Origin: Streptomyces sp. NBC_00341
GTDB lineage: Bacteria; Actinomycetota; Actinomycetes; Streptomycetales; Streptomycetaceae
Direction of reading: 5' to 3'
Assembly (NCBI RefSeq): GCF_041435055.1
Contig: NZ_CP108002.1
Location: 8,680,001 to 8,744,000 of the forward strand
Length of the DNA: 64,000 nt
A program made the translations under genes and the position numbers. How positions within the stretch are numbered: the first letter of the stretch is position 1; each line of letters begins with the position of its first letter. Positions 1 to 64,000 of the stretch are shown here, piece after piece. Under the pieces are notes generated by a model that was not told the DNA's origin, did no database searches, and saw only the letters and a list, made by a program, of their open reading frames with translations.

Positions 1-730
1 GCGTGTGGCAGGCCTCCCACCGCACCGGCACACCGTTGCGCTCCAGCGGCCGCTCGGGCTGGTACTGCTCCGGGGTCACGTAGTCGCCGGGTATCCCGAG
101 CCGGTCGTTGACCAGAATGCCCGGCTGCAGGGCGCGGACCGTGGACATCAGCTCCTGCGCACCCCAGTCCGCGGAGGTTTTCGACGGATAGGTGAAGTCG
201 AAGAAGAGGAGGTCGATCTGCCCGTACCCGGTCAGCAACTCCCGCACCTGCCCATGGAGGTAGTCGCGGTAGGCGTTCATGTCACGCGGCTCGTCCGCGG
301 CCTCGGTGGAGCGCAGCGGATGGTGCTCGTCGACCGTGAAGCCGGGGTGATGCCAGTCGAGCAGTGAGTAGTACAGGCCCACCCGGAGCCCCTCCTCCCG
401 CATCGCCGTCACGAACTCCCCGACCAGGTCACGCCCGTTCACCCGGACCGAGCTGTAGTCGGTCAGCTCCGACTCGAACAGGCAGAATCCGTCATGGTGC
501 TTGGCGGTGAGCACCGCGTACCGCATGCCCGCCTCCTTCGCGGCCCGTGCCAGCGCCCGCGCGTCGAAGAGGTCCGGGTCGAAACGGCTCAGATAGCGGT
601 CGTAACTCTCCTGGTCCATCAACTCCCGGCTGCGCACCCACTCATGACGTGCCGCCAGACTGTAGAGGCCGAAGTGGACAAAGAGCCCGAAGCGTTCGGC
701 TTCGAACCAGCCAGGTGACGTGGTGGTCAC
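1..730 (-). CDS. Alpha-L-fucosidase, GH29 family (C-terminal part beyond window edge)
   Basis: GH29 enzymes release alpha-L-fucose by a retaining mechanism. The 243 visible residues show the GH29 (beta/alpha)8 barrel: HFGLYS at residues 19-24, KHHDGF at 77-82, and LLFFDFTYP at 174-182, whose Asp178 is in the place of the family nucleophile. The gene runs off the left edge, so the acid/base region and any C-terminal domain are not seen. The start is GTG at 730 with an AGGAG box 8 bases upstream. The barrel begins almost at once and there is no signal peptide, so the enzyme is probably cytoplasmic and acts on imported oligosaccharides. It is divergent from the RraA-like gene and shares its palindromic upstream region. 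Family assignment is confident; substrate linkage is unknown. Confidence 0.9.
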   Translation of the reverse strand, partial: MTTTSPGWFEAERFGLFVHFGLYSLAARHEWVRSRELMDQESYDRYLSRFDPDLFDARALARAAKEAGMRYAVLTAKHHDGFCLFESELTDYSSVRVNGRDLVGEFVTAMREEGLRVGLYYSLLDWHHPGFTVDEHHPLRSTEAADEPRDMNAYRDYLHGQVRELLTGYGQIDLLFFDFTYPSKTSADWGAQELMSTVRALQPGILVNDRLGIPGDYVTPEQYQPERPLERNGVPVRWEACHT

Positions 731-748
731 GAAAAAACTCCTGACACA

Positions 749-778
749 TTGACAGTACTAATCGATTAACTGTTATCT
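749..778 (+). promoter_or_regulatory. Promoter of the RraA-like gene with a palindromic operator in its spacer
   Basis: TTGACA (749-754) and TTATCT (773-778) are 18 bases apart, a good sigma-70-type promoter reading toward the RraA-like gene. The spacer holds the perfect palindrome TAATCGATTA (759-768), with the central CG typical of LacI-family operators. A second ATCGAT lies at 782-787. The region lies between two divergent genes, so one repressor could control both. Which regulator binds is not known. Confidence 0.55.
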
Positions 779-827
779 ACCATCGATAGGCGATGATGTC
801 ACTGGCGCTGTGTACGGAGGCAAAAGC

Positions 828-1637
828 ATGAACCCGACCCGGGATCACGGAGCACCGTCGACAGAGGAGATCCGGACGTACGCGTCGATGCGGGCACCGA
901 TCCACACCTCGGAGTACGTGCGGCCCACCGCACGCATGGTGGAGGCCCTCGGCGAGGTCAGCGCGGCCACGGCCTGCGCGAAGCTCCACCAGATGGGAAT
1001 CACAAGGACGTTCATCGACGGCCCGGTGCCGCTGCACCGGGAGCCCGACGTGCAGATCACCGGAGGTGCCGTCACCCTCCAGTTCCTGCCGAGGCGCGAG
1101 GACGTCTTCAACGGTGCCGAGCAGGAGGACGCCGAACGGGAGACGGCGCTGTGGAAGGTGCTCGAATCCATCCGCCCCGGCGACGTGCTCGTGGTGTCGG
1201 CCCAGGGCAGCCACTACACCGGCTGCCTGGGCGACATGCTGGTGCGCTACTTCAAGTTGAAGGGCGGTGCGGGGATTGTCGTTGACGGGCGGATCCGGGA
1301 CGCGGCCCGGGTGCGCGCGCTCGGCGTCCCCATCTGGTGCACGGGCGTCACCCCGCACTACGCCTCGCAGACCGAACTCTTCCCGTCCGCGTTCAACGTC
1401 CCGGTGGGGGTCGGCGGCGTCCTGGTGGCCCCCGGCGACCTTATCGTGGCCGACGAGGACGGGGCCGTCGTGGTCCCGCAGCACAGCGCGGTGCCGCTGG
1501 CCGAGGACTCGATCCGTCATCAGGACCGGGAGGAGTTCGCGCGCCGCCGCCTCGACGAGGGCGCCCGGCTGTCCGACTACTACCCGCTCACGGCTGAGAC
1601 GTTGCCCGAGTTCCTGGCCGCCCACCCCGCCACCTGA
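828..1637 (+). CDS. RraA-like / 4-hydroxy-4-methyl-2-oxoglutarate aldolase family protein
   Basis: This protein of 269 residues belongs to the RraA/HMG-aldolase fold. That fold includes class II pyruvate aldolases and proteins first named as RNase E inhibitors; outside enterobacteria an aldolase or sugar-acid lyase role is usual. The signature is at residues 135-158: GDMLVR, then GGAGIVVDGRIRD, with the Arg and Asp that bind pyruvate and metal in characterised members. The ATG at 828 is chosen because GGAGG (816-820) lies 7 bases upstream; an in-frame GTG at 810 would overlap that box. It is divergent from the fucosidase, so a role in catabolism of fucose-derived acids is possible but is inference. 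The 3' end lies in a tandem repeat. Confidence 0.8.
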   Translation: MNPTRDHGAPSTEEIRTYASMRAPIHTSEYVRPTARMVEALGEVSAATACAKLHQMGITRTFIDGPVPLHREPDVQITGGAVTLQFLPRREDVFNGAEQEDAERETALWKVLESIRPGDVLVVSAQGSHYTGCLGDMLVRYFKLKGGAGIVVDGRIRDAARVRALGVPIWCTGVTPHYASQTELFPSAFNVPVGVGGVLVAPGDLIVADEDGAVVVPQHSAVPLAEDSIRHQDREEFARRRLDEGARLSDYYPLTAETLPEFLAAHPAT

Positions 1638-1677
1638 GCCACCCCGCCACCTGAGCCGGTCCGCCACCTGAGCCGGT
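1627..1677 (+). repeat. Three tandem 17-bp units over the RraA stop codon
   Basis: The unit CCGCCACCTGAGCCGGT occurs at 1627-1643 (last two bases differ), 1644-1660 and 1661-1677. The TGA stop of the RraA-like gene is inside the first unit, so the repeat duplicates the coding end and stop into the 3' untranslated region. Confidence 0.85.
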
Positions 1678-1680
1678 CCG

Positions 1681-1731
1681 CCGCCGACCGCGGGTCCGGC
1701 CAGGCTCCGGCCCCTGGCCCGCGGTCGGCGG
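1681..1731 (+). terminator. Strong hairpin terminator after the RraA-like gene
   Basis: Perfect 14-bp arms, CCGCCGACCGCGGG (1681-1694) and CCCGCGGTCGGCGG (1718-1731). A further inner pairing (GGCCAGG with CCTGGCC) extends the stem through most of the 23-base loop. There is no U tract, as is usual in Streptomyces. Confidence 0.7.
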
Positions 1732-1819
1732 TGGACCGGAAATGCGACAAGCATCCACGTCCTCGACCGAGCTGGTGAATCCAGGACGCGGGCGCTCCCT
1801 TGCCGTCAGGATGAGGGGC

Positions 1820-2914
1820 ATGAACGAAATGGGTGCGGGGCCGGCCGACTGGCCAGTGGTGGTGAGGGTTCCGGTGGAGCCGGTGGAAGCCGCGATGGAG
1901 GCCGACGCTCTTGACGCGGCGCTGCACAGCACCTTGGCCGTCAGAGGGCCGCTGTTCGGGGTGGCCACGCAGAGAACGGGCGACGGGCGGCGGTGGCGGG
2001 TGGCCGTAGAGGTCACCCACGGCTGTCCGCAACAGGCCCGGGATTCACTGAACTCCCTGCTCTGGTTCCGGGCGAAGGACGAAGCCGAGGACAGGGCCGA
2101 GCGGCGGGCGCTACTGGCGGCGGTTGCCCGGCTGGAGAGCGAACGCGTCGACGAGCTCACCGTGCTCGACACCCGCTACCGCGTGGTGAGGGCCGAGGAG
2201 TACGCGGGCATGGACGCGAACGGTGACATCGAAACGCCGCGGCCGACCGACCCCGAACCCCTCACCCCCGACTGGGGCCCCGGCACCCACGGTCCGAGGG
2301 TCGACGCGGACCTGGTGCTGGATCCGGACGCACCCCTTTCCCCCGTCCAGGCCTCCGAGCGGCTGTCCCTGCGCTCGCTCGTCTACACCGGCACCAGGTT
2401 CCCCGACTCCGTGCTGGGCGACTCGGTGCGGGCTGTGGAGAGCCACCCCGATGTCCTGCTCATGCCCGCGGCCTTCCAGGTCGTGGAGCGGTCCGGCACC
2501 AGGTCCTGGAGGCCGGGCAGCGCCCTGCACGTCAGCGCCCACGACGCACGCGTCACGCTGTACTTCTCCCTGATGTGGTTCAGACCACGCCTGCGGGGCC
2601 TGATCTCCCACGAGGCCCCCCGAGACGTCGACGCGCACACCGCCACCACCGAGGACGCCGCCGCAGCGGCGGAGCTGGCGGCATTCGCCCAGGCCGCGGA
2701 CCGGCTCCGCGCGGGCCGGCTCAACCAGGTCGAAGTCCCGGGCACCGCGCTCCGGATCGTCCGCACCCGCCGCCTGCTGCGCTGGGGCCCCGACGGGCCG
2801 GAAGGCCCACGCCCTTCTGACACCAACACCCAGGAGCCCGAAGTCATCCACCCTCGCCTCGACGAGGACGGCGTCGTCCATTTCGAGGAGTCCGCGCAGG
2901 AGGAAGCCTCGTGA
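1820..2914 (+). CDS. DUF5954-like actinobacterial protein of unknown function
   Basis: About 364 residues, soluble, with no signal peptide or membrane segment. It has two related halves. Each carries a stretch with a conserved LWF or MWF (LLWFRAKDEAED near residue 80; LMWFRPR near 255), an acidic patch, and a segment of the type Y/LRIVR-[TA]xxxx (RYRVVRAEEYAGM; ALRIVRTRRLLRWGPDGPEGPRPSD). This pattern matches the Streptomyces DUF5954 family as I remember it. An internal duplication is my reading of the sequence. No function is known. ATG at 1820 is tentative because no good ribosome site is visible; 1811 is an alternative. The preceding hairpin at 1681-1731 argues against a start further upstream. 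Confidence 0.65.
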   Translation: MNEMGAGPADWPVVVRVPVEPVEAAMEADALDAALHSTLAVRGPLFGVATQRTGDGRRWRVAVEVTHGCPQQARDSLNSLLWFRAKDEAEDRAERRALLAAVARLESERVDELTVLDTRYRVVRAEEYAGMDANGDIETPRPTDPEPLTPDWGPGTHGPRVDADLVLDPDAPLSPVQASERLSLRSLVYTGTRFPDSVLGDSVRAVESHPDVLLMPAAFQVVERSGTRSWRPGSALHVSAHDARVTLYFSLMWFRPRLRGLISHEAPRDVDAHTATTEDAAAAAELAAFAQAADRLRAGRLNQVEVPGTALRIVRTRRLLRWGPDGPEGPRPSDTNTQEPEVIHPRLDEDGVVHFEESAQEEAS

Positions 2915-2931
2915 CCATGTGACGAAGCGGA

Positions 2932-3453
2932 TCAGCGCCGAACCGGGCCCCCACCCGCAGCGCGCTGCATGCAGACCAGCTGATCCCGTTCGTCCCACGA
3001 CCGGGTGACGGTGAAGCCGAGCCGTTCGTACAGGGCGATGGCCCCGGTCCGCCATTCCCATACCGAGAGCCGGACGGTGTCCACGCCGATCTCCGCGGCA
3101 TGGGCCAGCGAGGCGTCGAGCAAGGCGGACGCGATGCCCCGGCCGCGGAATTCGGGATCGGTCCAGAGCCTCTTGATCTCCGCCTGCCCGTGGGCGGGGG
3201 AGGTCACCACCACGCAGCCCACAGCGGCGTCCCCCAGGAGGGCCACCAGCACGACATCGTCGGCGAACGCGGTCCCGGGGTCGGCGATCTCTGCCCGGTA
3301 CCGATCCGGCAGCCCGGCCGCATCGGCGACCGGCTGGCCCTTCTCGGCCTCCGTCCGCAGATGGTAGGCCGCCAGCAGCGCGGCCACCCCGTCCACGGCC
3401 AGAGGTGTCGGGCCAGGCCAGCGGACGACGGAGAGCTCACGGTGATCAGTCAT
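2932..3453 (-). CDS. GNAT-family N-acetyltransferase
   Basis: GNAT enzymes move an acetyl group from acetyl-CoA to an amine. The 173 residues contain the acetyl-CoA loop as EFRGRGIASALLDASLAHA (about residues 103-121), after a beta strand with IKRLWTDPE, and end with the usual YERLGFTVTRSWDERDQL segment. The substrate cannot be predicted. The start is the ATG at 3453 (MTDHRELS). The gene is convergent with the DUF5954-like gene with only 17 bases between stops, and divergent from the MarR gene. Confidence 0.85.
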   Translation of the reverse strand: MTDHRELSVVRWPGPTPLAVDGVAALLAAYHLRTEAEKGQPVADAAGLPDRYRAEIADPGTAFADDVVLVALLGDAAVGCVVVTSPAHGQAEIKRLWTDPEFRGRGIASALLDASLAHAAEIGVDTVRLSVWEWRTGAIALYERLGFTVTRSWDERDQLVCMQRAAGGGPVRR

Positions 3454-3535
3454 GACGCCAGCATCACACGGCGCCCGTGCCCGCATGCGGGAGGCAGGCG
3501 CCACCCGTCCGGAGTCCCCGGCCGCTCTACTCCAT

Positions 3536-3588
3536 AAAACAACCCAAGTAACTTGGCAAAGTTCCTTGGGTTGTTTTACGCTGGACCC
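3536..3588 (+). promoter_or_regulatory. Large palindromic MarR operator and leaderless promoter
   Basis: AAAACAACCCAAG (3536-3548) and CTTGGGTTGTTTT (3565-3577) are perfect inverted arms. Inside them AACTT and AAGTT also pair, so the near-palindrome spans 42 bp. TTGGCA (3553-3558) and TTACGC (3576-3581) are spaced by 17 bases, placing the start of transcription at about the ATG at 3589. The mRNA would be leaderless, and MarR would block its own promoter. Confidence 0.65.
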
Positions 3589-4059
3589 ATGACCGAGAAC
3601 CCCACGCCGCAGGAGTCCGCCGCTACGGCGCAGCGCCTCAACGACGCGATCAAGCGGCTGCGGGCCCGGCTGCGCACCGAATCAGGGCAGCACGCGACGG
3701 GCCTGAGCGTGACCCAGCTCGGCGTGCTGGCGAGCGTCGTGCGTGAGGGGCCCGTCACGGCGGCCCGGCTGGCGGCGGCCGAGCACGTCAGCGCACAGGC
3801 CATCGCCCAGAGCCTCGCCGTCCTGAAAGCGGCGGGCCTGGTCCACGGTGAGGCCGACCCCAGGGACGGCCGCAAGAAGCTGATGAGCGCCGATCCGTCC
3901 GCGGCCGAGCTGATCGACAAGCTGCTGGCAGGGCGCGCCGCCTTCCTGGCGCGCGCCATCGGCCATGTCGTCGCCGCGGACGAACACGCCGACATGGACA
4001 AGGCGATCGAGCTGCTGGAGCGGCTGGCCGACGCCGACCTGCACGAGGGCACTCCATGA
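3589..4059 (+). CDS. MarR-family transcriptional regulator
   Basis: A winged-helix dimer of 156 residues, expected to bind the 42-bp palindrome just upstream and to let go when a small ligand binds. Visible signs are the helix-turn-helix region LSVTQLGVLASVVREGPVTAARLAAAEHVSAQAIAQSLAVLKAAGL (about residues 39-85), then the wing EADPRDGRKKLMSADP. The ATG at 3589 is chosen over an upstream in-frame TTG (3553) because that TTG forms the -35 element. It overlaps the transporter gene by ATGA at 4056, so regulator and pump are translated together. This arrangement is typical of drug- or phenol-sensing MarR-efflux operons. Confidence 0.85.
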   Translation: MTENPTPQESAATAQRLNDAIKRLRARLRTESGQHATGLSVTQLGVLASVVREGPVTAARLAAAEHVSAQAIAQSLAVLKAAGLVHGEADPRDGRKKLMSADPSAAELIDKLLAGRAAFLARAIGHVVAADEHADMDKAIELLERLADADLHEGTP

Positions 4060-5474
4060 GAACCGCCGCCACAGAGACCGAGCCCGCGATAGGCACGTCC
4101 GCTCCCAAGCCCTTCGGCCGACGGTTCACCGCACCGCTCTACGTGGGTTCCAGCCTCAACCCGATCAACAGCTCCATCATCGCGACCGCGCTGGTGCCGA
4201 TCGCCGCAGATCTGAACGTGGCGGTGGCAGCCACCTCGGTCCTGGTCTCCTCGCTGTATCTCGCAAGTGCGGTGGCTCAGCCGACGGCCGGCAAACTCGC
4301 CGAAGTGCTCGGCGCCCGCCGGGTCTTCCTCGCCGGTATCGTCCTCGTCCTCGTCGGAGGGGTGACCGGCGGCCTCGGCCAGAACATCGCGATGCTCACC
4401 GTCGCCCGGGTTCTGATCGGCCTCGGCACCTCTGCCGCGTTTCCCTGCGCCATGGTGATGATCCGCCGCCGGGCCGGCGAGGCCGGTCTCGACCGGCCGC
4501 CCGGCGCGGTGCTCGGCGGACTCGCGATCGCCGGTATGGCCACCGCTGCCGTCGGCCCGCCCATCGGCGGCCTGATCGTGGGCGCGGCCGGCTGGCGCTG
4601 GGCCTTCCTCGCCAACGTACCGGTGACCGTGATCGCCCTGCTGATGGCCCTGCGGTTGCCCAAGGACCCGGGCCTGGAGCGCGCGGACAGCGGATTCCGA
4701 CGGATCGCGCACCGCATCGACCTCATAGGCATCATCGGCTTCGCCGTCACGATGACCTCCCTGGTCGTCTTCCTGATGGGCCTGCCGCAACCGAACTGGC
4801 TCGCGCTGACGGTCTTCGTCGTGGCCGCGGCTCCCACAGCCCGGTGGGAACTGCGACGAGCCGCACCATTCTTCGACCTGCGTGGGCTGGCTACCAACGG
4901 CGCGCTGACCCGCACGTACCTACGCCAGGCACTCACCCTGCTCGGCGTGTACTCCGTGATGTTCGGCCTGACCCAGTGGATGGAGGCCGCCCACGGCCTG
5001 TCCGCCGTACAGACCGGACTGGTACTGCTGCCGATGGGAGCCGTCTCCGCACTGCTGTCGAGGCCGCTGGCCGCCCGCAACCTGGTGCGCGGGCCGGTGG
5101 CCGTCTCCGCGGTGAGCATGCTCCTCGGTTCGGTCGCCATCATGCTGCTCGACTCCGACAGCCCGATGTTCGCGCTCGTACTCGTCTCTCTGATCTTCGG
5201 CGTCACGACGGCCACCACCACCGTCGGGAACCAGACCGCCCTCTACAAGGCCGCGCCGGCCGACCAGATCGGCACCGCTTCCGGACTGTTCCGCACCTTC
5301 GGCTACCTCGGCACCATCACCTCGTCCGTCATCGGCGGCATCGCCTTCCGGGACGGCGTGAGCGACCACGGGCTGCACGTTCTCGGCGTCGTACTCGTTG
5401 TCGCCGGCCTCGCCGCACTGCTCCTGACCGTCCTGGACCGCAGCCTGATGCGCCCCCGCGGCGCGGTCGTCTGA
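4056..5474 (+). CDS. MFS efflux transporter, DHA2-like
   Basis: A polytopic inner-membrane protein of 472 residues expected to export a drug or toxic metabolite using the proton gradient. It shows the MFS loop 2-3 motif (GKLAEVLGARRVF, about residues 79-91) and the antiporter motif C in helix 5 (GMATAAVGPPIGGLIVGA, about 157-174). I count about 12 to 14 hydrophobic segments. It is coupled to the marR gene by a 4-base overlap and is followed after 47 bases by the isochorismatase-like gene, so the three form one operon. The substrate is unknown. Confidence 0.85.
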   Translation: MRTAATETEPAIGTSAPKPFGRRFTAPLYVGSSLNPINSSIIATALVPIAADLNVAVAATSVLVSSLYLASAVAQPTAGKLAEVLGARRVFLAGIVLVLVGGVTGGLGQNIAMLTVARVLIGLGTSAAFPCAMVMIRRRAGEAGLDRPPGAVLGGLAIAGMATAAVGPPIGGLIVGAAGWRWAFLANVPVTVIALLMALRLPKDPGLERADSGFRRIAHRIDLIGIIGFAVTMTSLVVFLMGLPQPNWLALTVFVVAAAPTARWELRRAAPFFDLRGLATNGALTRTYLRQALTLLGVYSVMFGLTQWMEAAHGLSAVQTGLVLLPMGAVSALLSRPLAARNLVRGPVAVSAVSMLLGSVAIMLLDSDSPMFALVLVSLIFGVTTATTTVGNQTALYKAAPADQIGTASGLFRTFGYLGTITSSVIGGIAFRDGVSDHGLHVLGVVLVVAGLAALLLTVLDRSLMRPRGAVV

Positions 5475-5521
5475 ATCGCGGGCGCCGCCCCGAACCCCCG
5501 TACCTCTACAAGGAGACACCT

Positions 5522-6112
5522 ATGACCATCGCCGCCCTTCCCGCACTCGTTCCCGAGCGGACCGCGCTGCTCGCCATGGACTTCCAGAACGCAATCGTCC
5601 CGCTCGCTCCCGAACCCGACGCACTTCTCGCACGGGTACAGGACGCGATCGCCTCTCTCCGTGCCGCCGGCGGCACCGTCGGACACGTCCGCGTGGCATT
5701 CACCGAAGACGACTGGGAAGCCGTACCCGAGCGCAACGCCTCCTTCAGCGCGGTCGCCGCGGCGAAGGCGATGCACCACGAGCACGACGCCACACAGATC
5801 CACCCAGCGGTCGCCCCGCAGGACGGCGACATCGTCGTACGCAAGATCCGTTTCGGTGCCGCCTCAACCACCGACCTGTACGACCAGCTGGCCGACCGGG
5901 ACATCGACACACTGGTCCTCGCCGGGATCAGCACGAGCGGCGTTGTCCTGTCCACACTGATGGACGCCGCTGACCGCGACTACCGCGTCTACGTACTGTC
6001 CGACGGTGTCGCCGACCGCGACCCTGAGGTGCACGGCGTGCTCGTCGAGAAGGTCTTCCCGTCCCGGGCGCACGTCATCGACACCGCCCAACTGCGTGAC
6101 CTGCTGCGTTGA
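5522..6112 (+). CDS. Isochorismatase-fold hydrolase lacking the catalytic cysteine
   Basis: This family of cysteine hydrolases uses an Asp-Lys-Cys triad. Here the Asp is in LLAMDFQN (about residue 20) and the Lys in VVRKIRFGA (about 106), but the nucleophile-loop motif reads GISTSGVVLST, with Gly where the Cys normally is. Isochorismatases such as EntB and PhzD also lack the Cys and cleave a vinyl ether, so the protein need not be inactive. Length is 196 residues, usual for the family. The start ATG at 5522 has AAGGAG (5510-5515) 6 bases upstream. It is the last gene of the MarR-MFS operon, which suggests removal of the compound sensed by MarR (inference). Confidence 0.8.
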   Translation: MTIAALPALVPERTALLAMDFQNAIVPLAPEPDALLARVQDAIASLRAAGGTVGHVRVAFTEDDWEAVPERNASFSAVAAAKAMHHEHDATQIHPAVAPQDGDIVVRKIRFGAASTTDLYDQLADRDIDTLVLAGISTSGVVLSTLMDAADRDYRVYVLSDGVADRDPEVHGVLVEKVFPSRAHVIDTAQLRDLLR

Positions 6113-6221
6113 GCAGCCCCCGAAACAGCCGGAAGCGGGCAGGCCGAACTGCCCGCCACCCGGTCCGCGCCGTTGCTCGACGTCAGTGAGGAGCGAGGAC
6201 GCCAGCGAGGAGGTGCTGGGC

Positions 6222-6271
6222 GGGGGCGCCCCGTGCGGCCGTGGTCATACGACATCGCACGGGGCGCCCCC
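6222..6271. terminator. Bidirectional terminator hairpin between convergent genes
   Basis: Perfect 16-bp arms GGGGGCGCCCCGTGCG (6222-6237) and CGCACGGGGCGCCCCC (6256-6271) with an 18-base loop. It lies between the stops of the isochorismatase-fold gene and the reductase gene and can serve both. Confidence 0.75.
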
Positions 6272-6285
6272 AGCGGGGTGATGCC

Positions 6286-7125
6286 TCAGCGGAAAGCGGC
6301 GATGTTCCGGGCGACCCAGTCGCTGAAGGGGCGCGGGGCGCGACCGAGGACCCGTTCCACGTCCGGGCTGATCCGCAGTTCGGCCGGGTTCGGAGCGGCG
6401 ATGATGTCCAGGGTGTCGTCGGCGAGCTCCGGCGGCACGAACCGGGTCATCGCGGCTCTGGCTTCCTCGCGGGTGAGTTCGTGGAACCGCACCGGCGAGC
6501 CGAGCGCGGCGGCGATGGCCGCCGCCTGCTGACGCGGGGTGATCACCTCGGGCCCGGTCAGCTCGTAGATTCCCCCGGCGTGCCGGTCGTCCAGCAGGCA
6601 GGCCGCCGCGACCTCAGCGATGTCCAGCGGGTCGACGATCGGAGCCCCGACCTCTCCGAACGGCGCGGCGACCGTCCCTTGCGTACGGACGGACTCCGCC
6701 CAGCCCAAGGCGTTGGAGGCGAAGCCGCCCGGTCGCAGGACGGCCCAGTCCAGGCCGGACCCCCTCAACGCGTCCTCCAGCGCGCGCACCGCGATCCGTG
6801 AGGGTCCGAGCGGCCTGGTCGCCACGCCTTGCGAAGACAACAGGACGACCCGGCCGACCCCGGCGGCCGCGGCCAGGTCGATGATCTCGGCCGGCCTGGC
6901 GCCGGGGGAGTGGAGGTCGCCGGACAGCAGGAAGAACAGCGCCTTCGCCCCGTCCAGTGCGGGGGAGAGGCTTGCGGGGTCTGTCAGGTCGGCCGCCACA
7001 TGCCGGACTCCGTCCGGCACCGCCGCCGCGTGCCGGGACACCGCAGTCACCTGCTCGCCGGCCTCGGCCAGGGCCTGCGTCAAGGGCCGGCCCACATTCC
7101 CGGTTGCTCCGGTCACCACGATCAT
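6286..7125 (-). CDS. NmrA/QorB-like NAD(P)-dependent oxidoreductase
   Basis: An atypical short-chain dehydrogenase of 279 residues. It begins with the nucleotide-binding motif VTGATGNVGRPL (residues 4-15) and has the strand VVLLSSQGV (about 93-101) and VLRPGGFASN (about 125-134) typical of NmrA-like and quinone-reductase QorB-like members. The usual YxxxK pair is not evident, as in this subfamily. Likely reactions are NAD(P)H-dependent reduction of quinones or redox sensing. The ATG at 7125 has AGGAG 7 bases upstream. It is divergent from an HxlR regulator gene, the arrangement of characterised quinone-responsive pairs. Confidence 0.8.
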   Translation of the reverse strand: MIVVTGATGNVGRPLTQALAEAGEQVTAVSRHAAAVPDGVRHVAADLTDPASLSPALDGAKALFFLLSGDLHSPGARPAEIIDLAAAAGVGRVVLLSSQGVATRPLGPSRIAVRALEDALRGSGLDWAVLRPGGFASNALGWAESVRTQGTVAAPFGEVGAPIVDPLDIAEVAAACLLDDRHAGGIYELTGPEVITPRQQAAAIAAALGSPVRFHELTREEARAAMTRFVPPELADDTLDIIAAPNPAELRISPDVERVLGRAPRPFSDWVARNIAAFR

Positions 7126-7176
7126 GTTCAGCTCCTAGTCGGTTGTGCACTGCGGGGATTGACGCTAGGAGACGGG

Positions 7177-7207
7177 CTTACTTTTCGTAAGAACATACCT
7201 AGAGGTA
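7177..7207 (+). promoter_or_regulatory. Inverted repeats between the reductase and hxlR-type genes
   Basis: CTTAC-N5-GTAAG (7177-7191) is followed by TACCTAGAGGTA (7196-7207), a perfect 5-bp inverted repeat around AG. GTAAG occurs again at 7205-7209. These are good candidates for HxlR-dimer sites controlling both divergent genes. Confidence 0.5.
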
Positions 7208-7217
7208 AGCTCCGAAC

Positions 7218-7637
7218 ATGACGGAAGGCATGCAGCTCACGCAGGCCGGTGCGAGCGATGGGTATGAGGTGTTTCACACCGACTGCCCCGCGCGCGACAT
7301 GGTCGACCATGTGACCAGCAGGTGGGGCATCTGGGTGCTGATCTCCTTGCGCAGCAACGACCTTCGGTTCTACGAACTGCGCAACAGCATCCAGGGCGTC
7401 AGCGAGAAGATGCTCTCCCAGACACTGCGCGCACTGGTTCAGGACGGTCTGGTCCGGCGGGAGGTCGAGCCGACGTCGCCGCCCCAGGTCACCTACGGGC
7501 TCACCGAGTTCGGCAGGCACGTCAGTGAACCTCTGACAGACCTGTTCGACCGGATCACGCAGCGGATGTCCGCCGACGGCGCGTCCGCTACGGAGACCGG
7601 CGGCCACCCGGCGGAGCGCCCGTCACGGAGCGGCTGA
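7218..7637 (+). CDS. HxlR-family transcriptional regulator
   Basis: A winged-helix regulator of 139 residues. The HxlR core is clear: CPARDMVDHVTSRWGIWVLI (residues 23-42), then FYELRNSIQGVSEKMLSQTLRALVQDGLV (about 53-81) and a wing of the form REVEPTSPPQVTYGLTEFG. Cys23 is at the position used as a thiol redox or quinone sensor in YodB- and QorR-type members. It is the only conserved Cys, so control of the neighbouring QorB-like gene by electrophile sensing is a reasonable inference. The first ATG at 7218 is used. Confidence 0.85.
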   Translation: MTEGMQLTQAGASDGYEVFHTDCPARDMVDHVTSRWGIWVLISLRSNDLRFYELRNSIQGVSEKMLSQTLRALVQDGLVRREVEPTSPPQVTYGLTEFGRHVSEPLTDLFDRITQRMSADGASATETGGHPAERPSRSG

Positions 7638-7682
7638 ACGCAACAGGTGCTCGTACGGCAGGTTCGTGAGGTGGGGCCCGGA

Positions 7683-7718
7683 CGCCCGACTACGCCTCAC
7701 GCGAGGCGTAGTCGGGCG
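7683..7718. terminator. Bidirectional terminator, perfect 16-bp stem
   Basis: CGCCCGACTACGCCTC (7683-7698), a 4-base loop, and GAGGCGTAGTCGGGCG (7703-7718). It lies between the convergent HxlR gene and the secreted toxin-like gene. Confidence 0.85.
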
Positions 7719-7755
7719 ACCGGATTCAGCCCGGATCGCGTAGGGCGGCGAGGCG

Positions 7756-9030
7756 TCAGGCCTTGACCAGGACGTACGTACCGGAGCCGTCCTGCCTCCC
7801 ACTGCTGTACTGGCGCAGGGGCTGGCCCTCGGCGTACCGGTCGTGCCCGATCATGTAGCCGGTGTACTTGTTCTGGACGCCGATGTTGTCGGAGCCGGGA
7901 ACATCCCGGTAGATGTAGAACCGCTGGAGGTCGTCCGACTTGCAGTCGGCCTGCACCAGCGGAGACCCTTCGTCGCCCGCGGTCTGCTCGGCGATGGCCA
8001 GGCACTTGTTGCTTGAGTGATTGACGAGGATCTGCTCGGCGGCGCCGTTGACCTCCGGCCCGTGGCACAGCTGCCACTGGTCCAGGTTCAGGCTGAGCAC
8101 CGTGGAGGGCTTCAGCTGGACGTTGTCACCCTGCAGGAAGCCGGGCGCGGTCCAGAACAGGGACCGGTCGGCTGTGCCGATCTTGTAGTAGCCCGCGTCG
8201 CAGGTGAAGCCCGGCGCGACGTCGGCGCCGGCGGACCGGCCGGCCGGATTCGGCTCTGCCGCCTTCCCGCCCCTCGCGGCCTTTGCTGCTCCTGCCGGTG
8301 CGGATGCCTTCACCGCCGGTGCGTGTCCGGCCCTGGCCGCCACGGTCCCGCAGTCGAGGAGATCCTGAGCCTTGCGCATGATGCTGTTGGCTGGCACCGC
8401 GTCCTCGCAGCGCACCGCGCCCTCTTCGAGCGTCGTGTACGTGGTGTAGCTGCCGTTGCTGGGACCTGCCACCCACTTCAGGCCGAAGGTGCCGTCGCCC
8501 AGGTCGACACGGTTGCAGTTGAGGCTGCCGTACTCGCCCGTTACCTTCTTCGTTCCCTCGTAGAGGGCGTAGTAGCCGGGCTTCTGGAAGTTCCACGTGA
8601 TCGACTTCGAGGTGCTGCCGGTGGAGGTGTAGGACATCTGCACGTCCAGGCCCACGGACGCGCCGGCCTTGCTGAGGGCTTCGACCTCGAAGCTGCTCTC
8701 GATACTGGTCTTCTGGCCGACCGACACCGAGATGACCGTCTGGGTGCTGGTCTCGACCGTCTGGGAGCCCAGCGAGCCATCGGTGACGTACCAGCCCTTG
8801 AAGTGCGTGATGGTCGGGGCGACTTCGACACTCTGGATGAACGGGTGGCGTTTGCCGAGGTCGGCGGCCGTACAGGCCTCACCGAGCTCGGCCTGGGCAG
8901 CGGCGGGCCCGGCCGGCGCGGCGGCTGCCGGCGTGGCGGCGAAGCTCATGGCGGCGATTCCGGTGGCGGCTGCGGCCGTGAAGGCTATGAGCCCTCTGCC
9001 TAAGCGGCCGGTCCACCTTGTGTGACGCAT
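7756..9030 (-). CDS. Secreted protein with aerolysin-like body and C-terminal ricin-type beta-trefoil
   Basis: 424 residues. Residues 1 to about 45 are a signal peptide (RRx-type basic start, hydrophobic core, ATPAAAAP cleavage region). From about 75 to 180 there is a Ser/Thr-rich stretch with alternating polarity (TQTVISVSVGQKTSIESSF, QMSYTSTGSTSKSITWNF) that resembles the membrane-inserting hairpin and strands of aerolysin/ETX-MTX2 pore formers. This is pattern recognition only. Residues about 300-424 form one ricin-type lectin domain, with NHSSNKCLAIAEQ and LVQADCKSDDLQRFYI. An Ala/Gly/Lys-rich linker lies between. The ATG at 9030 is chosen because GGGGGAGA precedes it and the signal peptide starts there. 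A secreted, glycan-targeted pore former is the best guess; a lectin without toxic activity is the alternative. Confidence 0.65.
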   Translation of the reverse strand: MRHTRWTGRLGRGLIAFTAAAATGIAAMSFAATPAAAAPAGPAAAQAELGEACTAADLGKRHPFIQSVEVAPTITHFKGWYVTDGSLGSQTVETSTQTVISVSVGQKTSIESSFEVEALSKAGASVGLDVQMSYTSTGSTSKSITWNFQKPGYYALYEGTKKVTGEYGSLNCNRVDLGDGTFGLKWVAGPSNGSYTTYTTLEEGAVRCEDAVPANSIMRKAQDLLDCGTVAARAGHAPAVKASAPAGAAKAARGGKAAEPNPAGRSAGADVAPGFTCDAGYYKIGTADRSLFWTAPGFLQGDNVQLKPSTVLSLNLDQWQLCHGPEVNGAAEQILVNHSSNKCLAIAEQTAGDEGSPLVQADCKSDDLQRFYIYRDVPGSDNIGVQNKYTGYMIGHDRYAEGQPLRQYSSGRQDGSGTYVLVKA

Positions 9031-9665
9031 CGTCTGTTCTCCCCCTTTGGCCGGCCCGCGCGAGGGCCGGATCCGGCCGGTGTGGTGTGGTCGTGTGATG
9101 GCGCTGAGCGCGAGTGAACATAGCGTCACCGGTAACGGCAGGACGACGCCGAAATCGGCCAGTGAGATCATGCCGGGCGGAATGGCCTGTTCTCGGTCGG
9201 TTTCGCGCGGGCGTCAGCCGTGCTCACCGTGATGGACGTCCGTCAAAGCGGATCAAGCCCAGGCAGGGAGGGACGACCCTCAACCGGAGGTCGGAGCGGG
9301 GCGTCGGACGGCACGTCGGCGCCGCTCACCGAGGACGCGGCGGTGTCCAATAATCCGTTGGCACCGGCCCGGGCGCCGTTGTTACTCTCGTGAAGTTCCT
9401 TCAGTCTGCTGTGGGCCATCTGCGCCCTGGAAAAGAGATTTTGTGTTCCGGCCCGCGCCGAGCGCGCTTCGCTGCACCGCCTGACCGTCCGTCTCCTTGA
9501 TTCCGTCCCTCGCGGACGGTGACCGGACGTGATTTCTCCGGTGCTCCGACCCAGCCCACTCCCATGCCGGCAGCCATGCCGCGACGTTTGGGGTGGGTGG
9601 GTTCATCGAGGCCGCTCGGCCTGCTCTTGCTGTCATTACAGACCTCCCAGCAAGGAGCACCCCGG
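9031..9665. other. Divergent intergenic region, 635 bases without a supported gene
   Basis: Near the toxin-like gene there is a short hairpin, CCGGCCC (9051-9057) and GGGCCGG (9064-9070), in its 5' leader. Near the RNHCP gene there is an inverted repeat, ACCGTCCG (9484-9491) and CGGACGGT (9513-9520). An in-frame extension of the first RNHCP gene upstream to 9519 is possible but lacks a ribosome site. Nothing else is recognised. Confidence 0.5.
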
Positions 9666-10046
9666 GTGTCCAGCACTGAAAAGATTCTCTCAAGCACTCC
9701 ACACACCCTTCTGACCAGCACCTTCTCCTGCGCGTGGTGCGGCCGGACCGTGTCCACCGCCGCCGGTGACGGCACACGACGCAATCACTGCCCGTCGTGT
9801 CTGCACTCCCAGCACGTCCTCGACCGTGCTGAGGGCGGCGCCAGTGACTGCGAGGGCCGGATGGCCCCGATCGCCGTCGCCGTGCCGCGCACCGGCGAGT
9901 GGATGGTCATCCACCGTTGCGTGCGCTGCGACGAGCTCACTTCCACCTCCGTCTGCGCCGACGACAACCAGCTCGTCCTGATGCGGATGGCCGTGCGGCC
10001 ACTGGCACAACCACCTTTCCCGCTCGAAGCGTTCGGCGACCTCTGA
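9666..10046 (+). CDS. RNHCP domain protein, first copy
   Basis: 126 residues with the signature R-N-H-C-P, here RRNHCPSCLHSQH (about residues 38-50). A preceding CAWCG, the later RCVRCDELT and other Cys pairs suggest one or two zinc-binding sites. The RNHCP family has no established function. The GTG at 9666 has AAGGAG (9651-9656) 9 bases upstream; a longer reading from 9519 lacks one. It is followed after 21 bases by a second RNHCP gene, so the two form an operon. Residues about 20-120 of this protein align along their length with the second copy, including GEWM[VI]IH and ADDNQ/GDDNA. Confidence 0.8.
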   Translation: MSSTEKILSSTPHTLLTSTFSCAWCGRTVSTAAGDGTRRNHCPSCLHSQHVLDRAEGGASDCEGRMAPIAVAVPRTGEWMVIHRCVRCDELTSTSVCADDNQLVLMRMAVRPLAQPPFPLEAFGDL

Positions 10047-10067
10047 ACCGGGAGGAGAAGGCCGACC

Positions 10068-10499
10068 ATGCCGAGACGAGCGAAGAAGCCCCGTGGCCGT
10101 GCACAGGCAGCGCGGCGCCCACAGCGGCACAAGGACGTCCTGCACAGCGAGGCAGGACACCGGGGACACGACTTCCGTTGCGCGGGCTGCCGGCTGGAGG
10201 TGTCCCTGGACGCGCCCGGCACCACGCACCGCAATCATTGCCCGAACTGCCTGTCCAGCCTGCACGTCGACCGACGCGTACCGGGCGACCGGGCCGCGGA
10301 CTGCCGGGGCCGGATGGAGGCACTTTGCCTGTCGGCACGGTCCGACGGCGAGTGGATGATCATCCACGAGTGCTTGTCCTGCGGTGAGCTCAGCGCCAAC
10401 CGCATCGCCGGTGACGACAACGCACTGGCTCTGCTGCGCCTCGCACTCAAACCTCTGCGGGATCCAGGCGCCGCCCGGCGCATACAGCTCGCACTGTGA
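10068..10499 (+). CDS. RNHCP domain protein, second copy
   Basis: 143 residues and a paralogue of the gene just upstream. FRCAGCRLEVS (about residues 36-46), HRNHCPNCLSSLH (54-66), ADCRGRM, GEWMIIHECLSCGELSANRIAGDDNALALLRLA follow in the same order as in the first copy. The CxxC pairs suggest bound zinc. An N-terminal basic tail (MPRRAKKPRGR) suits binding to nucleic acid, which is inference. The ATG at 10068 has GGAGGAG about 10 bases upstream. Function is unknown. Confidence 0.85.
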   Translation: MPRRAKKPRGRAQAARRPQRHKDVLHSEAGHRGHDFRCAGCRLEVSLDAPGTTHRNHCPNCLSSLHVDRRVPGDRAADCRGRMEALCLSARSDGEWMIIHECLSCGELSANRIAGDDNALALLRLALKPLRDPGAARRIQLAL

Positions 10500-10515
10500 C
10501 CCGGCCGTCACTCGC

Positions 10516-10542
10516 GGCGTCGCGTCCCGGGACGCCGACGCC
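10516..10542. terminator. Hairpin terminator between RNHCP operon and kinase gene
   Basis: A 27-base element that folds on itself with 11 pairs, one mismatch and a 3-base loop (GGCGTCG with CGACGCC, then CGTCC with GGACG analogues). It lies between convergent genes. Confidence 0.6.
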
Positions 10543-10574
10543 ACGATGCCCGGGGGCCCGGCCGGCATCCGGCA

Positions 10575-12857
<2,283 letters not shown>

Positions 12858-13154
12858 CACGGCTCCAAGTCCCCCAGATCGCAGCGCGATTCCAGCAAAT
12901 TGATCGCAGCGTAGCTCCAGCATCGGGCGTACGCACGGTCGGGTGCGGCGAAGCCGCGGACGCAGGGGGGCCCGGAGCTCGGCGGACCACCGCGTGGTGC
13001 AGGGGCCCGGTGAAAGTTGTGTGATCAGCTCGTCGCCGGCCGGGCGGGCTTCCAACCCCTCAGAAAGAGAGTCCTGTTGTCGTCACGGCTGGTGACGGTG
13101 TCACGGCACCACTGGTGAACAGAGCCGGCCGAACACGCTGTCGCCAACCGCATT

Positions 13155-13682
13155 TCACGCCCCGGAGACGCCGTCGATGCGCTCTCGGATCAGGTCGGCG
13201 TGGCCGTTGTGACGTGCGTACTCCTCGATCATATGGACCATGATCCAACGCAGCGAAACACCTCCGTCACCTACGTGGCCGGCTTCCTGCTCGGACAGCC
13301 GACCGGAGTCGTCCAGCGAGGCGGCAGCGATGAGCTCACGCCCTCGAACGATCTCTGCCCGCCAGACCGTCACGGCCTCGTCGAGTCCTCGGCCATCCTC
13401 CAGTGCGAAGCCGTCGAGGTTGCTCTCCCCGAAGACTGCCTGCACGTCCTGGCCTGCGAACACGCGCTGGAACCAATTACGTTCCACCTCGGCCATGTGC
13501 TGGACGAGGCCCAGCAGTGTCATCGACGACGGCGCAGCCGAGGCCAGCCGTAATTGATCGTCTTCGAGGCCCGAACACTTCAGGGCGAGAGTGGCCCGGT
13601 GAAAGTCGAGCCACGATTCCAGCATGGCGCGCTCGCCGGCATGCGCGGGTGGGACAGGGCGTCCATCCGGTGTCGAAGCCAT
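13155..13682 (-). CDS. DinB-family (DUF664) protein
   Basis: A four-helix DinB-like protein of 175 residues. It shows the usual metal-site histidines in [19 protein letters not shown] (about 58-76) and in [26 protein letters not shown] (about 146-171). Members include thiol transferases for mycothiol or bacillithiol; many are uncharacterised, and in Streptomyces DUF664 proteins are common. The start is ATG at 13682 (MASTPDG). No clear ribosome site is visible. It stands alone between the kinase gene and nudK. Confidence 0.8.
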
Positions 13683-13821
13683 GCCAGGACCCTGGCACAC
13701 GCCGCCATGAGCTTCGCGGGCCTTCGCTGGAAACGAACATGCTCGCCACTTCGGGAAGCACCTGGGCCGTCCTGGAAACCGAACGCTCTGCTTCCCGGGC
13801 GTATCCGGCGAAGGCGGACTC

Positions 13822-14496
13822 TCAGACGCTCGGCTGTCGGGCGAAGGGCCCGGACAGGGCTGCCCATTGCAGGAGCAGGATGGTTTTCCCGTCGGTGATG
13901 CGTCCGTCGCGGATCATAGCGAGGGCCTCGGCAAAGGGAAGTTCGAGGACTTCGATGTCCTCGCCCTCTTCCTCGAGGCCTCCGCCCGCGCCGGTCCGGT
14001 CGGCCGGGGTGTACGGGGCGGCGAAGAAGTAGAGGCGCTCGGTGACGGATCCCGGGCTCATGTAGGCGTCGAGCACGTGGGTGAGAGGGCCCAGTCTGAT
14101 GCCGAGTTCTTCGGCGCTCTCGCGGCGGATCGCGGTGTGCGGGTCTTGTGCGTCGAGCAGTCCGGCCGCCGCCTCGATGAGCATGCCGTCGGGGTGGCCG
14201 TTCACGTAGGCCGGGTAGCGGAACTGGCGGGTGAGCAGGACGCGGCTGCGTTCGGTGTCGTAGGGCAGGACGACGGCGCCGTTGCCGCGGTCGTAGGTCT
14301 CGCGCTGATGGGTCTCCCACCGTCCGTCGCGGCGCCGGTAGTCGAAGGTGGTGCGGCGCAGGACGTGCCATCCCTGGGAGGTGAGTTCGACATCGCGTAT
14401 CCGAACGTCGGGGTTGCGGTCGAGGTCGCGTCCGGCGAGGTGGAGACCGGTGCGTCCGCGGTGATCGGGGGTGTCGACGCCCAAGCTGCTCGTCAC
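13822..14496 (-). CDS. nudK: GDP-mannose pyrophosphatase-like Nudix hydrolase
   Basis: Nudix enzyme of 224 residues. The box region is [10 protein letters not shown] then [16 protein letters not shown] (about residues 112-137), the slightly shortened form found in the NudK/ADP-sugar group. The C-terminus [12 protein letters not shown], then [19 protein letters not shown], closely matches E. coli NudK as I remember it. NudK splits GDP-mannose into GMP and mannose-1-phosphate. The GTG start at 14496 overlaps the stop of the upstream gene by GTGA, so translation is coupled. The neighbour is a DUF4406-like nucleotide-sugar-hydrolase relative and the pair faces a DeoR regulator. Confidence 0.8.
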
Positions 14497-14876
14497 ATGC
14501 TCTCCTGCGGGGTGCGGCGCGGAATCTCGGCGACATCGTGGTAGACGGGCAGGCCGCGGCAGCGGGCGGTGGCGACGTCCTGGTCGGCGCCGACGGATTC
14601 GCCCGGCAGGCGCAGAACGGCGTCGCAATGGGCGAGCAGTCGGTCGGCGGTCGGGTAGAGCACCTGGTCGGCGAGGCGGTCGGTGGGGCCCGCGCCGGCG
14701 GAGCGGAGGACGGGCAGGGCGATCCATTCGCCGATCACGGGCAGATGTCCGGCCGCGAAGACGGGCCAGGCTGCGGTTTCCAGGCGGGCGAGGTTGGCGG
14801 CCATGGCCTGCGGGGTGCCGTCGGTGCCGGAACGGTAGGGGCCTGCGATGAGGATGAGCAGGGGCTTGTGGGGCAT
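14493..14876 (-). CDS. DUF4406-like (nucleoside deoxyribosyltransferase-fold) protein
   Basis: 127 residues. It starts PHKPLLILIAGPYRSGTDGT, the strand-loop of nucleoside 2-deoxyribosyltransferase-like folds. It continues with WPVFAAGHLPVIGEWIALPVL and LAHCDAVLRLPGESVGADQDVATA, where the LRxPGxSxGADxDV segment is the conserved nucleotide-binding part. DUF4406-type proteins have no firm function; N-glycosidic-bond cleavage is possible. The ATG at 14876 is chosen because the first strand begins directly after it. It overlaps nudK by 4 bases. Confidence 0.7.
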   Translation of the reverse strand: MPHKPLLILIAGPYRSGTDGTPQAMAANLARLETAAWPVFAAGHLPVIGEWIALPVLRSAGAGPTDRLADQVLYPTADRLLAHCDAVLRLPGESVGADQDVATARCRGLPVYHDVAEIPRRTPQESM

Positions 14877-14924
14877 GGCGGCTAAGATACATGCATAATC
14901 GTGCAAGAACTGGAAGGAACGTGA
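14877..14924. promoter_or_regulatory. Divergent promoter region of the nudK operon and deoR-type gene
   Basis: The 48 bases between the two start codons hold ATGCAT and the imperfect repeat TGCAT-AATCG-TGCA. GGAAGGA lies just ahead of the regulator's ATG. The very short spacing means the DeoR protein probably controls both directions. Confidence 0.45.
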
Positions 14925-15683
14925 ATGCTGGCTGCTGAACGACGCGAGCACCTGCTGGATCTGCTCGCCCGCACGGGAAAGATCGTGGCCAAGGACGTCG
15001 CCGCCGAACTGGGCATTTCCGAGGACAGCGTGCGGCGTGACCTTCGCGATCTCGCTGCCGAGGGGTTGTGCCAGAGGGTGTACGGTGGCGCGCTGCCCGC
15101 GTCTCCCGCAGTGGTGGACTACGACGCCCGGCAGGCGGTGACCCCGGACAGCAAGCGGAAGGTCGCCTCAGTGGCCGCCGCGCTGGTGCGGCCGCGCGGC
15201 TCGGTGATCCTCGACGGCGGCACCACCGCCCTCGCCGTGGCGCGGGCGCTCCCGAAGGACCTCGCCTGCACGGTGATCACCCACAGCCCGACGATCGCCA
15301 CGGCTCTGATCGACCATCCGCGGGCGGAGCTCTTCCTCCTCGGTGGGCGCGTCTTCAAGCACTCGGCGGTCACCTGCGGCGCCGCCGCGGTCGAGGCCGC
15401 GCAGAACGTCTCCGCCGACCTGTGCCTGCTCGGCGTCACCGGCGTCCATCCCGAGGCCGGACTGACCACGGGGGACGCCGAGGAGGCGGCGATGAAGCGT
15501 GCCCTGTCCGCGCGGGCCGCGGACACCTACATCCTCGCCTCCCGCGAGAAGATCGGTACGGCCTCGCCGTACCGCGTCCTGCCGTGGGAGAAGATCACCG
15601 GGCTGATCACCGACGCCGATCCGCACGACACGGCCATCGGCCAACTCAGGACACTCGGCGTGGAGGTCCTCGTAGCCCAATGA
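14925..15683 (+). CDS. DeoR-family transcriptional regulator
   Basis: 252 residues. The N-terminal DeoR helix-turn-helix is intact (RREHLLDLLARTGKIVAKDVAAELGISEDSVRRDLRDLAAEG, about 6-48). The C-terminal sugar-phosphate-sensing domain has DGGTTALAVARAL (about 90-102), the GCTC-like LFLLGGRVFKHSAVTCG, and AEEAAMKRALSARA with the conserved E..MK pair. Such regulators usually repress a sugar or nucleoside operon and respond to a phosphorylated intermediate. The divergent nudK pair is the obvious target; mannose-1-phosphate would be a fitting ligand but that is a guess. Confidence 0.88.
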   Translation: MLAAERREHLLDLLARTGKIVAKDVAAELGISEDSVRRDLRDLAAEGLCQRVYGGALPASPAVVDYDARQAVTPDSKRKVASVAAALVRPRGSVILDGGTTALAVARALPKDLACTVITHSPTIATALIDHPRAELFLLGGRVFKHSAVTCGAAAVEAAQNVSADLCLLGVTGVHPEAGLTTGDAEEAAMKRALSARAADTYILASREKIGTASPYRVLPWEKITGLITDADPHDTAIGQLRTLGVEVLVAQ

Positions 15684-15880
15684 GACCCGAATCCGGGATC
15701 TCGGACCGGCAGCAGCGCCCTCTGAGATGCTGAGCCCGGGGCGTAACTCTCAACGCCCGCAGATAGATTGCTCGTTCGGCAGATCCCGGCGGCCTGCTCA
15801 TCGGTGGACGAGCAGTTCTGCCGATGCCGCGCGTTCGCTGCCCCGGTTGGCTGGTGAGACGAGACGCAGCGCTTCGGCCG

Positions 15881-15993
15881 CTGAGGATCGCGTTCCGACT
15901 TCTCCGCGAACCCGTCGCGTGGGATTCTGCGCGTGGCTGGGGGTCGCGCTGCTCGCTACAGCCGACACCAACTGAACGAGGCGCGATCCTCAG
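15881..15993. repeat. 113-bp element bounded by perfect 12-bp inverted repeats
   Basis: CTGAGGATCGCG (15881-15892) and CGCGATCCTCAG (15982-15993) are exact inverse copies with 89 bases between them. There is no coding signal inside. It could be a very short MITE-like element, a remnant with terminal repeats, or a long-loop operator pair. The rest of the gap 15684-16034 holds only a small hairpin CTGCTC...GAGCAG. Confidence 0.5.
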
Positions 15994-16034
15994 GAGATGC
16001 TGTCCAGCCCGGTGTCCTTGGGTAGATTCCGTGA

Positions 16035-16439
16035 GTGACGTACTACGCGGACTTGACGCCGTACACGTATGACAGGGACAACTGGGCGAGAGGCGAGACG
16101 GGGGCGGGAATCTGGCGTGATGTCCCTCTGATCAATGTGGGCTGGCTGGAGCACGGGCAGCCTTACGAGCAGGGCGATCCTCCTTCCGGACTGGCTGCAG
16201 TGCTGATTCGGATGAGCCGGACGCATCGAGCCCATCAGACTCGCGGCTTCCACTCCTGCCCGTTCTGCGCTTCGCGGATACTCGGCAGTCGCGCCAGTCA
16301 CCCGCAGGGGAGTGCGGAGATATGGGTGATGGGCAGAGGTGTCGCCTACGCTGCTCCGGAACTGATCGCCCACTACGTCGGGGACCATGGCTATATGCCG
16401 CCAACTGCCTTCATCCAGACGGTTCTCGCCACCGCCTGA
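16035..16439 (+). CDS. Conserved actinobacterial protein with a CPFC motif
   Basis: 134 residues beginning MTYYADLTPYTY (GTG start). It has NVGWLEHGQPYEQGDPP (about 34-50), then HQTRGFHSCPFCASR (about 67-81) and a C-terminal helix region ELIAHYVGDHGYMPPTAFIQTVL. I recognise the pattern as a small actinobacterial family (possibly DUF7919), without a known function. The single CPFC pair could hold a metal with the nearby His residues. An in-frame stop lies just ahead, so the start at 16035 is the earliest GTG in this frame. It lies in a gene-poor stretch rich in remnants. Confidence 0.6.
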   Translation: MTYYADLTPYTYDRDNWARGETGAGIWRDVPLINVGWLEHGQPYEQGDPPSGLAAVLIRMSRTHRAHQTRGFHSCPFCASRILGSRASHPQGSAEIWVMGRGVAYAAPELIAHYVGDHGYMPPTAFIQTVLATA

Positions 16440-16590
16440 ACGCACGGGTGACGGGGCTGTCCAGGACTGCTCCGATGCCGTGATCACACTCACCACATCG
16501 TGATCATCACTCGGGCAGACCCAATGCCGGGACGAGCTCCGCAGCTGAACTCATCGGGGCAGCCGACAGTGAGCAAGACCGGGGGAAGTC

Positions 16591-16758
16591 GTGAACCGAC
16601 CACTGCTGTTCCTCGATGTCGACGGGCCGCTCAATCCCTATGCGGTCAAGCCGGAGATGCATCATGCAGGTGTCCGCGGGGTCCCTTTCGGTAGGTTCAC
16701 CGAGCCCAAGGACGTGGGCGTCAGGTGCAGAGCGGAAGGGGATGAACGTGGCAGTTGA
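16591..16758 (+). pseudogene. Truncated HAD-superfamily hydrolase remnant
   Basis: A 55-codon reading frame begins NRPLLFLDVDGPLNPYAVKP. This is the HAD motif I (DxDG) followed by the NPYA-K typical of a Streptomyces HAD family that is normally over 150 residues long. After about 25 residues the homology stops and a TGA follows. Motifs II to IV are absent, so the gene has lost its 3' part. The start GTG at 16591 has GGGGGAAG upstream, so it may still be translated into the next gene, whose ATG at 16742 lies inside it in another frame. Confidence 0.7.
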
Positions 16759-17245
16759 GCGGCTCGACTCGGAGTGGGTGGACAGCTGGTGCAAGCGGGT
16801 TTCCGCAGCACTCGAACCCCTGATGTCGTCGTTCTTGGAGACCCACGGGTTCCCGCCTGGTGAGAACGCCATCGCGCCGGCGACAGACGAGAGCCACGGG
16901 GCGACGGGCGCGCTCGTGGACCTGACGCCCATCCCTTCCGACCTGACCACCCTCTACTGGGTGATCAGTGAGATCTCCTTGCCGGACATCGAGAACGGAT
17001 ACTTCATCCACTCTTCCGCGACGGTCGCCGAGCACTTCCGTGAATACGGGGCCGCCGAGGTGGACGACGAGTCGCCCGGCATTGTGTTCGCCAGTGATGG
17101 TGGTGGCCATCTGTTCGCCGTGGCCACCAGCGGGCGTGTTTGGAGGTCGACGACCGCGGCCTGGTTCGACGACTTCGAGGAAGCTGCCGTATCCGTCCAA
17201 AAGTTCCTGGAACAGATCAGTCAACGGATCGCCGATCAGTGCTGA
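16742..17245 (+). CDS. SUKH (SMI1/KNR4)-like protein, possible immunity protein
   Basis: 167 residues, acidic and soluble. The C-terminal half carries PGIVFASDGGGHLFAVATSGRVWR (about 119-142) and then WFDDFEEAAVSVQKFLEQI, the layout of SMI1/KNR4 superfamily proteins, many of which protect cells from contact-dependent toxins. The N-terminal helices and STLYWVISEIS-type strand also fit, though weakly. The ATG at 16742 has GAAGGGG upstream. The gene starts inside the truncated HAD gene. No partner toxin is seen, so an orphan immunity gene is possible. A non-immunity role cannot be excluded. Confidence 0.55.
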   Translation: MNVAVERLDSEWVDSWCKRVSAALEPLMSSFLETHGFPPGENAIAPATDESHGATGALVDLTPIPSDLTTLYWVISEISLPDIENGYFIHSSATVAEHFREYGAAEVDDESPGIVFASDGGGHLFAVATSGRVWRSTTAAWFDDFEEAAVSVQKFLEQISQRIADQC

Positions 17246-17264
17246 CGGACGCGGTTTCCCTTCA

Positions 17265-17690
17265 GCGACGATCACCTTCGAGGGCGGCGATCCGCTTGTC
17301 GGCGAATCGTAGGTTCGAGCGGGCGCCTTCCAGCCGCTCCTGCAGCTTGCGATGCTCCTGGGTGTGCTGGTGAACGCGGTGCTTGAGGTCGGTGTTCTTG
17401 CTGGGTTCGGTTCAGCTCGGCCTCGGCGCTCAAGGCTCGCTCCCGCCAGGACGCCTCGATGCGATCGTGCGGGTCCTGTCCGAGTCGGTCATGCGGCTGC
17501 GGCTGTTTTCGACTGCGGACTTCACGAGGTCGCGAGCGTTGGTGTTCTCGTAGCGAAACGTGGCCGACACTCCCCGCTCGCTCGGCGATGGCCCGGACGG
17601 TCAGGCGTCCGCGTTCCCGGCGGAGTCGGCCGATGGCCTTCTCGACCTGGGTGAGCTTGTCCTGGGTCTGCTGCCGACGGGCACCGGCTA
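17265..17690 (-). pseudogene. Frameshifted DUF6262/TnpC-type transposition accessory gene
   Basis: Read on the minus strand in three successive frames. The first frame has QDKLTQVEKAIGRLRRERG and LTVRAIAERAG (a small helix-turn-helix). The second has VSATFRYENTNARDLVKSAV. The third has RERALSAEAELNRTQQEH, then, after another shift, HRKLQERLEGARSNLRFADK with IAALE. Together they rebuild the helix-turn-helix plus C-terminal coiled coil of the DUF6262 proteins that accompany Tn554-type recombinases. At least two frameshifts and a missing 5' end make it a relic. No recombinase genes remain beside it, so a whole element has been lost. Confidence 0.6.
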
Positions 17691-18173
17691 GGAGTCCGAG
17701 CGCAGACCCAGAGCGCTGTGCTGAATCAGCCCGGCCGGAGCATCGGAACCCGACTGCCGACGCGTCAACTCGACCAACTTCGAACGGAGATCCGTCGCCG
17801 GCTCGCCAAGCACGATGGCGCTGATCACCAACTCAAGCATGACGCAGTCGTAGGCATCGTCCGTACCCCGGTAGCGTTCGGCGTCACGTTCGACTACGGC
17901 ACTGTCGATCCGCCATCCACCGCCATCAACAGGCGCGAAGGTCGCCGCGAAGGTTCCGTTACCAGTCCAGCTTCGGTGCAGGAAAACGACCTCGCCCTCC
18001 GTGAAGACGTCCCACTTCTCGTCCATGTCCCGCGACGCGTAGCCGAGCTGGATCCGCTTCCAGCCTTCATCTGACCAGACCCGCTGAGGCAGCTCCCGCA
18101 TCGACTGAGGAGCTGATATCGACTGGATACGGCCGGAGAACGTGGACCGGGTTACACGTTCGTCAGCAGACAT
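17688..18173 (-). CDS. Uncharacterised actinobacterial protein
   Basis: 161 residues, soluble. Distinct segments are WKRIQLGYASRDMDEKWDVF, GEVVFLHRSWTGNGTFAATF (about 61-80), GGGWRIDSAVVERDAERYRG and DAYDCVMLELVISAIVLG. A HRSWTG-centred domain like this occurs, as far as I recall, alone or at the end of larger Streptomyces proteins linked to ADP-ribose metabolism, but I cannot give a function. The start is ATG at 18173; no strong ribosome site is seen. Its 3' end touches the DUF6262 relic, so the last residues may come from that insertion. Confidence 0.6.
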   Translation of the reverse strand: MSADERVTRSTFSGRIQSISAPQSMRELPQRVWSDEGWKRIQLGYASRDMDEKWDVFTEGEVVFLHRSWTGNGTFAATFAPVDGGGWRIDSAVVERDAERYRGTDDAYDCVMLELVISAIVLGEPATDLRSKLVELTRRQSGSDAPAGLIQHSALGLRSDS

Positions 18174-18836
18174 GGAGTGATCCTACGGACGAAGCCGAGC
18201 GTCCCAGCATCCCGTCTTCCACGGACCTCACTGTGAAACGACCTGTGGCACCAGCTGAGCTCGTCGTCGGTTCTTCAGATGGCCCCGTACTACAGGGAGC
18301 CGCGATCATTGCGGGGCAAACCCTAAGTCTCCCTGATCCTCTGGCGGCGACAGAGGGCACTCAGCCCGTTGCCGAGATCCGTCACCTCGGTCCAGTAAGG
18401 AGAGTCGGGACTGCGCTGGGCCTGTCCGTCCGGAACCGCACGCGGTCCGGGCAGGGTCCGTCGGCACCGGCCGCATCGGACCGCGTTATGCCTCCAGCCG
18501 CACACCATTTGGCCGCCAATCGATATCGTATGCCATCGGAAGCGGGCACCCTTGGGTGGATGAGGTTGTCGGATCCACTGACCAGGATCGGCATCTGCCT
18601 GCAGATACATGCCAAGAACCCTACCGTGCCTTGGCTTGAACTAAGTTTCGCCGCCGGTCTTCCGGTTTCATTCGGAACCATGTCAACATGCAGGCAGCTC
18701 AAAGGCGCTCCCCACGCCCGCAAAGCGATGTCGATTCATCGTTTGAGCTTCGGTCGCATGATGTGACGGTGCCGGATTGGCGCCATCTGTGCGGCTTCGA
18801 CCGGTTCTCGCAGCCCCACGATGTCGAGGAGTACAA
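18174..18836. other. 663-base stretch without a supported gene
   Basis: Base composition is lower in G+C than the neighbours in parts (around 18500-18740). Several short open frames exist, one on the minus strand (18323-18610) with a single CxxC, but none has a recognisable family, ribosome site and codon bias together. The region probably holds the promoter of the lyase operon. Confidence 0.4.
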
Positions 18837-19697
18837 ATGATCAAGGCCCTCAAGGTGTCGGCCGCCCTGTGCACAGGCGCCCTGCTGGTTCCCGTTCTGG
18901 TGTCGTACGCGGCAGGAACCGAACCGGAAGGCGCCCCGCTCGCCGGTTCCGCCCCCGCGCGGTCCGCCACTGACACCCCGGAGAACACAGAGAAGCTGAA
19001 GGTGGACTACGAGAACGGAGCCCTGAACTCCGGAGTGGACGGCCTGAGCACGACGCACGCGACGGCGTCGGACGCTTCCGGTGTTGTGCGGCCCGGTTCC
19101 GGGAGCTCGTACGCGGTTCAGCACAAGGTGACGCTCGGCGACGCGGGATACGAGTCCAACGGCGCGCCGCGGAGCGAGAGCGCGACGGATCTGCTCCCCT
19201 CCGGGCAGTTCGACGTCGGTGACGTGCACCGCTATGAGTTCAGCGTGCTGCTCAAGGACTGGAAGACCTACACGCCTGGTGACAGCGACTCGGGCGACAT
19301 CGTCTTCCAGGGCAAGTACGCGGGTGGCAACGTCCCGGCGTTCTACCTCATGGCGAAGCGCAACGAGGTCGCGTTCCGGTCCCCGCACCTGAATCAGCAG
19401 ACCACGGTGGTGCCGGACCTCCGTCCGTACGTGAACAAGTGGATGAGCTTCCGCGTGGACGCGCGATGGACCACCGACGAGACGGGCTACTTCAAGGTCT
19501 CCGTGCGGCTTCCGGGCGAGTCCGGCTACAAGTCCGCTGTCTCGTACGAGAACGTGCGCACGTACCAGCCGGAGAACCCGGCCGAGCACGGCTACATCAA
19601 GTGGGGGCTCTACCGCCCCTCGGAGTCGATCGAGAACGGTGACGTACCCACGCGGATCGTCCAGCACGACGACATTCGCATTCTCGACCTGTCCTGA
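18837..19697 (+). CDS. Secreted polysaccharide lyase-like protein (heparin-lyase-I fold)
   Basis: 286 residues. An N-terminal signal peptide (MIKALKVSAALCTGALLVPVLVSYAAG) directs export. The mature part resembles the Polysacc_lyase/heparin lyase I jelly-roll family: VHRYEFSVLLKDWKTY (about 133-148), then FQGKYAGGNVPAFYLMAKRNEVAFR, LRPYVNKWMSFRVDARWTTDETGYFKVSVRLPGES, and IKWGLYRPS near the end. Such enzymes split uronic-acid polysaccharides by beta-elimination; the polymer here is not known. ATG at 18837 has GAGGAG 6 bases upstream. It is followed after 97 bases by a Tat-exported propeller gene, probably co-transcribed. Confidence 0.75.
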   Translation: MIKALKVSAALCTGALLVPVLVSYAAGTEPEGAPLAGSAPARSATDTPENTEKLKVDYENGALNSGVDGLSTTHATASDASGVVRPGSGSSYAVQHKVTLGDAGYESNGAPRSESATDLLPSGQFDVGDVHRYEFSVLLKDWKTYTPGDSDSGDIVFQGKYAGGNVPAFYLMAKRNEVAFRSPHLNQQTTVVPDLRPYVNKWMSFRVDARWTTDETGYFKVSVRLPGESGYKSAVSYENVRTYQPENPAEHGYIKWGLYRPSESIENGDVPTRIVQHDDIRILDLS

Positions 19698-19794
19698 CGC
19701 GGATCCCAGCAGCTCCAGCAGCTCCTGCAGCCCTTTCGGCAGCTGCATCTCCGCGCCCCGGATCAGCAGACTCAACACCCCCCTTGGAGTACAG

Positions 19795-21816
19795 ATGACC
19801 CATACCCGTTCGCTGAGCAGGCGCCGGCTGATCCAGGCCGGTGGTGCCCTCGGGCTGGCCACCGCCGCCGGATCCCTTGTCGCCCCGCAGGCCGGAGCGG
19901 CAGCCGAGGTGGCGGCCACGACGGAGGTGACGGATCTGGGGCCGGGGCTGGTCCAGTTCTCGCTGATGAGCGGGTTGCTGGTCGGCGACACCGTCTACGT
20001 CGGCTCGCGCAACCTGGCCCCCTCCAGCGTCGTCGGCTTCCATCTGCCGAGCAGGAAGGTGGTGTCCTCCACCGATCTCGACGCGGGGCCGGAGCCCTCG
20101 ATCCAGGCGCTGGCGGCGGACCCCACCGGCCAGTACCTCTACATTGGTGTCCTCGTCAAGTCCGATCAGGGCAAGCCGAATCTCTACCGGTGGGATCTGA
20201 AGACGCCCGACAAGCCCGCCGTGCCCATCGGCAGGACCGAGGACCGCGATATCCGGGACCTGGCCGTCGCCCCCGACGGCACGGTCTTCGCCGTGGGGGG
20301 CGTCCCGGACAAGCCGCCCGTCCTGTGGCAGTACGACCCCACCACAGGTGCTGTGACCAATCTGGGTGCCCCTGATCCCAAGGCGACGCTGGCCAGGGCG
20401 GTCGCGGCCACGGACACCACCGTCTTCTTCGGTGCGGGCAGCGTCCTTTCCGGCGGGAGCGGCGCGAGCAAGGCGTCCCTGTACGCGTTCGACCGCAAGA
20501 GCCGCACGTTCACCTCGATCGTGCCCAAGGAGATGGAGAAGGACCCCAGCCTGCGGGAACTCGCCGTCCAGGACGGGAAGCTGATCGTCGGCACGTCGGG
20601 TGCGGTCGATCCCGCGAAGCTCGCCGTGATCGACCTGGATGACTTTTCCTCCTACAGCGTGGTGAAGACCGAGGGCGCTGTCATCAAGGCGTTCACCTCC
20701 GACGCCGAGCGGATCTACTTCGCCTCAGAGACGGGAGTGGAGGCCTACGCGAAGGCCGACGGGACGATCTCCCACGTTGAGTTCACCGGGCCGGATCTCG
20801 GTGAGATCTGGGGTCTTGACCACGCCGACGGAACGCTTGCTGTCGTCTCGGGCTACGGTTTCGTGGCCGAGATCGATGTGTCGGCCAAGACCTCGGTGAT
20901 CACTGACCTGCACGAGGCGGGAGCCAAGGCCGGACCACAGGCAGGCATGGGGATCGCCGCCGGACACGGGTATGTCTACCTCGGCGGCAACGGCGCCATC
21001 GCACGGCACAACCTCAGGACCGGCGAGGTCGTCAACCTGATGGCACCGGGCGAGGCCAAGGACGCCGAAGTGATCGAAGGCCTCCTGTACACCGGCCAGT
21101 ACAACGCGCAGGGCATCTGGCGATACGACTCCTCCCGGCGCCGGCAGCCGCAGCAGGCGGCGAAGTTCCCCAGCGAGCAGAACCGTCCGCTGGACCTCTC
21201 GTGGGACCCGGACAACAAGCTGCTCCTCGTCGGCGTGCAGTCCGATACCGAGGGTGGCGGCGCCCTGTGGACGTACTCTCCCGGGACCGGAAAGTCGGCG
21301 TCATACGTCAATCCGATCGACGACGTCCAACTCGTACGGGCGGTGGCCAACCGGGACGGCGTCGCCTACCTGGGCGGTGACAACGCAGCCAAGGAGGGAC
21401 CCCGCGCCACCGTCGTCGCCGTCGATCCGGCCACCGGCAAGGAGCGGTGGCGCGTCGACACGGAGCAGCCGGCGGGCGTGGCGGCGCTGGCGGTCCAGGG
21501 CCGGAACCTCTACGGCCTCACCACCAAGGGAGGGCTGTTCGTTATCGACGTGAGGGCGAGGAAGGTGGTGCACACCGCGGACGTCAGCAGTGTCAGCGCG
21601 GGCTTCGCGGCCATGGTCACCAACCGGGGCACGGTCTACGGCGTCTCGGACACCACACTCTTCCGCTTCCATCCGAAGACGTTCGCCGTCACCACGGTCG
21701 TCGCCGACATCAACGGTGCCTGGTACAGCGGCCCGCATGTCAACGTCCACGAGGGCCTGCTCTACACACTCCGCGGTGGCAACCTCGTCGCAGTCGACGA
21801 CAGGCCGTCGCACTGA
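19795..21816 (+). CDS. Tat-exported beta-propeller protein
   Basis: 673 residues. It begins with a twin-arginine signal, SLSRRRLIQAGGALGLATA (about 6-24), ending near LVAPQAGAAA. The rest is a long repeat protein with PQQ/WD-like blades: LYRWDLKT, LWQYDPTTGAV, LYAFDRKSRTF, RYDSSRRRQPQQ, LWTYSPGTGKS, VVAVDPATGKERWRV, LFVIDVRARKV, LFRFHPKTFAV. This suggests seven or more blades, perhaps two propellers. No catalytic motif is recognised. Pairing with the lyase suggests either a second polysaccharide-degrading enzyme (some propeller lyases exist) or a binding protein. The ATG at 19795 has TTGGAG 5 bases upstream. Confidence 0.8.
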   Translation: MTHTRSLSRRRLIQAGGALGLATAAGSLVAPQAGAAAEVAATTEVTDLGPGLVQFSLMSGLLVGDTVYVGSRNLAPSSVVGFHLPSRKVVSSTDLDAGPEPSIQALAADPTGQYLYIGVLVKSDQGKPNLYRWDLKTPDKPAVPIGRTEDRDIRDLAVAPDGTVFAVGGVPDKPPVLWQYDPTTGAVTNLGAPDPKATLARAVAATDTTVFFGAGSVLSGGSGASKASLYAFDRKSRTFTSIVPKEMEKDPSLRELAVQDGKLIVGTSGAVDPAKLAVIDLDDFSSYSVVKTEGAVIKAFTSDAERIYFASETGVEAYAKADGTISHVEFTGPDLGEIWGLDHADGTLAVVSGYGFVAEIDVSAKTSVITDLHEAGAKAGPQAGMGIAAGHGYVYLGGNGAIARHNLRTGEVVNLMAPGEAKDAEVIEGLLYTGQYNAQGIWRYDSSRRRQPQQAAKFPSEQNRPLDLSWDPDNKLLLVGVQSDTEGGGALWTYSPGTGKSASYVNPIDDVQLVRAVANRDGVAYLGGDNAAKEGPRATVVAVDPATGKERWRVDTEQPAGVAALAVQGRNLYGLTTKGGLFVIDVRARKVVHTADVSSVSAGFAAMVTNRGTVYGVSDTTLFRFHPKTFAVTTVVADINGAWYSGPHVNVHEGLLYTLRGGNLVAVDDRPSH

Positions 21817-21890
21817 CCCTGCCACGGGTTCGCCGATCCGGCTCGGACGCGGGTCGCGGCTCCGGGAGGAGGTGTTCGCAGTGACGTCCC

Positions 21891-22420
21891 GTCTGGCAGG
21901 GGCTGCAGCAGATCGTGCGCCGGGGCAGCACCAACGCGGTGCGCTTTCGGCGCGCGATGACGCTGCTGGCCTCGGCCGGCGGGAATCGGGTGCCGGTGAT
22001 CGCCCGGCTGATGGCGGCCGACGAGAACACCGTGCGTGAGTGATCCACCGGTTCAACGAGATCGGCCTGGCCTGCCTGGACCCGCGGTGGGCGGGAGGCC
22101 GTCCCCGCCTGCTCAGTGAGGACGACGAGGACTTCGTCGTCCAGATGGCCACCACCCGCCCCACCAAGCTCGCCCGGCCTTTCAACTCGCTGGTCGCTAC
22201 GCAAACTCGTCGCCTACCTGCGTACAGTCCACGGCCGAGTGATCCATCCGTATCGGCCGCGAGGCATTACGCGGCCTGTTCGCCCGCCGTGGAGCCACCT
22301 TCCAGCGCACCAGGACCTGGAAGGAATCCACCGGCCCGGACCGCGAGGCGAAGCTGGAACGGATCGAGCACGTCCTGGACCGCTTCCCCGACCGCGTCTT
22401 CGCAGACCCGGAGCCCCGAA
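21891..22420 (+). pseudogene. IS630-family transposase remnant
   Basis: Fragments of the N-terminal half of an IS630 transposase occur in changing frames. The first is LQQIVRRGSTNAVRFRRAMT then ASAGGNRVPVIARLMAADENTVR, ended by a stop. Then come VIHRFNEIGLACLDPRWAGG with RPRLL, RWSLRKLVAYLRTVHGRVI, and IGREALRGLFARRGATFQRT with RTWKESTGPDREAKLERI. At least three frameshifts are needed to join them, and the DDE catalytic half is missing. No clear terminal repeats were found. Confidence 0.75.
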
Positions 22421-22461
22421 CGGGGCCGGTTCAGAAGAGGACGGCGCCAGAGAGGAATGAC

Positions 22462-22839
22462 TCAGGAGGCGGACGGCTCGATCTCCCCCGCGAAGACGAT
22501 GACCTGGTCGATGAGGCTCCGCCGCAGATGGACGACGTCCGTTCCCGCCAGGCGGGGGCCTCCATCCGGCGTCGTGAAGACCCACTGGTACCGGGCCCAC
22601 TCGTCCGGCATGTCCACCGCCGAACAGCGCACCATCGTGCCGGTCCCCGCGGGGTGGCGCCGGATGTCCAGCACGAACCGCTCGACCGCCTCGATCCCCT
22701 CACTGCGGCCCAACGGTCCCCAGAAGACCACGTCCGAGGTGAGGGCCTGGGAGAGCAGCGCAGTCACATAGCTGTCGTCCGATGCGTTGAACGCGGAGAT
22801 GAACGTGTCGATCGCGGATCGCGCCGTCTCTTCCTGCAT
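22462..22839 (-). CDS. SnoaL-like / NTF2-fold protein
   Basis: 125 residues with the NTF2-like cone fold pattern: an N-terminal helix ARSAIDTFISAFNASDDSYVTALL, LTSDVVFWGPLGRSEGIEAVERFVLDI (about 33-59), then strands MVRCSAVDMPDEWARYQWVF and GTDVVHLRRSLIDQVIVFAGE. These small proteins are isomerases, cyclases or ligand binders; the sequence does not tell which. The ATG at 22839 is the first in frame. It stands alone between the IS630 remnant and a hypothetical gene. Confidence 0.7.
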   Translation of the reverse strand: MQEETARSAIDTFISAFNASDDSYVTALLSQALTSDVVFWGPLGRSEGIEAVERFVLDIRRHPAGTGTMVRCSAVDMPDEWARYQWVFTTPDGGPRLAGTDVVHLRRSLIDQVIVFAGEIEPSAS

Positions 22840-22923
22840 GCACCAGTAATACCACCCGCCTCGCGGACCGCGCTCGTCCCGTGAGCCGTCTCCCGACCAC
22901 GGTGAACCAACCCGGTCACAGCA

Positions 22924-23295
22924 CTAGGCAGGTAGACCCCAGACGGCGTCCGACCGGTTGACGATCTTTCGAAGTTCGCGGGCGCCACGTGGCGGCAGAG
23001 CCTGCATCACCGTGTCGAGGAGAGCTCGGGCCTCGAGAGGGTCCCCGCAGCAGTACCAGTGCACGTTGCCGCACTCGTAGTCGTGCCACAGAGCACGTTC
23101 TGTCTGGTGGACGTAGTCCTTCCACAGGGCCACAGCCGTGCTGACGTCGCCCGGCCGCAGATAGTTCCGGGTGCGCTCGAGCTCGATGATCTCGGACAGG
23201 GCACGCAAGGACAGCCCGTCGATGACGGGCCGCGCACCCGTTGTCCGGTGGTCGCCGGCGGTGGCACGGCCCCGCCCTGGCCGCCTACGCGGCAT
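22924..23295 (-). CDS. Hypothetical Cys/Trp-rich protein
   Basis: 123 residues, not recognised. After a basic N-terminus (MPRRRPGRGRA) it has a helical stretch LRALSEIIELERTRNYLRPGDVSTAVALWKDY, then HDYECGNVHWYCCGDPLEARALLDTVMQALPPRGARELRKIVNRSDAVW. The C...W..CC group could bind a metal. AAAGG lies upstream of the ATG at 23295. Codon bias fits a real Streptomyces gene. Function unknown. Confidence 0.55.
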   Translation of the reverse strand: MPRRRPGRGRATAGDHRTTGARPVIDGLSLRALSEIIELERTRNYLRPGDVSTAVALWKDYVHQTERALWHDYECGNVHWYCCGDPLEARALLDTVMQALPPRGARELRKIVNRSDAVWGLPA

Positions 23296-23617
23296 GGACC
23301 TTTCGGTTCGTCGTCATGCGGTACATGGTGCCACGGCCGCGAACGGAATCTCGAACGGATTTCGCCCCCAGGCACTCGCCTGCACACCTCGGTCCTGAGG
23401 GCGTAGCGGTGTCGTTGGTATCGCTCCGGAGGGACGACTCACGACGACTTGCGGCGAAATGGGTCCGGTCTCCGGGCGAAGTCGTCAGCGGCCGAGCGTT
23501 TCGGCTGCGGTGCTGATGACCATTCATATTCTGTGCTCATGGTCTTGGCGAACATTGTTGGGCGGGCGCAGACCATCTGTTTTCGGAAGGCCAACCCAAA
23601 AAGAGGAGCGTGGAGGG
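23296..23617. other. Leader region of the amine oxidase gene
   Basis: 322 bases without a supported gene and with lower G+C from about 23510. AGGAG at 23604-23608 serves the TTG start at 23618. No clear operator repeats were seen. Confidence 0.4.
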
Positions 23618-25180
23618 TTGTTCGATCGATGTTTTGCGTTTCCGGATGAATTACGTGTGGCTGAGCGGTCCTACCCAGCGCGTGTCGGAATCATCGGCGG
23701 CGGGCTGGCGGGGCTGGTTTCGGCCTATGAACTCCAGCGGCGTGGGGTGGACGCCGTGATCTATGAACGAGCCGGACGCCCCGGGGGACGGGTCCGCACG
23801 CACCGGTTCTGGGACGGCACATACGCCGATGTGGGCGCGATGCGCATCCCGGGGAACCACGAATGCGTGCTCCACTACGTGCGGGAGTTCGGGCTGCAGA
23901 CCCGCCCCTTCATCAACCTGAATCCGGACGGCTATTACCATCTGCGTGGCCGGCGGGTGCGTTTGAGCCAAGTGCAGCAACTTTATTCGGCCTACGGTAT
24001 CGATGCCACAGGCCGGGACGGACCGAGAGCGTGGTTGGACAGCGTGCTGCGTACCGCGTGGGACGCGCTCTCTCCCGCACAGCAGCTGAGCGTCCTGGAA
24101 GGCGACTGGCAGGACGCCGCCCTGGACGAGTTGATGTCGACCTCCTTGTGGCAGTTCGCACGCCGGGAATTCTCCCAGGACGCCTGGGACCTGCTCGGGC
24201 ACACCAGCGGACTGGTCCACTACGAGCACGCCTCCCTCCTTGAAGTGCTCGTCGACTACTTCGGTCTCTTCCACGCCGCACCCCTCGAAATCAAGGGCGG
24301 GATGGATACGCTGATCCGCGAGTTCGTGCGCCGCCTGAGGCCGGGCACGCTCCGCCTGTCCACGCGTATCGACGCCGTACACCTGTTCTCCGACACGGCA
24401 CGGATCAGCGGTCAGTGCGTGGGCCGACCTGTCGACGAGTCATACGACGCCGTGATGGCCTGCGTCCCGCTGACCACGCTCGACCAGATCGCCATCACCC
24501 CGGAGCTGCCCCACCGGCAGGCACAAGCGGTCCGCAGTCTCACCTACGCGAGCAGCACCAAGACCCTGGTGCACCTGCGCCGGCGAAGCTGGGAGATCAA
24601 CGACGGCATCTACGGTGGCGGGAGTTTCACCGACCTCCCCATTCAGCAGTGCTGGTACCCGTCGGACAACGCCCGTGCTTCCCCCGTCGCCGGTGTGCCC
24701 TCGTCCCAGCGGCTGACCGCCCGGAGCACCGAGCTCTCACACGAGCCAGGGGTACTCACGGGCGCCTACCTCTGGGGCCCGCACGCGCGGCGCTTCACCA
24801 CGTTGACGCCGGCGGACCGCGACCGGATCGTGATGCGAAGCCTGGAACAGCTGCATCCGGGCATCTGCGACGACATCGACGACATCCTGCACTGGGACTG
24901 GGACAACCAGCCCGGTATGAGCGGCGGGTCCTTCGCCTATCTCGCTCCGGGCGAGCACACGAGATACCTCGGCGGCCTCGCGACGCCGCACCCGGCGAGC
25001 AACCCCCGCCTCTTCTTCGCGGGCGAGCACCTCTCGGCCGCCCACGCGTGGATGCAGGGCGCCGCCCAGTCCGCGCTGCACACAGTCGGCCGCTTGCTCG
25101 ATCGCCTGTCCACCACCGAGGCAGGGCTGGACGCGCACCGGGAAGAGGAAGCCCTCATCAGACAAGGAGCGACGTCATGA
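23618..25180 (+). CDS. FAD-dependent L-amino-acid/amine oxidase
   Basis: Flavin amine oxidases remove hydrides from an amine or amino acid to give an imine that hydrolyses to the oxo compound. About 520 residues. FAD-binding dinucleotide motif GIIGGGLAGLVSAYELQRRG near the N-terminus, GGRVRTHRF, a substrate-domain stretch with GGMDTLIREFVRRL, and the C-terminal FAD motif LFFAGEHLSAAHAWMQGA in the place typical of L-amino-acid oxidases. The TTG at 23618 is chosen because AGGAG lies 9 bases upstream; a GTG at 23657, closer to the fold, lacks a ribosome site. No signal peptide is seen, so it is cytoplasmic. The stop overlaps the next ATG by 4 bases, so it is coupled to the ligase-like gene. Confidence 0.82.
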   Translation: MFDRCFAFPDELRVAERSYPARVGIIGGGLAGLVSAYELQRRGVDAVIYERAGRPGGRVRTHRFWDGTYADVGAMRIPGNHECVLHYVREFGLQTRPFINLNPDGYYHLRGRRVRLSQVQQLYSAYGIDATGRDGPRAWLDSVLRTAWDALSPAQQLSVLEGDWQDAALDELMSTSLWQFARREFSQDAWDLLGHTSGLVHYEHASLLEVLVDYFGLFHAAPLEIKGGMDTLIREFVRRLRPGTLRLSTRIDAVHLFSDTARISGQCVGRPVDESYDAVMACVPLTTLDQIAITPELPHRQAQAVRSLTYASSTKTLVHLRRRSWEINDGIYGGGSFTDLPIQQCWYPSDNARASPVAGVPSSQRLTARSTELSHEPGVLTGAYLWGPHARRFTTLTPADRDRIVMRSLEQLHPGICDDIDDILHWDWDNQPGMSGGSFAYLAPGEHTRYLGGLATPHPASNPRLFFAGEHLSAAHAWMQGAAQSALHTVGRLLDRLSTTEAGLDAHREEEALIRQGATS

Positions 25181-26562
25181 GCACGCAGGACCAGCAGAAC
25201 AGCCGCGGCCGTCCGCCTCTGCACATCCCGGACCTCCACAAGGCCTTCCTCGCCCCTCCGGGCACACGCGAGCGCATCGGCCTCGAAGTCGAGGCAGGTG
25301 TGCTGGACGAGACGACCGGTCTCGCCGCTCCGTACGACGGGCCACACGGCATGGCCGCCCTCCTGCAGCAGGTAGTACAGAAGTGGGGCGGTTCACCACA
25401 GAGGGCCGGGGACGTCCTGACGGGAGCTCACCTCCCGGACGGGACGAAACTGACGCTCGAACACGGCGGCCAGCTCGAGTACTCATCGTCTCCCACGGAC
25501 AACCTCGTCACGCTCGTGACGGCCATGCGCCGCACCATGGAAGACCTGGCCGGCCTCGCCCAGCAGCACGGACTGGCCGTCGTCCCCGGCGGGAACCTCC
25601 CTTTCAACCAGGTCGACACCGCCACCTGGGTCCCCACCGTGCGCGGCGGAGTCATGCGAACGTACTTCGCCGGACTCGGCCCGGAAGGCGAGGGGGCACC
25701 GCACATCATGAAGCTGTCGACCTCGACCCAGACCACCCTGGACTACCTCTCCGAGGACGACCTGGCCTCGAAGCTCCGCGTCCAGGTCGCCGCCTCGCCC
25801 GTCGTCGCCGCGCTGCTCGTCAACTCGCCGCTGTACGCGGGACAACTGGACGGGGTCCTCTCCCACCGCTGCCGCGACTGGCTCCGTATGGACCCCAGGC
25901 GCGTCGGTTCCCCGGGCCCCGCACTGCGGACCCCGCTCACGGCGGAGGCCCTCACCGACTGGGCACTGGGCCTGCCCATGATCTACCGCCACGGCCCCAG
26001 CGGCTACCGCCTTGCCGGCCCCCAGACATTCGCACACCACCTCCGCGAGGGCTTCGACGACGGCACCGCTCCGGACTGGGACGACTGGCTCTCCCACCTC
26101 GACCAGGTCTATACCACCGTCCGGGTCCGTCGGACCCTGGAGACCCGCGCGCCGGACGGCCCGCCGTACCCGCACATTCCCGCGGTCCCGGCCCTGTGGA
26201 CCGGACTGACGTATCACCCGCCTTCGCGTGCGGCCGCCTGGGAGCTTCTCCGGCACTACACGCCCGAGGAGGGCAACGCCGCGCAGCGCGCCTTGCCCAC
26301 GGACGGACTGGCCACCCGGCTGGGCGGAGACACCGTCCGCGACCTGGCGGGCCACCTGCTCACCCTGGCGCGCACGGGTCTGCGGGCCCGCGTCCAAGCC
26401 GGGCTCGAACAACCAGAGGTGCTCGCCTACCTCGACCCGCTCGACGAGATCCTGGACACGAACGAAACGTTTGCCGAGCAGACCGCACGCCACTGGCAGA
26501 CCACCTACCGCAACGACCCCGCCCGCTACATCGCGGCACATCGAATCCCACCCGCCACCTGA
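25177..26562 (+). CDS. Glutamate-cysteine-ligase-family (GCS2/EgtA-like) enzyme
   Basis: 461 residues. The GCS2 family joins a carboxylate to an amine using ATP. Visible signs are RIGLEVEAGVLD (about 31-42), the nucleotide/metal motif KLTLEHGGQLEYSSSPTDNL (about 89-108), AVVPGGNLPFNQ, and HIMKLSTSTQTTLDY (about 176-190), equivalent to the Q-containing acceptor strand of EgtA and plant GCS. The real substrates are not predictable; glutamate is usual in the family. AAGGAG lies 7 bases upstream of ATG 25177, which overlaps the oxidase stop. A tightly coupled oxidase-ligase pair with no further pathway genes nearby is unusual. Confidence 0.8.
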   Translation: MSTQDQQNSRGRPPLHIPDLHKAFLAPPGTRERIGLEVEAGVLDETTGLAAPYDGPHGMAALLQQVVQKWGGSPQRAGDVLTGAHLPDGTKLTLEHGGQLEYSSSPTDNLVTLVTAMRRTMEDLAGLAQQHGLAVVPGGNLPFNQVDTATWVPTVRGGVMRTYFAGLGPEGEGAPHIMKLSTSTQTTLDYLSEDDLASKLRVQVAASPVVAALLVNSPLYAGQLDGVLSHRCRDWLRMDPRRVGSPGPALRTPLTAEALTDWALGLPMIYRHGPSGYRLAGPQTFAHHLREGFDDGTAPDWDDWLSHLDQVYTTVRVRRTLETRAPDGPPYPHIPAVPALWTGLTYHPPSRAAAWELLRHYTPEEGNAAQRALPTDGLATRLGGDTVRDLAGHLLTLARTGLRARVQAGLEQPEVLAYLDPLDEILDTNETFAEQTARHWQTTYRNDPARYIAAHRIPPAT

Positions 26563-26755
26563 CGCGGAGCAGCGCATCGCCCGGCGGAACGGCCGGGCGG
26601 GACCACGCGTCGTTCACGCCGGCGCCGGGTGGGCCGGCAGGCCTTCCACCCGTGGACCGGAACGGGGCGGGGGAGCGGGACCGTCGTGCATCACCCCCGT
26701 AACAAAGTGATCCACTTCCTTGTGCGGGCCGCCTCCATGCCCGTGAAGTGGGCTG

Positions 26756-28105
26756 ATGCACTTTTCGACAGCAGGCGGTCCGTTCTTCCGCCACCTGCGC
26801 ATGCGGCATGCGGTGGCGGCTTCCCTCGTAGCGGTGGCGCTGGTGGCCTACCTCGTCCTCCTCCCGTCCGACGGCCCGCGCTCGGTGCCCAGCAGCCCCT
26901 GCAGACCCGCCGGTTCGGTCGATTCGGTGCGCGAGGACACCCCCGCGAACCCCGACCTCGACGGGGACGGCTACGCCGACCTGGTGTACGAGAACTCCGA
27001 CACCGAGAACTTCGACGTGGTCGTCGTGCCCGGTTCCGGGCACGGCCCGGACCACGACCGTACGACCGTCCTCACCCGCGACGACCTCGGTGTGCCGGAC
27101 GACATCCAGACGGGCGACGACCCGTGGCAGCCCACGGTCGCCGACCTGGACGGGGACGGCCACGCCGACCTCGTAGTCAGCGGCGCCGCCCGGATCCTGT
27201 GGGGAGGCTCCAAGGGCCCGCAGGCCGGCGGAGCGCGCGGGCGCGTCCCACTGCCGGGCAGCGGATACAGCACCGCGCCGATCGCCGGCGACTTCGACGG
27301 GGACGGCCACACCGACCTGGTCGTCTTCAGGTCCTCCAACGAGGACCAGGAACTGGTCGTCCTCAAGGGACCGTTCAAGCGCTCCGGCGCCCCCGCCCGG
27401 ACCGTGGAGATCCCCAGTCCGGTCCGCGAGGGCGCGTCACCCGTGCTCGTCGCCGGGGACGCGGACGACGACCACGCCACCGATCTCGCGGTCTACGACT
27501 CCCCGTGGGACCCGCCCCTGCTGTTCACCGGCGGCGCCCGTACTCCCGGCGGCCTGAGCAAGGAGCCCGAGCGGCTGCCAGAGGGCGAGAACGTCGTCTT
27601 CGGCGACTTCGACGGCGACGGGCGACGCGACGTCGCCATCGGCCGGAGCTTCGTCGACGGCGATGACGAGCTCGACACACCCCACCGGCGCGGCCAGGTC
27701 AGCGTCCGCTACGGCAAGGAGCCGGGGAAGTGGGTCACCATGGACGGCGGCGACTACAAGGAGGGCTTCGGCACCAGGCTCGCCACCGGAGACTTCAACG
27801 GCGACGGCTGCGACGACCTGGCCGTACAGCTCACCAAGAAGAAGGAGACGGGGGACGCGCGGATCGAGGTGCTGCGGGGCGGCTCGGAGCAAGGGCTCGG
27901 GTCCAAGCCCTGGCGCGCCACCAAGCGCTCCGTGCCGGGTGACTACGGCCCCGCCGACGGCTCGCTCGTCACCGTCCACGACTGGGACGGCGACGGCCGC
28001 GCGGAACTGGCCCTTTTCGGCGGGGACAAATGGTGGATCACCGACGGCACGGCCCGCGACGAGGCGTCCTTCCCGTTCACTCCGGGCAAGGGCCGGCGTT
28101 CGTAG
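26756..28105 (+). CDS. Secreted or membrane-anchored FG-GAP/VCBS repeat protein
   Basis: 449 residues from ATG 26756; ATG 26801 is an equally good start. One hydrophobic helix (AVAASLVAVALVAYLVLLP, about 18-36) acts as signal or anchor. The rest is an integrin-alpha-like propeller with six Ca-binding loops of the form DxDGDGxxDL: DLDGDGYADL, DLDGDGHADL, DFDGDGHTDL, DFDGDGRRDV, DFNGDGCDDL, DWDGDGRAEL. No enzymatic motif is present. Probable role is binding at the cell surface. It follows the oxidase-ligase pair by 193 bases in the same direction, but co-transcription is uncertain. Confidence 0.8.
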   Translation: MHFSTAGGPFFRHLRMRHAVAASLVAVALVAYLVLLPSDGPRSVPSSPCRPAGSVDSVREDTPANPDLDGDGYADLVYENSDTENFDVVVVPGSGHGPDHDRTTVLTRDDLGVPDDIQTGDDPWQPTVADLDGDGHADLVVSGAARILWGGSKGPQAGGARGRVPLPGSGYSTAPIAGDFDGDGHTDLVVFRSSNEDQELVVLKGPFKRSGAPARTVEIPSPVREGASPVLVAGDADDDHATDLAVYDSPWDPPLLFTGGARTPGGLSKEPERLPEGENVVFGDFDGDGRRDVAIGRSFVDGDDELDTPHRRGQVSVRYGKEPGKWVTMDGGDYKEGFGTRLATGDFNGDGCDDLAVQLTKKKETGDARIEVLRGGSEQGLGSKPWRATKRSVPGDYGPADGSLVTVHDWDGDGRAELALFGGDKWWITDGTARDEASFPFTPGKGRRS

Positions 28106-28142
28106 GTTCAACCCGGTTCGGCAGCCGAGCGTGCGCGCGCGG

Positions 28143-28195
28143 CCGTGCCGCCGATGTCCCGGAGGTCGACGGCGTCCAGGACATCGGCGGCACGG
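28143..28195. terminator. Bidirectional terminator, perfect 17-bp stem
   Basis: CCGTGCCGCCGATGTCC (28143-28159) and GGACATCGGCGGCACGG (28179-28195) with a 19-base loop, between the convergent FG-GAP gene and the LacI-family gene. Confidence 0.8.
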
Positions 28196-28219
28196 CGCGC
28201 ACCAGCTGCCGACGCCGGG

Positions 28220-29236
28220 TCAGTGCGTCCCGTAGCGGATGACGTGGGTGGGGACGACGGTCCTGCGGGCAGGGATCGGCCCGGTGGCCGAGCCGTTGAT
28301 CCGGTCGATGAGCATCTGGCCCGCCCGCCGGCCGATCTCGTCGGCGTCGTACGAGACGATCGTCAGCGGCAGGCCGAGGACGTCCGCGAGGTCGAAGTCG
28401 TCGAAGCCGGCGAGTGCGACCGGCCTGCCGAGCTCCCGCACGGCGCGGATGGCGCCCTGCGTCAGGCGGTTGTTGGTGCAGAACAGCGCCGTCGGCGCGT
28501 CCGGCGCGTCGAGCAGCGCCCGGGCGGCGGCCTGCGCGGTGGCCACATCGGTGAGCCCGCGCCGCACCCGGCTCTCGGCCGGTTCGATTCCGGCGCTCTC
28601 GTGCGCGGCCCAGTAGCCGCGGAACCGCTCCGCTCCGGTGTAGAGCGCGGGCGGGTTGCCCAGGAAACCGATGCGGCGGTGGCCGTCCGCGATGAGCTGT
28701 CCGGTGGCCTGCTCTGCGCCGCCGAAGTCGTCGACCAGAACGCAGTCGGCATCCATCCCGGCGGGCGGCCGGGACGCCAGCACGATCGGCATGCCGCGCA
28801 GCGCCGCGGGCGCCAGATGGCGGTGACTGCTGCCCGCCGGGACGACGATCATGCCGTCGACCTGACGGGACGCCAGGTCCTCCACGAGCCCGCGCTCCTT
28901 GTCGACCTGTTCCGCGGTGTTGCTGAGCAGCACCCGAAGACCGTGCTCGGACGCCACCTCCTGCACACCGAGCGCCAGACGCGAGTAGAACGGGTTGGCG
29001 AGGTTGGTGACGACCAGCCCGATCATCCCGCTGCCGCCCAGCCGCAGACTGCGCGCCGTCTCGTTGCGCCGGTAGCCGAGCGACTCGACGGCGGCGAGCA
29101 CGCGCTCGCGCGCCGTCTCGCTGACCCGGGCGTCGTTCTTGAGTACCCGGGAGACGGTCATGGCGCTGACACCGGCGCTGGCGGCCACGTCGCGCATCGT
29201 CGGGGCGGCGCCGTCGCCCGACCGGTGCTGTGCCAT
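28220..29236 (-). CDS. LacI-family regulator of the mannan locus
   Basis: 338 residues. Helix-turn-helix with hinge: TMRDVAASAGVSAMTVSRVLKNDARVSETARERVLAAVESLGYRRN (about 13-58), then the sugar-binding core with GLVVTNLANPFYSRLALGVQ and FDDFDLADVLGLPLTIVSYD. The ATG at 29236 has AGGAG 8 bases upstream. It is 55 bases downstream of the ROK kinase gene and is probably the last gene of the isomerase-kinase-regulator operon, giving feedback. The two matching 14-bp sites over the divergent promoters at 31961-32087 are its likely operators; mannose or a manno-oligosaccharide would be the natural inducer (inference). Confidence 0.88.
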   Translation of the reverse strand: MAQHRSGDGAAPTMRDVAASAGVSAMTVSRVLKNDARVSETARERVLAAVESLGYRRNETARSLRLGGSGMIGLVVTNLANPFYSRLALGVQEVASEHGLRVLLSNTAEQVDKERGLVEDLASRQVDGMIVVPAGSSHRHLAPAALRGMPIVLASRPPAGMDADCVLVDDFGGAEQATGQLIADGHRRIGFLGNPPALYTGAERFRGYWAAHESAGIEPAESRVRRGLTDVATAQAAARALLDAPDAPTALFCTNNRLTQGAIRAVRELGRPVALAGFDDFDLADVLGLPLTIVSYDADEIGRRAGQMLIDRINGSATGPIPARRTVVPTHVIRYGTH

Positions 29237-29291
29237 GGGCGGTTCTCCTGCGGGGTCGTCGGGTGGCCGGTGGGTCGCGAACGCCGTCATT

Positions 29292-30215
29292 CTAGGTCCG
29301 TACCGGGGGAGCGGCGGCCCCGTGCAGAGCCCAGTGGGCGGCGCCGATGAGCGGTGCTTCGGCAGGGCGCATGGCCGTGACGGTCACGGGCGCGGTCCCG
29401 GGGGCCCACGACTCGAAGCCTTCCCGGACGGCCGGCTCCACGAGGTCCCAGGAGCCGGTCATCGAGCCCCCGACGACCATGAGGTCGGGCCGGAACCGTT
29501 CGCACCAGGGAGCGAGCGCCCGTCCCAGTGCGCCGAAGCAGTGCCGGACCGTACGCAGGGCGTGGGCGTCCCCGGCGCGGGCCGAGCCGGCGATGTCGTG
29601 CACGTCCGGGAGCGGTCCGGTGCCGGGCACGGCGGCGGTCCGGGCGTAGAACAAGCGGATCGCCCGTCGCGAGACCACCTCCTCCAGCGGGAGCCCGTCG
29701 ACGGCGAGCCGGTGAACCCTGCCGTCGGGCGGCACGTCGGGGCCCGACACGACCGGGTGCCCGCCGTCCAGGAAGGAGGAGCCGACGCCGGTGCCGAGCG
29801 TGATGCACACCGCCCTGCGCCGCCCTGCGGCCGCGCCCGCCCGGTACTCGCCCATGGCGAAGGCATCTGCGTCATTGACGAAACTGATGCCGCTCGGGGC
29901 CCCCGGGAGCCGGCCGAGCAGCTCCGCGCCCACGTCCACACCGTGCAGCGACTCGAACTTGCCGATTCCCCGGAAGCGCCCGACCCCCGTGGCGTAGTCG
30001 AAGGGACCCGGTATCGCCACGCCCCAGTGAGCGGCTTCCGGGACGTCCACGCGGTGGGCGACCGCGGCGATCGCGTCGAGGAGTTCGCGGGCAGCCGCGT
30101 CGGCGGGGACCGGTTGCCGTACGGCCGAGAAGGGGGCGGGCAGCCGGGCCCCGGTGTCGATGACGGCGGCCGTCACATGTGTGCCGCCGATCTCCAGCAC
30201 GGGAACGTGGCTCAT
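29292..30215 (-). CDS. ROK-family sugar kinase, probable mannokinase
   Basis: 307 residues. ROK kinases phosphorylate free sugars with ATP. The N-terminal phosphate motif is LEIGGTHVTAAVID (about 7-20), the sugar-binding part WGVAIPGPFDY and GISFVNDADAFAMGEY (about 108-123, with the catalytic Asp in NDAD), and the second ATP motif ITLGTGVGSSFLDGG. The zinc-site CxCGxxGC of many ROK members is not present. The genes for a mannose-6-phosphate isomerase (4-base ATGA overlap upstream) and alpha-mannosidases nearby point to mannose as substrate; this is context, not sequence. Confidence 0.82.
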   Translation of the reverse strand: MSHVPVLEIGGTHVTAAVIDTGARLPAPFSAVRQPVPADAAARELLDAIAAVAHRVDVPEAAHWGVAIPGPFDYATGVGRFRGIGKFESLHGVDVGAELLGRLPGAPSGISFVNDADAFAMGEYRAGAAAGRRRAVCITLGTGVGSSFLDGGHPVVSGPDVPPDGRVHRLAVDGLPLEEVVSRRAIRLFYARTAAVPGTGPLPDVHDIAGSARAGDAHALRTVRHCFGALGRALAPWCERFRPDLMVVGGSMTGSWDLVEPAVREGFESWAPGTAPVTVTAMRPAEAPLIGAAHWALHGAAAPPVRT

Positions 30216-31924
30216 ACCCGCGTCACCAGGGACTTCACCACGTGCACCGGCCCGCTGCCGACCGGGTGCAGCCGGTAGGGGCCGACGGACGCGGGCACGG
30301 TGAGGGTCTCGGCGAAGGCGAGGTCATGACGGAGACCGCCGGCGGTCTCCACGACGATGCCGTCACCGGCCGAGACGTTGAGGATGTGGAAGCGGCCCGC
30401 GGTGTCGTCCTCCGCGGCCTCCGGTCCCTCGATCACGAAGCGGTGCACCGCGTAGAACATGTCGGGCAGGGCGCCGACGACCTCCTCGCGCCAGCCCCGG
30501 CCCTCGCGCAGGGTCCGCGGCTGCTGGACGAGGTCCTTCAGGACGTCGTCGCCGCGCCGGGAGGTGTCGAGGTTGGCGAAGGCGTGCGCGTACGAGAGCG
30601 GCCGCGGCGCACCGGAGACGCCCCTGCGCAGCCAGTCGTAGAAGCGCAGCGAGTAGAGGTAGGGCGTGGCGCTGATCTCCAGGACGAGGTTGCCCTCGCC
30701 GGACGAGTGCGGGGTGCCGGCCGGGATCATGAACAGCTGCCCGGCGTCCGACGGGTGCTTCATGACGTGCTCCTCGACGCGCAGCGGGAGCCCGTCCGCA
30801 GCGGCCGCCTCGACCTCCTTGCGCATGACGTCCACGTCAGTACTGTCCCGCAGGCCGAGATAGACCTGTGCGCCGGGTTCGCTCGCGGTCACGTAGTACG
30901 TCTCGTGCTGGGTGTACGGCCAGCCGAAGGTCTCCCGCATGTACTGCTCCTGCGGATGCAGGTGCAGGGACAGGTTGCCGCCGCCGACCGTGTCGAGGTA
31001 GTCGAAGCGGATGGGGAAGGACGTGCCGTAGCGGCGGTGGACGTCCGGGCCGAGGAACTCCTCGGGGTGGAGTTCGCAGAGCAGCTGGAAGGGGATCTCC
31101 ACCTGGGCAGTCTCGTCCTGGCCGACCAGGATCCCGGCCTCGGGGGCGATGAGCTCGTAGCCGAGGGCCGTGTTGCCGTTCGGTGGCTCGAAGCCCAGCT
31201 CCCGCACGGCCCACTGTCCGCCCCACGGGGTGGAGTTGAAGAAGGGGCGGGTGCGGACGGGACCGGTTGCCAGAGCGGCGAGGGTGGCGCGCACGGCGTC
31301 GCCGTCCAGCGAGGCGGGACCCTGCTCGCCCTGAAGGTCGACCCATCGGTCCACCCGGTGGGCGACGGCGTCGCGGTGGCGGTCGCCGACAGGCCAGTCG
31401 GTGTAGAAGAGGCTGCGCAGCTCACCGGGGGTCCCGGGACGGCCGAGGTTGGCACCGAGCGGCAGTTCTCCCCGGGTGACCGCCTCCTCCGCGTACCGCT
31501 TGGGCAGGTCGGCCCACCACAGCAGATCGGGCTCGGCGAGGGCGGCTCCCGGGCCGAAGACCAGCAGGACGCCGGCCTGCGGGCGTCGCTGGAGAGGCGG
31601 CTTCTCGAAGAGGTCGCCCATCGAGAACTCGGCGAGGGGCAGGAAGAACGGGTCCGCGTCCGGGCCCGGGACACAGAGCCGTTCGACGGCCGCCGCGGAC
31701 CAGAGGTCACGCACGTCGCACAGGGCGACCTCGGTGCCCCGGACGCGGAGGGCGGCGGCGAGGGAGCCCGCGGCCTCCTCCCAGTCCAGTGCGGCGGGCC
31801 CGTCGAGGGCGAGGACGGTGGCGGCCGTCGGCAGGGCCGCCGCGGCGGCCGCCCAGCCGGTGACGACGGTTCCGCCGGTGGCGGCGTACCGAGGGTTGCG
31901 TTCGTAGGGACGGGGCTGGTGCAC
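30212..31924 (-). CDS. Class I mannose-6-phosphate isomerase, long form
   Basis: 570 residues. Interconverts mannose-6-phosphate and fructose-6-phosphate. The C-terminal two-thirds is the cupin isomerase, with GGGNLSLHLHPQEQYMRETFG (metal-binding His pair, about residues 334-352), then KHPSDAGQLFMIPAGTPHSSGEGNLVLEIS. The first 200 residues look like a degenerate nucleotide-kinase-type domain (ATVLALDGPAALDWEEAAGSLAAAL) without a P-loop; this extended form is known in actinobacteria as far as I recall. GTG at 31924 has AGGAG about 6 bases upstream. First gene of the minus-strand operon, coupled to the ROK kinase gene. Confidence 0.82.
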   Translation of the reverse strand: MHQPRPYERNPRYAATGGTVVTGWAAAAAALPTAATVLALDGPAALDWEEAAGSLAAALRVRGTEVALCDVRDLWSAAAVERLCVPGPDADPFFLPLAEFSMGDLFEKPPLQRRPQAGVLLVFGPGAALAEPDLLWWADLPKRYAEEAVTRGELPLGANLGRPGTPGELRSLFYTDWPVGDRHRDAVAHRVDRWVDLQGEQGPASLDGDAVRATLAALATGPVRTRPFFNSTPWGGQWAVRELGFEPPNGNTALGYELIAPEAGILVGQDETAQVEIPFQLLCELHPEEFLGPDVHRRYGTSFPIRFDYLDTVGGGNLSLHLHPQEQYMRETFGWPYTQHETYYVTASEPGAQVYLGLRDSTDVDVMRKEVEAAAADGLPLRVEEHVMKHPSDAGQLFMIPAGTPHSSGEGNLVLEISATPYLYSLRFYDWLRRGVSGAPRPLSYAHAFANLDTSRRGDDVLKDLVQQPRTLREGRGWREEVVGALPDMFYAVHRFVIEGPEAAEDDTAGRFHILNVSAGDGIVVETAGGLRHDLAFAETLTVPASVGPYRLHPVGSGPVHVVKSLVTRV

Positions 31925-31960
31925 AGATGCTCCTGAGGACGGGGACCGGCAAGCGGCTGA

Positions 31961-31989
31961 ATGGTATCGATAACACTCCACGTGAACAA
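31961..31989 (-). promoter_or_regulatory. Promoter and operator of the isomerase-kinase-lacI operon
   Basis: On the minus strand TTGTTC (31984-31989) and TACCAT (31961-31966) are 17 bases apart. The near-palindrome TGGTATCGATAACA (31962-31975, plus-strand reading) covers the -10 region, so a bound LacI protein would block polymerase. Confidence 0.6.
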
Positions 31990-32058
31990 GGTGGGCGAGA
32001 TGATGACCAGTAAGTACCCGCCCTGAAGTGCAGATCTGTAGAAGTGCAAGAGAAACCC

Positions 32059-32087
32059 TTGTCTCGACCTCATGGTGTCGTTAACAT
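32059..32087 (+). promoter_or_regulatory. Promoter and operator of the mannan uptake/hydrolase operon
   Basis: TTGTCT (32059-32064) and TAACAT (32082-32087) are 17 bases apart. TGGTGTCGTTAACA (32073-32086) overlaps the -10 and matches the site at 31962-31975 in 12 of 14 bases and in the same orientation. Confidence 0.6.
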
Positions 32088-32194
32088 CCTGGCAATCCGG
32101 AGCGCGGAGACGAACGGCGTACGCGCATCCGGTGGATCTCCACACCGCGCCCCGGAGCCACGGATCCCCCGGGGGTCCAGAGGGAAGTGAACCC

Positions 32195-33511
32195 ATGAGA
32201 TCAACCGGCGGGACGACAGAGCAGTCGTCTCCCCCGCTCCGCCGACGCACCGTGCTGGCGGGCCTCGGGGCCGGCGCGGCGACCGTGCTGGCCGGCGGCT
32301 GCGCGCGGGGCGACAGCACCGCCTCCATACCGGGCACGACGTCACTGGCCAACGACAACGCGACCTGGGACGCGGGCTATGTCGCGGCCGGACGCGAGCT
32401 GAAGAAGCTCACCGGCTACGCGCTGCGCCCGCTGTCCAACCCGAACCCCACCGCCTACACGCAGGTCACGCAGATCTCCCTGCAGACGACCAAGGCGACG
32501 GACCTGATCAAGTGGCAGTCCGGCTACAACCTCAAGCAGCTCGCCCGCACCGGCAGCCTCAGCGATCTGACACAGGTGTGGGAGGCGTACGAGCGCAAGG
32601 GCTGGGTCACCAAGTCCCTGCGCGACGCGATGTCCTACCGGGGCTCCGTGTACGGGGTGCCCCTCTACCAGTCGTACTACGTGCTGTTCTACAACACGCG
32701 GTTGTTCGACAGGCACAGACTGCGGGCGCCGGAGACCTGGGACGAGCTGCTGCACAACGCGGAGGTGCTCAAGAGGGCCGGCGTCACCCCGTTCGTCGCC
32801 ACGCAGAGCGGCAACTGGCCCGCGTACGAGTGGTTCGAGGAGCTCATCAGCAAGGTCGACCCGGTCTTCTACGCCGACCTGATCGCCGGCCGGGCCCGGT
32901 ACACCGATCCGCAGGCGCACAAGGCCATGCAGATCTGGCAGGACTTCATGAAGAAGGGCTGGATGACCCCGGCCGACTTCGACCAGAACAACGGACCCGC
33001 CGCTCTGAAGACCGGCAAGGTCGGCATGTTCCTGCACGGCTCCTGGCAGTCGCAGGGACTGGCGGCGGCGGGGATGAAACCGGGAGAGGGCTTCGACGCC
33101 TTCGTCCTGCCTCCGGTCGACGCCTCCACGAAGCGATCCGTGATCACCGAGGCGGGCGTCCTCGCCGTGCCGGAGAAGGCCGTGTCGCGCGACGCCGCCA
33201 TGGCCAACGCCGCCCACTGGCTGCACCCCTCCGTCCAGCGGGTGTGGACCGACTTCCTCCAGGACGGCTCGGCCAACCCGCAGGCGGTCACCTCCAATCC
33301 GGTGCTCGCCCGCCTCCGGAAGAGGGCGCAGCGCGAGCACTGGACCGAACTGCCCCGCTACGGACAGTCCGGGCCGCCCAACCTCATGCAGGGAAACACC
33401 GATGACCTGGGAGCCTTCATGACGCAGGCCATGTCGCCCGAGGCGACGCTGCGCAGTATGGCCGGCCGCGCCTCCAAGGAGTGGGCAGCCTGGAACAAGG
33501 ACGAATCATGA
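32195..33511 (+). CDS. ABC sugar transporter substrate-binding lipoprotein
   Basis: 438 residues, family 1 solute-binding protein. LRRRTVLAGLGAGAATVLAGGC (about 15-37) combines a Tat-like Arg run with a lipobox (LAGGC), so it is exported and lipid-anchored. The mature domain has the usual MalE/UgpB-like features: YNLKQLARTGSLSDLTQVWE, YGVPLYQSYYVLFYNTRLFDRHRL, and GKVGMFLHGSWQSQGL. The ATG at 32195 has AGAGGGAAG upstream. First gene of the uptake operon, coupled to two permease genes. Substrate is likely an alpha-manno-oligosaccharide made by the GH76 enzyme. Confidence 0.88.
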   Translation: MRSTGGTTEQSSPPLRRRTVLAGLGAGAATVLAGGCARGDSTASIPGTTSLANDNATWDAGYVAAGRELKKLTGYALRPLSNPNPTAYTQVTQISLQTTKATDLIKWQSGYNLKQLARTGSLSDLTQVWEAYERKGWVTKSLRDAMSYRGSVYGVPLYQSYYVLFYNTRLFDRHRLRAPETWDELLHNAEVLKRAGVTPFVATQSGNWPAYEWFEELISKVDPVFYADLIAGRARYTDPQAHKAMQIWQDFMKKGWMTPADFDQNNGPAALKTGKVGMFLHGSWQSQGLAAAGMKPGEGFDAFVLPPVDASTKRSVITEAGVLAVPEKAVSRDAAMANAAHWLHPSVQRVWTDFLQDGSANPQAVTSNPVLARLRKRAQREHWTELPRYGQSGPPNLMQGNTDDLGAFMTQAMSPEATLRSMAGRASKEWAAWNKDES

Positions 33512-34449
33512 CATCGGCGGTCGACCGGCGCCCCACGGCGGCCCCCTCATCCGTCCCGTCGCCCGTACCCCCGGTGCGCACACCTCCACGCAGGCTGAAG
33601 GACAGGCTGGCCGGAGCCGGCTTCCTGGCGCCCGCCGTCCTGTTCGTCGCAGCCCTGCTCCTCACCCCGTTCGCGGTGACGCTGTACCGGAGCTTCTTCA
33701 GCGACGGCCGGGTCTCCGGCTTCGACTGGTTCACCAACTACGGGCTCTTCCTCAGCGATCCGGTCCTCGCGAAATCCATCGAGAACACCCTGATGTGGGT
33801 GGTCGGCACGGTCGCCCTGCCGCTGGTCCTGGGTCTGGGTATCGCCGTCATGACCAACGGATCCGGGTGGTCCCGGGTGGCGCGGCTGCTCGTGGTCCTG
33901 CCCTACGCGATCTCCGGCTCCGCCGTGGCCGTCGTGTGGAACTTCATCCTCACCACGGACGGCGCGGCCAACCAGGCCCTCCAGGCGCTCGGCCTCGGCT
34001 CGTTCGCCCAGGGCTGGCTGCTCGAATGGCCGGGCAACACCCTCGTCATGATCGTCGCCAACACCTGGCAGTCCACCGGTGTGGCCGTGATCCTCTTCCT
34101 GGTCGGTCTGCAGACCATCCCGCCGGAGACCCTGGAGGCCGCGTCCCTCGACGGGGCCGACGGCCTGCGGAAGTTCTGGTACGTCGTCATGCCGCAGCTG
34201 CGGACCGTCTCCGTGATCGTCGTCGGCAGCAGCCTGGTCAACGGGCTCAAGTCGTTCGACCTGATCTGGGTGCTGACGCAGGGCGGCCCCGGCCGCAACT
34301 CCGAGACGCTCGCGGTCTCGATGTACCAGGAGACGTTCCTCGCGCTGCGTCCCGGCGCCGGGGCGGCGGTCGCCGTCGTCCTCACCGTCATCGTGCTGCT
34401 GGCCTCCTGGCTGTATCTGCGGCGCCAGCTGACCCCGAAAGGCGCATGA
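33508..34449 (+). CDS. ABC sugar transporter permease 1 (MalF-type)
   Basis: 313 residues, six membrane helices after a Pro-rich cytoplasmic start. The ATPase-contact EAA loop is ETLEAASLDGADGLRKFWYVVMPQL (about 210-234). The ATG at 33508 overlaps the preceding stop (ATGA). No ATP-binding subunit is encoded in the operon. Streptomyces sugar importers of this type use the shared ATPase MsiK, encoded elsewhere. Confidence 0.9.
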   Translation: MTSAVDRRPTAAPSSVPSPVPPVRTPPRRLKDRLAGAGFLAPAVLFVAALLLTPFAVTLYRSFFSDGRVSGFDWFTNYGLFLSDPVLAKSIENTLMWVVGTVALPLVLGLGIAVMTNGSGWSRVARLLVVLPYAISGSAVAVVWNFILTTDGAANQALQALGLGSFAQGWLLEWPGNTLVMIVANTWQSTGVAVILFLVGLQTIPPETLEAASLDGADGLRKFWYVVMPQLRTVSVIVVGSSLVNGLKSFDLIWVLTQGGPGRNSETLAVSMYQETFLALRPGAGAAVAVVLTVIVLLASWLYLRRQLTPKGA

Positions 34450-35282
34450 GCATGTCCACCCGCCGTATCACCGCCGGCACCGCCGTCCGCAACACCGTCC
34501 TGGTGCTCGTCTCCCTCCTCTGGGCCGTGCCGACCTGGCTGCTGGTGGTCAACGCACTGGTGCCCGCCGCCGAGTACGGCGGCAGCCCGCACTGGCTGCC
34601 GCACGGGGGATTCGGCCTGTTCGACAACATGTCCCAGGCGTGGACCCGGGCCAGGCTGGGCCCCGCGATGGGCAACAGCCTGCTGTACGCGGTGACCAGC
34701 TCGGCCGCGGCGATCGTGGTCGCCACGACCGCCGCGTTCGCCACCGTGATCATGCCCGTGAAGCGCAAGGCACTGTGGTTTTGGCTGATCTACTCGGGCA
34801 CCCTGCTGCCCCTCCAGGTCTTCCTGCGGCCGCTGTTCCTCGCTTACGCGCGCACCGGCCTCTACGACGCGCAGATCGGCCTGTTCGTGGTCTATGTCGC
34901 GGTGGCGATCCCGTTCGCGTACTTCATCATGCGCAACTTCGCCCAGACCCTGCCCGGTGAGGTGATCGAGGCCGCGCGGCTGGACGGCGCGTCCTGGTGG
35001 CGGGTCTTCTGGCAGATCCACGTGCCGCTGTCCAGGTCCGCGATGGTCGCCGCGTTCGTCTTCCAGTTCGTCGCCGTCTGGAACGACCTCCTCTTCGGGA
35101 TCACCCTGTCCACCAGCCGCAACATCCGTCCGGTGATGGCCGCGCTCGCCGAACTCCAGGGCAACTACTCCAACGTCGGCCCCCCGGTCGTACTGGGCGG
35201 AGCGCTCCTCGTCTCGCTGCCGACCGTCGTCCTGTTCTTCTCCGCTCAGCGGTTCTTCGTCAGCAGTCTCAAGCTCGGCTGA
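34446..35282 (+). CDS. ABC sugar transporter permease 2 (MalG-type)
   Basis: 278 residues, six membrane helices. EAA loop is GEVIEAARLDGASWWRVFWQIHVPL (about 168-192) and the MalG-type C-terminus is QRFFVSSLKLG, ending in the family-typical position. It overlaps permease 1 by ATGA. The next gene (GH76) follows after 95 bases. Confidence 0.9.
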   Translation: MSMSTRRITAGTAVRNTVLVLVSLLWAVPTWLLVVNALVPAAEYGGSPHWLPHGGFGLFDNMSQAWTRARLGPAMGNSLLYAVTSSAAAIVVATTAAFATVIMPVKRKALWFWLIYSGTLLPLQVFLRPLFLAYARTGLYDAQIGLFVVYVAVAIPFAYFIMRNFAQTLPGEVIEAARLDGASWWRVFWQIHVPLSRSAMVAAFVFQFVAVWNDLLFGITLSTSRNIRPVMAALAELQGNYSNVGPPVVLGGALLVSLPTVVLFFSAQRFFVSSLKLG

Positions 35283-35377
35283 CCCCGGCCGCCGAGGCGG
35301 CACGCGACAGCCCGCCCGCCGCCTCGGACCAGCGGCCCCCGCCCCGACGCCCCGAGCCGAACCCGAAAGGCACCCCG

Positions 35378-36553
35378 GTGAAGATCCCCGCCCGCACCGC
35401 CCTCGCGCTGGCCGCCGCCCCGCTGCTGTGCGCCGCCCTGTGCCCCACGCCCGCTGCCGCCGCGCAGCCGGCGGCGAACCCGTGGAAGGACCGCGCGGTC
35501 CACACGTACGACGCACTTCAGAAGCACCTGTACCAAGGGGCGGAGGCGCACGGCCTGTACATGGAGAAGTTTCCGCGCCAGGGCGCCGACAACGCCCACT
35601 CCTACCTCTGGCCGATGCGCGAGGCGGCGGCCGCGACGGTCGATATGGCCGGCCTCCCCGGTGAGGGCGGGACCTACACGGCGGACGCGGCCGAGCGCTT
35701 CGCCACCCTGGAGCTCTACTTCGAGCCCCGCGACGGCCGGCCCGGCTACGACTCGTACCTCCCCGCACCGCTCGGCCAGGGCGGCGACGTCTTCTACGAC
35801 GACAACTCCGTGGTGGGCCTTTCGCTGCTGGACCAGTACCGCGCCACCGGGGACACCAGCTACCTCCACCGGGCGGAACTGACCTTCGACATCGTCGGCC
35901 GAGGCTGGGACGACGACCCGGCCAAGGAGTGCCCCGGCGGAATGGACTGGGTCGACTCCCCGGCCAACACCATGCGCGCCGCCAACGTGACGGGCCTCGC
36001 CGCGGAACTGGCCGCCCGCCTCCACCAGGAGACGCACAAGAGCCGCTACCTGACGAGCGCCCAGAAGTGGTACGAGTGGAACTGGTCCTGCCTGCGCGAG
36101 TCCCCGGGCCTCTACCGCAACAGCCGGGGTGACGACGGAACCGTCGACCCCACCCTGTGGAGCTACAACTCCGGTGCCATGGTCGGCGCCGCGACGACGC
36201 TCTACCAGGTCACCGGGGACCGCTCCTACCTCAAGCGCGCCGTGCGGGACGCGGACGGCTCGCTCGCCTACTGGAAGCAGGGCGAGCGTCTGCACGACCA
36301 GCCGGCGATCTTCGACGCGATCTACTTCGACAACCTCCGGATCCTGGCCGCGGTGCACCCCGGCCAGGACTACCGGCAGGTGGAGAAGGCCTACGCCGAG
36401 CGCACCTGGAAGGAGAACCGGGACCCGTCGAACGGCCTCTTCCGCTTCCAGCCCTCGGGCGGCGGCGACTACGACGCGTCCGCCCCGGCGGAGACCCTCG
36501 AACAGTCCGCGATGGTCCAGATCTTCGCGGGCCTGGCCACCGACGGCTCCTGA
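35378..36553 (+). CDS. Secreted endo-alpha-1,6-mannanase, GH76
   Basis: 391 residues. Signal peptide KIPARTALALAAAPLLCAAL to about residue 30 (PAAAAQP). The mature protein is an (alpha/alpha)6 barrel of GH76: NPWKDRAVHTYDALQKHLYQ, NAHSYLWPMREAAAA, then FYDDNSVVGLSLLDQY (about 144-159) with the catalytic Asp pair, MDWVDSPANTMRAAN, and WSYNSGAMVGAATTLY. GH76 enzymes cut the alpha-1,6 backbone of fungal and related mannans. The GTG at 35378 has GAAAGG about 7 bases upstream. It supplies substrate for the upstream importer. Confidence 0.88.
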   Translation: MKIPARTALALAAAPLLCAALCPTPAAAAQPAANPWKDRAVHTYDALQKHLYQGAEAHGLYMEKFPRQGADNAHSYLWPMREAAAATVDMAGLPGEGGTYTADAAERFATLELYFEPRDGRPGYDSYLPAPLGQGGDVFYDDNSVVGLSLLDQYRATGDTSYLHRAELTFDIVGRGWDDDPAKECPGGMDWVDSPANTMRAANVTGLAAELAARLHQETHKSRYLTSAQKWYEWNWSCLRESPGLYRNSRGDDGTVDPTLWSYNSGAMVGAATTLYQVTGDRSYLKRAVRDADGSLAYWKQGERLHDQPAIFDAIYFDNLRILAAVHPGQDYRQVEKAYAERTWKENRDPSNGLFRFQPSGGGDYDASAPAETLEQSAMVQIFAGLATDGS

Positions 36554-36631
36554 CCGTAAACCCCGCCGTCCGCCCCACGTCCTGCTACTCGCCCCCGAAC
36601 CGGCACCACGCCAGAGCGGAGAAGCCTCTCC

Positions 36632-39600
36632 ATGCCCCGCCCCGACCTGTCCCGCCCCTCCTGGTGGGACTCCGACATCGCCCGCGACATCCTGCGCGAC
36701 CGTGGCGTGAGCGCCACCGGCGTCCTCGGCGGACACACCGTCCGGCTCTCCTGCGAGCCACTTCTGCGCCATGACGGCGACGGCGGACTCCTGCAGTCCG
36801 TACGCGTACGGGCCGGCCGTCCCCTCACGCGGGCCCACGTCACCACCCTGTCCGGTACGTCCGTGCGCTGCGAGCTGATACCCGGCCCGGACGGCGACAC
36901 CCGGCTGCTGGTCCCCGAGGTGGACTCGCCCCTCGCTGTCCAGGTGGAACTGCCCGAACTGGCGCCGGGCGAGCGCGTCGAGGTGCTGCTGACCCCCCAG
37001 CGGCACTGGACCCTGCACCTGGTGCAGCACGCCCACCTCGACATCGGCTATACGGACCCGCAGGGCACGGTGCTCGCCGAGGGCCGCAAATACCTCGACT
37101 CCCTCCTCGAACTGTGCCGCGCGACGGACGACCGGCCCGACGCCTCGATGTTCCGCTGGGCGGTCGAGGGCTTCTTCAGCTTCGAGAACTGGTCGGCGAA
37201 CCGTCCGCCCGAGCAGGTGGCCCGGTTCCTGGAGCGGGTGCGCGAGGGCCGTATCGAGCTGACCGCGATGCCGTTCAACCTGCACACGGAGACCTGCTCC
37301 ACCGACGAACTGCACGAACTCCTGCGACCTGTACGGGAGTTGCGTGAGCAGCACGGCATCGACATCACCACGGCGATGCAGACGGACGTCCCCGGTCAGG
37401 TCGTCGGGCTGCCCGACGTACTCGCGGACAGCGGCATCCGCTATCTGTCGGTGGCCCACAACTGGGCCGGGCGGGCGGTACCGCACCACAACGGCGGCGG
37501 GGAACTGCCCCGGCTGTTCAGGTGGCAGGCGCCGAGCGGACGCAGCGTGCTGGTGTGGCGCACGGACACCCCGCACGGGCTGGCGTACATGGAGGGCTCG
37601 ATCCTGGGCTTCGACGAGTCCTTCGACCGGGTCGACGACCTCCTGCCCCACTACCTGTCGGCGCTGGCCACCCACCAGTACCCGCACGAGGGGCGCGGCA
37701 TCCCCGGCTTCCCGGTCCTGGACGAGGAGTTCAAGGGCGACCCGTACCCCTGGGACATCCTGCACCTGCGGGTGCTGGGCAAGTTCGCGGACAACGGTCC
37801 GCCGCGCCGGGTCATCGCGGACACCGTGAACCGGTGGAACGAGGAGTGGGCCTTCCCCGCCCTTCGCACCTCACGCAACGAGGACTTCTTCGCCGACGCG
37901 GAGGCCCGTTACGGCGACCGGCTGGAGACCTTCGAAGGCGACTGGAGCGACTGGTGGGTGGACGGGGTCGGCGCCGGTGCCGTCCCGCTCGCGGCCACCC
38001 GTGACGGCCAGGCGGCGCTGGCCGACGCCCAGTCGGTGGCCGGTCACGCGGAGATCCTCGGCGCGGCGGGCGCCGGGATCACCGCGGCGGCCCCCGACGT
38101 CTACCGGGCGGCCTCCCTGTTCAACGAGCACACCTGGGGCGGCGGCGACCCGTGGACGCACGGCGATCACGGGCATGCGTCCGGGGAGCGCCAGTGGCAC
38201 TGGAAATACGCGCAGGCGCTGCGCGCCCACGACGACGCGAAGACGCTCCTCGACGGTGCCGGTGCGGCCCTCGGCGGCCGGCTCCCGCCGCGTGCGGGCA
38301 CCCTGGCCGGCTACTACGTCACCAACACGTGCAGCTGGACCCGTTCGGAGACGGTCCGGCTCTTCCTCCCCGAGAGCACGGTCCTGCTGGAGGACCCGGT
38401 CCGGGTGCTCGACGCGCGCGACGGCTCACCGCTGGACCACACCGAGGAGGCGCAGACCAACGAACTGCACCGGGCCGCGGGCCGTTTCCTCCTGTTCCGG
38501 CTCGCCGATGTGCCCGCGCACGGGGCGGTGCGCGTGGACATCGTCGCGGGGGAGGGGACATCACCCGCCGCCGCGACGGACGACGCGCAGTCCACCGTCC
38601 TGGAGAACGAGTTCCTCCGGGTGAGCGTCGATCTGCGGTCCGCGTGGATCGGCTCGGTCACCGACAAGCGCACCGGCCGGGAACTGGTGCGGCAGGACGC
38701 CACCCTCGGGCTCAACGGCTACATGTACGACGAGTACGCCACGGCGGGCGGCTTCAACCACCAGTCGAGCAAGACCACCGCGAACGGCTCGATGCACCTC
38801 CTCGCCTCCCGCACGGCTGCCCCGCCGGCCGCGCTGGTGGACCGCTTCCGTGACGCCACCGGCGAGACCCTTGTCTACGAGTGCGCACCGGCCGGCACCG
38901 AGCTGCTGCGCGTACGCGTCCATCTCCCGCACGGTCAGGCCCGCATCGATCTGGAGAACCGGATCGTGAAGCGCGCGACGCTGACGAAGGAGAGCGCGTT
39001 CTTCGCCTTCCCCTTCGCGATGCGGCAGCCGGCCGTCCGGATGGAGGCCACCGGAGGCATGACGGGCACCGGTCTGCCGACCGTGCCGGGGTCCGCACAG
39101 CACATGCGCGCGGTGCGGCGCTGGGTGAGCTTCGAGGAGGACACCGTGGTCGCCGCGGTGGCCACCCAGGACGCCCCACTGGTGCAGGTGGGCGGGATCG
39201 CGATCCCGTACGCGCCCTATCCGCAGTCGCTCGCCCAGGACGAACCCGGCACCCTCTTCTCCTGGGTCCACAACAACATCTGGGACACCAACTTCCCCTC
39301 AGAGCAGGCCTTCGACCACGTGTTCCGCTACAGCGTGGCCATGGGGGAGGCTCCGCACATCACCGGACCCGAGCTGGGCATGCGCACCGCGGCCGCCGGC
39401 AGCCGCCCGCTCCTCGCCGTACGCGCCCTGGCCGAGGAGACCGGGGAACCGGCGGCCGGCTACGGACTGCTGACCGTCAGCGACCCGAGGGTCCGTGTCG
39501 TCGGGCTCACCGTTCCCGCCCCCGGACAGGTGCTGGTCAGGCTCCAGTCCTACGCAGAGGAGCCGGTCACCTGCCGGATCACCCCCGGCTTCCCGGTCAC

Positions 39601-39721
39601 GGAGACGGTGGCCGCCGACTACCTCGGCGCCGCCGGTGCGCCCCTGGAGGCGGACGCCGGGGGCGCACCGGCCATCGACGTGCCGACGCTGGGGACCCGG
39701 GCGGTGCTCCTGCGCCTGTAG
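36632..39721 (+). CDS. Cytoplasmic alpha-mannosidase, GH38
   Basis: 1,029 residues, no signal peptide. GH38 is a zinc-dependent retaining mannosidase. The metal-site motif is LVQHAHLDIGYTD (about 130-142). Also present are the QTDVPGQVVGLP segment with the expected nucleophile Asp (about 250-261) and SLFNEHTWGGGDPW (about 495-508), a second metal-site His. The C-terminal beta domain begins near residue 640 (VLENEFLRVSVDLRSAWIGS). ATG at 36632 has GGAGAAG about 8 bases upstream. It finishes import-coupled mannan breakdown by releasing mannose for the ROK kinase. Confidence 0.9.
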   Translation: MPRPDLSRPSWWDSDIARDILRDRGVSATGVLGGHTVRLSCEPLLRHDGDGGLLQSVRVRAGRPLTRAHVTTLSGTSVRCELIPGPDGDTRLLVPEVDSPLAVQVELPELAPGERVEVLLTPQRHWTLHLVQHAHLDIGYTDPQGTVLAEGRKYLDSLLELCRATDDRPDASMFRWAVEGFFSFENWSANRPPEQVARFLERVREGRIELTAMPFNLHTETCSTDELHELLRPVRELREQHGIDITTAMQTDVPGQVVGLPDVLADSGIRYLSVAHNWAGRAVPHHNGGGELPRLFRWQAPSGRSVLVWRTDTPHGLAYMEGSILGFDESFDRVDDLLPHYLSALATHQYPHEGRGIPGFPVLDEEFKGDPYPWDILHLRVLGKFADNGPPRRVIADTVNRWNEEWAFPALRTSRNEDFFADAEARYGDRLETFEGDWSDWWVDGVGAGAVPLAATRDGQAALADAQSVAGHAEILGAAGAGITAAAPDVYRAASLFNEHTWGGGDPWTHGDHGHASGERQWHWKYAQALRAHDDAKTLLDGAGAALGGRLPPRAGTLAGYYVTNTCSWTRSETVRLFLPESTVLLEDPVRVLDARDGSPLDHTEEAQTNELHRAAGRFLLFRLADVPAHGAVRVDIVAGEGTSPAAATDDAQSTVLENEFLRVSVDLRSAWIGSVTDKRTGRELVRQDATLGLNGYMYDEYATAGGFNHQSSKTTANGSMHLLASRTAAPPAALVDRFRDATGETLVYECAPAGTELLRVRVHLPHGQARIDLENRIVKRATLTKESAFFAFPFAMRQPAVRMEATGGMTGTGLPTVPGSAQHMRAVRRWVSFEEDTVVAAVATQDAPLVQVGGIAIPYAPYPQSLAQDEPGTLFSWVHNNIWDTNFPSEQAFDHVFRYSVAMGEAPHITGPELGMRTAAAGSRPLLAVRALAEETGEPAAGYGLLTVSDPRVRVVGLTVPAPGQVLVRLQSYAEEPVTCRITPGFPVTETVAADYLGAAGAPLEADAGGAPAIDVPTLGTRAVLLRL

Positions 39722-39766
39722 CCGCCAGGTGCGGGTTCGGACCGCTGCCGGAGCACGCCGCCCGGT

Positions 39767-39808
39767 GGGCCGGGGCGTGGACAGTCACCGCTGTCCACGC
39801 TCCGGCCC
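39767..39808 (+). terminator. Terminator after the mannan operon
   Basis: An 18-bp stem, GGGCCGGGGCGTGGACAG (39767-39784) and CTGTCCACGCTCCGGCCC (39791-39808), with one G-U pair and a 6-base loop. It lies between the convergent GH38 gene and the SDR relic. Confidence 0.85.
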
Positions 39809-39827
39809 CTGCCCCGAGAGGCGGGCA

Positions 39828-40531
39828 TCACCGGTACACGTCCGCGTCCACCGGCTCGTCCGCGTTCTCGGAATCGATCAGGAAGCGCCAGCAGTCCGGG
39901 CGCGAGCCGTCCAGGTCGGGTGAGCGCCACCGCGGTCCCACCGTGCGGCTCCAACTCGTGAGCGAGCACGAACGCCATGCGCAGCACACTGTTCTTGACC
40001 AGCTCGTAGAAGTACGAGTTGCGGTAGCGCGCCGCGTTGTACGCCGATGTTCCATCGGTCATCTCGACCACGAGCCCGCCCGGCCGGCGCACCAGCAGCG
40101 GCAGCAGGAAGTGGCTGGTGACCGCGTGGTCTCCACGCCCAGCCGGAGCAGCCGCAGCCCGTTGTCGAGGTCGTGTTCCCACACCGGTTCATCGAACGCG
40201 AACAGCTTCTCACCGCCCCAGATGTCGTTGACCAGGACGTCGAGCCGGCCCTGCTCGGCATCGATGCGTCCGGCCAGCGCACGGACCTCCTCGGCCACCA
40301 GATGGTCGGCCGGCACCGCGATACCGGTTCCGCCCGCAGCGGTGACGAGCTCCGCGGTCTCCTCGATCGTCTCGGGCCGGTCGTACTCCGAGCGCCGCTC
40401 CCGCGTCGTGCGCCCGGTGACGTATACGGTGGCGCCCGCGGCGCCCAACCGGACCGCGATGCCGCGCCCCGCGTGGCACCCGCGACCAGGGCGATCTTCC
40501 CTTCGAGGTCCGGTTCCGGTGTTCCGGGCAT
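39828..40531 (-). pseudogene. Short-chain dehydrogenase gene broken by frameshifts and an internal deletion
   Basis: It starts MPGTPEPDLEGKIALVAGAT (ATG 40531), then shifts frame near 40470 to GRGIAVRLGAAGATVYVTGR and DVLVNDIWGGEKLFAFDEPV. It shifts again near 40115 to TSHFLLPLLVRRPGGLVVEM and YELVKNSVLRMAFVLAHEL, and once more near 39915. There the C-terminal PDLDGSRPDCWRFLI follows directly, whereas intact relatives (as I recall them, near 300 residues) have roughly 70 further residues between. Three frameshifts plus a deletion make this a genuine relic, not a sequencing slip. Confidence 0.75.
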
Positions 40532-40651
40532 GAATCCCATGGAGTTCCCTGTCTGTCCGCACGGCTTGGCCCGCGCTCCGTTGTCGGCGCCGACCGTCCC
40601 GCCATGCTCGACCCGAAACCCGACATCTTGTGTCGTATATGCCGGGAAGGA

Positions 40652-40679
40652 CCCCCGCGAGTCGTTCTGCTCGCGGGGG
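40652..40679. terminator. Hairpin terminator after the GH30 gene
   Basis: CCCCCGCGAG (40652-40661) and CTCGCGGGGG (40670-40679), an 8-base loop, with further G-C pairing outside the arms. It lies just past the 3' end of the minus-strand GH30 gene. Confidence 0.7.
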
Positions 40680-40741
40680 CCCTCCGCTCCGGCGGCTGCC
40701 GGGCCCGGCCCGATGGCCGTGGCCCGCCCGGACCGAACGCG

Positions 40742-42646
40742 TCAGCCGCCCAGCGAGAACGCCTGCGCCGATGATCCGTCGCAACTCTGCTGCGACAGCC
40801 TGGCCCCGTCGGCGGTGGAGGCGCCGTCCACGGACAGGCACTTGCCGCTGTTGCGTGCGACGAAGCGGTACCGCCCCGCCGTGCCGGCGGACTCCGCCTT
40901 CCACTGCTGGTTGGCGCCTCCCACGTACGTCCACAGGTGAACCCTGGTGCCGGCCGCGGTGGCACCGGGGCCGCCGTCGACGTCCCACACCTTGGTGTTG
41001 TGCCGGTTGACGACCTGGTAGGTGCCGTCCCCGACGGGCCGGAACTGCCAGCTCTGGTTGGCTCCGGTGCCACAGCTCCACTGCTGGAGCGCGGTTCCGT
41101 CGGCGGTGCCCCAGTCGGCGGCGTCGAGGCAGGCACCGCTGCCGATGTTACTGACCCGGTACCAGGCGGCCGGATCGATGGAGCCCTCGGCGGGCGGCTC
41201 CGTCGTGCCGCCGTCGGTGCCGCTCCACACGAAGGTGGCGACCGCGCCGGCGGGCAGTGTGTAGACGAGGGACTTCCCGTTGTCGGTCAGCGAGAACCGC
41301 TGCGCGCCGGAAGCGGTGTTGACGACGTACGCGGCACGGGTGCCGTCAGGGTTCTGGAAGGCGACGTTCTCCACACCGCCGTTGCCCTGGCTGGTGGAGC
41401 CGATGCGGGTGGCGCCGGGCCTGACGAACTTGCTGACGTGGCCGAGGACGTAGTACTCGGCGTTGCGTGTGACGTTGCCGCCCGCGATCTCCACGACTCC
41501 GTTGCAGCGATCGGCGCAGCCGCCCTGGTGCGGGCCGCCGTTCTGGTCCAGGGCGAGGTTCCAGTCGACGACCGTCTCGCCGCCGTTGCGCATGTTCTGC
41601 ACGACGAGGTTCTCGGCGTGCCACTTGAGGGTGTCGGCGAAGGTGGTGGACCGGTCGGCGCTCTCGGTGCCGGAGCACTCGGTGAAGAAGACACGCTTCC
41701 CCACGTCGATGACCTGCTGCTGCGCGGCGGGAGTTCCGCCGTAGCAGTGGAAGGCCGCGCCGATCACCCGGTTGATGCCCTGGGTCCCGTTGAACACGCC
41801 GATCGGGTAGTCGGGGTGGTCCCAGTTGTGGTCGAACGCCAGGAGATTGGTGGGCAGGCCGGCCGAGGTGAGGGCGCGGTCGAGCACCTTGATGAAGTCG
41901 GCCTGCTGCGACGACGTCATGGTCATCGACGGGTAACTCGCCGCGAACTCCGGCTCGTTCTGGACGCTCAGGTCGGTGAGGGTGATGCCCTGCTGCCCGT
42001 ACGCCTGGATCGCCTTGACCAGGTAGTCGGCGTATGCCTGATAGCTCTCGGGCTTGAGGCTGCCGCCGTTGAGGGCGTTGTTGGTCTTCATCCAGGCGGG
42101 CGGGGTCCAAGGGGTGCCCATGAAGCGGATCGAGGAGTTGACCGCTGTGGCCTGCTTGAGGACCGGGATGATCTCGGCCTTGTCCCGGTCGATGGAGAAG
42201 GACCCGGGCGTGTCCTCGTAGGTGTAGAGGCTGCTGTCGGCGTTGAAGTCGCTGCTGCCGAGGGGCTGGCGCAGGTAGGTGAGCCCGATGCCGTCACCGC
42301 CGGTGGAGAACAGCGAGCCCATGAGCGCGTCGCGCTTGTCCTGTGGAAGGCCCTGGATGAGGTGGGCGGAGGCGCCGGTGACCGAGGCGCCGGCCCCGGT
42401 GAACCGCTGGCCCTTGCTTGTGCCGTCGATGCGTATGTCGACGGGCTGCGCCGATTCGTCGAACGGGACGGTGCCCTCTGCGGAGAGCTTCTTTCCGCCG
42501 TCGGGGGTGGTGACCCATACCTGTGCCGTGGGGTCGGCGGCCTGCGCGGCTGTACCGCTGCCGGCCAGGCCGATGGCCGCCGCGGCCATCACGAGGGCGG
42601 CGCCTGCGGCGCGCGTCCGGGGGCGGAGGGGACTGGCGTGGAACAT
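40742..42646 (-). CDS. Secreted GH30 glycosidase with C-terminal CBM13
   Basis: 634 residues. Signal peptide RTRAAGAALVMAAAAIGLAG, cleaved near AAQAADP. The GH30 (beta/alpha)8 catalytic domain has GTPWTPPAWMKTNNAL, the acid/base in LSVQNEPEFAASYPS and the nucleophile in VFFTECSGT. A beta-sandwich then gives TLPAGAVATFVWSG. From about residue 500, a ricin-type CBM13 with repeated QxW (GTALQQWSCGTGANQSWQF, TRVHLWTYVGGANQQWKAE, ARLSQQSCDG). GH30 enzymes of this sort act on beta-1,6-glucan, glucosylceramide or related beta-glycosides; which one is open. ATG at 42646 has AAGGAGAG about 8 bases upstream. Divergent from a TetR gene. Confidence 0.85.
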   Translation of the reverse strand: MFHASPLRPRTRAAGAALVMAAAAIGLAGSGTAAQAADPTAQVWVTTPDGGKKLSAEGTVPFDESAQPVDIRIDGTSKGQRFTGAGASVTGASAHLIQGLPQDKRDALMGSLFSTGGDGIGLTYLRQPLGSSDFNADSSLYTYEDTPGSFSIDRDKAEIIPVLKQATAVNSSIRFMGTPWTPPAWMKTNNALNGGSLKPESYQAYADYLVKAIQAYGQQGITLTDLSVQNEPEFAASYPSMTMTSSQQADFIKVLDRALTSAGLPTNLLAFDHNWDHPDYPIGVFNGTQGINRVIGAAFHCYGGTPAAQQQVIDVGKRVFFTECSGTESADRSTTFADTLKWHAENLVVQNMRNGGETVVDWNLALDQNGGPHQGGCADRCNGVVEIAGGNVTRNAEYYVLGHVSKFVRPGATRIGSTSQGNGGVENVAFQNPDGTRAAYVVNTASGAQRFSLTDNGKSLVYTLPAGAVATFVWSGTDGGTTEPPAEGSIDPAAWYRVSNIGSGACLDAADWGTADGTALQQWSCGTGANQSWQFRPVGDGTYQVVNRHNTKVWDVDGGPGATAAGTRVHLWTYVGGANQQWKAESAGTAGRYRFVARNSGKCLSVDGASTADGARLSQQSCDGSSAQAFSLGG

Positions 42647-42665
42647 GTGCGGCTCTCCTTCGGTC

Positions 42666-42710
42666 GTGTCGCTCGTGTCGCTCGTGCCTGTCGTTCCTGT
42701 CGTTCCTGCG
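42666..42710 (-). repeat. Five degenerate 9-bp tandem repeats in the GH30 leader
   Basis: Units GTGTCGCTC (twice), GTGCCTGTC, GTTCCTGTC and GTTCCTGCG follow one another without gaps, about 10 bases upstream of the ribosome site of the GH30 gene (which is read on the other strand). The repeat is in the untranslated leader if the ATG at 42646 is right. Confidence 0.7.
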
Positions 42711-42808
42711 GGGAGGCGCGGCTGCCGTCGGGTTCCGCCGCCGGCCGCGGGCAAGGACATGCCGTATCCCTTCCGGCCGTGGCGGGGCGTGTTCCTGGGG
42801 AGGACGGC

Positions 42809-42846
42809 GATATAGAAGCACACCTACTAAGTGGTTAGTAAGTGGT
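42809..42846. promoter_or_regulatory. Putative TetR operator overlapping the GH30 promoter
   Basis: TACTAAGTGGTTAGTA (42825-42840) is a palindrome with 6-bp arms. TAAGTGGT is also directly repeated (42828-42835 and 42839-42846). A TATATC -10 for the GH30 gene lies at 42809-42814 on the minus strand, so the operator covers its -35 region. Confidence 0.6.
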
Positions 42847-42937
42847 CGGTCCGGCTTTCCTCCTCCGCCTCGACGGGCCCCTGGTCAGCGGCGCGGGCTC
42901 AGCGCCGCACCGAAATTCCAGCCCTTAAGCTGTGCCG

Positions 42938-43621
42938 GTGAGCAACCAGTCAGCGGGCGGGCGTGGCCGAGCGGCCACGCCCCGCACGCCCCGAAGCCCG
43001 GAAGCCCGGAAGCGGCAGCGGGACATCCTGCACATCGCGACGGACGCCTTCGCCGCCCGCGGCTACAACAACGCCTCGCTCGCCGAGATCGCCGACCGGG
43101 CCGGGCTGACCCAGGCAGGGGTCCTGCACTACTTCCGTTCCAAGGCGCTCCTGCTCACCAGCGTCCTCGAACTCCGCGACCAGACGGACATCGAGCAACT
43201 GGGCCCCGACCGTCCTCACGGACTGGAGTTCCTGCGCCACCTGGTCGACACCGCGCTCCGCAACGCCGAACGCGAAGGCATCGTCCGCCTCTACGCAGTC
43301 CTGTCGGCGGAGTCCGTCACGGACGACCATCCGGCGCAGGACTACTTCCGAGACCGGTACGAGGGTCTGCGAGGGTTCGTCGCCGACGCGCTTCGCGAGG
43401 CGTGCGACGTGGCCGACGAGGATGCGAAGAGGGCCGACGACGCGGCCAACGCCGTCATCGCCGTGATGGACGGTCTGCAGGTGCAATGGCTGCTGGCGCC
43501 CGACACCGTGAACATGGCGGCCTCGACCGACCTGGTGGTCACGGCCCTTCTGGCGTCGCTCGCGCCCCACAAGTTCGGCCCGAGCGACACCCCGAAGCCG
43601 GACAGGGCCGGGTTCCAGTAA
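42938..43621 (+). CDS. TetR-family transcriptional regulator
   Basis: 227 residues. N-terminal helix-turn-helix RDILHIATDAFAARGYNNASLAEIADRAGLTQAGVLHYFRSKALLL (about 27-72) and a helical ligand domain with GLEFLRHLVDTALRNAEREGI and DGLQVQWLLAPDTVNMA. It is divergent from GH30, with the palindrome at 42825-42840 between them. The ligand may be a released sugar or a lipid. Start GTG is 42938 or, equally, 42932; neither has a strong ribosome site. Confidence 0.82.
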   Translation: MSNQSAGGRGRAATPRTPRSPEARKRQRDILHIATDAFAARGYNNASLAEIADRAGLTQAGVLHYFRSKALLLTSVLELRDQTDIEQLGPDRPHGLEFLRHLVDTALRNAEREGIVRLYAVLSAESVTDDHPAQDYFRDRYEGLRGFVADALREACDVADEDAKRADDAANAVIAVMDGLQVQWLLAPDTVNMAASTDLVVTALLASLAPHKFGPSDTPKPDRAGFQ

Positions 43622-43738
43622 CCCAGTCCGGCCACCCCGACGATGTGTCCGTCCCGCCCGAACCGCCTCCAGCCGGCACTGCCGGCCCTACGCTGGTCCG
43701 GGGCGCACCCTCACCGCCCCGGACCCTGGGAGACCTCT

Positions 43739-44281
43739 GTGGCACAGCCCGTAGAAGCCGGCCCGACCCCGCCGTCGTATCCGCCGAGAACCCCGCCGCC
43801 ACCGAAGAAGCCGCCGAACCCGCCCCGGCCGAATCCGCAGGACCCGAAGAAGGACACCGCGGCCGACACGGTGGTGCCGACAGCGCGGCGCGGCGCGGGC
43901 ATGCGGAACCGGCGCGGCAGAAACTGGGTGCTGGAGTCCGCCCCGTGGGCGGCGGGCAAGGCCCGGCCCGCGGTCGTGGAGCAGTTGGGGTCGTGGGGCT
44001 ACCGGCCGGCCACGACCGTCCTGAACGCGGTGGAGGAGGTCACCACACTCCTCGTCGAGGCCGCAGTCGCCGACGGCGGCACCAGCGTGTCCGTACACCT
44101 GTCCGACCAGGACGGGCACGCATGCATCCTCGCCCTCTCCCACTGCCCCGGGCTCACCACCAGCCTCGACGAAACGGGCCAGGACGTTCTCCACAGCATC
44201 ACCGCACACCCGCCCGTGACCGGGTGCGGAACGGACACCGGACCGGACGGCCGCCGCATCTGGGCCGTCCTCACTCTCTGA
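43739..44281 (+). CDS. Proline-rich protein with a GHKL ATPase-like C-terminal domain
   Basis: 180 residues. The first 55 are very rich in Pro (SYPPRTPPPPKKPPNPPRPN). The remainder resembles the ATP-binding GHKL (RsbW-like anti-sigma) proteins common in Streptomyces: NWVLESAPWAAGKARPAVVEQL, then VLNAVEEVTTLLVEAAVADGGTSVSVHLSDQDGHACILAL. The N-box is present only in part (E-V-T-T in place of the E-L-x-x-N), and the DxGxG loop is missing. It may be a degenerate or regulatory variant. GTG at 43739 has GGGAGA 6 bases upstream. Confidence 0.55.
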   Translation: MAQPVEAGPTPPSYPPRTPPPPKKPPNPPRPNPQDPKKDTAADTVVPTARRGAGMRNRRGRNWVLESAPWAAGKARPAVVEQLGSWGYRPATTVLNAVEEVTTLLVEAAVADGGTSVSVHLSDQDGHACILALSHCPGLTTSLDETGQDVLHSITAHPPVTGCGTDTGPDGRRIWAVLTL

Positions 44282-44341
44282 CCGGCGCCCCGCCCCGCAC
44301 CGACCGACAACGCGGGCCACTCACCACCCACGCCCCCTACG

Positions 44342-44374
44342 GCCCTGGCTGATCTCCCCCCGGCCCGCCAGGGC
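44342..44374. terminator. Hairpin between convergent genes
   Basis: GCCCTGGC (44342-44349) and GCCAGGGC (44367-44374) with a 17-base loop, between the GHKL-like gene and the SDR gene. Confidence 0.5.
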
Positions 44375-44452
44375 TTCAGGCCGTCTGCGCACGCAGAGAG
44401 AGCCCCCCACCGGAGGCCGCCTCGTCCGGCGGCGGTCAGCCACCGTGCGTAT

Positions 44453-45184
44453 TCACCAGGGCACTTCGCCGGCGTCCTCGAAGAACTTGCCGGTCGGACC
44501 GTCGTCGGGCAGGGTCGCGAGTTTGATGGCGATCGCGGCGCCCTGCTCCGGGGTACGCACACCGCGGAAGCCGTTGAGGTCGGTCGCGACGTAGCCGGGG
44601 CAGCCGGCGTTGATCAGGATGTTCGTACCGCTCAGTTCCCGGGCGTACTGGAGGGTGACAGCGTTCAGGAACGTCTTCGACGGCGCGTACGCCACGGCCA
44701 CCGGACCTGTTGTCTGCTCAGCCGTGGTCCCCGACTGCCGGGTCAGGGAGCCGACACTGCTGGACATGTTCACGATCCGTGGTGAGGCGGAGCGGCGCAG
44801 CAACGGCATCATCGCGTTGGTTACGCGGATGACGCCGATCACGTTGGCCTCCACGACCGTCCGGATGACGGCGGGATCGACCCGGGTGGGCTCCTGCGGC
44901 ATGCCGCCGGTGATGGCCGCGTTGTTGACGAGCACGTCGAGGCGCCCGGCCTGCTCCTCGATCAGCCGTGCGGCGGCGGTCGCGCTCGCGTCGTCGGTCA
45001 CGTCCAGCGGTACGCCGAACGCGTCGACGCCGCCCGCGCGCAGCCTCTCCACCGCGGCGCTCCGTCGCTCATCGTCGCGGGCGCCGATGCCGACGCTCCA
45101 GCCGAGGGCGCCCAGGCCCGCGGCGATCTCGTAGCCAATTCCCTTGTTCGCGCCGGTGACCAGCGCAATCGTTCGTTCGCTCAT
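44453..45184 (-). CDS. Short-chain dehydrogenase/reductase
   Basis: 243 residues, classical SDR. Cofactor motif VTGANKGIGYEIAAGL (about 9-24), NNAAI (about 84-88) and the catalytic Ser and Tyr-x-x-x-Lys as NMSSSVGSL and VAYAPSKTFLNAV (about 145-165). It is like carbonyl reductases of the NAD(P)-dependent group. The start is ATG at 45184; ATG at 45193 with GAGGA 4 bases upstream is an alternative. It is divergent from a LysR gene, which probably controls it. Confidence 0.85.
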   Translation of the reverse strand: MSERTIALVTGANKGIGYEIAAGLGALGWSVGIGARDDERRSAAVERLRAGGVDAFGVPLDVTDDASATAAARLIEEQAGRLDVLVNNAAITGGMPQEPTRVDPAVIRTVVEANVIGVIRVTNAMMPLLRRSASPRIVNMSSSVGSLTRQSGTTAEQTTGPVAVAYAPSKTFLNAVTLQYARELSGTNILINAGCPGYVATDLNGFRGVRTPEQGAAIAIKLATLPDDGPTGKFFEDAGEVPW

Positions 45185-45241
45185 GGGAACCATGCTGTCC
45201 TCGGAGCTCGGCGGAGTCCAAGACCGATCGGGTGGACACCG

Positions 45242-45270
45242 ATACCGACAGGGTATTGATTCCGGATACC
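45242..45270. promoter_or_regulatory. Probable LysR operator
   Basis: ATACC-GACAG-GGTAT (45242-45256) is followed by ATACC (45266-45270), so GGTAT-N9-ATACC overlaps it, in the LysR T-N11-A style. It lies between the divergent SDR and LysR genes. Confidence 0.5.
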
Positions 45271-45278
45271 GTGGCGGC

Positions 45279-46127
45279 ATGGAGACCCGGGAACTGCGCT
45301 ATTTCGTCGCTGTCGCCGAAGAATTGCACTTCGGGCGCGCCGCGCAGCGGCTCAAGATCGCGCAGCCGCCTCTGTCACGGGCGATCCAGCAGCTCGAACG
45401 CCGCCTCGGTGCAGCGCTGCTCGATCGGACCAGCCGCACCGTTACGCTGACCGAGGCCGGCTCGGTGCTGTTGGTGGAGGGCAGGGCGGCCCTCGACGCG
45501 GTCGACGCCGCCGAACGCCGGGCCCGCCGCGCCGCACTTTCCGCGACCGGCAGCCCCGGGCTGGTCCTGGTCACGAAAGCCAGTGCGTCCAGAGAACTGC
45601 TGGCGAATCTGCTGGACACGTATGCCGCCAAACCCGGCGCGGTCCCCATCGACGTCATCCTGTGCGGCCCGTCCGAGCAGCAACGACTCCTGCGCCAGGG
45701 CCGGGCCGACGTGGCCCTGCTGCACCGGCCGTTCGACTCGACGGCCGGGTTCGACGCAGAAGAGCTCGGCACGGAAGGCCAGGTCGTGGTCCTGCCGTCC
45801 GGACATCCGCTCACCTCCCGGGCCCATGTGCGCATGGCCGATATCAGCGATCTGCCTGGCCTGCCCCTGCCGCGCTGGCCCGACCCCGACGGTACCTACC
45901 CGCCCGGCCCCGGCCCGCAGGTCCGCGACCACGCGCAGTTGTTGCAGCTCGTCGCACTCGGTCGTGCTTGCGCGGTCTCACCGGAGTCGTGCCGAGCCCA
46001 ACTTCACGGCGACCTCGCGGCCGTGCCCGTGCTGGACGCCCCGACAGTCACCACCGTGATCGCCTGGCCGCCCCACAGCCGGTCCGGAGCCGTCGCCGAC
46101 CTTGTCCGGACTGCGACGGGTCTCTAA
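45279..46127 (+). CDS. LysR-family transcriptional regulator
   Basis: 282 residues. N-terminal winged helix METRELRYFVAVAEELHFGRAAQRLKIAQPPLSRAIQQLERRLG (1-44) and an effector domain with VDVILCGPSEQQRLLRQGRADVALLHRP. It is divergent from the SDR gene. The effector is unknown. ATG at 45279 is the natural start, right after the operator. Confidence 0.87.
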   Translation: METRELRYFVAVAEELHFGRAAQRLKIAQPPLSRAIQQLERRLGAALLDRTSRTVTLTEAGSVLLVEGRAALDAVDAAERRARRAALSATGSPGLVLVTKASASRELLANLLDTYAAKPGAVPIDVILCGPSEQQRLLRQGRADVALLHRPFDSTAGFDAEELGTEGQVVVLPSGHPLTSRAHVRMADISDLPGLPLPRWPDPDGTYPPGPGPQVRDHAQLLQLVALGRACAVSPESCRAQLHGDLAAVPVLDAPTVTTVIAWPPHSRSGAVADLVRTATGL

Positions 46128-46326
46128 GGGCTGCCCCGGCTCACTACCCTGCCCGCCAACTCACGTGCACAGCATGATGAGTTCACTGTTCACTGGACTT
46201 TTCGTGCTGCGATGGGAGGCGGGCCGGTCGGCGAGAGAGGCACGGCGGCGGGGTTCGTAGCTGCACGATGGCGGCGATTCGCGTCCTCGGTGCAACGCGA
46301 CGTTCCTGCTTGGCTAGGGTGCAACC

Positions 46327-46866
46327 ATGGCCACCGCCCGCGCCCACGAACCCGTCCTGCTGGACCCCAAGGGTCCGGTGATCACTGCAATCGCGTGCAC
46401 TGTGGGCGCGGTTCTGTTCCTCGGTGCGGGAGGGGTCTTCGTCTATGTCACCGTCCGCACTGTCGCCGACCTCGATGAGACCGGCAACGGGTGGGTGTGG
46501 GCCGGCGCGGGCCTCGCCCTTGCAGCGGCGTTCGTCGCCTGCGTCGGGTTGTCCACCATCCTCTTCGCCCGTGAGGAACGGCGGGCCACGCTCCAGCTCG
46601 CCGCCCTCGGCGTCGACGCGACCGCCCTGGTTCTGGCGGTTGCCTCAGCCCCGCCGACCAACGACTACCACCACCAGGTCCGGCTCCTGATGCGTATCAG
46701 CGGCCCCGGTTTCGAACCCTTCGAGTGCGGCAACGAAGTCCCGAAGTACCGGTTCGGCGGCGCCACGCAGGGGACCGTGCTGCCGGCCCGGGTCAACCCG
46801 GTCACCCGCGCGTTCACCATCGAGCGACCGCCTGCGCCCCCGGCCCCCGCAGCCGGAGACGCATAG
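46327..46866 (+). CDS. Small membrane protein with a C-terminal soluble domain
   Basis: 179 residues. Two membrane helices, ITAIACTVGAVLFLGAGGVFV (about 19-39) and WVWAGAGLALAAAFVACVGLS (about 56-76), are followed by a soluble part with VRLLMRISGPGFEPFECGNEVPKYRFGGATQGTVLPARVNPVTRAFTIE. This domain has no family I can name. A TAGGGT -10 ends at 46320, so transcription probably begins at the ATG at 46327, leaderless. Confidence 0.65.
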   Translation: MATARAHEPVLLDPKGPVITAIACTVGAVLFLGAGGVFVYVTVRTVADLDETGNGWVWAGAGLALAAAFVACVGLSTILFAREERRATLQLAALGVDATALVLAVASAPPTNDYHHQVRLLMRISGPGFEPFECGNEVPKYRFGGATQGTVLPARVNPVTRAFTIERPPAPPAPAAGDA

Positions 46867-46955
46867 CGGGGACGCGGACCGCTTCCCGTGTTTGGTCGTC
46901 GTTTCACATGGCGAGGTGCGAGCGGCGGCCGGCGGGCAGGGCCTCCGGCCCCGGC

Positions 46956-47780
46956 TCAGCCCTGCGCCAGCTCCGCCACGGGCTGCCACTTCTCCCACAC
47001 GGCGAGTCGCTGCTCGTAGTCGGCCTTGGCGATGCCCAGCGGCGCCGCGCCGAAGAAGCAGCGCAGCGGCGGCTCGTCGGCGTCGACGATCTCCAGCACG
47101 GCGGCGGCGGACGCCGCAGGGTCGCCCGGTGTACCGACACGCTTGCGGCGCTGCTCCTGCACCTCCTTGTGGAAGTCGGCGTACGCGGGCAACGGGTCGG
47201 ACGTGCTCGATGACGAACCCGCCCAGTCGGTGGCGAAGCCTCCCGGCTCGATCAGCGTGACCTTGATGCCGAACGGCGCCACTTCCTGGGCCAGCGCCTG
47301 GCTGATGCCTTCGAGCGCCCACTTCGACGCGTGGTAGATCCCGACCAGCGGGAAGGCGCTGATGCCTCCGATGGAAGAGACCTGGAGAATATGGCCGCTA
47401 CCCTGCTCGCGCAGCAGCGGCAGTGCCGCCTGGGTGATCCACAGGGCGCCGAACAGGTTGGTGTCCAGTTGTGCGCGCGCCTCGGCCTCGGTGAGTTCCT
47501 CGACCAAGCCGAAGTGGCCGTAACCGGCGTTGTTGACCACCACGTCAAGACGCCCGAACCGTTCGTGCGCCTGCTGTACGGCGGCGAAGCCGGCGTCACG
47601 GTCCGTCACGTCGAGACGTAGAGGCAGCAGCCGTTCTCCGTACTTCTCGCGCAGGTCACCCAGTGTGGAGAGGTCGCGCGCGGTCGCGGCCACCGAATCG
47701 CCGCGTTCGAGGGCGGCGATGGCCCACTCCCTGCCGAAGCCGCGCGAGGCGCCGGTGATGAACCAGATCTTCTGCGTCAT
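46956..47780 (-). CDS. Short-chain dehydrogenase/reductase (retinol-dehydrogenase-like)
   Basis: 274 residues, classical SDR. FITGASRGFGREWAIAALERG (7-27), NNAGYGHFGLVEE (about 83-95), QVSSIGG then YHASKWALEGISQALAQEV (about 134-163) with Tyr and Lys of the active site. The C-terminal part is typical of oxidoreductases acting on ketones or alcohols. ATG at 47780 has TGGAGGAG about 7 bases upstream. Alone on its strand; its 5' side borders the NRPS cluster leader. Confidence 0.85.
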   Translation of the reverse strand: MTQKIWFITGASRGFGREWAIAALERGDSVAATARDLSTLGDLREKYGERLLPLRLDVTDRDAGFAAVQQAHERFGRLDVVVNNAGYGHFGLVEELTEAEARAQLDTNLFGALWITQAALPLLREQGSGHILQVSSIGGISAFPLVGIYHASKWALEGISQALAQEVAPFGIKVTLIEPGGFATDWAGSSSSTSDPLPAYADFHKEVQEQRRKRVGTPGDPAASAAAVLEIVDADEPPLRCFFGAAPLGIAKADYEQRLAVWEKWQPVAELAQG

Positions 47781-48465
47781 GGTGTGCTCCTCCAGAAACC
47801 CGTCATCCGCTCGGACAACATCTCCCGCCAGACAACACCTTCGAGTGGACTCGAAGGCAAACGGTTCGGTGCGTGGCGGCCGCCGAAAACGCTGAGATCG
47901 GCTGTGCCCCGGCCGACGGCGGGCCGGTCTCACGCCGTGCGACGGACGCCCCTTTCCCTCACCTTGGCTGGGCGGGGACGGGGCGCAGACGGGGCGCGTA
48001 CCCGGCGTACGGGAGCGCGGTGTGATCTGGGTGTGTCAGAACGTCAGCGGGCGTACGCCGCCGGTTATCCAAATTTGAACGGGTCGTATTGAGTGATACT
48101 CGCACAATAGGGACATGGGGTGGCTGAATGTTTCTGTTGTGATCCCACTGGCATATGTCTCGGGGGTGTCTCGGCCGTTGTAGGCCCATTGGGTACTCGC
48201 GGGCAATGGGCTGAATTTGCATCTTCGGCCGTCGAAGGTCCTCTATTGTGATTGGCGTGAGCGAGCCAAGTCGGGGGAGTCCGGCTCGGTCATCGGTGTA
48301 ACGTCGGTATCCCGAGGCGTAACGAATCTTCGCCCGCGTGGTCGAGATATCGCACCGTGAGGGGCGGGCGGTTCGGCGGGTCGCTGCGGACGTCGATTTG
48401 CGGCGCGCCCGAAAAAGGCTGATGAACATGCCGTGGAAAGTGTGAGAACAAGTGGGGGGACGGTC
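47781..48465. promoter_or_regulatory. Upstream region of the MbtH-NRPS cluster
   Basis: 685 bases without a supported gene. Candidates for control sites are the perfect palindrome GGCGTACGCC (48050-48059), the inverted repeat GCCCATTG...CAATGGGC (48184-48191 and 48204-48211), and three TCGGTxx heptamers (48286, 48293 and 48304), the last two 11 bases apart as in SARP sites. No iron box was found. Confidence 0.4.
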
Positions 48466-48705
48466 GTGACCAATCCTTTCGATGACGAGTCGGGGCGGTT
48501 CGTGACGCTGGTGAATGGCGAGGGTCAGTACTCGCTGTGGCCGGCGCACATCGAAATCCCGGGCGGCTGGAGCGTGGGCGGCCCGGAAGGATCGCGTCAG
48601 GAGTGTCTGGACGCGATCGAGGCCGGGTGGACCGATATGCGGCCCACCAGCCTGGTGCGGATGATGGAGGCCGACGCCGGACAGGGGACGCGTCCGAGCC
48701 CTTGA
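48466..48705 (+). CDS. MbtH-like NRPS accessory protein
   Basis: 79 residues, exact family length. MbtH proteins bind A domains and help them fold or work. All signature positions are present: NPFDDESG, the NGEGQYSLWP stretch, IPGGWSVGG, and IEAGWTDMRPTSL. The GTG at 48466 has GGGGGG 6 bases upstream. It precedes the NRPS gene by 395 bases in the same direction. Both products very likely act together. Confidence 0.95.
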   Translation: MTNPFDDESGRFVTLVNGEGQYSLWPAHIEIPGGWSVGGPEGSRQECLDAIEAGWTDMRPTSLVRMMEADAGQGTRPSP

Positions 48706-49100
48706 TGTCGCCGTGGACGGCCACCAGGCCGAGCATGTCCGGCGCTCCAGTCCGATCGCCTTCGCTCGCAATCGAGCAGAATCGATCAGGCTGGAGCGGT
48801 AATCGTTCACGCATGGCGCATGAGCGATCATGTTGCCTTTATTTGGCTTTCGTGAATCATTGATGGACTGCCTGGCGGATCGTCCTCGATATGTGAGGTC
48901 AGTGGAGTGACTGTCGATGGAGTGACTGCCGATCCACTGGGTCGGCAGGGGCTCCATCAGTATCGATGCCAAGGGTTCGGCGACGTTTCTCTCTGATTTC
49001 ATCTGCCCGCTTTCGGCTGAAGGCGATGCGTCGGCGCGGGCGATTTTGTCGCGCCCTCTTCGTCCCCCCGTAAAAACTCTCCCCGAAGGTGTGATCCGGC
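48706..49100 (+). promoter_or_regulatory. Leader between mbtH and the NRPS gene
   Basis: 395 bases with lower G+C. GGAGTGACTGTCGAT (48904-48918) is directly followed by GGAGTGACTGCCGAT (48919-48933). CAGTGGA (48900-48906) and TCCACTG (48933-48939) flank the pair and can form a stem. This may be a second promoter-operator or an RNA leader. No gene is supported here. Confidence 0.45.
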
Positions 49101-52100
49101 ATGCGCGAAAACAACTCCGACTCCTCAGGCCCTGTTTCCGAAGATTTGTTCGGGGTGACCGCGGCTCAACAAGGGGTCTGGTACGGGCAACTGGTCGATC
49201 CACAGAGCCCCAAATACAACATCGGGGAATGCGTCGAGGTTCGGGGCGGCCTCGACGAGGTGTTATTCGCCGCCGCGCTCGACCGGGCCGCCGCACTGTG
49301 CGACAGCCTCAACACCGTGTTCGTCACCGAGGACGGCGCGGTCCGCCAGCGTGTCGTCCGCCGCTCCCCGGACGCGACCAGCCTGCTCCGCCGGGTCGAC
49401 CTGTCCGATGCCGACGACCCCATCGGCGCGGTCGAACGCTACCTGGCCGACGACATGGCCGCCGTCGACACGATCGAGGCCCCGTCCCACCACTTCGCCC
49501 TGCTCCGCATCAGCGACCGACTGCACTACTGGTACGTGAGGTTCCACCACATAGCCGTCGACGGCCTCGGCGGCTCCGTTTTCACCCGCACCGTGGCCGA
49601 CCTCTACGGGCGCGCGGTGCGGGGCGAGAACCTCGACACGGCCGAGGTGCCCGCCGCGTCCCTGCGCGGTCTCGTCGCCGACGAGGCGGCCTACCTCGAA
49701 TCGGACCGCTACGAGGCCGACCGCGCCTACTGGACCGGCCGATTCGCGGACCTGGCCGCCGATCGCGCCGCATCGGACCCCCACGGCACTGCTGACACGC
49801 ACGCCGGCCGGGCGCTCATCCGCCGGCGCACCGACGCTCCTGCGCCGGTCACCCTCGACGCACCGGAGATCCGGCTGCACACCGGCGATGCGCTGCCCGT
49901 CGCCGTCCTCGACGGCCTGCGCACGATCGCCTCCGCCAACCGCACCACGTGGAGCGCCGTCCTCGTGAGCGCGGTCGCCGCCTACATCGGCCGGGCCACC
50001 GGAACGCAGGACGTCACCGTGGGCCTCGCCTCCAACGGCCGTCACAGCGGACTCCGCCACATCGTCGGCATGACCTCCAACATCCTGCCGCTGCGCCTCA
50101 CCGTCACCCCCGAGATGACGGTCAGCTCCCTCGTACGCGCCGTCGCCGCCGAGATGCGCGGCGCCCTGCGGCACCGCCGGTTCTCCCGCGAACAGCTGGC
50201 GCGTGAGCTGAACATGGCCGACGGCGCGGCCCGCCTCACCGGTGTCGTCGTCAACATCATGGGCTACGACTACGACTTGGACTTCGCCGGCAGCCCCGGC
50301 GCCTCCCGCGTGCTGTCCGTCGGACCGGCCGACGACGTGTCCTTCTTCGTCTCGGAACGGGCCGATGACAAAGGGCCGTTGATCGGATTCGACGCCAGCC
50401 CGGAGCTCTACGGGATGGAGGACGTGCGGCTGCTCCAGCAGGCCGTCGTCTCCTTCCTGTCCGCTCTCGCCGACGCGGACCACGACCTCCCGCTGTGCGA
50501 CCTGCCGTTCCTCGACGAGGCCGCCACCGAGGCCCTCCGCGCACAAGGGCGCGGTGCCGCCATGCCGCCGGAGGCCGTGGCATCGAGCCTGCCGGAGGCC
50601 TTCGGCGCGCAGGCCCGCCGGACGCCCGACGCCCCTGCCGTGGTGGACGGCGCGGACACGCTCACGTACCGGGAGCTGGCCGGAGCGGCGGAGGACCTCG
50701 CGGGTGCGCTGGCCGGCTGGGGCATCGGCGCCGAGGACGGCGTCGGCGTGCTCGTCGGCCGCTCGGCGGCCGTGCTCTGCGCCACGCTCGGCGCGGTCCG
50801 CGCCGGAGCGGCGTACGTACCGATGGACGCGGCCTGGCCCGGCGAACGGCTCGACCGCGTCAGGGAAGCGGCCCGCGTACGCGCCCTGGTGGCCGACGAG
50901 GCGACGGCCCGGCAGCCCTGGGTGCGGGAGCAGACAGCCGCGGGTCTGCCCCTGATCGTCCTCGACGCGCTCGGCGGTGTCCTGCGCGGCGCCCCGCCGC
51001 GGCCGGGACCGCTGCCGCGCACGATCCGCGGTGACCGGCTCGCCTACGTGATGTTCACCTCCGGGTCCACCGGACTCCCCAAGGGTGTCGGCGTCACCCA
51101 CGCCGACGTCCTCGCGCTGGCCGCCGACAGCACCTGGACGGGCGGCGTCTGCGACGCGGTGCTGATGCACTCGGCGTACGTCTTCGACGCCGCCACCTTC
51201 GAGATCTGGGCGCCGCTCCTCAACGGCGGCCGCGTGGTCGTCGCGCCCCCCGGCGTCCTGGAGGCACGGGGCCTCCACGACACGGTCGAGCGGCACGGAG
51301 TCACCGCGCTGTTCCTGACGACGGCCCTGTTCAACGTGATGGCCGAGGCGGACCCGGCCGCGTTCGCCGGGCTCCGCATGGTCGCCGCCGGCGGTGAGGC
51401 GGCGACGCCGGACCTGATGCAGCGGGTGGCCGCCGCGACGCCAGGCACCCGCGTCCTGCACGTCTACGGCCCCACGGAGACCACGACCTTCGCCACCCGC
51501 CACCCGGTCGCCCCCGGTATCGGGGGCGTTCCGCCCATCGGCCGGGCCCTCGACGGGATGCGCCTGTACGTCCTGGACGACACCCTCGCCATGGTGCCGC
51601 CCGGTGTCGTGGGGGAGCTGTACGTCGGCGGCCACGGCGTCGCCCGCGGCTACCAGGGCAACCCCGCGCTGACGGCCACCCGGTTCGTCGCGGACCCGCA
51701 CGACGCGTCGGGCCGCCGGATGTACCGCACGGGCGACCTCGTGCGCTGGAGCGCTCGCGGCGACATCGAGTACGTCGGGCGGGCGGACGGCCAGATCAAA
51801 CTCCGCGGTTTCCGCATCGAGCCGGCCGAGACCGAGAACGTCCTGCTGGCCGCCCCGGACGTACGGGCCGCCTGCGTCGTGGTCCGTGAGGACATACCGG
51901 GCGACCGCCGGCTCGTCGCCTATGTCGTACCGGCTCCCGGTACCCGGCCGGACGCTTCCGCCCTGGCCCGCCGAGTGGGCCGCGCACTGCCCGCGTACAT
52001 GGTGCCCTCCGCGTTCGTGACGCTGGACGCACTGCCCCTGAACCCCAACGGCAAGGTCGACCGGCGCGCTCTGCCCGCACCCCGCGCCGTCACGGCCGGG

Positions 52101-55100
52101 GGCCGTGCCCCGCGCACCCCCTACGAGGAGGTCCTGGCCGGTCTCTTCGCCGACATCCTCGGCGTGGCGGCGGTCGGTATCGACGACAACTTCTTCGCTC
52201 TGGGCGGCCACTCACTGCTCGCCACCCGTCTCACCGGCCGGGTGCGGACGGCCCTGGGCGCCGAACTCGGCCTGGGCACCCTCTTCGACCACCCCACCGT
52301 CGCTTCCCTCGCCGCGGTCCTGGACACCGCCGGTGCGACCCGGCCCGTCCTCTCCCCGCAGCAGCGGCCCGAAGCGGTGCCGCTGTCCTTCGCGCAGCAG
52401 CGCCTCTGGTTCCTCAACCGGGCGGAGGGCCCCGACAGCAGCTACAACGTCCCGCTCGTCCTCGAACTCGACGGCCCCCTGGACGCGGACGCCCTGCGCG
52501 GCGCCCTCGCCGACGTGGTCGCCCGGCACGAGAGCCTGCGCACGGTCTTCGCCGAGCACGACGGCGTCGCCCGCCAGGAAGTCCTGGACGCGGACGCCGC
52601 CGCCTCGCTCGTCCCCCTCGCCGTCGAACAGCCCCGGGCCGACGACAACGCCGGCAGCTGGACCGAGGAGACGGTGCGTCACCTGACCACCGCACCCTTC
52701 GACCTCGCGGGCGACACCGCGATCCGGGCCCATCTGCTCCGCCTGGGGACCGACCGCCACGTCCTCGTCCTCGTCCTGCACCACGTCGTCGCGGACGGCT
52801 GGTCCCTCGCCCCGCTCAGCCGCGACCTCACAGCCGCCTACCGCGCCAGGAGCGAGGGCACGGGCGGCGGCGGCCCGGACTGGGCTCCGCTGCGCGTGCA
52901 GTACGCCGACTACGCCCTCTGGCAGCGCCGGCTGCTCGGCGACGACAGCGACCCGGACAGCCTGGGCGCCCGACAGGCCGACTTCTGGAAGGAGGCGCTG
53001 CACGGCGCCCCCGACCTGCTGGACCTGCCCCTCGACCGCCCCCGCCCGGCCGTGCCCAGCCACCGGGGCGACGCCGTCCCCTTCGAGCTGCCCGCCGCCG
53101 CGCACGCCGACCTCACCCGGCTCGCCCGCACCGCCGGCTGCACGCCCTTCATGGTGCTCCAAGCGGCCCTCGCCGTGACGCTTCAGACCCACGGCGCCGG
53201 TTCCGACATCCCGCTGGGCACCGCCGTGGCCGGACGCACCGACGAGGCCCTGGACGACCTGGTCGGGTTCTTCGTCAACACCGTCGTCCTGCGCGCGGAC
53301 CTGTCAGGCGACCCGCCGTTCCGGCAACTCCTCGACAGGGTCAAGGAGTTCGACATCGCCGCCCTCAGCCACGGCGACATCCCCTTCGAGCGGATCGTGG
53401 AGGCCGTCAACCCCGAACGGTCCGGCGACCACCACCCCCTCTTCCAGACCATGCTGGTCCTTCAGAACCAGGAGCGTACGAGTCTCGATCTGCCGGGCGT
53501 CACCGTCCACGACCGGTCGCGGCACCGCGGGGGCAGCAAGTTCGACCTGACGTTCTCTCTCACCGAAGTGACGGGACCCGCAGAAGAATCCCGGAGCACG
53601 AGATCCGCCGGAGTCACCAGACCCGCCGGGACCGGGGGACAGGCCGACCCGCCGCGGAGCGCCGCCACGGGCCCCCTGCCCGGCGCCGCAGACGTCGGCG
53701 GAGGCATCCGCGGCTACCTGGAGTACGCGACCGACCTCTTCGACGCCGCCACCGCGCGCGCCCTGAGCGCCCGGTTCGCCCACGTCCTCACCCTGGCCGT
53801 GGCAGACCCGGGCCGGCCCATCAGCGACCTGGACCCGCTCACCCCCGCCGAGCGGGACCGCCTCCTGGCGCGGGGACGCGGAGCGGAGCGGCCCCTGCCC
53901 TCCCGTACCGTCACCGAAGCGGTCCGGGAACGGGCCGCGCGCGAACCCCGTGCCCTCGCCGTGCGCGACGCGCACACGAGCCTCACCTACGCCGAGCTCG
54001 ACGCACGCGCCGACACCCTCGCCCACCTCCTGCGCGAACGCGGCGCGCGCCGTGAGACCAGGGTGGCCATCGCGGCGCCGCCCTCCGTGGACACCGTCGT
54101 CGCCATGCTGGCCGTGCTGCGGGCCGGCGCCGCCTACCTGCCGGTCGACCCGCAGTACCCGGCCGCCCGCATCCGCCACATGCTGGCGGACGCCCGCCCC
54201 GTCCTGCTGCTCACCACCACGGACGTCCACGCCGAGCTGTCCGACTGCGGCGTACCCTGGCTCGCCCTCGACACCCCGGCCGCTCCGGTCACGGGCCGTG
54301 CCGGGCGCATCCTGGACACACCCCACCCGGCGGACCCCGCGTACGTCATCTACACCTCGGGATCCACCGGCCGCCCGAAGGGCGTGGTCGTCTCGCACGC
54401 CGCACTGGCCAACCACATGGCCTGGATGGCGGGGCACCTGGCGATCACTCCGGACGACAGGGTGCTCGCCCGCACCTCCTCCAGCTTCGACGCCTCCGTG
54501 TGGGAGCTCTGGCTCCCGCTGATGAACGGCGCCGAAGTCTGCCTGCTGCCGGACGGGGCCAACACCGAACCCCGCGCCCTGGTCTCCTGGATGAGCCGAT
54601 TCGGCGTCACCGTCGCCCAGTTCGTCCCCTCCCACCTGACCCTCGTGCTCACCGAGGCGGCGCACGCCGCGCCGCTCCCCGGCCTGCGCGCCGTGCTGTG
54701 CGGCGGCGAACCGCTGCCGCGCGCTCTCGCCGACGAGGTCGCCGAGCTGTGGCGGGCCGAGGTGCACAACCTCTACGGACCGACCGAGGCCACCATCGAC
54801 GCCACCGCCCACCGGATCGACGTGCCGGGAGACGGCGGGCACGCGGAGTCCGGCACACCGTACGAGACCGTGCCGATCGGCCGCCCCGTCGACACCATGC
54901 GTGTCTACGTCCTCGACGGCCGGCTGCGGCCCGTCGCTCCGGGCGTCACCGGTGAGCTGTACCTGTCGGGTCCCAACCTCGCCCGCGGCTACCTCGACCG
55001 CCCCGGCCTGACCGCCGCGCGATTCGTCGCCGACCCGTTCGACGGGGCGGGCGCGCGGATGTACCGGACGGGCGACCTCGTGCGCTGGAACCACCAAGGT

Positions 55101-58100
55101 CTGCTCGACTACGTCGCACGCGCCGACGACCAGGTGAAACTGCGGGGCTTCCGCATCGAGCTGGGCGAGGTCGAGGCCGCACTGCTGGCGATGCCCGCCG
55201 TCACCGCCGCCTGTGCCGTGATCCGTGAGGACACACCGGGCGTGCGCCGCCTCGTCGCCTACGCCGTCACCGGCGACCCGGCCCAGCGCCCCGTCACCCT
55301 GCGCGACGCCCTCGCCGAGAACCTGCCGCACTACATGGTGCCCGGTGCCGTCGTCATCCTGGACGACCTCCCGCTCCTGCCCAACGGCAAGGTGGACCGG
55401 CGCGCCCTGCCGGAGCCCCCGCGGGGCTCGGACAACACCGACGGAGCGGGGCGGCACACCCTCCAGGAAGGCCTGCTCGCCGGCATCTTCGCCGACGTTC
55501 TGCGGCGGCCCCTGGTGGGTTCGCACGACAGCTTCTTCGAGCTGGGCGGGCACTCGCTCCTCGCCATGCGCGTCGTCAGCCGCGTCCGCGCCGTCCTCGG
55601 TGCCGAGATCGCCGTACGCACCCTCTTCGAGCACCCGACCGTCGCGGGCCTGGCCCGCGTCCTGGACACCCGGAGCCGGGCCCACCCGCCGGTCGTACCC
55701 GCGGCGCGGCGGCCCGATCCGCTGCCGCTGTCCTTCGCGCAGCAGCGCCTGTGGTTCCTCAACCGGTTCGAAGGACCCAGCTCCGCCTACAACATCCCGC
55801 TCGTCCTCGAACTCGACGGGGCCCTGGACACCGACGCCCTGCGTGCCGCGCTGCGTGATGTCGTGGAGCGGCACGAGGCGCTGCGCACCCTCTTCCCCGA
55901 ACGCGACGGCGTTCCCCATCAGGTGGTCCTTCCCACCGGGACCGCCACACCCCGGCTGCCTGTCGTGAGCACGGCACCCGCGGATCTGGAGGCCGCCGTC
56001 CTGGCCGCCGTGCGCGAGCCGTTCGACGTCGTCACGGACCCGCCGCTGCGCGCCCTCCTCCTGCGGTCCGCGCCCGGCCACCACGTCCTGGTGCTCGTCC
56101 TGCACCACATCGCGGGCGACGGCTGGTCCCTCGCCCCGCTCGCCCGCCACCTCGGCGAGGCCTACGAGGCCCGTCTCACGGGCCGGGAGCCCGAACCGGC
56201 GGCCGGCACCCCGCTCCAGTACGCCGACTACACCCTCTGGCAGCACGCCGCCCTGGGCGACGGCGTCGCACCGCAGAGCGTCCTGCGGCAGCAACTCGAC
56301 CACTGGCACACCGCCCTCGCGGGACTGCCCGGCCTCATCGACCTCCCCCTGGACCGGCCGCGCCCGGTCACCACCGACCCCTCAGGAGCCGTCCACACCT
56401 TCGACGTTCCGCCCGCCCTCCACGCCCGGCTCCTGCGCCTGGCACGGGAGTCGGGAAGCAGCCTCTTCATGGTGCTCCAGGCGGCGGTGGCCACCCTGCT
56501 GCACCGGCAAGGCGCGGGGGACGACATCCCGCTCGGCTCACCCGTCGCCGGCCGCACGGACGAGGCACTGGAGGAGCTGGTCGGGTTCTTCGTCAACACG
56601 CTGGTCCTGCGCACGGACCTGTCGGGCAACCCGACCTTCCACGAACTCCTGCTGCGCGTGAGGGAATTCGACCTGGCCGCCTACGCGCACCAGGACGTGC
56701 CCTTCGAGCGTCTCGTGGAGAGCGTCAACCCCGTCAGGGCGCGCAACCACCACCCGCTGTTCCAGACCATGCTGGTCCTGCAGAACCAGGAGACCGCCCT
56801 CCCCGGCCTGCCCGGCCTCAACGTCGAGAGCCGGCTCGTCCACAACGGGCTGAGCAAATTCGACCTCACCTTCGCCTTCGACGAGGAACGCGACGACGGC
56901 GGCCTCAGCGCCGGGATCGAGTACGCCACCGCCCTCTTCGACCGGTCCACCGTCGAAGCCCTCGCGGACCGCCTGGTCCGGCTCCTGGAGCAGGCGGCCG
57001 CGAACCCCGCCCTGCCCCTGACGGGCTACGACCTGATGACACCGGACGAGCACGCCCGCGTCACACACCGGGGCACCGGCGGAGCTCTGCCCGCGCACAC
57101 CGAGGACGCCACCCTGCCCGCGCTCTTCGCCGCCCAGGCCCACCGCGTACCGGACGCCGTGGCCGTCACCGGCTACGGCGGCGCCCTCACCTACGCCGAA
57201 CTCGACCTGGCCTCCGCCGACCTGGCCCGCGCCCTGGCCGGCCTGGGCGTCCGCCCCGAGACCGGGATCGGCGTACTGCTCTCCCGGTCACCGGCGGTCG
57301 TGACGGTGTCGCTGGGCGCGGTCCGCGCGGCCGGCGCGTACGTCCCGCTGGACGCGCGCTGGCCCGCGGAGCGGCTGGAACAGGTGGCCGCAGTGGCAGC
57401 CGTGCGGGTCCTCGTCGTCGACGAGGACGCCCTCGCCTCTCCCTGGGTGGTACAGACCGCGCGCCGGATTCCGGTCGTGGTCGTGGACCGGCTCGGCCGG
57501 ATCCTCCGCGGCGCGCCCGAGCAGCCGGGACACCCCGCAACCGTACGGAGCCCCGGCGCCCTCGCCTACGTCATGTTCACCTCCGGCTCCACCGGCCTGC
57601 CCAAGGGCGTCGGAGTCACGCACGCCGACGTGGTGGCGCTGACAGCCGACTCCGCCTGGCAGGGCGGCGCCGCCGACGCCGTCCTGATGCACTCGGCGTA
57701 CGTCTTCGACGCCTCGACGTTCGAGATCTGGGCCCCGCTGCTGCACGGAGGGACGATCGTCGTCGCACCGGACGGCGTCCTGGAGGCCGGCGCTCTCGGC
57801 GATGCCGTGCAGGAGCACGGAGTGACCGCGGTCTTCATGACGACGGCCCTGTTCAACGTGATCGCCGAAACCGATCCGGGTGCCTTCACCGGCCTCCGCC
57901 TCGTCTGCGCCGGAGGAGAACTGGCCTCACCGGACGCGATGCAGCGGGTCGCGGGCACCGCGTCCGGCACGCGCGTCCTCCATGTGTACGGACCCACCGA
58001 GACGACCACCTTCGCCACCCGCTACGACGTGCCGGCCGGCCTGCCGTCCGGTCCGCCACCCATCGGGCGCGCCCTGGACGGCATGCGGCTGTACGTCCTG

Positions 58101-61100
58101 GACGGCTCCCTGGGCCAGGTCCCGCCGGGCGTCACGGGCGAGCTGTACCTCGCCGGACGCGGCGTGGCACGCGGGTACACCGGCCTCCCCGGCCTGACCG
58201 CCACCCGGTTCGTCGCCGATCCGTTCGACCCGTCGGGCGGCCGCATGTACCGCACCGGCGACCTCGTGCGGTGGACCCGCGACGGACAGATCGCCTACGT
58301 GACCCGCGCCGACAGCCAGGTGAAGCTGCGCGGCTACCGCATCGAACTCGGCGAGATCGAGGGGGTGCTGGCCTGCTGCGAGGGCGTCGCCGACGCCTTC
58401 GCCGTCGTCCGCGAGGACACCCCCGGCGACCGGCGGCTCGTCGCGTACGTGGTGCCCGCGGGCGGGGCGCGCCCCGAACCCGCCGAGCTCGCCCGAGCCG
58501 TCGGCCGGTCCCTGCCCGCCTACATGGTGCCCTCCGCGTTCGTCCTGCTGGAGGCCCTGCCGCTGACCGTGAACGGGAAGGTGGACCAGGGCGCCCTGCC
58601 CCGGCCCGCGCACCACGCGCCGGTCCGCGGGCGCCCCGCCCGCACCGCGCGCGAGGAGATCCTCTGCGGACTCTTCGCCGATGTGCTCGGCCTCGACGGG
58701 GCAGGTGCCGACGACGACTTCTTCGCCCTGGGCGGCCACTCCCTGCTCGCCACCCGGCTGGCCGCACGCATCCGCACCGCGCTCTCCGTCGAGGTCCAGG
58801 TCAAGACCGTCTTCGAGCACCCCACACCGGCCGCGCTCGCCGCCACACTGGACGGTGCGGAGAAGGCCAGGAACCGGCTGGAGCGTGCTCCGCAGCGACC
58901 CGATCCGCTGCCGCTGTCCTTCGCCCAGCAGCGCCTGTGGTTCCTCAACCGGTTCGAGGGGCCCAGCGCCACGTACAACGTGCCGCTGGTGCTGCGCCTG
59001 GACGGCCCGCTCGACGCGGAGGCCCTGGAGAGCGCCCTCGCGGACGTCGTCGAACGCCACGAGAGCCTGCGCACCGTCTTCCCCGAGACCGACGGCGTGG
59101 CGCGCCAGCTGGTCCTCGACGCCAGTGGTGCCGACCTCGACCTGAGCCCCCGCGACACCGACCCCGCCCGCCTGGACGAGGTACTGACCGCCGAGGTCGC
59201 GCACACCTTCGACATCGGCACCCAACTACCCGTGCGGGCAAGGCTGCTCCGGCTCGACGCCGAATCCCACATCCTCGTGCTGCTCGTCCACCACATCGCG
59301 GGCGACGGCTGGTCCCTCGCCCCGCTCGCCCGCGACCTCGGCGACGCCTACCGGGCACGCGCCGAGGGCGAGGAGCCGGCCTGGACGGAACTCGGCGTCC
59401 AGTACGCCGACTACACCCTGTGGCAGCGCGCGCTGCTCGGCGCCGAGGACGACCCGTCGAGCCAGGCAGCCCGCCAGCTGGACTTCTGGCGCACCGCACT
59501 CGCCGGAGCCCCCGACCTGCTCGACCTGCCGTGCGACCGAACGCGCCCCGCCGTCACGGCGTACGGCGGCGAAGCGTTCGCCTTCCCTGTCGACGCGGAC
59601 ACCCACCGGGCCCTCGCGGAACTCGCCCGGTCCCGCGGAAGCAGCCTCTTCATGGTGCTCCAGGCGGCCCTGTCGGTTCTGCTCTCCCGGCACGGCGCCG
59701 GTGAGGACATCCCGCTCGGCACCGCCGTCGCCGGACGCACCGACGAGGCACTCGACGATCTGGTGGGCTTCTTCGTCAACACCCTCGTCCTGCGCACCGA
59801 TCTGTCCGGAGACCCCACCTTCGCCGAAGTCATCGACCGAGTAAGAGAGTTCGACCTCGCCGCCTACGCCCACCAGGACGTGCCGTTCGAACGGCTGGTG
59901 GATGCCCTCAGCCCGGTGCGGGCCCAGAACCACCACCCGCTGTTCCAGACCATGCTCGTCCTCCAGAACCAGGCGGACACCAGCGTCGACCTGCCCGGTC
60001 TCACGGTGACCGGGCAGCCTGTGCACACCGGCATCAGCAAATTCGACCTGACCTTCACCTTCACCGAGACGCGCGACGGCGAGGGCCGGCCCGCTGGACT
60101 CGACGGCATCCTGGAGTTCTCCACCGAACTCTTCGTTCCCGCCACCGCTCACGCCCTGGCCGCACGTCTGGCCCGCCTCCTGACCGCGCTCTCCGCAGAC
60201 CCCGGCCGGCGCGTCCACGCGGTCGAGGTCCTGGAGACGGCCGAGCGGCAGAGCCTGGAGCGGGCCGCACACGGCACCGCCCGGCCCCCGACCGCGCGCA
60301 CCGCGCCCGAGGCGTTCCGCGGGCAGTCCGCCAGAACCCCTGCGGCGATCGCCGTGCGGGACGGCGCGCACCGGCTCACCTTCAGTGAACTGGACTCCCT
60401 CTCGGACGACTTGGCACACCATCTGCACGACCGGGGCATCGGCCGCGGCGACCTCGTCGCCCTCGCCCTGGAAGGCACGGCCGACCAGGCCGTCGCGATG
60501 CTGGCGGTGGCCAAGGCCGGGGCCGCCTACCTGCCGGTCGACCTGGAGTACCCCGAGGCGCGGATCACCTACATGCTCGACGACGCCCGCCCGGCGCTGC
60601 TCCTCACCCACGGCACCCGCGCCGCGCGGTACGCGGCGTCCGTCCCCTGCCTCGCGCTGGACGTCCGCTCAGCCTGGTCCACAGGGCGCGGGGCCCCGCC
60701 CGGCGCCGGACCGGCCCCGCTCGACGCGGCGTACGTCATCTACACCTCGGGCTCCACCGGCCGCCCCAAGGGCGTCGTCGTCACCCACGCGTCCCTGACC
60801 AACCACATGGCCTGGATGGCCGGTCACCTCGCGCTCATCGACGACGACCGGGTCCTGGCACGCACCTCCCCGAGCTTCGACGCCTCGGTCTGGGAGACCT
60901 GGCTGCCGCTGCTGCACGGCGGCTCCACCTGCCCCGTGCCGGTCGCCGCCAACCACGACCCCGCCGCCCTGCTCGCCCGCATGCGCGACGCCGGGGTGAC
61001 CCTCGCCCAGTTCGTGCCCTCGCACCTCTCGGTCGTCCTCACAGAGACCGGCCAGGAGGAGGCGCCCGAGACGCTGCGAGCCGTCCTGTGCGGAGGCGAA

Positions 61101-63635
61101 CCCCTGCCCATGTCCTTGGCCGAGCGCGCCGGACAGGCCTGGCGGGTCGAGGTGCACAACCTGTACGGCCCCACAGAGACCACCATCGACGCCACCGCCC
61201 ACCAGCACCGGAGCGGGGAGCAGGCCACCACGGCGGGGGAGGCGGGCGTGCCGCTCGGGCGCCCCGTCGACAACACCCGCGCCTACGTCCTGGACGCCGG
61301 GCTCCGGCCCGTACCGCCGGGCGTCACCGGAGAGCTCCACATCGCCGGTGAAGGCCTCGCCCGCGGCTACCTGGGTCGCCCGGCCCTGACCGCCACCCGG
61401 TTCGTCGCCGATCCCTACGGCCCCGCCGGCAGCCGCATGTACCGCACGGGAGACCTCGTAAAACGGGACGCAAGCGGCCTGCTCACCTACGTCTCGCGCG
61501 CCGATCACCAGGTCAAGCTGCACGGCTTCCGCATCGAGCTCGGCGAGATCGAGGCCGCGCTCACCGGGCTCGACGGCGTCGCCGCCGCCTGCGCCCTGGT
61601 CCGCGAGGACCGGCCGGGGGAGCGGCGCCTGGTCGCCTACACCGTTGCGGACCGGCGCGGTGACAGCGAGCCCCTCACGGACAGCGAACTGCGGACCCGG
61701 CTCGCCTCCGCCCTGCCGCCGTACATGGTGCCCGCCGTCTTCGTCGCCCTCGACGCGCTGCCGCTCCTGCCGAACGGCAAGACCGACCGCAGGGCCCTGC
61801 CCGCCCCGGCGCGCCCCGCCGCCACCCGGCCGGGCGGGCAGCCGCGCACACCGCAGGAACGGGTCCTGTGCGACGTCTTCGCCTCCGTCCTGCGCACCCC
61901 GGCCGTCCGCACGGACGACGACTTCTTCGCGCTCGGCGGCGACAGCATCCTCTCGATCCAGCTCGTCAGCCGGGTCCGGGAGGCGGGGTTCGGGGTCACA
62001 CCCCGCGACGTCTTCGTCCACCGCACCCCCGAGGCCATCGCGGCCGCCGCCACCGCGCTCGACCAGGACACCGCCGCGCAGGCCGACCAGGGCACCGGCG
62101 AGATGCCGCCGACACCCATCGCCGCCTGGCTCCTGGAGCGGCCCGGCACCACGGACGGCTACAACCAGTCCGGAGTACTGAGCACGCCCGTGGGGGCCGA
62201 GGAGGACACGCTCGTCGCGGCCCTCCAACTCCTCATCGACCACCACGACATGCTCCGTCTGCGCATCACCCGCCCGGCCGGGGGCGAACCCGTCCTCGAA
62301 GCCCTGCCACCCGGCGCCGTCCCGGCCCGTCGCCGCTTCACCCGCGTCGACATCGCGGGTCTGGACGCGGCAGCCGCCCGCGCCGCCACCACAGAGGCCG
62401 GCGAACAGGTACGCAAGCGGCTGCGGCCCGCAGAAGGGAACGTGCTCGAAGCCGTCTGGTGCGACGCCGGACCGCACGCCCGTGGCCGGCTGCTGCTCGT
62501 CGTGCACCACCTCGCCGTCGATGCCGTCTCCTGGCGCATCCTCGCCGCGGACCTGGCCCGCGCGTGGCAGACCCTCACCGAAGCCGACACCGTAGGAGAG
62601 AGCCCTGCCGCCGCCCTGCCCGCCGTCACCACGTCCTACCGAAGCTGGGCGCACCTCCTCGCGTCCCAGGCGCGGAGCACCGAACGGGAAGCCGAACTGC
62701 CCCTCTGGCAGGGCGTGCTGAGCACCCCGGACCCCCAACTGGGATACCGGCCGCTCGACCCACACCTGGACACCGCCGACGGCACCCGCACCCTCGTTAC
62801 CCACCTGCCCGCCACCTGGACACAGTCGCTGCTCACCACCGCCCCCGGCGCCTTCCACGCGGGTGTGGACGACATCCTGCTCACGGGCCTCGCCCTCGCC
62901 GTCCGCACCTGGCGGGCGGAACGGGACGCGGGCCCCGGCGCGTCCCGGCCCGCCGGCACCGGCGTCCTCATCGACCTGGAGAGCCACGGCCGCGAGCAGA
63001 TCGCCGACCACATCGACCTCTCCCGCACCGTCGGCTGGTTCACCAGCCTCTACCCCGTCCGGCTCGACCCCGGACCCGTAGACGCCCGCGGACCAGGAGG
63101 CTTCGACGCCGCACTGGTCGAACGGGCGGTCAAACGCGTCAAGGAACAGCTGCGGGCCGTGCCCGACCACGGCGTCGGCCACGGAATGCTGCGCCACCTC
63201 AACCCGGCGACCCGCCCCCGGCTGACCACCGGGACAGAGCCCCAGATCGGCTTCAACTACCTCGGACGGTACGCCGCTTCACACGGCGCGCCGGACGGCG
63301 GAACGGGCGCCGACTGGGACGTACTGCTCGACGGCGGCGGGCCGCGCGGCCAGGACCCGGACATGCCCGTGCACCACGTCCTCGACATCAACGCGCACAC
63401 CGAGGACCTGCCGGAAGGGCCGCGACTGGTGACCCGCTGGACCTGGCCCAGCGACCTCCTCAAGGAGGAGGACGTGGGGGTGCTGACCGACGCGTTCACG
63501 CGGGCGCTGCGCGCCATCGCGGACCACGCCGAACGGCCCGACGCGGGCGGCTACACGCCGTCCGACCTTCCCCTGGTATCGCTCAACCAGGCCCAGATCG
63601 ACCGACTGCAGAACAAGTGGGGTGGACGCAAGTGA
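49101..63635 (+). CDS. Four-module nonribosomal peptide synthetase, (C-A-T)x3, C-A-T-E
   Basis: 4,844 residues. C1 (HHIAVDG at 149-155) is of the EntF/DhbF starter type. A1 about 500-1000, T1 Ser1038. C2 HHVVADG 1227, A2 about 1600-2107, T2 Ser2152. C3 HHIAGDG 2335, A3 about 2664-3170, T3 Ser3214. C4 HHIAGDG 3397, A4 about 3724-4234, T4 Ser4282 (GGDS). The E domain 4337-4820 has [10 protein letters not shown] at 4469 and NYLGRY. C2 to C4 look LCL. My reading of the pocket residues is A1 D-A-F-F-A-G-V-T-F-K, A2 D-A-W-Q-L-G-L-I-D-K, A3 D-A-F-F-C-G-V-T-F-K, A4 as A2. This suggests an aliphatic residue (Ile/Val type) in 1 and 3 and Gln in 2 and 4, with D-Gln at the end. No thioesterase is present, so the chain passes to the next protein. 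ATG at 49101. Confidence 0.93.
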
Positions 63636-64000
63636 CCGGTTTCCAGCTGGAGGACGTACTACCGCTGACGCCGCTTCAGGCAGGCATGCACTTCCATGCC
63701 CTGTACGACTCGCACGCCGTGGACGTCTACACCGCGCAGTTCGTCTTCGACCTCGAAGGCCCCGTCGGCGTCCCCGTGCTGCGCGCCGCCATCGGCAGCC
63801 TGCTGCGCAGGCACGCCAACCTGCGGGTCGGCTTCCTCCACGAGGGCCTGGACGAGCCGGTGCAGGCCGTAGCCGCCGAGGTGCCGGTGCCACTGGAGGA
63901 ACTCGACCTGACCGGTACGCACTCCACGGGCACGACAGAGCAACGCCTCACCGCGTTCCTCGCCGCCGACCGCACCCGCCGCTTCGACCTGACCACCCCG
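63632..64000 (+). CDS. Next NRPS subunit, N-terminal condensation domain (cut by window edge)
   Basis: 123 codons are visible. The start GTG at 63632 overlaps the preceding stop (GTGA), so translation is coupled. [20 protein letters not shown] (about 5-24) is the first core motif of a condensation domain, followed by [11 protein letters not shown] and [20 protein letters not shown]. Coming after an E domain, it should be a DCL type. The HHxxxDG motif and the rest lie beyond the window. Confidence 0.9.

Follow-up and report, generated by a model that had tools for sequence, protein, structure and literature searches.

A recurrent three-gene NRPS cassette of Streptomyces predicted to produce an acylated hexapeptide aldehyde, probably of the flavopeptin type

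The window considered here is a stretch of 64,000 nucleotides from Streptomyces sp. NBC_00341 (contig NZ_CP108002.1, positions 8,680,001 to 8,744,000). Towards its right-hand end lies a small, self-contained cassette of three genes, mbtH, NRPS1 and NRPS2 (Table 1). NRPS1 has five condensation-type, four AMP-binding, four AMP-binding_C and four carrier stretches, corresponding to four C-A-T modules and a final E domain, and the HHxxxDG and carrier motifs are intact in the assembly line. An earlier note on this DNA had described the frame as four modules with alternating A domains; domain searches confirm this description, and all the motifs it quoted are found in NRPS1. The end of NRPS1 at 63635 was rejected as the end of the assembly line, because two further modules (5 and 6) and a reductase are encoded by the adjoining gene. 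NRPS2 runs 7.2 kb beyond the end of the window, and it was the rightward extension of the contig, suggested in the earlier note, that revealed these modules in a coupled second gene. The line beyond 63635, the A5 domain of the A1/A3 type, the reductase and the mbtH gene are all absent from that note. The reductase, on the last module of NRPS2, belongs to the thioester reductase family (TIGR01746, 293.1 bits against a cut-off of 213.35, E 3.3e-87; also PF07993). The cassette showed neither an acyl-ligase gene nor a resistance gene.

Table 1. Features of the cassette, in window numbering.
Feature	Position	Strand	Basis
mbtH-like gene, 79 aa, A-domain partner protein	48466..48705	+	Pfam PF03621, E 4.9e-24; genome search
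mbtH-NRPS1 spacer, 395 bp, probable promoter/leader (promoter role inferred only)	48706..49100	+	
NRPS1, 4844 aa, Cs-A1-T-C2-A2-T-C3-A3-T-C4-A4-T-E	49101..63635	+	domain searches
C1, putative starter (lipoinitiating) condensation domain	49140..50570	+	best solved relatives; HHIAVDG intact
A1, code DAFFAGVTFK, predicted aliphatic (Ile/Val/Leu)	50571..52064	+	pocket code
A2, code DAWQLGLIDK, predicted Gln	53892..55400	+	pocket code
A3, code DAFFCGVTFK, predicted aliphatic	57096..58589	+	pocket code
A4, code DAWQLGLIDK, predicted Gln	60285..61790	+	pocket code
E, epimerisation domain, predicted D-Gln at position 4	62088..63620	+	condensation-superfamily stretch 5, after T4; HHLAVD motif; own clade in C/E tree
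NRPS2, first part in window	63632..64000	+	GTG start overlaps NRPS1 stop
NRPS2, whole, 2522 aa, C5-A5-T-C6-A6-T-R	63632..71200 (contig 8743632-8751200, L025)	+	Pfam/NCBIfam domains

The cassette recurs in relatives. An mbtH gene lies upstream of NRPS1 in all 33 relatives with a contig reaching far enough (7 of the 40 contigs are too short upstream and were left out), and the order mbtH-NRPS1-NRPS2 is found in 30/30 six-module relatives. The NRPS1 codes are kept in 108 homologues and in 30 six-module loci. Of 119 NRPS2 homologues fetched, the 117 full-length sequences all have the Yxx[ST]KW motif and a Phe-type A6 motif, and most also have TGA[ST]GFLG (112/117) and a TTALF-type A5 motif (113/117). 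The spacer between mbtH and NRPS1 is 366–438 bp long in 21 of 33 relatives and is weakly conserved; a conserved RNA leader was ruled out, 20-bp blocks being 12–67% conserved among 32 sequences, the window's own included (two relatives with a spacer of length 0, an artefact of extension to an in-frame stop, were dropped). Conserved tailoring genes next to the cassette were also ruled out: among the genes called at 18–49 kb and 71–95 kb, mbtH excluded, a single one (46956–47933) had a relative in the 40 loci (L048, 96%) at E 1e-20, more than 35% identity and more than half the length, and no family recurs in more than eight loci among 397 flanking ORFs of 29 relatives.

The substrates of all modules are predicted by comparison of pocket codes alone, and such codes are by themselves no proof of substrate. 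Position 278 of A1, A3 and A5, which lies in a gap of the alignment, was assigned from the surrounding motif, and the tenth residue, K, is assumed. The codes are near-identical within pairs, as had been claimed: A1 and A3 differ at one position and A2 and A4 are the same. The A1/A3 type occurs a third time at A5 (DAFFAGVTFK), and A6 has a Phe-type code (DAWTVAAVCK). Protein identity is 67% between A1 and A3, 62% between A2 and A4, and 45–49% between the two types. The A2/A4 code is one residue from the Gln code DAWQFGLIDK. For the aliphatic type, DAFFLGVTFK of cyanopeptolin Ile/Val modules is of the same class as the A1 code (PMC2533009, Table 1), and the literature on aeruginosin-type clusters gives DAFFLGVTF as an Ile code; this code occurs at A5 of the relative L059. 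The A or C at pocket position 299 in the present line is unlike the L of this Ile code. Cyanopeptolin and aeruginosin-type synthetases share the DAFFxGVTFK class for Ile/Val with the present line, and the cyanopeptolin synthetase also has a Phe-type code (DAWTIAGVCK), but these systems are cyanobacterial and differ in residue order and product type. In a search of the available papers, DAFFLGVTF alone among the codes searched gave matches, and no paper was found for the A1, A3 or A2/A4 codes. Among solved structures, A6 scores 337.7/333.9 bits against TycA/GrsA, more than A1 (252.6/230.6) or A2 (322.9/279.1), with LgrA, 5u89, 8xjz and 6p1j ranking above both; the top PDB matches of the A domains are mostly two-module LgrA chains, which indicate no substrate.

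The A domains fall into the same two groups in trees (supports are values on unrooted trees), as the earlier note had anticipated. In a tree of 257 domains, A1+A3+A5 (93 domains) and A2+A4 (62 domains) cluster with supports of 1.0 and 0.996, apart from 71 other A domains, and both reach 1.0 in a tree of 229 domains. Ten of the 40 loci, without six A domains, and 1 of 44 outgroup domains, a duplicate, were left out; the outgroup came from 7 of 18 loci of other architecture (L068–L085), the window's own genome and, in one tree, four fetched proteins. Among 29 core lineages, A1 and A3 are each other's closest group, with A5 outside (0.946), and A2 and A4 group together (0.915); the A1 clade has a support of 1.0.

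The A domains thus support the proposal, already made in the earlier note, that modules 1–2 and 3–4 descend from a duplicated pair. The stretch A1-T1-C2-A2 aligns with A3-T3-C4-A4 without breaks, at 47–74% protein identity per 100-residue window, and the T2/T4 window that follows is 40% identical (between the domains themselves, T1/T3 63%, T2/T4 44%). The C domains do not resolve the matter: C1 and C5 are subtypes differing from the others, C2+C4 (with one C6) has a support of 0.247 and C3+C6 of 0.497, and identity between C2 and C4 (62%) is barely above that between C3 and C4 (61%). These values, the low T2/T4 identity and the clear homogenisation of two lineages (L057 and L059) would fit independent recruitment of domains of the same specificity, or later gene conversion, as the source of the likeness, a possible but distinctly less probable origin given the unbroken alignment in the window and the pairings in the core lineages. 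Duplication of the modules would be ancient, since the duplicated arrangement is carried by 30/30 six-module relatives. The X-Gln pair most likely stems from an old duplication of A-T-C-A(-T), the copies having been made alike again in some lineages, as by gene conversion. After modules 1–4, A5-T5-C6 repeats the first half of the two-module unit and is followed by the Phe-type A6; the predicted product is a hexapeptide.

Homogenisation is patchy and was seen in two deep lineages; homogenised A1/A3 and A2/A4 are found in 2/31 six-module lineages and 1/108 NRPS1 homologues, and in the remaining lineages the copies stay at 63–71% (A1/A3) and 57–66% (A2/A4). In S. noursei the variable pocket position of A1 is occupied by Cys, as in A3, but P0102 also has Cys at A1 with no homogenisation (A1/A3 70%), which argues against this residue as proof of conversion. 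Sequence homogenisation of A domains within one assembly line is known from daptomycin, A54145 and CDA (PMC4256081); here it affects few lineages, and A1/A3 together with A2/A4. The more than 100 homologues are a natural data set on duplicated NRPS modules that stay apart or are homogenised, which bears on swappable A domains.

Synthesis would begin with an acylated residue. Among solved structures, C1 is closest to 7c1k/7c1h/7c1p (201.9 bits) and to CDA peptide synthetase I (4jn3, 195.2 bits), all presumably starter C domains, followed by ObiF1 (167.6) and EntF (116.3), all others scoring below 60 bits. C1 thus resembles lipoinitiating starters and, judging from these relatives, would join an acyl-CoA from primary metabolism to an aliphatic residue. 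Modules 2–6 would add Gln, an aliphatic residue, Gln (converted to the D form by the E domain), a further aliphatic residue and Phe, and the chain would cross from NRPS1 to NRPS2 between E and C5. The earlier reading of residues 1–4 as X-Gln-X-D-Gln is supported by the codes, by the E domain after module 4 and by the opening motif of C5, one typical of D-accepting C domains. The terminal reductase would then free the thioester with NAD(P)H, probably in a two-electron step, giving a predicted acyl-(Ile/Val)-Gln-(Ile/Val)-D-Gln-(Ile/Val)-phenylalaninal, whose aldehyde would form a hemi(thio)acetal with the catalytic residues of a protease and so cap them. A recurrent cassette is thereby tied to a predicted protease-inhibiting aldehyde of readable sequence, so product, target and role are directly testable.

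The probable product of the cassette is a flavopeptin-type compound, a linear hexapeptide with an N-acyl group and an aldehyde; the likeness to flavopeptins is one of class, reductase and taxon rather than of compared sequences. Flavopeptins and their NRPS in Streptomyces sp. NRRL F-6652 were reportedly described by Chen et al. in 2013. The closest species to the producer is presumably S. pratensis, under which strain ATCC 33331, formerly of S. flavogriseus, is placed. Orthologues of the present NRPS (P0028, P0177 and P0160, the last with 188 members) occur in S. pratensis at 80–81% protein identity. Flavopeptins are described as peptide aldehydes that carry an acyl group and are made in strain NRRL F-6652 by an NRPS with a terminal reductase (PMC4071589, PMC8009326, PMC10548850). 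Both systems combine a Streptomyces host and an NAD(P)H-dependent terminal reductase with an N-acyl group and a peptide aldehyde product, the last two predicted for the present line, and the presumed kin of the producer carry the orthologues; the present genome stands at roughly 80% protein identity to these. The product type is thus very probably already described, and the earlier statement that no peptide with such an opening was known is probably wrong, flavopeptins being very likely the product family by class rather than by residue sequence.

Leupeptin and fellutamide are shorter than the predicted hexapeptide and have other residues. According to reviews, these two (fellutamide being a fungal product) and the tyropeptins are likewise short acylated peptides with a C-terminal aldehyde that inhibit proteases or the proteasome, but tyropeptins are also shorter, with other residues. 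A literature search for phenylalaninal-type or lipopeptide aldehydes gave, among the matches listed, none nearer than flavopeptins. It is unlikely that peptides of this residue order form an undescribed family distinct from flavopeptins: the passages on flavopeptins give no residue order and the A1, A3 and A2/A4 codes matched no paper, but the class and release domain are shared and orthologues occur in the presumed close kin of the producer. More doubtful still is a wider proposal of undescribed protease inhibitors with the predicted sequence in about 1/12 of Streptomyces species, with an almost invariant code, perhaps directed against their own proteasome or secreted proteases, and with A domains swapping pocket residues by gene conversion.

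MxaA and MxcG make alcohols, by four-electron reduction. The best match of the R domain is 8v1x, labelled only 'Type I polyketide synthase', and the closest whose name reveals a pathway is MxaA (228 bits, against 44 bits for AusA); R domains of carboxylic acid reductases also match. Although these scores, and the ranking of myxochelin synthetase MxcG as the top reductase-ended NCBIfam profile for NRPS2 (1135 bits, where the cut-off is 2300), would suit a reductase that acts twice, or an aldehyde changed further, to give a lipopeptide alcohol, this outcome is very unlikely in view of the published description of flavopeptins as aldehydes. Nor is a cyclic imine of the aureusimine kind likely, since the N-terminus is expected to be blocked through C1.

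The assembly line is larger than the four-module gene that the earlier note had correctly recognised (NRPS1, four C-A-T modules and an epimerisation (E) domain). The stop codon of NRPS1 overlaps the start of a second gene, NRPS2, and an mbtH gene, missed in that note, lies 5' of NRPS1. The mbtH gene has the same position in all 33 relatives with a contig reaching that far, including all 30 six-module relatives; the contigs of the remaining 7 of 40 begin at or within NRPS1 or later and fall outside this count. The neighbouring genes are not conserved across the relatives compared, and the cassette is therefore taken to be mbtH-NRPS1-NRPS2. The window spans bases 8,680,001–8,744,000 in a contig of 8,775,322 bases (genome 9.06 Mb), and P0001, a protein assigned by name to Streptomyces sp. 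NBC_00304, is 99% identical to NRPS1. The mbtH-NRPS1 gap measures 366–438 bp in 21 of the 33 relatives, with weak sequence conservation. The gene pair directly 3' of NRPS2 (L026), named by eye from translations, was not found beside the cassette in the 40 relatives.

Features of the cassette and its surroundings (window numbering)
Feature	Position	Content
Carbohydrate-use locus	28220-42823	LacI regulator, ROK protein, sugar-binding protein, ABC permease, GH76, GH38; opposite strand, GH30 with ricin-type lectin
589-aa gene in this locus	30212-31981	no Pfam match
Second ABC permease in this locus	around 34440-35280	open frame, by eye
mbtH gene	48466-48705	
mbtH-NRPS1 gap	48706-49100	
NRPS1	49101-63635	(C-A-T)x4, E
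NRPS2 (L025)	63632-71200	GTG start; C-A-T-C-A-T, thioester reductase
L026	71223-74700	FMN glutamate-synthase-like and thiamine-diphosphate pyruvate-oxidase-like genes

The adenylation (A) domain codes are DAFFAGVTFK (A1, A5), DAWQLGLIDK (A2, A4), DAFFCGVTFK (A3) and DAWTVAAVCK (A6), the tenth residue, K, being assumed throughout; the ten positions are numbered, and the Gln and Phe codes interpreted, by the GrsA/Stachelhaus scheme. Among 108 full-length NRPS1 homologues, A1 is DAF-AGVTF in 94, A2 DAWQLGLID in 96 and A3 DAF-CGVTF in 106 (a dash marks position 278, read as F wherever the motif was found), while A4 is DAWQLGLID in 87, DAWQAGLID in 15 and DAWQLGLVD in 6. Module order and a Phe-type A6 (DAWTVAAVC in 27, DAWTAAAVC in 3) are kept in all 30 six-module relatives. 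A5 is more divergent at two loci, L040 (DAFDAGVTF) and L057 (DAC-AGATF), and reads DAFFLGVTF at L059. In print, DAFFLGVTFK belongs to modules 5 and 7 of cyanopeptolin synthetases, which incorporate Ile or Val (PMC2533009, Table 1), and stands for Ile in aeruginosin-type clusters (PMC13122637). This agreement points to Ile or Val, perhaps Leu, as the probable substrate of A1, A3 and A5.

The closest solved structures to C1 are 7c1k with related entries (201.9 bits), CDA peptide synthetase I (195.2), ObiF1 (167.6) and EntF (116.3), all further matches being below 60 bits. The top structures are presumably starter C domains (we take the 7c1 entries to be the rhizomide lipoinitiating domain), so the peptide N-terminus should be acylated. 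An E domain follows module 4 only, and residue 4 should thus be D-Gln. C5, a clade of its own in the C/E-domain tree, opens with [12 protein letters not shown], presumably typical of D-accepting C domains. The reductase domain contains TGASGFLG and YGQSKW; its top match, at 274.6 bits, is 8v1x, an entry labelled simply Type I polyketide synthase, followed by MxaA (228), peptide synthetase 4dqv (94.5), carboxylic acid reductases and AusA (44). Among the 199 genomes of the genus, 16 (this one included) hold a relative of the reductase region at no less than 62% identity; the next best reach at most 48%.

We infer, from compound class, terminal reductase and taxon, that the product probably belongs with the flavopeptins. 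The original study reportedly described lipopeptide aldehydes, and the producer is said to be closely related to S. flavogriseus ATCC 33331. This strain is listed under S. pratensis, the proteins of which are orthologues of the NRPS of the window. Six flavopeptins from Streptomyces sp. NRRL F-6652 have been described, alongside an N-terminal amine derivative prepared as a comparator; flavopeptins I and II inhibit the proteasome at low-micromolar concentrations (PMC8009326, section 6). Flavopeptins are listed with acyl-capped peptide aldehydes, a group that forms hemiacetals or hemithioacetals with proteases (PMC10548850). The passages of later papers that name flavopeptin give no residue order. 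The substrates first proposed for NRPS1 were reasonable by the codes, but they covered part of a longer system, most likely of an already described type. Proteasome subunit genes are remote from the cassette (two matches near 1.53 Mb), and gene position does not point to any self-resistance gene.

The alternating A-domain pairs of the earlier note are borne out by codes, identities and trees alike. Identities are 67/64/61% within A1/A3/A5 and 62% for A2/A4, 45–49% between the two types, and 47–52% between either and A6. With 71 further A domains in the tree, A1 and A3, joined by A5, form one clade (support 1.0), A2 and A4 another (0.996) and A6 a third. Within the 29 core lineages of a 229-domain tree, A1 to A5 are each monophyletic by position (0.998–1.0), A1 and A3 are sisters to the exclusion of A5 (0.946), and A2 groups with A4 (0.915). 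A1-T1-C2-A2 and A3-T3-C4-A4 align continuously (sliding-window identity 47–74% protein, 60–77% nucleotide); the T2/T4 window beyond A2/A4 reaches 40% and 60%. The simplest reading is that an A-T-C-A(-T) block was duplicated once A5 had arisen in an earlier event, the duplication being old and common to the whole family. The C domains give no help: C2, C3, C4 and C6 fall together in a single clade (1.0), within which C2+C4 pair at only 0.247 and C3+C6 at 0.497, and C1, C5 and E lie outside it (supports are those of the unrooted trees). The proposed dimodule duplication is thus favoured by the A domains and the continuous alignment but gets little support from the C2+C4 pairing, and this made another origin of the A-domain likeness somewhat less improbable than before, though still unlikely. 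The main reading of the cassette is independent of how this likeness arose.

Two deep lineages depart from the family pattern (medians over 108 homologues: A1/A3 67%, A2/A4 61%): the S. noursei complete chromosome (L057; 85% and 93%) and Streptantibioticus silvisoli (L059; 92% and 65%). Protein P0096 of a different strain, which shares 87% identity with the L057 protein, shows the same homogenisation (86% and 92%), which argues against misassembly in L057. In the L057 and L059 copies, windows at 96–100% third-position identity alternate with others at 56–84% (chance level 47%, by codon shuffling in NRPS1); this patchiness resembles the outcome of gene conversion inside a single gene. The S. 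noursei A2/A4 DNA (NRPS1 aa 1604-2003 and 3721-4120) is almost identical save one 50-codon window, a mosaic as might come from gene conversion. Such conversion is already known from NRPSs (PMC4256081). At the variable pocket position, A1 of L057, L059 and P0096 has the same C as A3; this Cys may be ancestral, because P0102, which is not homogenised (A1/A3 70%), has it too. Upstream of the cassette, the carbohydrate-use locus looks like one for alpha-mannan utilisation.
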